From the NCBI GenBank assembly GCA_963855995.1, contig OY979729.1, positions 7,272,115-7,336,114 of the forward strand: 64,000 nucleotides of DNA. The letters are read 5' to 3'. The position numbers and the translations under genes were made by a program. The notes beneath the pieces are model-generated. The model worked only from the letters and a program-made list of their open reading frames with translations, ran no database searches and was not told where the DNA came from. This document shows, piece after piece, positions 1 to 64,000 of the stretch. The stretch's first letter is position 1; every line of letters starts with the position of its first letter. The stretch comes from Muricea muricata (taxonomy: Eukaryota; Cnidaria; Anthozoa; Malacalcyonacea; Plexauridae).

Positions 1-3000
1 CGTTTGTAGTGTTCTTGGCGTTTGTAGTGTTCTTGGCGTTTGTAGTGTTCTTGGCGTTTGTAGTGTTCTTGGCGTTTGTAGTGTTCTTGGCGTTTAGAGT
101 GTTCTTGGCGTTTGTAGTGTTGTTGGCGTTTGTACTGTTGTTGGCGTTTGTAGTGTTCTTGGCGTTTGTAGTGTTCTTGGCGTTTGTAGTGTTCTTGGCG
201 TTTGTAGTGTTCTTGGCGTTTGTAGTGTTGTTGGCGTTTGTAGTGTTGTTGGCGTTTGTAGCGTTCTTGGCGTTTGTAGTGTTGTTGGCGTTTGTAGTGT
301 TGTTGGCGTTTGTACTGTTGTTGGCGTTTGTAGCGTTCTTGGCGTTTGTAGCGTTCTTGGCGTTTGTACTGTTGTTGGCGTTTGTAGTGTTGTTGGCGTT
401 TGTACTGTTGTTGGCGTTTGTAGCGTTCTTGGCGTTTGTAGTGTTGTTGGCGTTTGTAGTGTTCTTGGCGTTTGTAGTGTTCTTGGCGTTTGTAGTGTTC
501 TTGGCGTTTGTAGTGTTGTTGGCGTTTGTAGTGTTGTTGGCGTTTGTAGTGTTGTTGGCGTTTGTAGTGTTCTTGGCGTTTGTAGTGTTCTTGGCGTTTG
601 TAGTGTTCTTGGCGTTTGTAGTGTTGTTGGCGTTTGTAGTGTTGTTGGCGTTTGTAGTGTTCTTGGCGTTTGTAGTGTTCTTGGCGTTTGTAGTGTTCTT
701 GGCGTTTGTAGTGTTCTTGGCGTTTGTAGTGTTCTTGGCGTTTGTAGTGTTCTTGGCGTTTGTAGTGTTGTTGGCGTTTGTAGTGTTGTTGGCGTTTGTA
801 GTGTTGTTGGCGTTTGTAGTGTTCTTGGCGTTTGTAGTGTTCTTGGCGTTTGTAGTGTTCTTGGCGTTTGTAGTGTTGTTGGCGTTTGTAGTGTTCTTGG
901 CGTTTGTAGTGTTGTTGGCGTTTGTAGTGTTGTTGGCGTTTGTAGTGTTCTTGGCGTTTGTAGTGTTCTTGGCGTTTGTAGTGTTGTTGGCGTTTGTAGT
1001 GTTCTTGGCGTTTGTAGTGTTCTTGGCGTTTGTAGTGTTCTTGGCGTTTGTAGTGTTCTTGGCGTTTGTAGTGTTCTTGGCGTTTGTAGTGTTCTTGGCG
1101 TTTGTAGTGTTCTTGGCGTTTGTACTGTTGTTGGCGTTTGTACTGTTGTTGGCGTTTGTAGTGTTCTTGGCGTTTGTAGTGTTCTTGGCGTTTGTAGTGT
1201 TCTTGGCGTTTGTAGTGTTCTTGGCGTTTGTAGTGTTGTTGGCGTTTGTAGTGTTGTTGGCGTTTGTAGCGTTCTTGGCGTTTGTAGTGTTGTTGGCGTT
1301 TGTAGTGTTGTTGGCGTTTGTACTGTTGTTGGCGTTTGTAGCGTTCTTGGCGTTTGTAGCGTTCTTGGCGTTTGTACTGTTGTTGGCGTTTGTAGTGTTG
1401 TTGGCGTTTGTACTGTTGTTGGCGTTTGTAGCGTTCTTGGCGTTTGTAGTGTTGTTGGCGTTTGTAGTGTTCTTGGCGTTTGTAGTGTTCTTGGCGTTTG
1501 TAGTGTTCTTGGCGTTTGTAGTGTTGTTGGCGTTTGTAGTGTTGTTGGCGTTTGTAGTGTTCTTGGCGTTTGTAGTGTTCTTGGCGTTTGTAGTGTTCTT
1601 GGCGTTTGTAGTGTTCTTGGCGTTTGTAGTGTTGTTGGCGTTTGTAGTGTTGTTGGCGTTTGTAGTGTTGTTGGCGTTTGTAGTGTTCTTGGCGTTTGTA
1701 GTGTTCTTGGCGTTTGTAGTGTTCTTGGCGTTTGTAGTGTTCTTGGCGTTTGTAGTGTTCTTGGCGTTTGTAGTGTTCTTGGCGTTTGTAGTGTTGTTGG
1801 CGTTTGTAGTGTTGTTGGCGTTTGTAGTGTTGTTGGCGTTTGTAGTGTTCTTGGCGTTTGTAGTGTTCTTGGCGTTTGTAGTGTTCTTGGCGTTTGTAGT
1901 GTTGTTGGCGTTTGTAGTGTTGTTGGCGTTGGTAGTGTTGTTGGCGTTTGTAGTGTTGTTGGCGTTTGTAGTGTTGTTGGCGTTTGTAGTGTTCTTGGCG
2001 TTTGTAGTGTTGTTGGCGTTTGTAGTGTCCATGGCGTTTGTAGTGTTGTTGGCGTTTGTAGTGTTGTTGGCGTTTGTACTGTTGTTGGCGTTTGTAGTGT
2101 TCTTGGCGTTTGTAGTGTTCTTGGCGTTTGTAGTGTTCTTGGCGTTTGTAGTGTTCTTGGCGTTTGTAGTGTTCTTGGCGTTTGTAGTGTTGTTGGCGTT
2201 TGTAGTGTTGTTGGCGTTTGTAGTGTTGTTGGCGTTTGTAGTGTTCTTGGCGTTTGTAGTGTTGTTGGCGTTTGTAGTGTTGTTGGCGTTTGTAGTGTTC
2301 TTGGCGTTTGTAGTGTTCTTGGCGTTTGTAGTGTTCTTGGCGTTTGTAGTGTTGTTGGCGTTTGTAGTGTTCTTGGCGTTTGTAGTGTTGTTGGCGTTTG
2401 TAGTGTTGTTGGCGTTTGTAGTGTTCTTGGCGTTTGTAGTGTTCTTGGCGTTTGTAGTGTTGTTGGCGTTTGTAGTGTTCTTGGCGTTTGTAGTGTTCTT
2501 GGCGTTTGTAGTGTTCTTGGCGTTTGTAGTGTTGTTGGCGTTTGTAGTGTTCTTGGCGTTTGTAGTGTTCTTGGCGTTTGTAGTGTTCTTGGCGTTTGTA
2601 GTGTTGTTGGCGTTTGTACTGTTGTTGGCGTTTGTAGTGTTCTTGGCGTTTGTAGTGTTCTTGGCGTTTGTAGTGTTCTTGGCGTTTGTAGTGTTCTTGG
2701 CGTTTGTAGTGTTGTTGGCGTTTGTAGTGTTGTTGGCGTTTGTAGCGTTCTTGGCGTTTGTAGTGTTGTTGGCGTTTGTAGTGTTGTTGGCGTTTGTACT
2801 GTTGTTGGCGTTTGTAGCGTTCTTGGCGTTTGTAGCGTTCTTGGCGTTTGTACTGTTGTTGGCGTTTGTAGTGTTGTTGGCGTTTGTACTGTTGTTGGCG
2901 TTTGTAGCGTTCTTGGCGTTTGTAGTGTTGTTGGCGTTTGTAGTGTTCTTGGCGTTTGTAGTGTTCTTGGCGTTTGTAGTGTTCTTGGCGTTTGTAGTGT

Positions 3001-6000
3001 TGTTGGCGTTTGTAGTGTTGTTGGCGTTTGTAGTGTTCTTGGCGTTTGTAGTGTTCTTGGCGTTTGTAGTGTTCTTGGCGTTTGTAGTGTTCTTGGCGTT
3101 TGTAGTGTTGTTGGCGTTTGTAGTGTTGTTGGCGTTTGTAGTGTTCTTGGCGTTTGTAGTGTTCTTGGCGTTTGTAGTGTTCTTGGCGTTTGTAGTGTTC
3201 TTGGCGTTTGTAGTGTTCTTGGCGTTTGTAGTGTTCTTGGCGTTTGTAGTGTTCTTGGCGTTTGTAGTGTTCTTGGCGTTTGTAGTGTTGTTGGCGTTTG
3301 TAGTGTTGTTGGCGTTTGTAGTGTTCTTGGCGTTTGTAGTGTTCTTGGCGTTTGTAGTGTTCTTGGCGTTTGTAGTGTTGTTGGCGTTTGTAGTGTTGTT
3401 GGCGTTTGTAGTGTTGTTGGCGTTTGTAGTGTTGTTGGCGTTTGTAGTGTTGTTGGCGTTTGTAGTGTTCTTGGCGTTTGTAGTGTTGTTGGCGTTTGTA
3501 GTGTCCATGGCGTTTGTAGTGTTGTTGGCGTTTGTAGTGTTGTTGGCGTTTGTACTGTTGTTGGCGTTTGTAGTGTTCTTGGCGTTTGTAGTGTTCTTGG
3601 CGTTTGTAGTGTTCTTGGCGTTTGTAGTGTTCTTGGCGTTTGTAGTGTTGTTGGCGTTTGTAGTGTTCTTGGCGTTTGTAGTGTTCTTGGCGTTTGTAGT
3701 GTTCTTGGCGTTTGTAGTGTTCTTGGCGTTTGTAGTGTTGTTGGCGTTTGTAGTGTTCTTGGCGTTTGTAGTGTTGTTGGCGTTTGTAGTGTTGTTGGCG
3801 TTTGTAGTGTTGTTGGCGTTTGTAGTGTTGTTGGCGTTTGTAGTGTTCTTGGCGTTTGTAGTGTTGTTGGCGTTTGTAGTGTTCTTGGCGTTTGTAGTGT
3901 TCTTGGCGTTTGTAGTGTTGTTGGCGTTTGTAGTGTTGTTGGCGTTTGTACTGTTGTTGGCGTTTGTAGTGTTCTTGGCGTTTGTAGTGTTCTTGGCGTT
4001 TGTAGTGTTCTTGGCGTTTGTAGTGTTCTTGGCGTTTGTACTGTTGTTGGCGTTTGTACTGTTGTTGGCGTTTGTAGTGTTCTTGGCGTTTGTAGTGTTC
4101 TTGGCGTTTGTAGTGTTGTTGGCGTTTTTAGTATTGTTGGCGTTTGTAGTGTTCTTGGCGTTTGTAGTGTTGTTGGCGTTTGTAGTGTTGTTGGCGTTTG
4201 TAGTGTTGTTGGCGTTTGTAGTGTTGTTGGCGTTTGTAGTGTTGTTGGCGTTTGTAGTGTTGTTGGCGTTTGTAGTGTTGTTGGCGTTTGTAGTGTTGTT
4301 GGCGTTTGTAGTGTTGTTGGCGTTTGTAGTGTTGTTGGCGTTTGTAGTGTTGTTGGCGTTTGTAGTGTTCTTGGCGTTTGTAGTGTTCTTGGCGTTTGTA
4401 GTGTTCTTGGCGTTTGTAGTGTTCTTGGCGTTTGTAGTGTTCTTGGCGTTTGTACTGTTGTTGGCGTTTGTAGTGTTCTTGGCGTTTGTAGTGTTCTTGG
4501 CGTTTGTAGTGTTGTTGGCGTTTGTAGTGTTCTTGGCGTTTGTAGTGTTCTTGGCGTTTGTAGTGTTGTTGGCGTTTGTAGTGTTGTTGGCGTTTGTAGT
4601 GTTGTTGGCGTTTGTAGTGTTCTTGGCGTTTGTAGTGTTCTTGGCGTTTGTAGTGTTGTTGGCGTTTGTAGTGTTCTTGGCGTTTGTAGTGTTGTTGGCG
4701 TTTGTAGTGTTCTTGGCGTTTGTAGTGTTCTTGGCGTTTGTAGTGTTCTTGGCGTTTGTAGTGTTCTTGGCGTTTGTAGTGTTCTTGGCGTTTGTAGTGT
4801 TCTTGGCGTTTGTAGTGTTGTTGGCGTTTGTAGTGTTGTTGGCGTTTGTACTGTTGTTGGCGTTTGTAGTGTTCTTGGCGTTTGTAGTGTTCTTGGCGTT
4901 TGTAGTGTTCTTGGCGTTTGTAGTGTTCTTGGCGTTTGTAGTGTTGTTGGCGTTTGTAGTGTTGTTGGCGTTTGTAGCGTTCTTGGCGTTTGTAGTGTTG
5001 TTGGCGTTTGTAGTGTTGTTGGCGTTTGTACTGTTGTTGGCGTTTGTAGCGTTCTTGGCGTTTGTAGCGTTCTTGGCGTTTGTACTGTTGTTGGCGTTTG
5101 TAGTGTTGTTGGCGTTTGTACTGTTGTTGGCGTTTGTAGCGTTCTTGGCGTTTGTAGTGTTGTTGGCGTTTGTAGTGTTCTTGGCGTTTGTAGTGTTCTT
5201 GGCGTTTGTAGTGTTCTTGGCGTTTGTAGTGTTGTTGGCGTTTGTAGTGTTGTTGGCGTTTGTAGTGTTCTTGGCGTTTGTAGTGTTCTTGGCGTTTGTA
5301 GTGTTCTTGGCGTTTGTAGTGTTCTTGGCGTTTGTAGTGTTGTTGGCGTTTGTAGTGTTGTTGGCGTTTGTAGTGTTGTTGGCGTTTGTAGTGTTCTTGG
5401 CGTTTGTAGTGTTCTTGGCGTTTGTAGTGTTCTTGGCGTTTGTAGTGTTCTTGGCGTTTGTAGTGTTCTTGGCGTTTGTAGTGTTCTTGGCGTTTGTAGT
5501 GTTCTTGGCGTTTGTAGTGTTGTTGGCGTTTGTAGTGTTGTTGGCGTTTGTAGTGTTCTTGGCGTTTGTAGTGTTCTTGGCGTTTGTAGTGTTCTTGGCG
5601 TTTGTAGTGTTGTTGGCGTTTGTAGTGTTCTTGGCGTTTGTAGTGTTGTTGGCGTTTGTAGTGTTGTTGGCGTTTGTAGTGTTGTTGGCGTTTGTAGTGT
5701 TCTTGGCGTTTGTAGTGTTGTTGGCGTTTGTAGTGTTCTTGGCGTTTGTAGTGTTCTTGGCGTTTGTAGTGTTCTTGGCGTTTGTAGTGTTCTTGGCGTT
5801 TGTAGTGTTCTTGGCGTTTGTAGTGTTCTTGGCGTTTGTAGTGTTCTTGGCGTTTGTACTGTTGTTGGCGTTTGTACTGTTGTTGGCGTTTGTAGTGTTC
5901 TTGGCGTTTGTAGTGTTCTTGGCGTTTGTAGTGTTCTTGGCGTTTGTAGTGTTCTTGGCGTTTGTAGTGTTGTTGGCGTTTGTAGTGTTGTTGGCGTTTG

Positions 6001-9000
6001 TAGCGTTCTTGGCGTTTGTAGTGTTGTTGGCGTTTGTAGTGTTGTTGGCGTTTGTACTGTTGTTGGCGTTTGTAGCGTTCTTGGCGTTTGTAGCGTTCTT
6101 GGCGTTTGTACTGTTGTTGGCGTTTGTAGTGTTGTTGGCGTTTGTACTGTTGTTGGCGTTTGTAGCGTTCTTGGCGTTTGTAGTGTTGTTGGCGTTTGTA
6201 GTGTTCTTGGCGTTTGTAGTGTTCTTGGCGTTTGTAGTGTTCTTGGCGTTTGTAGTGTTCTTGGCGTTTGTAGTGTTGTTGGCGTTTGTAGTGTTCTTGG
6301 CGTTTGTAGTGTTCTTGGCGTTTGTAGTGTTCTTGGCGTTTGTAGTGTTCTTGGCGTTTGTAGTGTTGTTGGCGTTTGTAGTGTTGTTGGCGTTTGTAGT
6401 GTTGTTGGCGTTTGTAGTGTTCTTGGCGTTTGTAGTGTTCTTGGCGTTTGTAGTGTTCTTGGCGTTTGTAGTGTTCTTGGCGTTTGTAGTGTTCTTGGCG
6501 TTTGTAGTGTTCTTGGCGTTTGTAGTGTTGTTGGCGTTTGTAGTGTTGTTGGCGTTTGTAGTGTTGTTGGCGTTTGTAGTGTTCTTGGCGTTTGTAGTGT
6601 TCTTGGCGTTTGTAGTGTTCTTGGCGTTTGTAGTGTTCTTGGCGTTTGTAGTGTTGTTGGCGTTTGTAGTGTTGTTGGCGTTTGTAGTGTTGTTGGCGTT
6701 TGTAGTGTTGTTGGCGTTTGTAGTGTTCTTGGCGTTTGTAGTGTTGTTGGCGTTTGTAGTGTCCATGGCGTTTGTAGTGTTGTTGGCGTTTGTAGTGTTG
6801 TTGGCGTTTGTACTGTTGTTGGCGTTTGTAGTGTTCTTGGCGTTTGTAGTGTTCTTGGCGTTTGTAGTGTTCTTGGCGTTTGTAGTGTTCTTGGCGTTTG
6901 TAGTGTTCTTGGCGTTTGTAGTGTTCTTGGCGTTTGTAGTGTTCTTGGCGTTTGTAGTGTTCTTGGCGTTTGTAGTGTTCTTGGCGTTTGTAGTGTTGTT
7001 GGCGTTTGTAGTGTTGTTGGCGTTTGTAGTGTTCTTGGCGTTTGTAGTGTTCTTGGCGTTTGTAGTGTTCTTGGCGTTTGTAGTGTTGTTGGCGTTTGTA
7101 GTGTTCTTGGCGTTTGTAGTGTTGTTGGCGTTTGTAGTGTTGTTGGCGTTTGTAGTGTTCTTGGCGTTTGTAGTGTTCTTGGCGTTTGTAGTGTTGTTGG
7201 CGTTTGTAGTGTTGTTGGCGTTTGTAGTGTTCTTGGCGTTTGTAGTGTTCTTGGCGTTTGTAGTGTTGTTGGCGTTTGTAGTGTTCTTGGCGTTTGTAGT
7301 GTTCTTGGCGTTTGTAGTGTTCTTGGCGTTTGTAGTGTTGTTGGCGTTTGTACTGTTGTTGGCGTTTGTAGTGTTCTTGGCGTTTGTAGTGTTCTTGGCG
7401 TTTGTAGTGTTCTTGGCGTTTGTAGTGTTGTTGGCGTTTGTAGTGTTGTTGGCGTTTGTAGTGTTGTTGGCGTTTGTAGCGTTCTTGGCGTTTGTAGTGT
7501 TGTTGGCGTTTGTAGTGTTGTTGGCGTTTGTACTGTTGTTGGCGTTTGTAGCGTTCTTGGCGTTTGTAGCGTTCTTGGCGTTTGTACTGTTGTTGGCGTT
7601 TGTAGTGTTGTTGGCGTTTGTACTGTTGTTGGCGTTTGTAGCGTTCTTGGCGTTTGTAGTGTTGTTGGCGTTTGTAGTGTTCTTGGCGTTTGTAGTGTTC
7701 TTGGCGTTTGTAGTGTTCTTGGCGTTTGTAGTGTTGTTGGCGTTTGTAGTGTTGTTGGCGTTTGTAGTGTTCTTGGCGTTTGTAGTGTTCTTGGCGTTTG
7801 TAGTGTTCTTGGCGTTTGTAGTGTTCTTGGCGTTTGTAGTGTTGTTGGCGTTTGTAGTGTTGTTGGCGTTTGTAGTGTTCTTGGCGTTTGTAGTGTTCTT
7901 GGCGTTTGTAGTGTTCTTGGCGTTTGTAGTGTTCTTGGCGTTTGTAGTGTTCTTGGCGTTTGTAGTGTTCTTGGCGTTTGTAGTGTTCTTGGCGTTTGTA
8001 GTGTTGTTGGCGTTTGTAGTGTTGTTGGCGTTTGTAGTGTTGTTGGCGTTTGTAGTGTTCTTGGCGTTTGTAGTGTTCTTGGCGTTTGTAGTGTTGTTGG
8101 CGTTTGTAGTGTTCTTGGCGTTTGTAGTGTTCTTGGCGTTTGTAGTGTTGTTGGCGTTTGTAGTGTTCTTGGCGTTTGTAGTGTTCTTGGCGTTTGTAGT
8201 GTTCTTGGCGTTTGTAGTGTTGTTGGCGTTTGTACTGTTGTTGGCGTTTGTAGTGTTCTTGGCGTTTGTAGTGTTCTTGGCGTTTGTAGTGTTCTTGGCG
8301 TTTGTAGTGTTCTTGGCGTTTGTAGTGTTGTTGGCGTTTGTAGTGTTGTTGGCGTTTGTAGCGTTCTTGGCGTTTGTAGTGTTGTTGGCGTTTGTAGTGT
8401 TGTTGGCGTTTGTACTGTTGTTGGCGTTTGTAGCGTTCTTGGCGTTTGTAGCGTTCTTGGCGTTTGTACTGTTGTTGGCGTTTGTAGTGTTGTTGGCGTT
8501 TGTACTGTTGTTGGCGTTTGTAGCGTTCTTGGCGTTTGTAGTGTTGTTGGCGTTTGTAGTGTTCTTGGCGTTTGTAGTGTTCTTGGCGTTTGTAGTGTTC
8601 TTGGCGTTTGTAGTGTTGTTGGCGTTTGTAGTGTTGTTGGCGTTTGTAGTGTTCTTGGCGTTTGTAGTGTTCTTGGCGTTTGTAGTGTTCTTGGCGTTTG
8701 TAGTGTTCTTGGCGTTTGTAGTGTTGTTGGCGTTTGTAGTGTTGTTGGCGTTTGTAGTGTTCTTGGCGTTTGTAGTGTTCTTGGCGTTTGTAGTGTTCTT
8801 GGCGTTTGTAGTGTTCTTGGCGTTTGTAGTGTTCTTGGCGTTTGTAGTGTTCTTGGCGTTTGTAGTGTTCTTGGCGTTTGTAGTGTTGTTGGCGTTTGTA
8901 GTGTTGTTGGCGTTTGTAGTGTTGTTGGCGTTTGTAGTGTTCTTGGCGTTTGTAGTGTTCTTGGCGTTTGTAGTGTTGTTGGCGTTTGTAGTGTTGTTGG

Positions 9001-10503
9001 CGTTTGTAGTGTTGTTGGCGTTTGTAGTGTTGTTGGCGTTTGTAGTGTTGTTGGCGTTTGTAGTGTTGTTGGCGTTTGTAGTGTTCTTGGCGTTTGTAGT
9101 GTTGTTGGCGTTTGTAGTGTCCATGGCGTTTGTAGTGTTGTTGGCGTTTGTAGTGTTGTTGGCGTTTGTACTGTTGTTGGCGTTTGTAGTGTTCTTGGCG
9201 TTTGTAGTGTTCTTGGCGTTTGTAGTGTTCTTGGCGTTTGTAGTGTTCTTGGCGTTTGTAGTGTTCTTGGCGTTTGTAGTGTTCTTGGCGTTTGTAGTGT
9301 TCTTGGCGTTTGTAGTGTTCTTGGCGTTTGTAGTGTTCTTGGCGTTTGTAGTGTTCTTGGCGTTTGTAGTGTTCTTGGCGTTTGTAGTGTTCTTGGCGTT
9401 TGTAGTGTTCTTGGCGTTTGTAGTGTTCTTGGCGTTTGTAGTGTTGTTGGCGTTTGTAGTGTTCTTGGCGTTTGTAGTGTTGTTGGCGTTTGTAGTGTTC
9501 TTGGCGTTTGTAGTGTTCTTGGCGTTTGTAGTGTTGTTGGCGTTTGTAGTGTTGTTGGCGTTTGTACTGTTGTTGGCGTTTGTAGTGTTCTTGGCGTTTG
9601 TAGTGTTCTTGGCGTTTGTAGTGTTCTTGGCGTTTGTAGTGTTCTTGGCGTTTGTACTGTTGTTGGCGTTTGTACTGTTGTTGGCGTTTGTAGTGTTCTT
9701 GGCGTTTGTAGTGTTCTTGGCGTTTGTAGTGTTGTTGGCGTTTTTAGTATTGTTGGCGTTTGTAGTGTTCTTGGCGTTTGTAGTGTTGTTGGCGTTTGTA
9801 GTGTTGTTGGCGTTTGTAGTGTTGTTGGCGTTTGTAGTGTTGTTGGCGTTTGTAGTGTTGTTGGCGTTTGTAGTGTTGTTGGCGTTTGTAGTGTTGTTGG
9901 CGTTTGTAGTGTTGTTGGCGTTTGTAGTGTTGTTGGCGTTTGTAGTGTTGTTGGCGTTTGTAGTGTTGTTGGCGTTTGTAGTGTTGTTGGCGTTTGTAGT
10001 GTTCTTGGCGTTTGTAGTGTTCTTGGCGTTTGTAGTGTTCTTGGCGTTTGTAGTGTTCTTGGCGTTTGTAGTGTTCTTGGCGTTTGTACTGTTGTTGGCG
10101 TTTGTAGTGTTCTTGGCGTTTGTAGTGTTCTTGGCGTTTGTAGTGTTGTTGGCGTTTGTAGTGTTCTTGGCGTTTGTAGTGTTCTTGGCGTTTGTAGTGT
10201 TGTTGGCGTTTGTAGTGTTGTTGGCGTTTGTAGTGTTGTTGGCGTTTGTAGTGTTCTTGGCGTTTGTAGTGTTCTTGGCGTTTGTAGTGTTGTTGGCGTT
10301 TGTAGTGTTCTTGGCGTTTGTAGTGTTGTTGGCGTTTGTAGTGTTGTTGGCGTTTGTAGTGTTGTTGGCGTTTGTAGTGTTCTTGGCGTTTGTAGTGTTG
10401 TTGGCGTTTGTACTGTTGTTGGCGTTTGTACTGTTGTTGGCGTTTGTACTGTTCTTGGCGTTTGTAGTGTTGTTGGCGTTTGTAGTGTTGTTGGCGTTTG
10501 TAG
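1..10503. repeat. 18-bp minisatellite, about 583 units
   Basis: The unit on the plus strand is GTAGTGTTCTTGGCGTTT, with recurrent variants: GTT for TTC in the middle, ACTG for AGTG, AGCG for AGTG, and rare TCCATGG and TTTTTAG forms. Variant markers lie exact multiples of 18 apart. The double AGCG marker starts at 331, 1339, 2815, 5047, 6073, 7549 and 8431; the TCCATGG variant at 2025, 3501, 6759 and 9117. These give long-range periods of 4,734 bp (263 units) and 5,616 bp (312 units). Because 18 is a multiple of 3 and indels are whole units, two frames stay open for about 3,500 codons; I do not regard them as genes. The array runs off the left edge of the window. Confidence 0.97.
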
Positions 10504-10515
10504 TCTGATAGCAAG

Positions 10516-11061
10516 ATGGCGTCTGTAGAGCGTGTTGAAAGTAGCTCCAATGAAAGTCAATTCAATCGCCAAATACAAGCTTATTTAGAATTTGCAAAGT
10601 ATCTATTTGTCACTGGAAAAGGTTTTTTTAAATGGGAAGGAGATTTCGAGTCTTTGAAGCAATTTTTCGACGAATTTTTGAATGAAGAAACAAAATGGTT
10701 GGTGCCATGTGGTGGATGTAAACAATTTAAAAATGCAGCAGTCGATATTCGCTGGTATTCAACAAGTAAATCACTTATAATTAAAGGTCCAGAATGTGAT
10801 GATTTGAAGACTCGTTTGAGAATTTTATCAAGTGAGACCAATGAGGAGCAGAGCGGTGAAGATGATGCAAACTTGAACAAATCCGTTAACAGTAACAATA
10901 CAGACTCTACTATGCAGTCAAATGTTTTATGTGATAATTGCTCTGATTTGGCCAAAAGAATTGATCTGCTAGAAGAGCGAATGAATGAAAATCTTAGCGG
11001 GATTAAACGGTTTGAGAGCAAAAGAAGACCTAAAAATGGAATTTTCACGCGAATATATTGA
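10516..11061 (+). CDS. Retrotransposon ORF1, N-terminal part
   Basis: This 181-codon frame opens 12 bases after the end of the minisatellite. It starts MASVERVE, holds a compact basic and aromatic region (CGGCKQF near residue 65, WYSTSKSL near residue 80) that resembles the N-terminus of ORF1 proteins in invertebrate L2-like elements, and ends in a predicted coiled-coil start (LAKRIDLLEERM). It overlaps the next frame by 77 bases, and the coiled coil continues there, so the two were probably one protein separated by a single-base indel around 11010-11050. A programmed frameshift is possible but unsupported. Nucleic-acid chaperone function is inferred from ORF1 proteins in general. Confidence 0.7.
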   Translation: MASVERVESSSNESQFNRQIQAYLEFAKYLFVTGKGFFKWEGDFESLKQFFDEFLNEETKWLVPCGGCKQFKNAAVDIRWYSTSKSLIIKGPECDDLKTRLRILSSETNEEQSGEDDANLNKSVNSNNTDSTMQSNVLCDNCSDLAKRIDLLEERMNENLSGIKRFESKRRPKNGIFTRIY

Positions 11062-12154
11062 TTGTATTCAGAGGGAAAATGTGAAACTAAAGCATGACAA
11101 CGAGACATTGAGGGAGCGAACAGAGAATCTCTCATACATTGCATCAGACCTGAATACTAAGGTTAAACAACTTGAAAACGAGAAGGAATGCCTAATTACC
11201 GCCTTGGGTTTATTAAAATCGAATTTGAGTGACCAACAAAAAGCTACCGATGATCAAACAATCAAAGGTCTTGATAAAGGAGCTGATGATTGCCATGGTT
11301 GCAAGCCATTTTCAGCTTCTAACATCAACTCGAGTAACGAGACTGGCAATAGATTTGAAAGTCTAATTTATGTAGATGACGATGAATTAGACCACCAGGA
11401 AACCCCTCACAAAGCAAATGCAAACAAGAAACAAAACCAACAACGAAAAGTCTCGGATAAGAAAAGAAAGGATCGCTCTAATGACAATGCTGCTCATTCA
11501 GCAAAGTCACAGGAACAAAAGCAAGATGAAGATAATAGAAGAAACCGTACTAATTTTAATAGAGGTACACAAAAGACAAAGAAAAATATGCAAACAAAGG
11601 AAGCACTTAAGCCAAATGAAGATTTAACACCTGAAAAGCAAAAACGACACGCTAAGCAAACAGTTGTTATAGCAGGAGATTCAGTAATAAAATACGTAAA
11701 AGGATGGGAACTGTCTAACGCAGAACGAAACGTATCGGTTAAGTCTTTCTCAGGAGCAACCATAGGTGACATGTCGGACTTTTTAAAACCAACGGCAAGA
11801 AAACAACCTGATAAGCTTATTATACATACAGGTACAAACGATTTACGCCGGTCAAGTCCCACAGAAACTGCTACAAAAATTATTGAATTAGCAGAGGATT
11901 TTCAAAAAGATTGCGAGCACACGAAAGTTATCATCTCATCTATAGTCACTAGATGTGACAAAGAAGACATTGGAAAGAAGGTAAACGAGACTAACAATAT
12001 GTTGAAGGCAAAATGCTTAAAAAACAACATAGCAGTTTTAGATAATAGCAATATCGGTCGCTCTCATCTAAATAGTAGAGGCTTACATCTTAACAAAGAA
12101 GGCACCTCTGTGCTTCAAACTAATATCTTGCAGTTTTTAAACTCGTATAATTGA
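10985..12154 (+). CDS. Retrotransposon ORF1, coiled coil and SGNH esterase domain
   Basis: The first 80 or so residues continue the coiled coil (heptads through ENVKLKHDNETLRERTENL). A highly charged, lysine- and glutamine-rich linker follows, then an SGNH-hydrolase domain in the last 160 residues: the nucleophile motif AGDSVIKY, the glycine block SFSGAT, the asparagine block HTGTND and a C-terminal SRGLHLNKEG bearing the histidine. The usual DxxH aspartate is replaced in that last block. ORF1 esterase domains are known in CR1-clade elements, where they are thought to act on lipids or membranes. The frame closes 70 bases before ORF2. Confidence 0.82.
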   Translation: MKILAGLNGLRAKEDLKMEFSREYIDCIQRENVKLKHDNETLRERTENLSYIASDLNTKVKQLENEKECLITALGLLKSNLSDQQKATDDQTIKGLDKGADDCHGCKPFSASNINSSNETGNRFESLIYVDDDELDHQETPHKANANKKQNQQRKVSDKKRKDRSNDNAAHSAKSQEQKQDEDNRRNRTNFNRGTQKTKKNMQTKEALKPNEDLTPEKQKRHAKQTVVIAGDSVIKYVKGWELSNAERNVSVKSFSGATIGDMSDFLKPTARKQPDKLIIHTGTNDLRRSSPTETATKIIELAEDFQKDCEHTKVIISSIVTRCDKEDIGKKVNETNNMLKAKCLKNNIAVLDNSNIGRSHLNSRGLHLNKEGTSVLQTNILQFLNSYN

Positions 12155-12223
12155 AATGAGGTTGGGCCGAGGAGTGATGATAATATCGTTTGTTCTAATA
12201 TCCCTAAAACAAGGGGTTTTAAA

Positions 12224-14260
12224 ATGTCAATGCTAAACGTAGCTAGCGTTGTAAAACACCTTGACGAAATTCGAATATTACTTTCTGATAAAAAATTGGA
12301 TGTCTTGGCAATTAATGAGACACGTCTCGATCCAACTATTCCCGATGGTTTTGTCAGCATTGATGGTTATGATGTACTGCGGAATGATCGGGATAGAAAT
12401 GGGGGAGGTGTGTGTATATACGTAAGATGTAATTTAAATTATAAAAATTGTTCTGATCTAGTTCCAAATGGCCTTGAAGCGGTGTGTGTGGAAATTAAGC
12501 TGACCAATACTCAGTCCTTCATAGTTTCAAGTATTTATAGACCACCATGTTCTCCAAGCGAAATTTTTACAAAAATTGAGAATTTGATCAAATCAATTGA
12601 TGACGAATGCAAAGAATTTTATATTTTGGGAGATCTAAATTGTAACATGTTACAATCAACAATGTCCACCACAAAAAGGCTTCAGGAAATTTTGGAATTA
12701 TATCAACTAACACAAATGATACATGGTCCTACACGCATCACTGATTCTAGTCGATCATTGTTGGATGTGGCTATCACATCAATGCCTGAAAAAATTACTT
12801 TTTCGGGGGTAGTCCATATTGGAATCAGTGATCATAGTCTCATCTATGCGATTCGGAAAATAAACGCAAGATCAAACAATGAATTGGAAAGTTTTCTTGA
12901 ATTTAGAAATTTTAAAAATTTCAATGTTTCATCATTTCTGGATGACCTGTGTAACATACCTTGGGAACAAATAAGGTTTAAAAGAAATGTAGATGAAATG
13001 TGGAAATTATGGAAAACATTTTTTGTAAGTGTTTTAGATATACATGCTCCTATGAGAAAGAAAAGATTAAGAAAAAGAGGCAATATTCCATGGGTAAACC
13101 GCAAAGTTAAGGCAAAATTATTTAAAAGAGATGCTTACAAGCGTAAAGCAATTAAGACCAATAAAAAAGAAGACTGGTTGTTATATAGGTCATCTAGGAA
13201 TGCTGCAAACATTGCCTTGCGTTGCGCTAAAAAGAATTATTATGCTCATAAATTTGCAGGTAAAAATCAAAATCCTAAACAAGCCTGGAGGACAATAAAT
13301 AATTTACTTGGTCGGAATAGAAAGCGAACTACGATCAATGAAATTAAGCTCTCCGAAAAAACAGTGACAACGACTGAGGAATTAGTTGAGGTTTTTAATG
13401 ATTATTTCAGTAATGTTGGTCCAAAACTTGCCGAGACTATTCCCAGTGACAATAATGTGAGCTTCCGAGATTTTATTACACCTCAAACAGGTAGTGGTTT
13501 CTCGTTCAAGCCAGTAAGTGTGACGTTAGTATACAATCTATTAAGGAAATTATCTACCTCCAAAGCTACTGGAATGGATAAAATTTCAGCTAAAGTTTTA
13601 AAGACGGCAGCTCCAGCCATTGCGCCTTCTCTTACTGAGATTATCAATATGTCAATTGACTCGGATCAATTTCCTTCGGAATGGAAAAATGCAAAAGTTA
13701 TTCCATCTTTTAAGAAAGGTAAGCGGACTATGTTGGATAACTATAGACCGATTTCAATCCTTCCTGTAGTAAGTAAACTTATAGAACGAATTTTATATGA
13801 CCAAATTTATGAATATTTCAGTCAGGAGAAACTTTTTTCAAAACAACAATTTGGATTTAGGCCCTGTCATTCTACTACTACTACATTGTTGGATTGTACG
13901 AACGAATGGTATGCCAACATGGACCGTGGACTTTATAGCTTAGTTGTTTTTCTCGACCTGAAAAAAGCATTTGATACTGTTAATCATGAAATTATGTTAA
14001 GCAAGTTTCAAATGTATGGCTTCAAAGAGAAAGCGATAAATCTTTTGCGTTGTTATTTGACGCATCGAACACAAAGATGTCAATTGAATGATAAGCTCTC
14101 AGGGGAGAAAGAAGTCATTTGTGGCATTCCTCAGGGGAGCATTCTAGGCCCTCTTCTATTCCTCATCTATATTAACGATTTGCCAAACTGTCTTAATGGC
14201 ACAACTTCTAGGTTATTTGCTGACGATACCAACTTAACGGCAGTTGGTGAAACAGTATGA
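12224..14260 (+). CDS. Retrotransposon ORF2, endonuclease and reverse transcriptase
   Basis: This frame encodes the endonuclease and most of the reverse transcriptase that copies element RNA at a nicked target. The APE-like endonuclease shows INETRLD, GGGVCIYV, SSIYRPP, ILGDLNCN and a final GISDHSL. After a basic linker (RKKRLRKRGNIPW) come reverse transcriptase motifs: TSKATGMDKI, DNYRPISILP, QFGFRPCHST, VVFLDLKKAFDTV, GIPQGSILGPLLF and the catalytic FADDTNL. The frame breaks four codons after the FADD box (VGETV, stop), and the rest of the protein continues in the overlapping downstream frame. ATG 12224 lies in the expected context just before the first endonuclease strand. Confidence 0.93.
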   Translation: MSMLNVASVVKHLDEIRILLSDKKLDVLAINETRLDPTIPDGFVSIDGYDVLRNDRDRNGGGVCIYVRCNLNYKNCSDLVPNGLEAVCVEIKLTNTQSFIVSSIYRPPCSPSEIFTKIENLIKSIDDECKEFYILGDLNCNMLQSTMSTTKRLQEILELYQLTQMIHGPTRITDSSRSLLDVAITSMPEKITFSGVVHIGISDHSLIYAIRKINARSNNELESFLEFRNFKNFNVSSFLDDLCNIPWEQIRFKRNVDEMWKLWKTFFVSVLDIHAPMRKKRLRKRGNIPWVNRKVKAKLFKRDAYKRKAIKTNKKEDWLLYRSSRNAANIALRCAKKNYYAHKFAGKNQNPKQAWRTINNLLGRNRKRTTINEIKLSEKTVTTTEELVEVFNDYFSNVGPKLAETIPSDNNVSFRDFITPQTGSGFSFKPVSVTLVYNLLRKLSTSKATGMDKISAKVLKTAAPAIAPSLTEIINMSIDSDQFPSEWKNAKVIPSFKKGKRTMLDNYRPISILPVVSKLIERILYDQIYEYFSQEKLFSKQQFGFRPCHSTTTTLLDCTNEWYANMDRGLYSLVVFLDLKKAFDTVNHEIMLSKFQMYGFKEKAINLLRCYLTHRTQRCQLNDKLSGEKEVICGIPQGSILGPLLFLIYINDLPNCLNGTTSRLFADDTNLTAVGETV

Positions 14261-15053
14261 GGTGGAAGGGAGGGCGGATATTGATATGGGGAATGTCCGG
14301 AAATGGCTGTGTGCAAATAAGCTTAGTTTAAATATTGGGAAAACCGAGTATATTTTAATTGGATCAAGGCATAAAACAAATAGTATAGATACCGAACGAG
14401 GGATTAAAATAGAAAACCAAGTGATTAAGAAAGTGAGAAACACCAAAGTACTTGGAGTTAAACTAGATGAAAATTTGAGTTGGGAAAAGCATATTGACCA
14501 TATCAGCAGTAAAATGACATCAGGTATAGGAGCAATTATGAGGATAAAGGATTATGTTGAGCAAAGCACTCTGGTAACAGTTTATAATGCCTTAATTCAA
14601 CCTTATTTCGATTATTGCTGCGAAATATGGGATACATGTAATAAAGGACTAAGTGAACGTCTACAAAAACTCCAAAATAGAGCGGCTAGAGTGATCATGA
14701 ACCTGAATAATGAGCATGGTCAGTCTATCTTGGCTCGAAAATCCTTAGGTTGGGTAACTCTTGAAGAGCGCAGAGCTCAACTAAAAGCAAGGTTAATGTA
14801 CAAAATAGTAAATGGTTTAGCCCCACAACGACTATGTGAGGCTTTTCGTAAAGTAAATGAAATTCATGAATATGAATTAAGAGGCGCATCGACAAAGCTT
14901 CATATTCCAAGACCGAAAACAGAGTTTTTAAAAAACAGTTTTCAATATAGTGGGGCTAAGCTTTGGAATAGAATACCTGAAGAGATACGAAATTCGACAT
15001 CCTATAACATCTTTATTAACAAACTTTCCTCCTCGACCTCAACCATAATTTAA
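14244..15053 (+). CDS. Retrotransposon ORF2, reverse transcriptase thumb and C-terminus
   Basis: This frame overlaps the previous one by 17 bases and carries the remainder of the same protein: VRKWLCANKLSLNIGKTEYI (thumb entry), LGVKLDENLSWEKHI, LIQPYFDYCCEIWD, LQNRAARVI and the terminal AKLWNRIPEEIRN block found at the end of CR1/L2 and Jockey-like ORF2 proteins. A single-base indel near 14250 best explains the split. The stop at 15051-15053 is followed by a 200-base AT-rich 3' UTR and the TCTA tail. Confidence 0.9.
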   Translation: MVKQYEVEGRADIDMGNVRKWLCANKLSLNIGKTEYILIGSRHKTNSIDTERGIKIENQVIKKVRNTKVLGVKLDENLSWEKHIDHISSKMTSGIGAIMRIKDYVEQSTLVTVYNALIQPYFDYCCEIWDTCNKGLSERLQKLQNRAARVIMNLNNEHGQSILARKSLGWVTLEERRAQLKARLMYKIVNGLAPQRLCEAFRKVNEIHEYELRGASTKLHIPRPKTEFLKNSFQYSGAKLWNRIPEEIRNSTSYNIFINKLSSSTSTII

Positions 15054-15274
15054 TTGTTTTCTAAGTTGTAATAATAATTTAGTTATGTAGAGATATGTCT
15101 ACACGTACGTACAACAGAGTAATTTTAGTAGTTAATACATCTAAAAATTTGTTATTATTATTTCCATTATTATTTATAAAATGTAATAATTTTTATATGC
15201 ACATCCCTTCTGGAAATCAGCTAATGTTGAGAAGATTAATGTGTTTAAATAAAGGTTTATCTATCTATCTATCT

Positions 15275-15437
15275 AGTGTTCTTGGCGTTTGTAGTGTTCT
15301 TGGCGTTTGTAGTGTTCTTGGCGTTTGTAGTGTTCTTGGCGTTTGTAGTGTTGTTGGCGTTTGTAGTGTTGTTGGCGTTTGTACTGTTGTTGGGGTTTGT
15401 AGTGTTGTTGGGGTTTGTAGTGTTGTTGGCGTTTTTA
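15275..15437. repeat. 18-bp minisatellite, 9 units right of the retrotransposon
   Basis: Same unit and orientation as the array at 1-10503. The last units carry GGGG and TTTTTAGGG variants typical of an array edge. It is the distal end of the same array, cut off by the retrotransposon insertion. Confidence 0.95.
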
Positions 15438-15570
15438 GGGTTTTGTTTAATTTCCGGCTCGGTAACGTAATACTGCGAAGCATAGCCGATACCAAGCCGA
15501 CGTAGGCCTAAGGTATAACGTAACATAAAGAATCGGTAATTTTAGTGTTTCAGATTTTTAAGTTAACAGT
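15438..15570 (+). other. Leader between 18-bp array and transposase gene, shared with 37.9 kb
   Basis: About 130 bases separate the array from the ATG at 15571. Read by eye, most of it aligns with the reverse complement of about 37880-38010, next to the second 18-bp array. Shared segments include AATTTCCGGCT, TACTGCGAAG, AGCCGATAC and TTTTTAAG(T/C)TAAC, in the same order and spacing. This makes the pair one leader of a transposon family, probably holding the promoter or 5' UTR. Confidence 0.8.
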
Positions 15571-16686
15571 ATGGCTCGCTTACGAAATTGTATTGTGCTT
15601 ATTCTGTTTGTTTTTAGTCAAGATTTTCGTGCAATAGATTGCATTGATATCCCTTTAGAATGGTTGTCATATTTGCGTGAAATGGTAAGGAAATTTGACG
15701 CAGAACCATGGTCACCTGTATGTGTTCCCCATAGCATTATATTGACGATCGAACAGCGTGCGAAGATCTCAGGCAATGTCTTTCCAAACATTATATTTTG
15801 GGATCCTCTAGTTCAGTTTCCTCAATTAGCAACGTCTATAAATAAATGTGTAGCTGATAACTGCGAAGAAGTTATGACGAGGAGAGAATGGCAGGATGGT
15901 CGAAACAAAGCCTCAATGCCACGTGTTATTCATGGAATTGACGGAATAGTACTACTTGTTAGCAGAATATATGTTTGCAACTCTGGTCATCGATGCATTA
16001 GTCACGACGAACGAATTTTATTAGCCTTTCCATCTTCTGCTCATTTGCCTTTCGTGTTGACTCATCGTTCTGGCCTGACAAGTCGTTGTCTTTCGTTAGT
16101 AATATCTTTAATCGAAGAAGGTAAAAGAATTTCCGCAATTGAAGCTGCTTTGCGTGAGACGAGAAAGGATGTCTTTTACCGCAACTGTTTGTGTTATGCT
16201 AAGCTGCAAAGCAATACAGACAAACTTGACGCCCCAAAATTTGAACAATCAGTGAATGGGTTATTTTGTCCAGGAAAGAAAATTTTACTGTCGGCATTTC
16301 TACAAAACTTTTGGAATAATGAGATCTATTATAGACGAAGAATGCACAATGTAGGTATTAACAGCGACTGGATATGTTGTGATCATACATTCAAATCAAT
16401 AACGAATATTGGAATTTACCAACCTAATGGAAGTGGCGGTTTTAAATGGGTTAAGCAATTCAAATCGCTTTTTATCGTACTTAATGACATTGGCCAGGTT
16501 TTATCCTGGCAGTTTGCTGACGACACTTCTATAGATACGGTTTGTGAACTGTTGAGGGAAATCAAAACAAGGCTGGCTGTTAAAAAGGAAAATCTAAGGG
16601 AAATTTACGTTGATGACTGCTGCAAAGTCAGATACAAATTACAGGATATTTTTGGTCACGATGTTTTGAAATTCAAAAGTATTTGA
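15571..16686 (+). pseudogene. DDE transposase of the array-flanked family, 3'-truncated copy
   Basis: The 371-residue frame is the N-terminal half of the protein encoded complete at 18258-22130. The shared core reads CCDHTFKSI (first catalytic Asp), a strand-rich segment ending GQVLSWQF, and IYVDDCCKVR (second Asp). In the intact gene the next block is KLDLFHACQ; here the match ends at about 16669 and the frame stops at 16686, so the third catalytic residue, OTU domain and CXC domains are missing. The N-terminus has a hydrophobic stretch (CIVLILFVFS), as in the intact gene. It reads away from the 18-bp array. The break is where an unrelated transposase relic begins on the other strand. Confidence 0.85.
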
Positions 16687-17310
16687 CGGTCCATTAACCG
16701 TGTTAGCGTACGTAACACCTGTTAAACCACAAAGCAGGTTAAGGGTCACATTGGCTGTTTGGCAGTACCTACATACTTCGACTGCCCTCTCTCCAACCTT
16801 TGCGTGACCATAATTTCTTGATCCAGCGTTAGGAAGTTTTATCCCACAGTCGTCGAAATATTGAAGCTTATATGGATCTTTTCCGTACAAGTAGTCTACG
16901 AAAAGCTGTGTATAAGCCATGTTAGCAATTGTGAAACGTTCTTGAGCCACATTCGTGACTTTTTTAAACGAAAATTGTCCATCAGGTAGTTTATATTTTA
17001 CTGCATTACAGAGAGAGGTTGTCGACGTACTACCTTTTGGGAGATCTCCAAACTCGTACAAGCACTCCATAACTTCTGAATACGTTATAGACGGCTTCTG
17101 TGTTTCTAAAACTTCCACTAACTGAATATCACCATCTGAAAGACTCCGTTTGTTCGCCACATCAACAAAGCTTTAAGCTCCCCGTGAAAATACCTGTATC
17201 TTTATCGCCTCCCTTAGATTTGATTTCGTCAATAATATTAAGTCTTCTGTTTGGAGAAATAGGCTTTCCGTTTTGAAAACAACTACCTTTCTTGTTTAGC
17301 CGCCACATTT
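16669..17310 (-). pseudogene. IS630/Tc1-like DDE_3 transposase relic
   Basis: Reading leftward, a degraded N-terminal stretch (about 17310-17165: RLNKKGSCFQNGKPISPN, then INIIDEIKSKG-like residues) looks like a helix-turn-helix. It is separated by an in-frame stop from a 173-residue frame starting at 17160. That frame shows LQYFDDCGIKLP (first catalytic Asp region), AGSRNYGHAKVGERAVEVCRY and VTLNLLCGLTGV, the pattern of IS630/Tc1-mariner DDE_3 domains common in invertebrate genomes. It stops after NGPSNTFEF, before the second and third acidic residues. The protein is therefore incomplete at both ends. Its left end is fused to the truncated transposase at 15571-16686. Confidence 0.75.
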
Positions 17311-17341
17311 CTTCATGTATTATTGCTTAACTTAGACTGTA

Positions 17342-17393
17342 CGGCCCGCCCACTATACTGTGGCCCGCCCACTATACTGTGCCCCGCCCTTTA
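17342..17393. repeat. Short GC-rich tandem repeat, about 2.5 units
   Basis: GGCCCGCCCACTATACTGTG occurs twice in a row from 17343, with a partial third unit (CCCCGCCC). It is much richer in G and C than its surroundings. The following 17394-17850 shows no gene or repeat I can support. Confidence 0.7.
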
Positions 17394-17850
17394 GAAACAA
17401 TGTCATTTGACCTTAGAAACGGTCAATTTTTAATAGCCCAACGTGCGTTGCGAACGCATGTCGTTTCACGGTCAAACGGAATCGGCTGTAATGTTTTTAC
17501 AGTTGTTGGTGTTTTTGTCGTTGTTGGTGTGTTTATAGATCGTATATGGATTCAATTTCTAAAGAAATTAATAATAATGATTTAAATTTGCATAGCATGA
17601 CCAAATTGTCGGGCTAGTTTCGCTACTGAATCTGCGTCAAAAATTGTAGGAACAGAGGTTACAGAGTGATATTTGACGTTTTCTAAGATGACTTTGCGAG
17701 TTTACTTGACCAGACGATATAGTTCTGAGACAATTTTTTGTTCATTTCACAATCAAATATAAAAGTTAGATTTGAACTATAAAGTCATTTAAGTGCATCA
17801 ACGAAATATGAATATAATTACGCGAAAACTTGTCTAATAACTGACATTCA

Positions 17851-18211
17851 GACCCGTCCACACGTACCGAATATTTTTGAAAACGCAGGTTTTTTCTCTT
17901 TTTGGCATTGCGTTCACACGTAGGTGGGTTTTTTGGCAACCGAAAACGAGAATTTGAGCTGCTGAAAACGGCGATTTTTGAACACGATATTGCGCTATGA
18001 ACAGTTAAGAAATGCAGTTAAGAGCACTTGCTCTAGGCCTACTCCGAAAGTCGCTTCGCATCATTTCAATGCGCCTTAAGTCCCAGCCAATTTTATATCC
18101 AATTAAAAGGCGAAAAAGGTTCGAATACGCAACGTGTGGACGCGAATTTTTTCAAAAACGGAGATAAAATCTCCGTTTTCAAAAAATCCCTGGCCACATG
18201 TGGACAGGACC
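17851..18211. mobile_element. MITE-like element with inverted ends
   Basis: The left end reads GACCCGTCCACACGTACC and the right end, in reverse complement, GGTCCTGTCCACATGTGGCC. Both are followed inward by a TTTTTGAAAACG(C/G)AG segment. The inside is non-coding and holds a second internal inverted pair (AACGGAGATAAAATCTCCGTT). Size and end structure fit a hAT-like or similar non-autonomous element; the target duplication is not clear. Confidence 0.65.
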
Positions 18212-18257
18212 TTACAAGTTAAGTTTGTTTTGTTCGATGTGATTTATACTTCTAACG

Positions 18258-19015
18258 TCATTTAGCTTGCATTTCTATGTCAGCCAATCTTATGTAAATA
18301 TCCTGTTTACCACGAAGATGAAGAAGTTTCGCGGCAATTTGTGCGCTTCTTTTTTTCCCAATTTCTAACTTCATTTCTAAAACAGAATCTGAAGACGCCA
18401 AATATTGATACAAACGTGTCACGTTGGAAACATCAACCAGCAAGTTACTACACTGCAAAACGTCTTGTAAAACAATTAAAGTCATTGTTTCTAGTTCAGT
18501 CCATGGACCGATAGAAATATCAAATCCTTCTTTCGCGAGATAACTCGATCCTTTCGATCTTTTATAAACATTGCTGTTTTCACGTTTTCTTTTTTTCGCA
18601 CTAATGGAGTCGCTATGAACTTCGTTCCTGGATGCTTCAGTTATGTTGCCGCAATTCTTACATTTGCATGTAATTGAGCAACTAACACCGTGAAGCAAAC
18701 ATGGGCATCTTGATTTACGCAAAGTGTCTTTGCTCGACGTAGGGCTATTGTGGCAGGAACATTGTATAAATACGCCGGCGGCGGGGAAAAAGTGCTCGGC
18801 AGATCGCTTAATGGGCGGCTTATTGCCACAATTCTTACACCTGCATGCTCGAGAACAGGTTGCGTTGGCTTTTACACAAGGACATCTTGCCATATTTGTA
18901 TCATCGCTGAAGCAAGAAGGATTTGTAGAACCCTCTTTCTGTTTTCTACCGCAGCTGCATCCTTTCTCAGCACTGTTTCCTCGGATACGGTTGGATGTGT
19001 GGCAATCACCAATAG
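18258..19015 (-). other. Exon 2 of the transposase: two Tesmin/TSO1-like CXC domains
   Basis: Two similar cysteine-rich units occur: CSCGRKQKE then RCPCVKANATCSRACRCKNC, and CSCHNSP then RCPCLLHGVSCSITCKCKNC. They resemble the CXC (CRC) zinc-binding motif of Tesmin/TSO1 proteins, which binds DNA through clustered zinc ions. A basic KKRKREN stretch, probably a nuclear localisation signal, and a 100-residue helical tail follow. The frame is open upstream to 19082, but the acceptor at 19016-19017 joins in phase with exon 1. The CXC units are the likely DNA-binding part of the transposase. Confidence 0.8.
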
Positions 19016-22000
19016 CTAAAACATATTTGAATATTTGAAAACAAAATTTTATTGGTTTTGTTAGGCCTACAATGTTCAGCAATGTTGAATAAAAACAAAC
19101 CCGATTTAATATAGATCAAACGTTACACACCAAAGTGCCCAAAGTAAATTTAACAATATTGCATTAAGCAATTAATTGCCATTACTGGTTTGAGGGGGGG
19201 GGGCTTTTGAAAACAGCTTATTCAACTCTTCTCGTCAGTGCAAGCTTTACTACGGTAAAATATCATTTAACTTTTTTATAATTACTTAAATAATTTATAA
19301 TTAATTTCTATAATGACTGATGTTGCTGCTGTTGTTGTTGTTGTTATTATTATTGCTGTTGTTGCAAGGACCGCTGAGAGAAATTCTGCAGCAAGGGGCT
19401 AAATTTTTCCTCTGGGCCCTATGACGTTTTAATAACAAACGATGTCATAAAGAGCCCTCGTGCTGTAGACCCAAGTTGAAAAAGGGTCGGCAATTTTCTC
19501 AATTTGCAAATGGATTCTACCAACCTCAACAGTACATTTTTAAGAAACCTCGTTTAATTTTAGGTCATCTCTCGGCTGGTTTGCTGTTGTGGTTGTTAGA
19601 ATGAGAGTATATACCTAAACATATAAATTAAAATACCTTTGGTTCCGTCATAATGGCCAGGAGTCGTGTGATTGAAAGCAATGTAAATTGGTGACGAATA
19701 TCTTATTCTGTCGGGAATAAAAGTGAAATGTGGAGCTCCTGGGTATGAGGTAATTACCACAATGGGCAATCCTAACACATTGCAACACACTTTTACACAC
19801 ATATCAGCTAGATTGCAACTAAATCTCCCATTTTCACTCATATAACTTATTTCATGAAATAGTTCTTCTTCCGGCAACCCTATCCACTCCTGGTACTGAG
19901 AAGTGTTTTCCTTTAACTCTTGTAAGAATAATGTACGTAGAGTTACCGCGTCGTTATCAGGTGAACACCCCAGTAAGTTAAGAGCTTTTAAGTACTTAAT
20001 GTGTTTCAGTCTCGCGGAGTCATCAGTATCGCAGAGCTCTTCTGTTGAGAATGGAAATAACTTGTGCAGCTGGAGCGAAATACTGTGAAAACAGCAATTA
20101 CCATCTCCGATCACAGTATCCACATCCAAATTGAAAGAGTTTAAGTTTCTTTTTAGGGTTTCTTTGTTTTTGCCCTCCTCAACTGATGCAAATTTGTCTA
20201 CATCTAAATTATTTATATTGTCGTAGTCAGAGCATCGTATTAGAGAGGCGTGCTCTTTAAAACCTGATAATAAGGGAAAGTCAAGGAGATTCAAGCTACG
20301 TATTGCACATTGATTGTTTATCTTTTGAACAGTCTCGTACAGTTGCAAAGTTCTTTCGATGATATACATCACAGTTGAGCTGTTAAGCAAGTCATCAAGA
20401 ACAGTAACGTGCAGAAAGGTGTTACCACACTGATCAGCATCTTGTTCAGTTGGTCCCATGGCAAGTCTTTCCTTGGTTTTATCTGCAAAAGGTGGTGGAA
20501 TTTCTTTGGACGCGTCATTGTTCACTTTGAACGGCAGGGCTGTTGAAGAAGCGCAGTTATTAGAAATATCTTCTGAATATTCAGCTGGAATAATAGGTAC
20601 AACTCTCTGATTTTTTATGTGTTTGACACTTTTTTTCCTGTTATTCCATACGTATAATGCTAATGTGAGGCATGCAATAGCTAGTTCAGGGGAAATTGTA
20701 TTAGCTCCAACCAACAGCGACTTTCGCAAATGTCGGTGTAAACGCTCATTTTTTTCTGTTCCCTCCCCCGGCAAAATTCCTGACAAGCATCCTTTATTTA
20801 TGTGCCTTCTAAGGTCATCAACCGATTTCAGCGTTTTTGCATTGAGTTGACCTTGCCAACGACAAAGGAGTTGCTCAAGATTTGCAATTATTACTTCAGG
20901 CTCTGGTGTGGTCATTTCTCTTTCTTCGCCAACGTCACCATCCACTCTAAATATCAAACCGAACTCTCTTGAAAATTGATTTTTTATTCCATCATGATCT
21001 AATGTTTGTATAACGCGTTGACACGCGTGAAAAAGATCAAGTTTAATTTTTACGTTACCGCCGAAAACGTTTTGATAGCTATTGCGCATTTTACAACAGT
21101 CGTCGAGAATTATAACTTCCAAATTAATGCCGCTGTTTAGCATTCGTTCTTTTAAGTCAAACAATAAGTCTTCTATTTCCTTAAAACCCGTTGTCTTTGT
21201 CAAACGCCATGCAACCACCTCGCCATATCCATTCATCCCGAAAAAACATCCATCAAATTGTTTAACAAAAGAATTGTCATTTCTTACAATTCCGATATGC
21301 TTGCTGACTTTAAAAGTGTGGTCAAATGACATTACGGTGCCAGTCAACTTCTGCATTTCAGCATGAAAAATGTGTTTAGTTTCTTCATAATGGCATAGGA
21401 ATATGTGCATCAGTTTATCGTTACTAGGAAAAGAATATAAGACATTTCCATAAAACGACTGTAAGTCAGCTGCATTACTAGTATGCTCTCCAAGAATTAA
21501 CTTTCTTCGCTGAAAATTGCGGTAGTTTAACGATGCCAAGCGCTCGGTAATTTTAACAAAATTTTGTCCTATTTCAATGCTTGTCCAGAGATTATCAAGC
21601 AGGTCATGCGTCAATGCACTTTTGTAATGTAAAATAATTGGGAGCTTATTTGCCAAATTTCGTGGAATAGCATCCATAATGGATTTTGATGCTGAAAGAA
21701 AGGTGTGTTTCAGCCACGTTGAACTTCCAGACGAAGCACATTCGTAATATCTCTGAATGAATACAACATTTCCACCAGTATCATATACCATACGTGGATT
21801 TAAATAATTTTCTTTAGAAAGCACGGATTGCCATTTTTTACAAACTAGTTGCACATTATGGATGGGACACATTAATGGTAGTGTAAAATGACTAATCGGG
21901 CACCAAATAAAAACTTTTGGGAGGAACGCGCAGTCACTGTTCGAAGTTAATATGATGTTATCGTATTTACCATCAGCAGGATTCTTTTCATATTCTGCGA

Positions 22001-22130
22001 GCAATTGATGCAGGATATTCTCGGCTTTTTCATCAATATACACTCCCTTAGTAAGAGTAATTAGTTGTGACAGCACAAGCATGTAGTGAAACATCTTGAA
22101 GCCCGTTGTACAGTAAAAACAAATGAGCAA
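18258..22130 (-). CDS. DDE transposase fused to OTU protease and two CXC domains (two exons)
   Basis: Exon 1 is 22130-19637 and exon 2 is 19015-18258, joined across a 621-base GT-AG intron in matching phase (AAAG|gtattt, ttttag|CTATTGG); the product is 1,083 residues. Residues 265-465 form an RNase-H-like DDE core: FDHTFKVSKHIG (D270), ILDDCCKMRN (D343/D344), KLDLFHACQR, and GTEKNERLHR (E462). Residues 670-830 are an OTU cysteine-protease domain with GDGNCCFHS (C679) and a HYDGT catalytic histidine (H826). Exon 2 adds two CXC zinc-binding units. A weakly signal-like hydrophobic start (residues 12-28) is odd for a nuclear protein; a later start is possible. No frameshift or stop is visible, so this may be an active autonomous transposase. 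Its 5' end faces a minisatellite and a conserved terminal block. I recognise the family as a metazoan transposon protein but cannot name the superfamily (KDZ or MULE-related are candidates). Confidence 0.87.
19016..19636 (-). other. Intron of the transposase gene
   Basis: Bounded by GT at 19636-19635 and AG at 19017-19016 on the minus strand. It includes a poly-G run (about 19194-19203) and a TTG/TTA trinucleotide microsatellite (19322-19364). Nothing else is recognisable. Confidence 0.7.
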
Positions 22131-22256
22131 TTCGACTCAATACAATTTTATTTACAAGCCCGTTGTACAATTTTATAATATAGCATTTGTAAATCCTGAA
22201 CACTGATTGGCTAAGAGCCGTGTTGATATAACTCGATGTAAACACGGAAAATTTCG

Positions 22257-22553
22257 AACAGCAATAACACTAATAACGGCAATAACACCAATAACAGCAA
22301 TAACGCCAATAACAGCGAGAACGGCAATAACTCTAATAACACCAAGAACGGCAATAACAGCAATAACGGCAATAACAGCAATAACAGCAATAACGCTAAT
22401 AACGGCAATAACACCAATAACAGCAATAACGGCAACAACACTAACAACACCAATAACGGCAACAACGCCAATAACAGCAATAACGCCAATAACGCCATTA
22501 ACACCAGTAACGGCAATAACACCAATAACAGGAATGACGCCATAACGGCAATA
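22257..22553. repeat. 9-bp minisatellite upstream of the transposase gene
   Basis: About 33 units of a 9-mer such as AATAACGGC, AATAACACC and AATAACAGC. The unit sequence is unrelated to the GTAGTGTTCTTGGCGTTT array but has half its period. It sits between the transposase start (127 bases away) and the 83-bp terminal block, the position the 18-bp array takes in the copy at 38 kb. Confidence 0.93.
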
Positions 22554-22636
22554 ACTACTAAACAGATATCACTACTGTATATATTAGCACTGGTCACACG
22601 GATCCATTCCAGTCCCATAAGATGAAGTACATACCC
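22554..22636 (-). mobile_element. Transposon terminal block, copy 1 (83 bp)
   Basis: An 83-base segment from ACTACTAAACAGATATC to GATGAAGTACATACCC, identical by eye to 42003-42085. Homology ends at the outer CATACC(C), after which the three copies differ. Read outward to inward it starts GGTATGTAC. It marks the outer end of the element holding the transposase at 18258-22130. A left partner was not found, so it is unknown whether the family has terminal inverted repeats. Confidence 0.85.
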
Positions 22637-22695
22637 TGTTTATAGCAAGCCATACAACTTATTACCTGACTTATTACCATAAATTGATTGTATAC

Positions 22696-22736
22696 CATCC
22701 TCGCCCCAGGGCCTTTTCTGGGAACGAGGCAGACTA
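22696..22736. repeat. Short palindrome related to the 31.1-kb MITE end
   Basis: CCTCGCCCCAGGGCCTTTTC is followed by TGGGAACGAGG, the two ends of the CCTCGTTCCCAGGGCC family back to back. It looks like an almost fully deleted copy of the element at 31112-31768. Confidence 0.55.
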
Positions 22737-22828
22737 ATTGATCTAGGTTGACTGTATGCGTATTGATCAGTGGGGAATAACCTATTTAACAAATACCTTA
22801 ACAACCTATTTAGCAAATATATTGGCTA

Positions 22829-24115
22829 TAAAACCTATTGTTCCAATAGTACCTAGAGTACCAATAAAACCTATAGTACCTATAAAACCTATAGTACCTA
22901 TAAAACCTATAGTACCTATGAAACCCATAGTACCTATAAAACCTATAGTACCTATAAAACCTATAGTACCTATAGTACCTAAAAAACCTATAGTACCTAA
23001 AAAACCTATAGTACCTATAAAACCTATAGTACCTATAAAACCTATAGTACCTATAAAACCTATAGTACCTATAAAACCTATAGTACCTATAGTACATATA
23101 AAACCTATAGTACCTATAAAACCTATAGTACCTATAGTACCTATAGTACCTATAGTACCTATAGTACCTATAGTACCTATAAAACCTATAGTACCTATAA
23201 AACCTATAGTACCTATAGTACCTAAAAAACCTATAGTACCTATAGTACCTATAGTACCTATAAAACCTATAGTACCTATAAAACCTATAGTACCTATAAA
23301 ACCTATAGTACCTATAAAACCTATAGTACCTAAAAAACCTATAGTACCTATAAAACCTATAGTACCTATAAAACCTATAGCACCTATAAAACCTATAAAA
23401 CCTATAGCACCTATAAAACCTATAGTACCTATAAAACCTATAGTACCTATAAAACCTATAGTACCTATAAAACCTATAGTACCTATAAAACCTATAGTAC
23501 CTAAAAAACCTATAGTACCTATAAAACCTATAGTACCTATAAAACCTATAGTACCTATAAAACCTATAGTACCTATGAAACCTATAGTACCTATAAAACC
23601 TATAGTACCTATAAAACCTATAGTACCTATAGTACCTAAAAAACCTATAGTACCTAAAAAACCTATAGTACCTATAAAACCTATAGTACCTATAAAACCT
23701 ATAGTACCTATAAAACCTATAGTACCTATAAAACCTATAGTACCTATAGTACCTATAGTACCTATAGTACCTATAGTACCTATAGTACCTATAAAACCTA
23801 TAGTACCTATAAAACCTATAGTACCTATAGTACCTAAAAAACCTATAGTACCTATAGTACCTATAGTACCTATAAAACCTATAGTACCTATAAAACCTAT
23901 AGTACCTATAAAACCTATAGTACCTATAAAACCTATAGTACCTAAAAAACCTATAGTACCTATAAAACCTATAGTACCTATAAAACCTATAGCACCTATA
24001 AAACCTATAAAACCTATAGCACCTATAAAACCTATAGTACCTATAAAACCTATAGTACCTATAAAACCTATAGTACCTATAAAACCTATAATAATAGTAC
24101 CTATAGAACCTATAG
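22829..24115. repeat. 9/18-bp minisatellite (CCTATAGTA / CCTATAAAA)
   Basis: About 140 units of two alternating 9-mers, most often paired as CCTATAGTACCTATAAAA. A marker with CCTATAGCA variants recurs at 23379 and 23991, 612 bp apart, and the variant order around each matches, so the array contains a duplicated higher-order unit of 68 nine-mers. A 489-codon frame crosses it (repeating KPIVPI) but is a product of the period. No transposase gene adjoins it on the left. Confidence 0.95.
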
Positions 24116-24198
24116 TGTGTATATTGGTTATGGTATTTATAGATACATCGTTTATTGACCTATGTGGACTGGCGCCTATATGTCATGGAATTGTAACG

Positions 24199-24235
24199 CG
24201 GATCCATTCCAGTCGCATAAGATAAAGTACATACC
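24199..24235 (-). mobile_element. Transposon terminal block, copy 2 (outer 37 bp only)
   Basis: CGGATCCATTCCAGTCGCAT and the following bases to GTACATACC match the outer part of the 83-bp block with two substitutions. The inner part differs. It closes the minisatellite at 22829-24115 on the same side and in the same orientation as the other two copies, so it is probably a gene-less or internally deleted member. Confidence 0.8.
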
Positions 24236-25165
24236 TTCCGCGGTCCGCCGTCCGCGGTCTGCCTTTTACCACATCGCAGGCTCGGGGAACGAGATTGACC
24301 ACACCCGTACTACTTCCGCTAATCGTTTCCTTTGCTTCCCTCTGCGAACTTGGTGCGGATGCTAACTGTAAGATCTTGAAACAATCGGCGATAAAAACCT
24401 ACCGTGGAAAATGTAAGTATAAAAACATTAACGGTTTATTATATTTATAGAAACACATATTTTATATCTTGTTCTTGTTTTGAGTGCTTTTGAATGTATA
24501 CTGATTTGTACTTTTGGGATTCTACAGGGAGGGCCAGCCCTACTAGACGATATGCCTCGTGCTATTTGAAACAATACTCAGAAAAGGCGTTCACATGAGA
24601 CGAGGGTCAGCCTCCCTATTATGCGAGATGTTGCTGTTGACAAGACGTAATCGCGCCTAGTGTAGGGCTGGAAATTTTCCATATAAACGTGTCAAGGAGG
24701 AGAGCTGTGATTCTAATAACATAGCGTAGGGAAGCCATTCAATGCTGTTTGTCACAGGGAGCCATCCTGACAAGAGGTCATTTCTCTGATAACACGTGTC
24801 TTTATTTCTCATTGTAACATCACTTCCCAACACTGAATTGTTATTTCATTTTGGGCCTTATAGAAAATTCTTGACAGGTACATAACATTTGGTTTTTGTG
24901 AATTGTGACGATACTTGTAAAAAAATTGCAGCAGTATTTGGTTTTTAAATCGATTAAAAAATCAAGTAAACGTTATAGACGTTGAGATTTATACTTGTGG
25001 AAATCTAACTTGAAATAAGTGTCGAATTGGGCATAAACTTATATAACATATAAATCTTGCACCCTTTTTAATCCTGGCCTTGGTTGGTGCGTTTAATTGT
25101 AGATCATGACAGAATCAAGTCAATCATCGACTTTATTGAAGAACACCAAGCAATTTAATGATAAA
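24236..25165. other. Non-coding interval
   Basis: A GC-rich start (CCGCGGTCCGCCGTCCGCGG, a small inverted repeat) gives way to AT-rich sequence. AAAATGTAAGTAT at about 24408-24420 has the look of a splice donor and could end a 5' exon of the gene at 29626, but nothing proves it. No other feature is visible. Confidence 0.4.
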
Positions 25166-25404
25166 GGGCCAGTTGTTCGAAGTCCGTTTAGCTTAAACGG
25201 TGGATAAGTCAAATTTAAATCACACTCCCATTTATCTTGTGTACGACTGAACTTAAGTTTTAAACACTAAATATGTAGTTATATACATTAGTGTTTATTT
25301 AATGTTGAAATATTTTAACTTAGTTGCTCAATAAATACATAGAGTTGTTTGATATTTTAGACTTATCCACTGTTTAAGCTAAACGGGCTTCGAACAACCG
25401 GCCC
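25166..25404. mobile_element. MITE with about 40-bp inverted ends
   Basis: The ends are GGGCCAGTTGTTCGAAGTCC and, in reverse complement, GGGCCGGTTGTTCGAAGCCC. Both continue inward with GTTTAGCTTAAAC and GTGGATAAGTC. The 240-base inside is AT-rich and non-coding. GGGCC ends are frequent in Harbinger/ISL2EU-type MITEs; the target duplication is not clear. Confidence 0.85.
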
Positions 25405-25977
25405 AAGATGCCAATATAAAATAAAACTGCAAATGTTAGTTTGCTGTCGTCAGTTATCTGGTCTCCATCCGTATTTGCGCCAAATGGTCAGGTTTACACA
25501 TCTAGTGCTTCATCAGTTTGGTGTACTTTACGGACTATAATACAGTTACGCTAAAATCTCCAAATTAGTACTTGCGCAAAAGGCGCTGGTTAGCAAATCA
25601 CACATCAGTGAATGCTATTTCACGGATCACGGAAAAATCAAAAACTAGTTTCCTAAGGACAGAAAAATATCGATTCACGACTAATCACATGAAAGATATA
25701 TCATCATATTCACGCTTGCACGCAATGCACAAATGGCTACTGATGTTGGAGCATAATTAGCATTTGCAAAATACGTTCATTTCATCAGCAACACGAAAAT
25801 TTTTAGGATTTTGCTTTTCTTGTTGACTTTGTCGAAGAAAAACCACTGAAGTACACATTTGGTGCTATAATAGGCTTCCAAATGCTCTAGTGGAGGAAAT
25901 GAGGGAGATTTGAATAAATTTTGGATTAAGAAAACAAATTAAACAAATTAGGCATTTTTAAATGGCGGGTGCCAGCT

Positions 25978-26330
25978 CTGACTGCTTCAAGTTAATGATC
26001 CGCAAAAACAAAAGGTCTTGTAAAGATTGAAAATTAATAATAACGTCATATAATTGTCACGTGTACTAGACCTTGTGTTTTTGCGGATCATTAATGCGAA
26101 GCATTGAGAGCTGTCAAATTAATACAATAGCACAATAGTTTGCAGATAATTTTTAAAAAATTTCTTCATTTGTGGCTTAAGCCCGTTTCCGCACTTTAAC
26201 CCTTTAAGCGTATTCTACAGTGTGTATAAAAAAAAAGCTTAACCCTTCCAATGCGTACAAGACCTTTCATTTTTGCGGATCATTAACTCGGAGCAGTCAT
26301 GCAGTGCTGTCAAATTACTACAAACGCTAT
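25978..26330. repeat. Dispersed repeat in three copies, direct and inverted
   Basis: A motif centred on TTTTTGCGGATCATTAA occurs in reverse at about 25990-26015 and forward at about 26064-26092 and 26268-26290. The two forward copies also share a trailing AGCTGTCAAATTA-like segment. This looks like overlapping copies of a small inverted-repeat element. 25405-25977 shows nothing I can annotate. Confidence 0.6.
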
Positions 26331-26336
26331 AGCTAA

Positions 26337-27717
26337 GGGACGGACTATTAAATTTTTGAGGGGAGGGTTGGGCAATTTTTTTGTGCATGTTTTTTTTTCA
26401 CCCGATCCGAACGTTGTATCCCAATAACATTATTGTCTCCAATAAATTATTGGGATTGTTAGGGTCAGGGTTGGGGTTTGGGTCAGGGTTCATTTTATAT
26501 GGATGATATGACTGATGAAATGAATTCCAGTAACTATTGGAATTATCAAACGTTGTAACTAGTAATTTTATTGGAATACAACGTTCGGATCGGTTGTTTT
26601 TTTTTCGTGGCAGTTAAACACGTTGGAATTTTTTTTCTACTACATTTTATTGCAAGATTTTTTCAACAGACACATATGTCCTTTTATTAATTCTCTTTTG
26701 TGGTATATATCCCACAAAAAATTCACATGTTGCGCTATTAAATTATATACCAGTTCAGTTATATACCAGATATATAACTGATTATGATATTAAGTTGATA
26801 TACACTGGTACAGAAAAAGGCATAGAATTTGTGGAATGTACTGAGCTTGAATTAATAAGCTAAAATTACAATGACTTTTGCGTCTTACCATTTATATTAT
26901 TTGTTTTTAATATGCTATTCATGTTGCGTTATACCAAAAGTTCAGTAATGAACATTATTTGATAACTGATAACTTGCTACACTGGTGTGATTAATGTTGA
27001 AGGAACACTTTTAAAAAACTCATTTTTATTTAATGTTAATTTCCCTAAAATGTGACCAGGTGACCATTTTGGACAGAAATACATGCGAAACATACAATGT
27101 GAGCTATTTAATAATACAAAGATATTTTCCAGGGTTGGTAACTTGGCTTTTCTAAGGCCAAATAACTCGATTTTGGCTTTTATATTTCTCGTTTGGCCTT
27201 GAAAAAATGTTTGGCCTTTTGGCTTTATTTTGGCTTTTTTATCGACTGACAAAATTTAAGTAAAAACTGTCAATGCCGTAGACACATTCGTGTAAATGCG
27301 CGTTATTTTGTGTATGTGTTCAACATAAAACTGTATCATTTTTTGTGAAGTTGAAGACTTTGGAACTTAAATTTAGAATACTTGAAATTAGCTGGACCAA
27401 ATCTGATTGATACCATGTCAAAACATTGATGAAATTTGGCTCTTTTTCACTTTTTGGCTTTTTTGGAAAAAAAAATAAAATTTGGCCTTTTTTAAAACGC
27501 CATTTGGCTTTGTGCATGCGCAAAAGCCTAACAACCCTGATATTTTCGCCAATATATCATCTGGGATTTAACAACAGCGACCTTAAACAACTTGCTCGAT
27601 TTTTTTTTAAATTTGTTTATTTGTGCGCGATATTTTTTATTCCCATTTTTTTTCGTGCGCGAATTTTTTTTTTGGTATTTGCTTAACCCTCCCCTCAAGA
27701 ATTTAATGGTCCGTCCC
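26337..27717. mobile_element. Inverted-repeat element GGGACGGAC, with a nested MITE
   Basis: The left end GGGACGGACTATTAAATT pairs with right-end GGGACGGACCATTAAATT in reverse complement, each followed by GAGGGGAGGGTT. No transposase can be recognised inside; the longest frames (27426-27686 and complements) are low-complexity, full of TTTGGC and poly-T. A second element (26401-26598) with ends CCGATCCGAACGTTGTATCC is nested near the left end. Confidence 0.75.
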
Positions 27718-27926
27718 AAATTTGAATTTGAAAGGTTAAGTCTTTTTTGATACACACTGTATTGTGTCAATATCATTAGTTCTGCTTGAGTGTTCACGAA
27801 ACAATGAAATACGCTACGCTGAAGTGGAAAACGAGCTTTATTATACTTAATGATGAATTCGTTCTCGAAATTTTAGTATTTTCCCATCTGTCATGCTTCA
27901 ATTGGGTAGCATAAACTATAAACATA

Positions 27927-28120
27927 AGACCCCGTTTACACGGGACCGGGTCCGTGTGGTCTCGATATCTTGTTCTGTCAGTTTACTGTCATATTTGCTC
28001 TTATACCACTTTTCCTATCATATGCTTTAATTAAGTTCTGTAATATTATCACAAATTTAAGAGTCATGCTAGTCTTGAGACCTGGTGACCACACGGGCCG
28101 GTCCCGTGTGAACTGGGTCT
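27927..28120. mobile_element. MITE with AGACCC ends
   Basis: Left end AGACCCCGTTTACACGGGAC and right end in reverse complement AGACCCAGTTCACACGGGAC, continuing inward with CCGG and GTGTGGTC. 194 bases, non-coding. Confidence 0.75.
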
Positions 28121-29625
28121 AAGATTAAACTGCACAGCTAAGCAGATTGAACAGAGTACTATGCAGAGGGCTCACTTTATGTCTTTCCTTATATGGTTTT
28201 GGCATAACGTAAATTTCCAGACTCGTTTTCTCATAGAGCAATGGATTTCCAGTATCCAAATTTATTGCCAGAATATTTTATGAAGACAAAAAAATCAATT
28301 AGTGGGCTTTTATTAGGCTAGGCTTATGCGCAGAAAAACCCGGTTACGCCTTTTTTGCTGAGTGAGCCCTTTGTATGTCTCCGTGGAATTATTACGGCAT
28401 GCAAACGTCCAAGTCTAGTGAGTAGCGTGTATACTGATTTTTTTCAATCTAGCGGCTCAGCTCGCTATCTCATATGAACTAGAAGTCATCATCACACACA
28501 TCGCGTTAACCAGGGTAATATAAACAGGCCCTCACAAACAGTTTAAGTATCCTACAATGCAAGTTTAAATTGAAAAACTCAGAGAACACATCAGTAAAAA
28601 AAATACCAAATGGTAGAAGCTGTCAAGCGAGAAATACCGAAAGCAAACTGTTGCTAATTCAGCTTGAACTTTTTTTTTAAAATACGACATCAAAATAAAT
28701 TGTTAGAAATAAAACGCGGATGCAGATATACATATGAAAATGGAAAGTGTGGACAGGGGATAAAATGGGAATAGAAAATGCGGATAGGGGATAAAACACG
28801 AATAGGGGATAATCAATGGTAGTTGAACTTACTTATATAGTTGATATTAGTTTGACAAGTAGGCCTAGCTAAATAATTTCATACAACTTTGACGAGTCAT
28901 TCTAAAATATACCAGCATCCGAGGTTTTTGTGTAAAAATAACTATTTTTGGACATGTAATGTATTATAAACAGTACATCAAAGATAACTTAGCATTGATG
29001 TATACGTAGCTTTAGTGAAATGCAGTGTTAAAAAACATTTTGAAAAGATAATCCGGATATAATTGAACATCGTGCTTTGAATAGCAGGAGGTAAAGATTT
29101 TGTAACTTTATATAACTAACTTCATTATTGTATTATTTTACAGTGAAGAATAATACAAACCAACCGGCGACAAACGCGAGCCTTCGCATAAAGGCTTGCA
29201 AAATTCGTAGTCTGCGGTGTATATAACAACATATCAAGTTAATAAAGAACACTTATGATCATTTATTAATGCACAAAACTTACATCAAAACAAACTTATT
29301 ACAGTTTGTTTTCCACTATCCCATCACACTTTGCGTCTAACCCCCCGCTTTGCTTGCGTTTTATCTTCCACTTCACATTTTTTCTGGTGGGGGTGTTATG
29401 GCTCCGCGTTTTATCATGACTATATTATATTTAGGTTACTTGTATATTTGCATGGCGAACATCAAATATCAGTTTAAACTGTGGATTTTATAGTTTCCCA
29501 TACATTTTGTTCAATATCGTATATTTTATTCATATATATGATGAAAAATAGAGGAGGACAGTATTGTTACTTGCGTATTTATGTTACGTGATAATATTTA
29601 ACCTTTTTGTCTATTCTATCTGTAG
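28121..29625. other. Non-coding interval, with traces of the GGATAAAAC family
   Basis: AT-rich. GGGGATAAAA-type motifs at about 28755-28812 and inverted GCGTTTTATC motifs at about 29357-29416 recall the ends of the MULE-like element at 46980-48898, and may be a decayed copy. A pyrimidine-rich tract ending CTGTAG immediately before 29626 is the acceptor of the next gene's first visible coding exon. AGGGCTCACTT (28166) and GAGTGAGCCCT (28361) could be ends of another small element. Confidence 0.4.
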
Positions 29626-36009
<6,384 letters not shown>

Positions 36010-37526
36010 GAACTTGGCATTCACTTCAGTGACTGTAGAGCCTGTTCCTGACACTAGAATAAGTGATAATTGGAGAAGCGAATATTCATATATCGTGCTC
36101 TGCATCATTAATTTCTTTTGAAATCCATTGTTGATAAGGTTTGTCAACACAAATATATGAATACTCGCCCCTCTGTGAACACAAATATATGAATACTCGG
36201 CCAATTATCGACGCTAGCTACGCCACTGCGTGCAAGTAAAAAAAAACAAGGGGAATAAATATAAGGTAATAAAGATCAACGAAATAAAGATCAACCTACA
36301 TATAGGCCCGGTTTAAAGCCGCATTTACTTGCGCCGAATTAATAAAGAATTGATTGTATTCTTGGGTTTCGCGTGATGTCGTAAATTTCAGTCAAGTCTG
36401 AATCGACACACAACCGTCAGATTAAATTAAATGTTCACGGTATGTGTTGGCCTATCAGCTAGCCGACAGATTTTTCTTGATTTATATGAAATGTATTCAA
36501 AATTACTTCGCCAAATTAGATCTATAAAATCCTGCAGGGTAAACGCTAGCTAACTGAAGTTTAAACCGCTAGCCATGTTGATTGTTGACCTTTGTTTTGC
36601 ATTTATGCTTGTGTCATAGCGCAGTCAATGGCATGCAGTTCATGTAATAATGTACACTGATGTAAGAAATCAAGTGACAGTAGTGGGTCACGATAGTGTT
36701 TTGTTTCGTTAAAACTGGCTTCCACACAGGGAAACTCTCCTTAAAATACCTGTAAGTTCCCAGCTAGAACTCACTGTTAACACAGGGTTTAGTACTTAAA
36801 TGGTTGCGTATTTAGTTGGGTTAGCCCCTTTGGGGGCTCTTTTTGGCATGATGTTACCTAAAAATTGAAACGGTAATCTAAAAACTGTAATATAACTTTT
36901 AAAAAGAAATAAATTTGAAATTGTTTTTCCAATTTAGATTTCTTGTGAAAAAGCCATGTATAAATCTAATATAGATGAAGTCTTAATCACGAGATAATGC
37001 TAGAAATATAACAATCATTACACCTGGCCAATAAATTACATTTTAGCTAATATTAATAATGATTATCAAATCAAGTATCCAGAGTTATCTTCGAAAAACT
37101 TAGCTTTCAGTTTCCACTTTTTGCGAGTACTAGAATAACAATGCGTAGATTCCTGTTGCTTAGGATAACCAGTCCAGACACGTTTTATGCATAACGTCCA
37201 CAACAAACAAGATCTGGATGTGAAGTTACGGAAAACGCCTTTTTATTCTTATTTTAGGCTCCGCTCCTGTTAAGGATCATCTTTTGCGTTCATTCCTTGA
37301 ATCAATTGGTTATTAACCACTATTACATGATATTAACTGCCTCCTCCGCAGGTTCTTAATAAGGCCAATATATAATTTGATACGCATACAGTAGATATAG
37401 AGCCCATCATCCCCAAGTACTTTGAGCTGCTGAGCTATATACATTACTGTATTAAACAACTTTGAGATATATACATAACTGTGTTAAACTTAAACGTACT
37501 TTGAAAAGTACTAAAATAAAAAGCGA
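36010..37526. other. Non-coding interval with a fragment of a foldback family
   Basis: 36085-36230 holds the direct repeat ACACAAATATATGAATACTC (twice) and GGCCAATTATCGACGCTAGC, related to the right half of the element at 48451-48602. A short GC hairpin (AGCCCCTTTGGGGGCT) is at about 36824-36840. No genes are recognised. Confidence 0.5.
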
Positions 37527-38005
37527 CTGGGGACGAGGCAGTGATATTAAGGCTTTGTTTCAAAGATCCTGCCAAGATCTCTTCTTCGCAGTTATCAGCT
37601 ACACATCTATTTATAGATGTTGTCTACACATCTATTTATGCATGTTGCAAATTGAGGAAACTGAACTAGGGGATTCCAAACTATGTTTGGAAAGACATTG
37701 CCTGAGATCTTCGTACGCTGTTCGATCGTAGATATACATAATGCGCGCTATAGGAAACACACACGGGTGACCATGGTTCTGCGGTTCAGTTCACACACAC
37801 ACGGCCAAACATCCTTACCATTTCATGCAAATATGAAAACCATTCTAAACGGATACCAACACAATTTCCCAAACAAATCATTTTGTTAGCTTAAAAACTT
37901 GAAAAGCTACAACTACCAACATTTTATGCCAAGTTACACCTCGGTTTGCTTCGGCTTAGTATCGGCTTTCCTTCGCAGTATTTATGCTTCCAAGCCGGAA
38001 ATTCA
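37527..38005 (-). pseudogene. Decayed 5' part of the array-flanked transposase gene, second copy
   Basis: The reverse complement aligns by eye with 15440-15920: the shared leader, then TTTAGAATGGTT(T/G)TCATATTT, GCAGAACCATGGTCACC, CGATCGAACAGCGT, AAGATCTCAGGCAATG and TAGCTGATAACTGCGAAGAA in the same order. A block of about 50 bases near the start is missing and several frame-breaking changes are present, so no protein is encoded. Similarity ends near AACAAAGCCT. It reads away from the 18-bp array at 38021, like the plus-strand copy at 15571. Confidence 0.8.
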
Positions 38006-38020
38006 ACAAAACACCACAAA

Positions 38021-41000
38021 GTACAAACGCCACCAACACTACAAACGCCAACACAGTACAAACGCAACAACAGTACAAACGCCAACAACACTACAAACGC
38101 CAACAACACTACAAACGCCAACAACACTACAAACGCCAACAACAGTACAAACGCCAACAACACTACAAACGCCAAAAACACTACAAACGCCAACAACACT
38201 ACAAACGCCAACAACAGTACAAACGCCAAGAACGCTACAAACGCCAAGAACGCTACAAACGCCAACAACAGTACAAACGCCAACAACACTACAAACGCCA
38301 ACAACAGTACAAACGCCAAGAACGCTACAAACGCCAAGAACGCTACAAACGCCAACAACAGTACAAACGTCAACAACAGTACAAACGCCAACAACAGTAC
38401 AAACGCCAACAACAAACGCCAACAACACTACAAACGCCAACAACACTACAAACGCCAACAACAGTACAAACGCCAACGACACTACAAACGCCAACAACAC
38501 TGCAAACGCCAACGACACTATAAACGCCAACAACACTACAAACGCCAACAACACTACAAACGCCAAAAACAGTACAAACGCCAAAAACACTACAAACGCC
38601 AACAACACTACAAACGCCAACAACACTACAAACGCCAACAACACTACAAACGCCAACAGCACTACAAACGCCAACAACACTGCAAACGCCAACAACACTG
38701 CAAACGCCAAGAACGCTACAAACGCCAACAACAGTACAAACGCCAACAACACTACAAACGCCAACAACACTGCAAACGCCAACAACACTGCAAACGCCAA
38801 GAACACTGCAAACGCCAACAACACTACAAACGCCAACAACACTACAAACGCCAACAACACTACAAACGCCAACAACACTACAAACGCCAACAACACTAAA
38901 AACGCCAACAACACTAAAAACGCCAACAACACTAAAAACGCCAACAACACTAAAAACGCCAACAACACTACAAACGCCAACAACACTACAAACGCCAACA
39001 ACACTACAAACGCCAACAACACTACAAACGCCAAAAACAGTACAAACGCCAAAAACACTACAAACGCCAACAACACTACAAACGCCAAAAACACTACAAA
39101 CGCCAACAACACTACAAACGCCAACAGCACTACAAACGCCAACAACACTGCGAACGCCAAAAACAGTACAAACGCCAAAAACACTACAAACGCCAACAAC
39201 ACTACAAACGCCAAGAACGCTACAAACGCCAACAACAGTACAAACGCCAACAACACTACAAACGCCAACAACAGTACAAACGCCAAGAACGCTACAAACG
39301 CCAAGAACGCTACAAACGCCAACAACAGTACAAACGCCAACAACACTACAAACGTCAACAACAGTACAAACGCCAAGAACGCTACAAACGCCAAGAACGC
39401 TACAAACGCCAAAAACCGTACAAACGTCAACAACAGTACAAACGCCAACAACAAACGCCAACAACACTACAAACGCCAACAACACTACAAACGCCAACAA
39501 CAGTACAAACGCCAAAAACACTACAAACGCCAACAACACTACAAACGCCAAGAACGCTACAAACGCCAACAACAGTACAAACGCCAACAACACTACAAAC
39601 GCCAACAACAGTACAAACGCCAAGAACGCTACAAACGCCAAGAACGCTACAAACGCCAACAACAGTACAAACGCCAACAACACTACAAACGCCAACAACA
39701 CTACAAACGCCAAGAACGCTACAAACGCCAACAACACTACAAACGCCAAAAACAGTACAAACGCCAAAAACACTACAAACGCCAACAACACTACAAACGC
39801 CAACAACACTACAAACGCCAACAACACTACAAACGCCAACAGCACTACAAACGCCAACAACACTGCAAACGCCAACAACACTGCAAACGCCAACAACACT
39901 GCAAACGCCAACAACACTACAAACGCCAACAACACTACAAACGCCAACAACACTACAAACGCCAAAAACACTACAAACGCCAACAACACTACAAACGCCA
40001 AGAACGCTACAAACGCCAACAACAGTACAAACGCCAACAACACTACAAACGCCAACAACAGTACAAACGCCAAGAACGCTACAAACGCCAAGAACGCTAC
40101 AAACGCCAACAACAGTACAAACGCCAACAACACTACAAACGCCAACAACAGTACAAACGCCAAGAACGCTACAAACGCCAAGAACGCTACAAACGCCAAC
40201 AACAGTACAAACGCCAACAACACTACAAACGCCAACAACACTACAAACGCCAAGAACGCTACAAACGCCAACAACAGTACAAACGCCAACAACACTACAA
40301 ACGCCAACAACAGTACAAACGCCAAGAACGCTACAAACGCCAAGAACGCTACAAACGCCAACAACAGTACAAACGCCAACAACACTACAAACGCCAACAA
40401 CAGTACAAACGCCAAGAACGCTACAAACGCCAAGAACGCTACAAACGCCAACAACAGTACAAACGCCAACAACACTACAAACGCCAACAACACTACAAAC
40501 GCCAAGAACGCTACAAACGCCAACAACAGTACAAACGCCAACAACACTACAAACGCCAACAACAGTACAAACGCCAACAACAGTACAAACGCCAGCAACA
40601 GTACAAACGCCAAGAACACTACAAACGCCAACAACACTACAAACGCCAACAACACTACAAACGCCAACAACACTACAAACGCCAACAACACTACAAACGC
40701 CAAGAACACTACAAACGCCAAGAACACTACAAACGCCAAGAACACTACAAACGCCAAGAACACTACAAACGCCAAGAACAGTACAAACGCCAAGAACAGT
40801 ACAAACGCCAACAACACTACAAACGCCAAGAACACTACAAACGCCAAGAACACTACAAACGCCAAGAACACTACAAACGCCAAGAACACTACAAACGCCA
40901 ACAACACTACAAACGCCAACAGCACTACAAACGCCAACAACACTGCAAACGCCAACAACACTGCAAACGCCAACAACACTGCAAACGCCAACAACACTAC

Positions 41001-41995
41001 AAACGCCAAGAACACTACAAACGCCAAGAACAGTACAAACGCCAAGAACAGTACAAACGCCAACAACACTACAAACGCCAAGAACACTACAAACGCCAAG
41101 AACACTAGAAACGCCAAGAACACTACAAACGCCAAGAACACTACAAACGCCAACAACACTACAAACGCCAACAACACTACAAACGCCAACAACACTACAA
41201 ACGCCAACAACACTACAAACGCCAACAACACTACAAACGCCAACAACACTACAAACGCCAACAACACTACAAACGCCAAGAACACTAAAAACGCCAACAA
41301 CACTACAAACGCCAACAACACTACAAACGCCAAGAACACTACAAACGCCAAGAACACTACAAACGCCAAGAACACTACAAACGCCAAGAACAGTACAAAC
41401 GCCAAGAACACTACAAACGCCAAGAACACTACAAACGCCAACAACACTACAAACGCCAACAACACTACAAACGCCAACAACACTACAAACGCCAACAACA
41501 CTACAAACGCCAAGAACACTAAAAACGCCAACAACACTACAAACGCCAAGAACACTACAAACGCCAAGAACACTACAAACGCCAAGAACACTACAAACGC
41601 CAAGAACACTACAAACGCCAAGAACAGTACAAACGCCAAGAACACTACAAACGCCAAGAACACTACAAACGCCAAGAACACTACAAACGCCAAGAACACT
41701 ACAAACGCCAACAACACTACAAACGCCAACAACACTACAAACGCCAACAACACTACAAACGCCAACAACAGTACAAACGCCAACAACACTACAAACGCCA
41801 ACAACACTACAAACGCCAACAACAGTACAAACGCCAGCAACAGTACAAACGCCAAGAACACTACAAACGCCAACAACACTACAAACGCCAACAACACTAC
41901 AAACGCCAACAACACTACAAACGCCAACAACACTACAAACGCCAACAACAGTACAAACGCTAACAACACTTCAAACGCCAACACCAATACAAACT
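38021..41995. repeat. 18-bp minisatellite, inverted orientation, about 220 units
   Basis: Unit ACAAACGCCAACAACACTAC-like with 18-bp period, the reverse complement of the array at 1-10503, with the same variant classes (GAACGCT, ACAGT, GAACACT) plus GCAAACGCC and CTAAAAACG forms not seen there. Shortened units at about 38408-38420 and 39440-39455 shift the reading phase. Open frames of up to 1,205 codons crossing it are artefacts of the period. It is bounded left by the transposase relic and right by the 83-bp terminal block. Confidence 0.96.
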
Positions 41996-42002
41996 AGGCA
42001 GT

Positions 42003-42085
42003 ACTACTAAACAGATATCACTACTGTATATATTAGCACTGGTCACACGGATCCATTCCAGTCCCATAAGATGAAGTACATACCC
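42003..42085 (-). mobile_element. Transposon terminal block, copy 3 (83 bp)
   Basis: Identical by eye to 22554-22636 over all 83 bases, and placed outside a minisatellite in the same orientation. Sequence beyond CATACCC differs. It is the outer end of the element that includes the 18-bp array and the transposase relic at 37527-38005. Confidence 0.85.
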
Positions 42086-42239
42086 ACTTGTCCCCTAAAG
42101 ACTCCCCCCTGATTTGTTTCCGCCAATATTTTATGCCGGTATAGTATATTGTCGTTTGGAATTCACTTTGCTCTAAATGGCATATTTGAACGCTAATATG
42201 AATTTAGAAATTTTAACTTGTTGATCTTGCCATCCAGGT

Positions 42240-42327
42240 CTCACTTTCTGTTGTGCAATACGGCGATGTCTCGTCTGCTGAACTGTAAACTTGAGAGTTT
42301 GATTAAAGCCTATTCTATTCTATTCTA
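42240..42327 (+). mobile_element. Possible 3' tail of a non-LTR element
   Basis: The segment ends TTGATTAAAGCC followed by a short ATTCT repeat, resembling the 3' UTR and simple-repeat tail of CR1/RTE-type elements (compare the TCTA tail at 15257-15274). No coding part precedes it. Confidence 0.4.
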
Positions 42328-42639
42328 AAACCTGTTTCGCTTCGTCCCGAGACAAATTCAACTGCGTGGAATATAGTCGTCGCTTCAGAACTAACATCTC
42401 TATCGGAAAGACAAGACTCTTGTGTTTGGACGTCGACACCTGATGTCATCCTGAGAAAGTACAATCTGCCTCACAAATACCGCTATGGTCTGGAATTTCA
42501 GATAAAGCATAAAAACCTACATCTACTCGTATGTTTTTGCTTAAATACAACACTGTTCGAAACTTTACATTGTTTGTCATTTAATGAACTGGGTCTTCGA
42601 AGTTTGAAAAGATTAGATGATGGATAAGTTTTATCAAAT

Positions 42640-43905
42640 CTTAGATCATTTCATGATTTTGTATACGCAGAGAATCTAGACATAGTAGCTGTCACGCAAA
42701 CATGGCTTAACGTGGAAGTACTGCCTTCAGGTTACAAGATCGTCAGGAAAGATCGACCAGATGATAAACGCGGTGGAGGTGTAATGCTAGCGTTACGTGA
42801 AGGTCTTGAATACAACAGAATTACTTGGGGTGTCAGGTCTGATCGTCAGTATGGAAATCATCGCTATTGAACTTGAGTCACAGAGGAGAAAGAAAAGTCT
42901 CGTGTGCGTTTGCCACCGGCCACTTAATTGAGATCTCAAAGATTGGCTTAACTTATTCGCCTCGTTTTTACAAATGGCGGATAACTATCAGAAAATACTC
43001 GTAACTGGAGACTTTGATTTCCCTGATCTAACATGGGATTCCAATATTATCCACACCCCGATTACCTCATTTCCGAGAACTTATTTACGACTTTTTCCTT
43101 CAGCAAATGAACATGTACCCGACACGATTCCGCAATGTCTTGGACCTAATCTTAACAAAGGCGCCAGAATCCATCGCTGATGTGTCTTGCGTAGCACCGG
43201 AATCATGCGATCTCTCTAGTGACCATGATTTGTTGATTTTCCATCTCAAAGTTCATGTCAAGCAATCATATTGTGATTTACGAACAGTTTTGGATTACAG
43301 TAAGGCTAACTGGGAAGGTTTATACGAAATCAGACACATTCAATCCTCATCAAGACAATAGCGTGAACAGAGACAGCTGTTCCACCAGATTGACCAACGA
43401 CGACATTGATCTGGAATGGCGAAATTAGAGCGATCCTTTCTTGGAATTTGTTTTGCGTCATATTCCAACCAAAGCAGTGACAAGACTAGCTCACCACCAT
43501 GGTTTCATCACGAGATCCGACATCTGATGAAGAGAAAAGAAACATCTAGACGTAAGGCAACGAAAGCGGTCGCCTAAGCCAATGGGATAAATTTCGAGAT
43601 CTACGTCGTTCCTGCAAGACATTAAAGAGTAGGGACTATAAAGAGGTGGAACTCCCGCAATGTTTTGTACCCACTTTTTCAAAATTTTTAGTGCGCATGC
43701 TCCATGTGTCCCTATTGATCAAAAGGAAACGGAAGGAGTATTTCTAGTGGCTGCCAGGAATTGATGCAATCAAACACCAAGAAGTTTTGGTCGGCATTTA
43801 AGTCCGTTTCAAAAACTTCCAATGTACTGAGCAAAATGTGTTGGTCTTGTTGGTCTCGTGATAAAACCACCGTTGCCGCTGATAACCCAGACGAAATCGG
43901 AGCTG
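42640..43905 (+). pseudogene. Non-LTR endonuclease and linker relic
   Basis: Broken into several frames. In order: LDIVAVTQTWL (endonuclease Glu region), KDRPDDKRGGGVMLAL, KILVTGDFDFPDLTW (Asp/Asn region), SSDHDLLIFHL (SDH motif), then the linker pieces WDKFRDLRRSCKTLK and NTKKFWSAFKSVSK, and finally ADNPDEIGAV. This is the order seen in CR1/L2-like ORF2 before the reverse transcriptase, which is absent. Stops and frameshifts throughout show an old copy. It differs in sequence from the elements at 10.5 and 51 kb. Confidence 0.8.
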
Positions 43906-46084
43906 TAAGCTTGTAGCCAATCAGAGCTTTCGTTCGCCAACAGATGCGATCTGGTTCGTCAAATTTCAATTTCCAACATGGCGACTGTTTTGAAGAGTTC
44001 ACTGGCATGGAATGAACTTATGAACAAGCGCTAAAGAAGCGAATTATTACATAACTACAGTTCGCTTAGGGTGAGGACATTGGTTGACTTTCTCCCGGGA
44101 AATGTGGCTAAAAGCGACATGATTTCGACGCGAATTAGCAGAAATATTTCAGCGTAGTGTGTAGTCTGTGGATGGATTGTGGAACTTAGTGTCACAACTC
44201 ACAAGGTACGATGTTATAATTTTTCTGAGATATTAAATATTTAGTATCATAAATATCAAGGCACCAGTCGATCTGTGTAAACTGCACGAGTACAATGATA
44301 GTCTTGGTGCTGGCTTTATTGTTGATATTATATTGAATATTTCCTTGTATTTCATAAAGTCTAAGCTTGTATGGTTGTGATTTGTTAGTGTTCAAATTAT
44401 ATTTAAATGCCAAACTCACAATAAATGATTTAAGTTCTTTTATTTTTAATACACGTTATAAACAATATTGAAATTTATAAATTAAAGTATATGATTGTGC
44501 CATACAAAAAGCTAATGCAATAAATTACAACGTTTACATTGGAGAATGGTGCTACAGTATTTGTATGAAACTACATTTTAAATTATGCCACATGTATTCA
44601 AATTTTTGTACCAATTTTACTTATTCTTAATTATTCTTATGTTTATAAAATAAGGAGGTTTTAGCTAGCCCATATAGTGTCTGTTGAATTGGACCCTAAC
44701 GAGGGACTTTTTTCAATGATATCTGAGTTGGAAGTTTTAAGTTTGCCAGATGAATTTCATTTGTGTATAGTTTTGTTGCCAACGATATTATAAAGGAAAT
44801 ATCAAAACAACATACGATAATGTTAACAGACATGCATGTTTATCATTAATACTGTATAAAGTTATGACAAACTTATATGAACTTAGTAATCTTTGTGTAT
44901 TAGTCAAAATCTTAATGTCTTCAGAGCACGCCTTCAAGCCACGCTCGTCTATATTTATGTTACTGAGTTACTGTTAGTAATTTAGCTAAGATGAACTTAA
45001 CTTTGGTTTTCTGGCTTACACCCTGAATAAGACATTTAGCAATTAAGCGTAGTTTCCATTTGGTCGCAACTGCAAAGCTATTTTTGACAATGTGATAAAG
45101 TGTACATCTACCCTCTTTTTGTCATCAAATTAGTCATGTTACAGTAAGTGTAGATCAGTGTACATACTTTATCACATCGATCACTTTGATATATCAACGG
45201 CATTCACGGGTAAAAGAAAACTAAGCTTTACCTAAGATTCAAAACTGCCATACTCGCAGATACATGTACACATAGCGTACTAGCCGTACTTATTTTTTTA
45301 TTTTCCTGGGATTTTGTGAAGAAATATATTTGTTTCGCAAAATGCAAATACTTTTTATGGAGTAGTATATTAATACAAATATGTGGTGTCTGAGCCAGTG
45401 AAGTGCCAACGTTACAAGCTTGGATTTATAAACTAACAATGTGAAAAAGCTTGAGATAATTATAGTAAGCTTTAATCTCACTGAAGAAACCAGTGTCACA
45501 ATGCATTCTCACATATTTTAAATTGCAGTGTAGAAAGAATTTTTCAACATAGTAAACACTTTTCTTTTTTCTTTTTTAATTTTATTTGAGATGGCAACTA
45601 TGGGCCACCATAGATAGCTACTTTAGAACATCAAAAATGTGGATACAATGTATAGAACTTTATAAACTGTTTGAAGCAGGATTCAACAATGGTATTGAGG
45701 CAGCATTGTTCCTGGTTGTCAACAATATTGTTTGGTATTCTTACACTCATTGCAGGTTGATTCATACTCAACAATATTTTTCATAACTTGTAGCAATGTT
45801 GCCCCAACAATATTTTTGCATCCTATTTTCCTGTAACAACTCGTATCCTGTAACAACTCATAATTTTTTGCTGTGTAATATTTATATTCTTTGAACAATT
45901 ATTGAATATATAATATGAAGAGAGCATGGACTTACACTGTGTAAAACAATAGTGAATATACTGGTGAACTATGAATATGGTATATATTGGTTTAGTATTA
46001 TCAATTGACAAATATTGTTTAATTATTATTATGAACTTACAAAGATTCAAAACTGATTTATCAAATGATAAGATACATATCATA
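43906..46084. other. AT-rich interval without recognised genes
   Basis: Several short frames on both strands, none with recognisable motifs. ACAATATT motifs recur at about 45720-45815. I see no element ends here. Confidence 0.5.
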
Positions 46085-46777
46085 TTTTAAAGATTGGCTG
46101 GTATCTACAGTATTATGGAAATGCTCCACATTCTGCCACTCTACATTTGCTTAATGCTTTCTGGACATTTATCCACCTTGCATTTGATATCACTTCCTCA
46201 TTCAAAGAAAATTTTGTGAGAATGTAATTCAGTGAACTTCTAAAATAGTAGTGAACAGCAACAAAAACTTTTGATGGGCAGCTAGAGAAATATCTCCTTC
46301 CTTCAGCAGCTTGTTAATTTGAGTGTGAACACCTCCTGGTTCAAATCCTCATCCTTTAGGCCATCAAGATCTGTAATAGCAGTATCTCTAATATTGTCTG
46401 GTTTGACAGTACGATTTTCAATTTTACTTCCTCGGGATACTATCATTGATGGATTCTTGCAAAATATGTATCGTTGGCTAAATTCTTTGTAAGAGTTGAT
46501 TAAAGTTAGTAAACGATTGAATCGAGGTATTATGGAACAGAAGAACAGATTCCATGATCGGGTTTGAAGACGCTTCCGTTACTCTCTTGAATCTTAGCCT
46601 TGCATCTTCAAAATTCTCACTTAGAAAGTAGGACTTTAAACTTGGAATCTTCTTTAGTGCTCCTTCAATGAACCTTTCTAAAGAAAGCCAGAGACAAGAG
46701 ACATGCTTTTGATATTCTTGATTACAAAATTCAAAATATTCTATCAGCTTTTCTTTTCTCTTGGAGCTTTTGCCCAC
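46085..46777 (-). pseudogene. hAT-type transposase relic, C-terminal part
   Basis: The open 99-residue part (46777-46478) reads CLWLSLERFIEGALKKIPSLKSYFLSENF and NTSIQSFTNFNQLLQR, split here by mutations. Broken frames continue to about 46085 with TDLDGLKDEDLNQEVF, INKLLKEGDISLAAHQKF and LNEEVISNARWINVQKAL. This order resembles the region between the catalytic core and the C-terminus of invertebrate hAT-like transposases and their derived zinc-finger proteins. Frame changes occur at about 46475 and 46330. The catalytic core is absent. Confidence 0.65.
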
Positions 46778-47035
46778 AAGTCAATTAAAAAACTTCAATA
46801 TTTATACCAGCAAATTCAGTGAAGACAAGAACGGGAAAGGTGGACAATGACGTATTTTGTTGTGTCATGGGAGGGACAAAACAAAACATGACAACACAAA
46901 CTACACACTGATTAATATTGTACGCAAATGAACAAAAACAATACCCTCACTATTCTCTTTTCACAAATGACAAACAGATAAGTGTTGGGATAAAACACGC
47001 ATCCGGAATTACGGAAATACGGAATTGCGGAAGCG

Positions 47036-47223
47036 GAAAAAGGGATAAAACGCGGAAGGGATAAAACGCGGAAAGAGGGATAAAACGCGGAAAAAAGGAT
47101 AAAACGCGGAAAAAGGGATAAAACGCGGAAAAGGGATAAAACGCGGAAAAGGGATAAAACGCGGAAAAAGGGATAAAACGCGGAAAAAAGGATAAAACGC
47201 GGAAAAAGGGATAAAACACGGAA
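47036..47223. repeat. GGGATAAAACGCGGAAAAA array, left arm
   Basis: About ten units of 15 to 19 bp, varying in the length of the A run. It mirrors the array at 48708-48845. Confidence 0.93.
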
Positions 47224-47396
47224 AACCAAAAAGAAGCGTGCATTCAAAAATTTCGAAGTGCTAAAATGTCGTCAATCACTGAGTCCTCCACCGGCATGCC
47301 AACCGAATAGTTTATCCTCTACTAATCAACGTCCTAGCGCGCACATTACAATAGAATTCGAAAATATAAAGTCAGCTCATCCCACAACGCTGTAAC

Positions 47397-48342
47397 ATAT
47401 CCTAGAGAAGGCTGAAGATCTGTTAAACAAAGATTGTGCAGTAATGCAAGCACCCAGTTCGAAAGACGCGGAAACCTTTATGGTTGAAAGCGAAACCATG
47501 GTTAAACCACACTATGTAACTGTAGCAAAAAACGGAAAGGTTACGTGCAACGATTGCCCGGGTTCGAATGCATACAAGATTTGTTCCCATTCTTTAGCCG
47601 TAGCTGAAAAAAATGGTCGTACAGCTGATTACCTAAAGTGGCTCAGAACGAAAGGCCCTCAGCAGATGAATCTTACATCGCTAATTACATCCGATAGCAA
47701 TAAAGGTGTTGGTAAAAAGAGTTCTAAAACATCAACAGCAAGGCGAAACACCAATAAAGCTCCGCCAACCAATGTCGTGGATCGTGTAACATGCATTTCC
47801 ACATTAGAAACAGTAAGTTTATCGCCCTCAACGTCGACAAATCCTACATGCTTACAACCACAACTGGTGGCAACCAATCTTCAGCATTCAAACTCGGGAT
47901 TCGTAAATTCTAGTTTTCAATGTAATCAACCTTCAGGTGCTACATATCCGTCGATGGTATATGCAAGATCTTCTTCTAGCCAATCCTGCGGTGGTTCGTC
48001 ACACGCGTACGGTGGTTTCCGGATCACATTCCTGCAATTAGCTCTCCCCTGGTGCGTTTGTGCTATGGCTGCCCACAAACATTGAAGCCTGGAGGTATGA
48101 TTGCCACCCCTCCTAACGACTTGGTCATAATGACTCGGATGAACAGGCAATATCGAGATAATACTCCGGGAGAAATGAGGTCCAAGGAAGGAAACGTGTA
48201 TTTTCACTTAAATGTTCACTGCATCAGTAGAAAGCAGCCGTATTTCAGTCCACAAATAGCAACTTTGTCAAACGAAACTGCGCCATACCTGACTCAGGCG
48301 CATTTACATTTTCTTAGAGCATTTGGACTAAATTTGCCATTT
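47397..48342 (+). pseudogene. SWIM zinc-finger protein, MULE-associated, with one frameshift
   Basis: The frame is open from about 47397 (ILEKAEDLLNKDCAV) and has its first ATG at 47444. It encodes HYVTVAKNGKVTCNDCPGS then YKICSHSLAVAEKNG, a SWIM-type zinc finger (CxxC with CSH), a Ser/Thr-rich low-complexity middle, and then, after a one-base shift near 48030, the frame at 48052-48342 with LVRLCYGCPQTLKPGG, PPNDLVIMTRMNRQYRD and FHLNVHCISRKQPYF. This SWIM plus C-terminal cysteine/histidine module is familiar from cnidarian transposon-like proteins. The MULE catalytic domain that would normally precede it is missing, so the copy is internally deleted. SWIM fingers bind DNA or protein in MuDR-type transposases. 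Confidence 0.72.
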
Positions 48343-48450
48343 TAAAAAGGGTTGTCCGTTATCTGACTTAGAGAGAAGACATGCAATATTAATTTGAACG
48401 ATTTCTATATTTTTAAAATAAGAAAAAAAATTGAGCCACTTTGCTCAGCG

Positions 48451-48602
48451 GCCGCGGAAGATCGATAACTGGGGGGGGGTACATATTCACATATTCGTGT
48501 CCACAGACTGTAAAAACAATCGATTTCAAAAGAAATTAATGATGCACAACACGAATATATGATTATCTGCTCCCCCCCCCCAATTATCGATCTTCCGCGG
48601 CC
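48451..48602. mobile_element. Foldback MITE nested in the MULE-like element
   Basis: GCCGCGGAAGATCGATAACT followed by a G run at the left is mirrored by a C run and ATTATCGATCTTCCGCGGC at the right. It is 150 bases long and non-coding. A related fragment lies at 36085-36230. Confidence 0.8.
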
Positions 48603-48707
48603 CCTGGCTTTGCTTGGTTCAGTTTTATTATGCTGCAGTCCATACTTGAACAATATTTTCCTTATAATTGATAAAAAATGATGATATAGAACAAAGACGT
48701 GTTATCC

Positions 48708-48845
48708 CTTTTTCCGCGTTTTATCCTTTTTTCCGTGTTATCCCTTTTTCCGCGTTTTATCCTTTTTTCCGCGTTTTATCCCTTTTTCCGCGTTTTATCC
48801 CTTTTTCCGCGTTTTATCCCTTTTTCCGCGTTTTATTCCTTTTTC
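48708..48845. repeat. GGGATAAAACGCGGAAAAA array, right arm (inverted)
   Basis: About seven units of the reverse complement (TTTTTCCGCGTTTTATCCC). It forms the inner part of the right terminal inverted repeat of the MULE-like element. Confidence 0.93.
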
Positions 48846-49129
48846 CGCTTCCGCAATTCCGTATTTCCGTAATTCCGGATCCGTGTTTTATCCCAACCCA
48901 AACAGATCATTCCATAATCGTTACTATATCATAACAACCATGCCTCAGTCCGGCAGAGGACGACCAAAAAATCCAGCTAAATTAATCGTCGAGTAGAAAA
49001 AAGTCGTATTGAAAATAAAAAAGCGTGAACAATGCAGACGAGATCCGAAAAGTGGAAGCTTAGAATTGTCAGTTTGTCGTTATTAGTTGCTAGTTAATAC
49101 ATAATATAGATTTAGCAGTTATAGATTAC

Positions 49130-49450
49130 TTGAAAAGTTACTTAGAAATGAAGGATTTCCATTACTTTAATCTTGTATGTTATGTTTGAATACTGTACCT
49201 TATCAGATACTGTATACTCAGATTTTTAAGATCAGTTGGCAGTTTATTCCAGGTTTTAGCTGCATGGTAGCTAAAACTTCGTTTCAATGCGTTTGTTCTA
49301 GGTTTTGCCAGCTTTCACATAGTGCAATTAGCACGTAAATTATTTTGGTCATTTACTGATAATTGAAACTGGTCAGATATTGATATTAGAACTTGATCTT
49401 TGAATATTTTGTGCATAAACAATAGCGTATCAGTGAATCGCAGGTGATTA
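49130..49450 (-). pseudogene. 3' end of a non-LTR reverse transcriptase ORF
   Basis: The reverse strand gives LRFTDTLLFMHKIFKDQ, NDQNNLRANCTM, then after one stop RTNALKRSFSYHAAKTWNKL and PTDLKN. A basic residue run followed by AAKTWNKLP is the usual C-terminal block of CR1/Jockey-type reverse transcriptases. Only this tip of the element remains. Confidence 0.65.
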
Positions 49451-49685
49451 TAGTCTGCTATTTATGTAAACTCACTGGCAAACCAAATTCACACACCAAA
49501 CTATCGCCATCGGCTGTTTTTTTTTTGGGAATATCTTTTCTCTACGTTGCTCAGTGCTCGACTGACATGTGCAATCAAGCACTTGTTGATCGTTTACATC
49601 ACGGTATTTTGGTTGTTGCGACAGAATTGCAGAAATTCCTAGCGGAGGTGCATCTACAGTGACAAACTTTAGTTTTCTTTTGACT

Positions 49686-49942
49686 TATGACCAGCGTGAT
49701 GTTTTACGTGGAGAGAATGTCAACCAGATGAAACCATACATGGCATCATAAAACGAGACCAACCGAAGCCACGATAGAGTTGGCGTAAGTTATTGTTTAT
49801 TTTGTCGTTTCCATTGTCTTTGTCAGTATACCATGTCCCGACAAGAATATTTTCATGGGGTGAAAGATGGAATTTTCCAATCGACGAGGCGATGCCGAGT
49901 TGATTGGAACATTCCATCTTTCACGTCATGAAAATATTCTTG
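49686..49942. repeat. Dispersed repeat shared with 57 kb, plus hairpin
   Basis: 49686-49830 matches the reverse complement of about 56945-57090 (GCGTGATGTT, GAAACCATA, CGAGACCAACCGAAGCCACG, AGTTGGCGTA, TGTCTTTGTCAGT). 49843-49942 folds on itself: AAGAATATTTTCATG and GTGAAAGATGGAA pair with TTCCATCTTTCAC and CATGAAAATATTCTT. It is probably a truncated foldback element. Confidence 0.7.
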
Positions 49943-50168
49943 CCATTGCACGAATTAAAACATTCATTTGTTTTATATGATACCAAAACAGATTATTGAC
50001 AAGAAGTTAGATCGCCATTTTGTTTTGTTAGTTTAGTAAATAAAATTTCATCGCTCACATTGTGGCGCCACGTTCATGCATTCGCCATTTAATGCGTACG
50101 GAATGTGTGCAATGGTAACATTAAAATCTCATAATAAAATCTTCCATGTCGTAGAAAAAAGGTGACGA

Positions 50169-51632
50169 TCAATTAAGGTGATGATCCAGGTATGTCCCGA
50201 GAAGTTTTGCTGACGAAACATGTTCAATGGTCACATCGTTAATTGAGATCTGCTTGCTGATGTTCTCAAGTTGATGCACCTTTGCTAGTTGTGAGGTAGA
50301 TAATAACAACGCTTTCGTCTTGGAGGGATTGAGTACCAGGTTAGCATTTTTAGACCAGCTGTCGACATCATGCATACTCTCGGGCATATCAGAGAGAACA
50401 GAAGAAATATCTGCAGGTTTACAGTGTCTGTAGGTTGTAGTGTCATCTGCATATTGATGACATGATGCGTCAGGTATGCATGATGGAAGGTCAGCTACAT
50501 GCAGGTTAAAGATAAGAGGGGCCATAATCGATCCTTGAGGAACCCCGAAACTTACGTCACAGCAGTTCGATTTTTTGTCGTCAGCTTGAACGAAATGCTT
50601 CCTACCCGTAAGGTAATTCACGGTCCATTTTAGATAGTCCTTTGAAAAGCCAAAATCATTCAGTATACTGAGGACTGTCCTAAATTTAATAGTATCAAAC
50701 GCTTTGGAGTAGTCCGCCATAATCATCAACGTTACTTCACCTCGTTTCATAGCATGCTTGATGTCGTCCTTACTACCCAATAGCACTGTGGTTGCTGAAT
50801 GTCCTTTCCTGAAGCCAGAGATATTGTTTTTATACAATGCGTAGGCATCAATGTAACTGATGACTTGATGTTGAATTAATTTTTCGTACACCTTGGAAAG
50901 AACTGGAAGTATCGATATTGGACGGAGGTTAGATGCACTTGTTGGATTGTTACTATTTTTAGGAATTGGTGTTACTCGGGCCACTTTCCAGGCTTTCGGA
51001 AACGTAGATTTACTAATGAATGCATTAATGATGACAGTGAGTGGACTCGCGATGAACTGAGCCACAGGTTTAATAAACCTAGCAGGAATCTGATCTGGAC
51101 CCGTGGATGTGTCAAGACAAATTCTTTTGATCTCACGAAGAACTTCTTCACGTGTAACGGGGCGAAGTGTAAACTGCTGTTCAACTGGAGTTTCAGAGTC
51201 TATACTGCCAATGAAGTTCATTAAGTCTTCTTTAGTGTCTATTGTTGAGGCGCCGGCAGTACGTGTAGATGTTCCTGCAAAATGATCGTTTAGTTCATCA
51301 ACATCAAACCTTAATGGCTGTGGGCAGGGGTTTAGTATACGATGAATTACGCGCCATACTGCTTTTGGTTTCGATGACGAAAGGGCTATATTGATAAACG
51401 ATCGTTTGGCTTCTTTGATTTTAGTCTTTAGAAGGTTGCGAACCTTGCGGAATGCCTTCCATGCATCAGCCGTTTTCGTTGAGTGTGCAAGGTGACGCAA
51501 AAGGTTCCTTTCATTTTGAAGCTGCTCAATTTCCTGGTCATGCAACCATGGGGCAGGTGGGCGTGTGATTTTTATTCTCTTTAAAGGTGCGTGACGGTCA
51601 ATGCATTCCAAGATAAGTATTGAACATTTCAA
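50169..51632 (-). pseudogene. Reverse transcriptase part of the 50-52 kb element
   Basis: A 487-residue frame: RIKITRPPAPWLHDQEI (linker), TGPDQIPARFI, LRPISILPVLSKVYEKL, GFRKGHSATTVL, MADYSKAFDTI, GVPQGSIMAPLIFNL, the catalytic QYADDTTTY, VLNPSKTKALLLS and a last LLGTYLDHHLN. It overlaps the endonuclease frame by 35 bases; the pieces join as NTYLECIDRHAPLK if one base is corrected. The thumb and C-terminal block are missing. Confidence 0.88.
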
Positions 51633-52428
51633 GTTTTTCTTCAGGATCGTCGGATATTTCCACTATATTGAAGGGAAGTGATGAAAAATCCTCGATGAAG
51701 TCTTCTTCTTTAAAGGCACGCTCGTTACGAATCATCTTGTATCGTGGGACAAATCGTTCAGCACGGATGTTCAGACATGCATAAGGGCCATCGTGGTCAC
51801 TAACATTTGAGCATGGTAGAACGTTAGTATAAGTCACTCGTTTTGGGTCGTTAGAGATTATATGATCGATTAAAGTTTCACTAACTTGTGTGGTTCTTGT
51901 TGCTTTTTCCACATGCTGTGTTAAGTTAAATGTATATAATAAATCATTGTACTTCTTTGCTAGTGAATCAGATGGTTTCAATAAATCGATATTCATATCT
52001 CCAGTTATAATTAATAAGCCCGCCCACGAAGTTGTGAAATCTGATAACATACTCTCCATGTGCGTGAGCCATTGCTGAGTATCCATGATTCTAGTTGATC
52101 TGTAAATTGTTCCTAACAATAAGTGGCTATGTTTGTTTCGACCTTTAATTTCAAGCCAAAGATGTTCCAAGTCTGGATATCTAGATTCAATATCTTTCCG
52201 TCGTTTATATTTAACATTTGTTTTGATGTAGGCACCAACGCCACCACCCTTAATTTTATCCCTATTCCTAAACTGGCTCGCGTAACCAGTAATAGATGCA
52301 TGACTGAGCAAATAGGGATTGTCTCTTAACCATGTTTCACTTAGAGTTAAAATTTCAAAGCCATATTTCTGTATTACAAGCAACAAGTCATCGAAAGTTG
52401 ATGTCATGCATTGAGTATTTAAATGCAT
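51598..52428 (-). pseudogene. Endonuclease part of the 50-52 kb element
   Basis: A 276-residue frame with APE-like endonuclease motifs: FEILTLSETWL, KGGGVGAYIK, LLGTIYRS, LIITGDMNIDLL and NVSDHDGPY. The frame is open above 52428 toward about 52490 (DTHPDELASRQKQLSF), so it was originally continuous with the PHD-containing segment. Confidence 0.88.
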
Positions 52429-52462
52429 GAATGATAGTTGTTTTTGTCGGGAAGCGAGTTCA

Positions 52463-52900
52463 TCAGGATGAGTGTCGGAATTCTGGGGACCATTCAGATT
52501 TAAACTGTTCGACGATGAATCGTTTTGCAGAGCAGAAAAGTCCTTTTAATAGTGTACAGTTATTGCAGGTCCAAGTTATCGCTTGAGTAGCTCGGAGTGT
52601 CTTGCATAAATCAGGACCAATTCCTAAGCAGCAAGCGTGAACCAAATCAAAATAGTTATTGCATTGAAGCCGTTTGTGATTTCTCCGTACTGTCTTGAGG
52701 CATTGTTGACATTTCGCAGTAGATTTCGATTTGGCTTTAGCAGATTCATTAGTTGGACCAGGATTTGGGTGGATATCGCCACAGACGAGCAAAACAGCCG
52801 AAGAAGTTGCGTTAAATGATGCGGTTGAGTTGTGATAATACGATATGCGACTTTTAAGCCACTTATAATAATATATTTGCCATAAAACACGTTTATACAA
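52463..52900 (-). pseudogene. 2A-like motif and PHD-like finger, N-terminus of the 50-52 kb element
   Basis: Residues near 36-50 read SAVLLVCGDIHPNPGP, which matches the 2A peptide end NPGP but has His where active 2A peptides have Glu (DxExNPGP). A PHD-like finger follows: KCQQCLKTV, LQCNNYFDLVHACC and TWTCNNC. The second cysteine of the middle pair is replaced by Tyr. Such PHD-like fingers preceded by 2A-like peptides are known from metazoan CR1/L2-type retrotransposons. The frame ends about ten residues after the point where it should shift into the endonuclease frame. Confidence 0.75.
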
Positions 52901-53039
52901 AATAGCATGTAAATAGTATATAAAGTCATTGAGAATATAATAATTTGATCAAGAAGTAATTATGATAGAATTTACGTAGTATGGCGAGGAGACCTCCAGA
53001 AACCACGAGGTTTGTACAAGGGAGGTCACCTCATAATAA

Positions 53040-53908
53040 GGGATTATCTATTAAAAGTTACTTATAATATAATTATAATATTACTTTATTAGTATTATTA
53101 GGCAACACAAAATTATATGTGTTTTTATCCATAATTTAGGATGACTTTTCCAATAGAAATTTAATCATTCTGTTCCTGAAACAACTAGAAGTCTCTTGAC
53201 TAACAATATCTTTTGGTAATGAATTCCACAATTTTGGTCCCCGAAATAATATAGCAAATTTTTTAGCACTAGTTCTGCAAGCGTGAGTACGATAATCGAA
53301 TGCATGTCTTGTATCATATATGTGTATTTGATTTCCTGTAATAAACAACGTGTTAAGTGACGAAGGTAGAGAATGGCTATGGTATAAAAACATAAAATTA
53401 GCTGTGTAAAAAGTATTTATTTGGTATATATCCAACACGCCTAGCTGCAAAAAGAGTGGTTTTGTATGTGCACGATAATACGCGTTTGTAATTGCCCGCA
53501 CAGCGCGCTTTTGCATTAAAAGTAGCCTAGTCAGGTTACTGGGATAAGTAGAAGCCCAAACGATATTACAATAAGTTAAATAGGGATAAATTAGAGCGTA
53601 ATACAACATTAATTTCGTGTTGGTCAGTAAGCAGAAACGAGATCGATAAATTATTCCCACTGATTTAGAGATCTTTTTACATATGTAAGCAATGTGTTCG
53701 GACCATGATAGTTTTCATCAATATACACCCCTAAGAATTTAACGACATGTTCTTTTTTTAGTAGTTGGTCATCAAACGACAGCGACAGATCAGTATTGAT
53801 TCGTTTTTGTCTTGATTTGAAAACAACGTAATTAGTTTTCTCTATATTAACAGAGAGTTTATTCGCCCTCATCCAGCAGTCAAATTTTGATAATTCACTT
53901 TTTATTTA
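53040..53908 (-). pseudogene. 3' portion of another non-LTR element
   Basis: From about 53908 the minus strand reads SKFDCWMRANKLSVNIEKTN and VKFLGVYIDEN. After a one-base loss near 53690 it continues as SWSEHIAYICKKISKSVGII, then YPYLTYCNIVWA, LLLMQKRAVRAITNA and FRGPKLWNSLPKDI. This is the thumb and C-terminal block of a CR1/L2-type reverse transcriptase. An AT-rich 3' UTR of about 90 bases follows the stop at 53136. It starts near where the neighbouring element's protein stops, but the sequences are different families. Confidence 0.82.
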
Positions 53909-54880
53909 ACACTCGACTGCGTCTCGTGCGTACTTTTTTGTTCTTCACACGCTATGACGTCATCTGTGATCTATTACAGTACAGACGCACGCAAAAATGA
54001 AATCTATTTGTTTTATATTATAATAAAGTTGGCAAAAATCATGCGAAGACCCGCGAAATAAATTAGCTAAATTAGGTCACGCCATCAGTTGACGTCATTC
54101 GTGCGTGTGCACTTTAATAACGCACAGCTCGCGACCAGTGAAAATACAGAATGAACACGTATTATTATATAATGTATGATTCAATTTGTGAATATTATTG
54201 TCAGAATAAAAAAGAGACTGGTGTCGCATGTATCATACTTGCATGTATTATTCGATTTCTCGCTCCATACCTTCGGAAATACAGCAAAATTTTGAACTCT
54301 ATCGATAGTGTTGATAGTTATAGTCTTGTTGAAAAAGAAATGTAGTTGAGAAACAACACGGAATAGAGCAAAATTTGAGGAGCTCCAAGTGACACGTCCG
54401 GCCATATTAATTCACATGCATGTTATTTATTATCACGCCGAAGAACATCGTGCCCTGTGTATCCTCATACCCTTCGAAAAATATGCCTTTGGTTTATGTA
54501 CAGTGTACAGTACAGTGTATCATATTCCCTCTGTCTAGCGCCCCCCCCCCCCGCCTATTTTTTGCTACACATTGAGTGGAAGCTGACTAGAGGGGATTTC
54601 AATATAAGAAATAATTGATTATGTACTTATTCATTTTCTTTGTTGTTAAAACTGAAAAAATACACCACCAGTCGAAGAATGAACGAGACGTGGCGAAAAT
54701 CAGTAATATGCAATAAACCACCCCAGGCCATAGTCTGCACACCTCCTCTGGGAACCACCTGTAAGAGGGATTTCTACATTGGACTCCGATAACCGGTTTT
54801 CGACGTGAATCTAGAACATGCGTTCAAGGTTTACGTGATAAATCGAATTATGCCGTTGGCCTCGAAGATTATCTATTAAG
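53909..54880. other. Non-coding interval with two CRE-type palindromes
   Basis: TGACGTCA occurs at 53955-53962 and 54090-54097, amid GTGCGT-rich sequence. A poly-C run is at 54541-54553. No gene is recognised. Confidence 0.45.
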
Positions 54881-57435
54881 TAATTACTTAGTCCTCTGTA
54901 ATACTTATTAACGCAGTTTCCTTTACTTATTTAGATAAGTAAAATGTGAATACACCAACCACCAACTGGACAGAAAAAGATGGAAAGAATTGATATTGAC
55001 CTGAGAAGTGAGTCACTAGCCGTGTCCATCAGAAGGTTTCAAGATGCAAATACAACAGTGCGAACCATGGTGTTAGTTTTATGAGATATTTATGCAATGC
55101 GTAATCAAATTGAGCAGTGCTCTTCATTAAAATTTACGAACATTGGGACAAAGTTGTGAGAACATCTTTGCAATGTTGATATTTGATGCTAGTCACATGA
55201 CTGAAAATTATCGGGTTATTTCATATTCAAGGTGGGTAACGCTATTAGTTTTAAAAATATAATAGACAGGATAGGACGTCGTTAGAACTGAATTGGAAGT
55301 GAAAACGAGATTCTTTATCAAAAAATAGCAATAAGGTATAAACAAGATAATGTTTTAGTTAGAAAATAAACGAACTTTGTTTCATATTTGAAGAATTTTT
55401 CAAAGAATCCGTGGAACGGCGGAAAAAGAGGGATTCTGGACTTGTTGAAGTCGATAAGAATAGAAGGTATTAGGTGTTTGAAGGAGAACTGGTCGTAAAT
55501 TACTTTGATCAACGTGCGTCAACATTTTGAGAAAGTTTACCTCCACTACTGTCATGGAAGAAACGTTTGAAAATGGATTGGTGCAAAAAGTGCATGAAAG
55601 CACAACGGTATTTTCTTGTTTTGACAGACAAGTCGAGATCAACACGATAATGGCCTAATGCTGGGAAAAGGACTTCTGCTCAATGGTTTTAGGTGCCTGT
55701 CAAAGAAGGGGTAGAACAATGATTTAGATCCGTATTAGTGACGACCAACATGTCTTCATATGTGCCTAAATGTGCAAAACATACCTCTGATACCTATTTC
55801 CACTATTATCGCCACCTCTGATACCTATTTCCACAATTAAGTTTTAACGATGTCCTATACTGTCTATTATATTTGTAAAGCTAATAGCGTGGTCCACCTT
55901 GAATATGGAATAACCCCACAATTTTTCCGTCATATGTGACTAGCATCAAATAGCAACATCGCAAAGAGTTTGTTGATTTTATTTTGTCGTTTCCATCGTC
56001 TTTGTCAGTTCAGCTTTCGTTTCAATGCCGGTAGTTGCAGTATATAGGTGGTACGTTACTATATTTTTTACTGGATTTTGTTATGTCACTCTTAAAAATG
56101 CCCCTGGAGGGGACCTAATTAGAGTGGACCTAATTAGGTTTCCAGGTTCAATTCCTGGAGACACAGGTAGATGTGCGCCAACTGACATACACTAACTTAG
56201 TATAGTTAGTGGAAGTAAGTGTAGTAATATAATCCCACTAACCGCCCCACCACCCTTGCCACCCCATTACTACGGTTAACATTAGGAAGCTCTATGACAT
56301 GCGCAGAAGATAACTCTAGTCTACTATAGTTAGTATACTGGAGTTACCCCAGTTAACTAAGGTATCTAGTCCATCTAAATAGAGTTACGAGTTAACTAAG
56401 GTAGAGTTATCTTCGTTTAATATAAGATAACTTTACCTCAGTTAACTAGTCGTAACTCTAATTAGGTGGACTAGAGTTACCTTAGTCAACTAAGGTAACT
56501 CTAGTATACTAACTATAGAACACTATAGTTACCTTCTGGGCATGTCATAGACCTACCTAATGGTAACCGTAATAAAGGTACGAAAACAGGTAGGGGTGGA
56601 AATTGTAATGGTCGGGGGTGGTTAGTGGGATTACTATAAGGTACTGTAAGTACCTAGTACTTTTTCAAGTATAGTACACTTACCTCTACTAACTTTACGA
56701 AGCACACATCTATACGTCTCCAGGAATTGAACCTGGAAACCTAATTAGTTTCACTCTATTAGGTCCCCTCCAGGGGCATTTTTTTGTTAAAACACAGTAA
56801 TAAGGTTACAGGCATGACATAACAAAACCCAGTAGAAAATATAGAAATAACGTTACATGCATAACACTGATAACAAAACAGTGAAAAATATAGTGATGTA
56901 TATGTTTTTGCGTGCTTTTGACTGCAATTGAAACGAAAGCTGAACTGACAAAGACAATAGAATCAACAAAATAAAATCAACATACGCCAACTTTATCTTG
57001 GGACGTCGTGGCTTCGGTTGGTCTCGTTTCATCATGCTGTTTATGGTTTCATTTGTTTGGCATTCTCTCTTCATAGAACATCACGCCGGTCAAGTTAACA
57101 CGCTCACTCGTATCCAGTCAACCATCTTAAAATAGGGAGAATTTAGTGTTACAAAATATTTCAAACTATTGGAAACATTGGATATAATGGATAAAATCAC
57201 TTTGACAGGCCGTACATCGTTATAGTATTTGTATCTTAAAAACTTCTGATGGACACGGCTAGTGATTCACTTCTTAGGTCGATATAAATTATTTTCCATA
57301 TTTTTTTGTCATTCGTTTGTGGTTAGTGTATTCACTTTTTACTCGGCATTTTTTGAAAAAAATAAATAATTGTGATGTTTACAAGATCAGCAACGAAAAC
57401 TACGTTAATAAGCATTGGAGAGGACTAAGTAATTA
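54881..57435. mobile_element. Nested foldback: outer arms of about 155-190 bp around further inverted pairs
   Basis: Outer arms 54881-55035 and 57245-57435 share, in inverted order, TAATTACTTAGTCCTCT, TTATTAACG(C/T)AG, GTGAATACAC(C/T)AACCAC and CACTAGCCGTGTCCATCAG. Inner pairs: 55163-55284 with 55850-55971; 55985-56035 with about 56928-56970; 56090-56175 with about 56695-56790; and a core palindrome centred near 56420 built of GAGTTA, ACTAAGGTA and AACTCTAGT pieces. No transposase is recognisable. It resembles a foldback-type element that has received further foldback insertions. Confidence 0.8.
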
Positions 57436-58256
57436 TTTAACAATTAAATCACTCAGGTCACAGCATCGTTCCATATATTGCATAAGCCTTGTACACATGC
57501 TCTAAGGCAGCTCGCTGTAATATGCGTGTTCTGCGTTTTCTAGGATAAAATGCCGCAAGAAGCAAGAAAACAATTGTGGTATACATTCGAAAGTTAAAGT
57601 TGAAGTCATTTAGTCTTACTTTCACTGGGAAAGATTCCTGCAACCAATGAAATTTGAAACTTGTTTTTAAATTTGCTGTATCTGTACAGTTACACAACAT
57701 GTTACAGTGAGAGCAACAACGTAAACGTATGTACGCTTTGTACGTACCTATTTTTGTGAAATGTAAAGAAAAATCGAGGAAACACGAATCAAACGAAAAT
57801 AACCGATCGAAATCGCATATTTTCACCTTTGAGTATTTTTGAGGCAGGAAATTAGAAAAAAAACTTCCATTAATCACTGATCTGCGACGAGAAACAAACA
57901 ACGTGGCTAATAAATGAATTACTGACCACCTAAATAGGATTTTAATAAATTCTCAATGCAATTATGATGTATCCTGTACAGGGTGTACCAAAAACCCCGC
58001 AAACTATTGAGAATGGTCTATTGTTAGAATTTCAATGCCTAGCACTCAATTTAAACGTACGAGTGCATAAATCATTGACAAAATATTTTCACAATGAAGC
58101 ATTTAGGTAAATAAGTGTCTCTTCATGTTGGCACTTGACTTTATAATGATAATCCTCTTTGATTATTAATATGAATTTTCAATTATATTATATAATTAAT
58201 CTTTGTGCTTTCAGATTCGTTTTAGTTAGCAGGAACGGCATGTGGCGGCCTAAATG
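57436..58256. other. Interval with an unrecognised open frame
   Basis: A 147-residue minus-strand frame (57901-57458) has a cysteine pair region (RCCSHCNMLCNC) and a basic PRKRRTR stretch, but I recognise no family. CAGGGTGTACCAAAAACC at about 57977 resembles the end of a Tc1/IS630-type element; a related segment lies at about 61919-61965. Confidence 0.35.
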
Positions 58257-58440
58257 AATGAACACCGGAATGCCGGAACACAGGAACAGCAAAAAATTCT
58301 TAATTTGGAATAAATTATGTAATCATTTACTGTGGGTGGGTTAATTGTTTGAATAATTATTGCGTCAAGCCTAACAATGCACAGAAATCAGTGTGTTCTA
58401 GTTTTTCCACAGATGAATAAATACGCAAAATAGACTACAT
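58257..58440. repeat. Left arm of a dispersed inverted pair (partner 61636-61828)
   Basis: Shares with the reverse complement of 61636-61828 the segments AACACCGG, GGAACAGCAAAA, AATTCTTAATTTG, AATAAATT and TTAATTGTTTGAATAATTAT. The pair spans the Penelope remnant and the 60-kb element. It may be two copies of one MITE in opposite orientation. Confidence 0.65.
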
Positions 58441-58773
58441 ATCATAAAACATATTCACTTTTTATTTATTCTTTTGGACAAACTCACTTAGATAGGATGC
58501 TACAGAGGTAGTAAAAGCCAATGGTATATTACACCATTGCATCAACTGAAATATATTCGCATAAAAAAGTATAGAATTGTACCAAGTTGCCCGATGCCGC
58601 GTGCTAGTAAATGAAGTTCAAATTACAATGAAAGACAGCGGCACATTTATACGAGTACAAATAAGCTGTGGGCACAATAGCGAACTTATATACCATATTA
58701 ATTTGTTTTTGTTATAATGATAAAATATTACTCAGGATTCTAACTCAAAGGTTTTTATTCAACTTTTTATTTT

Positions 58774-58810
58774 TGCGACGTTTCGGATAGTTTTACTATC
58801 CGTTTTCAAG
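58774..58810 (-). ncRNA. Possible decayed hammerhead-like motif, left arm
   Basis: On the minus strand: GCTTGAAAAC, then a GGATAG-TAAAA-CTATCC stem-loop, then GAAACGTCGC. The stem followed by GAAAC and GTC matches stem II plus the second core segment of hammerhead ribozymes reported in Penelope terminal repeats; the CTGATGA segment is replaced by CTTGAAAAC, so cleavage is doubtful. The right arm copy is at 59513-59550. Confidence 0.4.
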
Positions 58811-58960
58811 CTTTTTACTTATTTAAGTTTACAAAAATCACGACTACAACTACGAAATTGTCACCAACCGTCACATGCTCACGCATTTCAAAATTATCTA
58901 TATGCGCGTGCTCATGCAAGCGTTTTTTGATTCACTATTTAAATATCTGTCTAGCGTAGG

Positions 58961-59390
58961 TCACCATGTCGTTAACGGCTCATAGTTATTTAATACTACA
59001 TTCCCATTGCTTCTCTCTCGTAGTGACTCTATTCCTTCCCTTGCCTTTCTTTGCCGTAACCCATACTCGCATGCTACAACCCTTGCTTCACCCCAATCGA
59101 TCCCACTTCCACAATCGACACCATGCCTTGCCAACCCGCCATCTTCTTTTCCCATCCGTTCTCTCGCTGCATCCAACCTCCCATTCCGTATATCTTCGCC
59201 CGTCAACCTAACTTTGTTTTCCTGTTCCTTTCTCCGAGTTCCAAATAACCGCCAAGTCTCCCCAACATACACCGCCTTGTTGCATTTGCACGGTATCTTG
59301 TATACCACCGCCTCTCGCTTGTCCCCAAGTGGCTGTTGACTCTTCGTCTTTATGTCCCTCACCTTTCTCCCGGGCCGGATATTTAGATAG
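58961..59390 (-). pseudogene. GIY-YIG endonuclease domain of a Penelope-like element
   Basis: Within a 168-residue frame whose first 30 residues are arm sequence: RPGRKVRDIKTKSQQP (linker), AVVYKIPCKC (GIY side), AVYVGETWRLFGTRRKEQ (YIG side with catalytic Arg), and HGVDCGSGIDWGEARVV near the end, followed by RQRKAREGIESL. The order matches the C-terminal endonuclease of Penelope-like retroelements, which nicks target DNA. The Glu of the catalytic set is not certain. Confidence 0.75.
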
Positions 59391-60035
59391 TGAATCAAAA
59401 AACGCTTGCATGAGCACGCGCGTATAGATATTTTTGAAATGCGTGAGCATGTGACGGTTGGTGACAATTTCGTAGTTGTAGTCGTGACTTTTGTAAACTT
59501 AAATAAGTAAAAAGCTTGAAAACGGATAGTAAAACTATCTGAAACGTCGCAAAAATAAAAAGTTGAATAAAAACCTTTGAGTTAGAATCCTGAGTAATAT
59601 TTTATCATTATAACAAAAACAATGAACCACCAAAGGGAAAGTTTTAGAAAAAGAATCATATTAATTTAATCAAGTAGTTTTCTTAAGTTTCAGATTCGCA
59701 GGCATGTTTGTGTTTGAATGGCACGATATAAACTTCACAAAGCATTCGCCTCTTTCGACAACATTTCATTTGTTTTTGTTGAACAGAAAAACTAACGTAT
59801 ATATAACACACTTGCTGAGTTAGCTAATGCTGCTGGGGATATTCAAACAGGTCATCGAGACGCGAAATATTGACGAAGGCGAAGATGCTTGGCGCTTTGA
59901 AACGCTCATTCTCTGACTGAAGTTGCTTTATCGTCACTTTATTCACAGCAAATTTTAAGCTTATAATTATATTGTTTTTATTTTTTTACTTTATATTAAA
60001 AATAATGTCTGTTCGTACATATGAGCGGTAGTAAA

Positions 60036-61436
60036 CTCACAGGAAGGCCAATCTCCTGGTTTTCTTTCCTGTGGTACAGTTGTTGCAACGGCGGTAGATA
60101 GCGAGTAGCGAAACAATCATCTTCCCATAGAGATTTCTTTTAAAAAAATTGCTTAAAAATCAAATTTTTTGTTGAATATTCCATGTTTGACCTCTGATTC
60201 TACTAAAACAAACTCGCTCTCGATTTCTATGCGGTGATAGTTGATTCGGGCTTCGCCCTCATCAACTATCACCGCATAGAAATCTCGAGCTCGTAATCTA
60301 ATTGTTAAATACTCAAACATTCAAAGTGGTCGAGGAATAGATAGCGAGTAGAGTAACCAATCAAATTACAGCATTTGCAATAGTATACTAGTATGATTCT
60401 ACTAATATGTAATATATTCGAATAGCGGTGATAGAGAAACGAACACATTTATATTATTTGTATTAAATATTAATATTTTATGAACACTATAAGCTTAACA
60501 TGTATTATATACAGATTCTGGCTGCTAAGCACGCCATGTCGCCATACTCGTGTCGTCACGGATTGCTAGGAAATAAAAAAGTGCATTATCGTTTGCGATC
60601 GCTTCGTACGCCGCATTTGTTCGATGGTATGAAAAACTGCATTGAGCGTGTAGAGCTATCTTTCGGCTTTGCTGCGATGGTATTTGTTTTCGCAGGGAGC
60701 CTGTTTACCTCGAGATATTTGCGTTTGAATAAGGACGCTTGTCAGCCGAGCTACCTGCCTTGTCCTTTATTTGTATACCAGTACCGTAAACCTCCGATAA
60801 GCCCCCCCAAATATAAGCCCCCCCCCAAATATAAGCCCCCCCCAAATATAAGCCCCCCCCCAAGTATAAGCCCACCATTTCACCAACGCTTAGGCCATTC
60901 CGAATATAAGCCCCCCCCCCCCGAATATAAGCTCTCCCGTATATAAGCCCATAACCATTAATGTACTAATGCTTGTTATTATGTGTTACTGACTGTATTT
61001 TTATGTTGTTTATACACTATGGTTTATATTTCTTTTCGTTCACGGTAACACCAAATTTCGTCCGTATATAAGCCCCCCCGTATATAAGCCCCCCCGTACA
61101 TAAGCTCTCCCGTGTATAAGCCCATCAAAAAAGGCTTAAGTACGAACTAATATAAGCCCTGGGCTTATATTCGGAGGTTTACGGTACCACATAAGCCTTA
61201 AAAGTCAGTGCTGAAAACCACTCGAAATCGAACAAAGCACCAGAAAAGTTCTAAATAATACATGTTAAGCTTATAGTGTTCATAAAATATTAATATTTAA
61301 TGCAAATAATATAATTTGTTCGTTTCTCTATTACGCTATTCAAATATATTATATAATATAAAAATATTCAAAATGGCCGCCGTTGCAACAACTGTACTAC
61401 AGGAAACAAAACCAGGAGATTGGCCTTCCTGTGATA
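60036..61436. mobile_element. Inverted-repeat element containing nested elements
   Basis: Outer arms 60036-60098 and 61374-61436 share CACAGGAAGGCCAATCTCC, TGGTTTTNTTTCCTGT and TTGTTGCAACGGCGG. Second arms 60407-60509 and 61254-61349 share GAGAAACGAACA, TTAATATTTTATGAACACTA and TAAGCTTAACATGTATTA. A hairpin inserted at 60212-60290 (GATTTCTATGCGGTGATAGT and its complement around TCGGGCTTCGCCCTC) separates the two arm sets on the left. No transposase is recognised; a 148-residue frame (60500-60946) is partly cysteine-poor unique sequence and partly the translated repeat. Confidence 0.78.
60782..61189. mobile_element. Nested MITE with ATATAAGCCCCCC tandem repeats
   Basis: Ends GTACCGTAAACCTCCGATAAG and, in reverse complement, GTACCGTAAACCTCCGAATA. 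Inside, both flanks carry irregular tandem copies of AATATAAGCCCCCCCC (60800-60950 and about 61065-61125), in direct orientation. The repeats are again subterminal, as in the larger elements of this window. Confidence 0.75.
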
Positions 61437-61635
61437 AACTAAGGGGAAAGTCCTCTTCCAGTATTAGCATGACCTACAGTATATTACCTAACATTCAAAG
61501 CCTGATATTATATGCGAGCACTGTAGATCATTAAGAAAAAACTAAAACGTTACAGACAAGCCAAATGTTTCCCATCTAAGTAAGTTATTTTGCCCGAAAG
61601 AGTGAAAAAAAAGTGAATAGTTTTGTGACATGTAA

Positions 61636-61828
61636 TCTATTTTGTGTATTTATTCGTCTGTCCAAATGCATTGTTAGTCAGGTCTTACGCATAATTATTC
61701 AAACAATTAATCCACACCGGATACAGAGTGATTACAGAATTTATTGCAAATTAAGAAATTTTGCTGTACCGGTGTTTCGGATTTTGCTGTTCCGATATTC
61801 CTTCTTTTACTATACATGCCAGCTGGAA
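61636..61828. repeat. Right arm of the dispersed inverted pair (partner 58257-58440)
   Basis: See the left arm for the shared segments. The neighbouring 61829-62212 shows only the short CTATTGTTGGAATTTCAAT segment also present near 58020. Confidence 0.65.
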
Positions 61829-62212
61829 CAATGGAACAACTAAGTCATTATTTGTGTGTACTAGAGCAGCTGCGATCAAAACAAAGCAAGATGTGAAGTT
61901 AAAATTCGCAAAAATACAGCGTGTACAAAAAACAAACTAGTGAAAATGATCTATTGTTGGAATTTCAATAGCGTGAGACTAAGGTGGATGTAAATAGCGC
62001 AAAATAATGACAGGTGCATATATTAAGTATTTCATTCATTAGGTTCACGAACCTATATATGGGTTTAATTCGTCTTGCTTAACACAGATATCGTTTACGT
62101 AACTAGAGATAACGTAATTTAACTTTTATTACGCGTTTTTGTTTACAACGAAATGTATTAGTTAAATTAAGGTATGGACTTCGAGGGCATGTTCCGTGTA
62201 TAATTTGCGTGA

Positions 62213-63934
62213 GTAGTCTATCCCACCACTTTGGCGTCGGAAGTAATTAGTATGCCGTTGTCGTTGGGGCCAGAAGTAATGCATGCAGAAGTGGGGTGAC
62301 GTCATCGCATTAAACTGACACACAAAATATGTGTTTTGAAAATGTATATTTTAAAAATTTTTTACAACAAATGATTTTTTTTAACAATAACTGAATAAAC
62401 AAGTGTTTTGAGTGCGATTAGTATAACTGTTCGAATAAACTGTTCAAATAACGGTGTATAGCTGCTCAATGGAATAGTGTTTATCATACATGTGCCCAGA
62501 GCTGGTTACAATCAGTGAGTTATCCACATTCCAGCGAGTGATCCTAGGTCAGGAGTGAGAGTAGAGTTGTGAGGCATGTGCTCATAAGAAGTTATGAGCA
62601 GGTGCTTATCTGCTCACCTCCTCCCATAAAATTGTACAGGACTAACAAAATATAGCTATACTAGCCTGGCGGACCACATGAGCGTATGAGCATGTGCTCA
62701 TCTGCACATCGCGTAAAATTGTACGGGACATGAAATTCTAACTAGATATAGCAATATTGGTCTTATAATACTTCACAAAATATTCCAAATGCTAACTGTG
62801 TGTTCATTTATGCAACCAAACAAACGTCTTTCCACAAAATATATACTTTGCCTTAAAAATGCATACTGTGGGAAACAGTGTTGATATATATTATAATGAC
62901 TATCATAATGTATGTTAATGTTGTCAGCACATGGTTGAAGCTGTTGCGCTGATGTTAATAAAAATCCGTAAAAGGTATGGACGGATTTAGTGGAAAAGAA
63001 CCTTATTTAACGGTGAAAGAGTCCGAGTGCATAAAGTGAATAGCGAATACGAATTGTGTCTAAAAGGTCAAGTTTGGTACGTTTCTTTTGGTTTTGATAA
63101 TCTTTGCAGCTCTTTAGTGGTAAAGACGTGGGTGATCTTTCCTCATATTGTTCCGCTTTGTTTTAATACGGCCGTCGGTAGTTGGGAACACAGATTTAAC
63201 TGTCGCGTGGAGTATTAATTGCTTTATTTAGCTCAGAGCGGGTATATCTTTTTAAACAATTTAATCAAATGTATTCTGTTGTGTGGATGTTAATAAAAAT
63301 CCGTAAAAGGTATGAATCGTGTCACCTTTTTACACATACATTTTCGTATTCGTCATACCCCCTTTTTTGTCTGGAGAAAATAACAAAAGGACAATTTATG
63401 ATGTTCAAACTGCCGTGTTGCGGACACTACACTCACACGGGATGTTTCAAGACATGGGCATCTCATACAGAATCAGCAGTGCACTGCGCCTATTGTAGAA
63501 CAACATAACAATACGAAGACACATGCTTCCTATGCTTACAAGAATACACCGAAAAACTCAATTGTACAGAATGGTGCCACACAAAAGTTCACACAGAATG
63601 CACAACAGACCTCACAACTCTACTCTCACTCCTAACCTAGGATCACTCGCTGGAGTGTGGACGACTCACTGATTGCAACCAGCTCTGGGTACATATATGA
63701 GAAACATTATTCTACCGCAGACTGTAATTTGAACAATTTAGTCGAACAGTTCTATACTTTTATTGTACAAAACTTTGTTGTTGTAAAAAACTTTATAATA
63801 TACATTTTCAAAACACATATTTTGTGTCTCTGTTTAATGCCATGACATCACCCCACTTACGCATGCATAACTTTCGGCCCCAACAACACCAGCATACTAA
63901 TTACCTCCGGCGCCAAAGTGGCGGGATAGACTAC
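62213..63934 (+). mobile_element. DNA element with about 340-bp inverted ends and a RING-like ORF
   Basis: Left end GTAGTCTATCCCACCACTTT and right end in reverse complement GTAGTCTATCCCGCCACTTT; the arms extend to about 62576 and from about 63605 and share ATTAGTATGC, GTGATGTCAT-like, ATTTTGTGTTTTGAAAATGTA and CTCACTCCT(A/G)ACC segments. TTGCGTGA at 62205-62212 and TTGCGTGG at 63935-63942 flank it, a probable 8-bp target duplication. Inside are a direct 28-base repeat (about 62951 and 63286) and an ORF for a RING-like finger. No DDE core is present, so it is non-autonomous or uses a transposase elsewhere. Confidence 0.82.
63269..63637 (+). pseudogene. RING-like zinc-finger protein, interrupted by an in-frame stop
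   Basis: The open part (63269-63508, 79 residues) ends with a RING-H2-like cluster: FCLEKITKGQ, LPCCGHYTHTGCFKTW and VHCAYCRTT. After the TAA the same frame continues for 42 codons with a second cysteine/histidine cluster, TCFLCLQEYTEKLNC and CHTKVHTEC, before a second stop inside the right arm. RING fingers recruit ubiquitin-conjugating enzymes; that role here is inference. The stop may be a mutation, or the two parts may be joined by readthrough. An upstream frame at 63027-63218 is not recognised. Confidence 0.6.
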
Positions 63935-64000
63935 TTGCGTGGGTGTAGGATTATTAAGGAATAACAAAACAAAAAAGCTAAGTCTCATTTTTGCGAGTAG

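Follow-up and report, generated by a model that had tools for sequence, protein, structure and literature searches.

Putative Mutator-superfamily transposons with a common outer block and minisatellite-bearing ends in Muricea muricata

Transposase genes of two lineages

The window analysed here is a stretch of 64,000 nucleotides from Muricea muricata (contig OY979729.1), and the transposon material within it is referred to as elements A, B, C, D and X. On the minus strand of element B, an open frame of 846 codons (19596-22136) combines a DUF6729-like region, a DDE core and an OTU domain, which agrees with the OTU-bearing transposase proposed in a first-pass annotation of this DNA. A CXC-containing ORF on the same strand (18258-19115; MSL2-CXC E 1.2e-4, under the curated cut-off) is matched at 18297-19016 by residues 814-1052 of protein P0032 (E 2e-33) and is the probable last exon of the B transposase.

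ORF B has the IS256/MULE-type RNase H-like catalytic fold, with a DDE triad at D272, D345 and E464 and a C/DxxH motif (D367-x-x-H370) after the second D; these residues were assigned by order and spacing and not by printed superposition. The triad spacings are 73 and 119 residues, compared with 66 and 107 in ISCth4, and D345 is a D in 40/44 rows. IS256 profile matches occur in 20 of the 44 rows (best 3e-7, far under the 150-bit cut-off) and weak MULE profile matches in seven (best 0.0047), and neither family is listed for the window's ORF B itself. Pfam returned three families for ORF B at E<=1, with neither a PHD finger nor a THAP domain among them. A BFVD fold search gave six matches at E<=0.001, OTU proteins included, and was of no help for classification; in the pdb_via listing OTU domains dominate the matches listed, beyond which other families are possible. 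Named by their sources among the listed transposase relatives are proteins from Nematostella (P0016, P0035), Actinia (P0032), Xenia (P0020), Oculina (P0096) and Desmophyllum (P0199), all of which we take to be anthozoans. Protein P0001, 99% identical, represents 67 member sequences, a number that points to numerous copies in the host or a closely related genome, although members may be redundant between sources. In viral_contigs and genome_contigs, four and two stretches fitted a peptide pattern and none was confirmed as a transposase relative.

A second transposase lineage is found in element A on the plus strand (15443-16686), where a leader precedes a truncated ORF (stop to stop 15562-16686; tblastn match 15781-16665). 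The readable gene start lies behind the left array, with the first ATG at about 15571. Across 306 columns, this ORF shares 28.1% amino acid identity with ORF B (E 1.5e-27), and no MULE match was among the families listed for its lineage (12 rows). Element X retains, on the minus strand, the decayed remains of a lineage-A leader and 5' gene portion (37541-38009), which are 70% identical to 15443-15922 with gaps counted and 86% identical to the lineage-A leader without them (356 matches, 58 mismatches). The leader of ORF B showed no match to the lineage-A leaders of A and X at E<=1.

Minisatellite arrays and the block at their outer edge

Arrays and their base periods were called with Tandem Repeats Finder (TRF). 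Three arrays on the minus strand, the subterminal minisatellite of B (22257-22555; 9/18 bp), the CCTATAGTA/CCTATAAAA array of C (22826-24116; 9/18 bp) and that of X (38022-41994; 18 bp), have the base periods of 9 or 18 bp given in the first-pass annotation. The minisatellite of A, on the plus strand and with a period of 18 bp, extends past the left window edge (1-10504), and its remainder (15274-15442, also 18 bp) is cut off by a LINE with an esterase ORF (10985-12151) and an endonuclease and reverse transcriptase (12155-14257); the two parts look like a single interrupted array.

Read as its reverse complement, the unit of array 1-10504, GTAGTGTTCTTGGCGTTT, agrees with that of 38022-41994 at every consensus position (18/18). 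The two arrays also have variant units in common, and 12 unit types follow one another in the same order in both, a run whose length did not exceed 8 in any of 20 shuffles. Compared with the same 38022-41994 unit, the unit of 22257-22555 matches at 13/18 positions at best rotation (P 0.016) and that of 22826-24116 at 7/18 (P 0.93). The units thus fall into three families, with a probable relationship between two, and the initial description of the arrays as completely different has to be given up. Array lengths range from 0.3 to >10 kb. Array 22826-24116 contains an exact repeat of 382 bp at an offset of 612 bp, and internal duplication of this kind is how the arrays grow.

Outside these arrays lies a terminal block. 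The 83-bp copies of B (22554-22636, outer end 22636) and X (42003-42085, outer end 42085), both on the minus strand, are identical at 83/83 positions as originally reported, and the third copy claimed alongside them is found in decayed form in C (24177-24235, minus strand; 83% over 59 columns, 39/43 at 24193-24235). All three copies in the 64-kb window have the same orientation, and each is indeed placed just outside a minisatellite, the block starting 1, 9 and 77 bp from the end of the array on its left. The same array edge carries the block in 3/3 copies; the 80-bp stretches on the right-hand side of the five array ends make up 0.63% of the window. The two full copies diverge directly after CCC, so the outer block edge read inward is GGGTATGTAC, which would fit the expectation for a transposon end. 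A gene start just inside two of the block-bearing arrays had also been reported: it is intact at 22257-22555, but at 38022-41994 only the decayed leader and 5' fragment are present, and behind array 22826-24116 no transposase match was found. The block as outer end of DDE-OTU transposase elements, outside a subterminal tandem array, is supported, and the corresponding first-pass claim stands within the window.

The block could also be an unrelated short mobile element that landed by chance beside the arrays, which is the MITE alternative that had been named as refuting this claim. The single orientation, with no block in the 64-kb window convincingly paired with an inverted copy, would be in line with such an origin, but the constant array side, the transposase leader behind two of the copies and the identical order and exact 9-bp target duplication of element D (below) make it extremely improbable. 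No target duplication around B, C or X and no second block end there was found in the window. TGTTTATAG, which adjoins the block at 22637 and has a second copy at 17530, was rejected as a target duplication for B, since the second copy is part of an array relic; a fraction of 0.033 of simulated sequences contain such a 9-mer in the region by chance. A candidate left end at 30868 was discarded as well: it departs from the terminal motif at 4/21 positions, inspection by eye showed nothing else in common, and the flank lacks a matching 9-mer. The block pattern had 0 matches in viral_contigs and genome_contigs, and Rfam gave 0 matches at gathering thresholds.

The identity of the B and X ends stops at the block/array edge. 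The leader of B matches neither that of A nor that of X, and the X leader matches A's; X thus joins a leader and array of lineage A to the same 83-bp sequence that ends element B. An identical block before two very different transposase lineages, seen in two copies, is unusual and is the most surprising point of the locus. The block of A itself is unseen, the left array running out of the window before its outer end, and an identical block may simply be native to lineage A. Alternatively, the end may have been exchanged or converted between the lineages, or one transposase may recently have moved both. Perhaps the 83-bp block is even an exchangeable end cassette, with divergent Mutator-type lineages of one genome swapping complete outer ends at the block/array boundary, the array serving as a sequence-independent buffer and mobility following the cassette and not the gene, though we consider this unlikely.

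In another reading, A and X would terminate a single large element whose long inverted ends each comprise block, array, leader and gene start; B, C and other DNA would be nested inside it, and its left end in A, off the window, would be expected to be flanked by ACTTGTCCC. The arrays and leaders of A and X are mutually inverted, and Galileo copies are known to lengthen their TIRs by taking in internal sequence (PMC3573991). The A and X leaders nevertheless differ at 58/414 ungapped columns, the left array is very uniform, with four types making up 571/580 units, compared with 162/216 for the four commonest types of the less uniform array 38022-41994, and the interior would be 22.6 kb with a multi-ORF DUF3987 region. 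Such a large element is accordingly quite improbable.

Composite inverted ends and the role of the array

Element D (46980-48898) is complete and belongs to another family. Its TIRs (46984-47032 and 48849-48897) agree at 48/49 positions, its inverted arrays (47033-47225 and 48698-48848; TRF) have a period of 19 bp, and an exact 9-bp target duplication, CAAACAGAT (46971-46979 and 48899-48907), occurs on the plus strand of the window only at these two flanks. The order is TIR, array, interior, inverted array and TIR, with slightly asymmetric ends in which the duplication is separated from the TIR by four bases on the left and one on the right. With D, an end-plus-array layout accompanied by a proven 9-bp duplication is documented for this genome. 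The D ORF (47396-48085) has 34 listed relatives, one of them the window's own, and one cluster with 43 members. The relative P0227 contains a C-x2-C...C-x-H stretch that is SWIM-like by eye, and Pfam gave SWIM at 0.14 in one of seven proteins scanned, so D is a plausible, unproven MULE derivative.

The 19-bp period of D speaks against a general rule of nine. Array spacing may, as proposed, matter more than sequence, but the 9/18 bp common to the block-bearing and left arrays is not shared by D. A period of 9 as the trace of repeated 9-bp target duplications would likewise be at odds with D, which combines such a duplication with units of 19 bp.

Element B probably had arrays at both ends, because a 47-bp stretch on the plus strand (17492-17538) matches array 22257-22555 in inverted orientation (76.6% over 47 bp, E 5e-6; score 25, compared with at most 23 in 300 shuffles). 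A left block of B is absent, the best inverted-orientation motif matches in the window falling elsewhere. Composite inverted ends are complete in D and represented in B by one full array and this relic, and X and C have one end only. The window very probably holds a cluster of intact and decayed Mutator-superfamily (MULE/IS256-like) transposons with Foldback-type composite ends.

A working model can start from what is directly established, namely the block identity, the array position, the open DDE-OTU frame and the inverted pair of end arrays, of which D has both in full and B has one with a relic of the other. The ends would be ordered as an outer block of ~80 bp, then the minisatellite, then the transposase gene. 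The transposase would recognise and cut at the 83-bp block, and the element would move by cut-and-paste with a target duplication of 8-10 bp. The array would be an expandable subterminal stretch, enlarged by ordinary tandem duplication, and its sequence would be free to drift or be replaced because the essential signal is held by the outer block; it may contribute weak secondary binding sites. We regard this explanation as a whole, including the minor role of the array, as reasonably probable.

Alternatively, the array could be essential: the N-terminal or CXC region of each lineage's transposase would bind the array of that lineage, which would act as a series of sites, and array and DNA-binding domain would change together. 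A and X, both with lineage-A leaders, have one unit and lineage B another, and the unit of the right-hand D array resembles the D terminus (its score was reached in 2/1000 shuffles; a poorly phased unit gave P 0.34). Against this stand the spread of lengths from 0.3 to over 10 kb, an end block that is identical although the arrays differ, and B and X units that resemble their own block no better than shuffles do (P 0.99 and 0.22). An essential array is thus doubtful. The same two values led to the rejection of the block as the source from which the array unit was copied in B and X, and P 0.82 to that of the full block as the source of the C unit. The C unit does resemble (P 0.02) the 119 bp that directly adjoin its array on the outer side, which may contain decayed units.

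Relation to known elements and implications

Drosophila FB and sea-urchin TU elements are further elements for comparison beside those discussed here. Muta1 and other Aedes aegypti MULEs have a similar plan, in which subterminal tandem repeats come after a short terminal motif: 10/12 long-TIR families, with Muta1 among the active ones, have repeats of 9-15 bp, target duplications are 8-9 bp and the type is termed type 2 Foldback (PMC5225508). Muta1 differs by its 9 repeat copies in 145-bp TIRs, compared with arrays of 0.3 to >10 kb here, and by a transposase of 504 aa for which the accessible text reports neither OTU nor CXC (PMC5225508). Rehavkus is similar as a MULE outgroup with a minisatellite by the 3' TIR and a 9-bp duplication, but its PHD finger was not found in ORF B, its array units are 164 bp in Tribolium, and the clear arrays here lie between the end block and the 5' end of the gene (PMC6446971, PMC10218199). 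Rehavkus-1_TC has short arrays within inverted termini (PMC10218199), and minisatellites also occur in the aphid Phantom (PMC6446971).

Galileo/Foldback elements likewise have a conserved outer end of ~40 bp, whereas their inner TIR varies and in some subfamilies contains tandem repeats, and chimeric Galileo copies combine TIRs of different subfamilies; unlike the elements here, Galileo belongs to the P superfamily and has a THAP domain, 7-bp duplications and ~210-bp repeats (PMC3573991, PMC3688188). Foldback-like TIRs with internal tandem repeats are shared with Tetris, whose arrays gave rise to a satellite (PMC4079207), and with the Mutator-like Tm1, which has 9-bp duplications (PMC3169594). 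The repeats are 220 bp in Tetris and a ~14-bp motif in Tm1, and the accessible text of both papers reports no OTU-CXC transposase (PMC4079207, PMC3169594). The catalytic fold, DDE order and C/DxxH motif are those of the IS256-family ISCth4, which differs as a bacterial 1.5-kb element with copy-out/paste-in transposition and 31-bp TIRs (PMC7780238). The accessible parts of PMC2872659 (coral MITEs), PMC6431247, PMC13359780 and PMC9587614 contained no closer relative, and no OTU-carrying MULE with minisatellite ends was found in the literature searched, a set that mostly excluded subscription papers and Repbase Reports.

Other Mutator and Foldback elements already display the end layout itself. 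What this window adds is the OTU-CXC enzyme, the great length of arrays built from short units and the common end, by which the MULE/Foldback plan would be extended to a large OTU-CXC transposase family. It also offers a case of an identical terminal block with a divergent array and gene behind it; if this block were indeed an exchangeable cassette, one active end could capture any transposase gene and any array. The question of whether tandem repeats in transposon ends are binding sites, or by-products that seed minisatellites of >10 kb, is thereby made testable.

The interrupted 18-bp array and the end of the lineage-A transposase

The 18-bp minisatellite of element A, the Mutator-like element at the window's left edge, is interrupted by a LINE at 10505-15273, which terminates in ATCT repeats and carries an esterase-type ORF (Lipase_GDSL_2, 2.7e-10) as well as an endonuclease-reverse transcriptase region. 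The latter (RVT_1, 1.1e-28) switches reading frame near 14240. Where the truncated transposase ORF of lineage A, the second transposase lineage, stops short, the minus strand holds an open frame of 177 aa (16639-17172), for which a Pfam scan returned nothing better than 0.09.

The DUF3987 region

An ORF matching DUF3987 (3.4e-20) is located at 29626-30432, and more plus-strand ORFs follow downstream to 36009. Together, the plus-strand ORFs of 29626-36009 may be exons of a single gene.

Further inverted-repeat structures

Short GGGATAAAACACG-like tandem units and their inverted counterpart occupy 28700-29420. Judged by eye, they look like a decayed relative of element D, the complete element of another family. 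The segment at 60396-61365 is an additional inverted-repeat element carrying internal minisatellites, with inverted arms (86%) flanking two ATAAGCCCCC tandem arrays that share one direction. Several more inverted pairs are found within 54812-63935, including 58703-58947 with 59378-59622 (98%) and 62212-62579 with 63605-63935 (79%), and these pairs suggest nested inverted-repeat elements.
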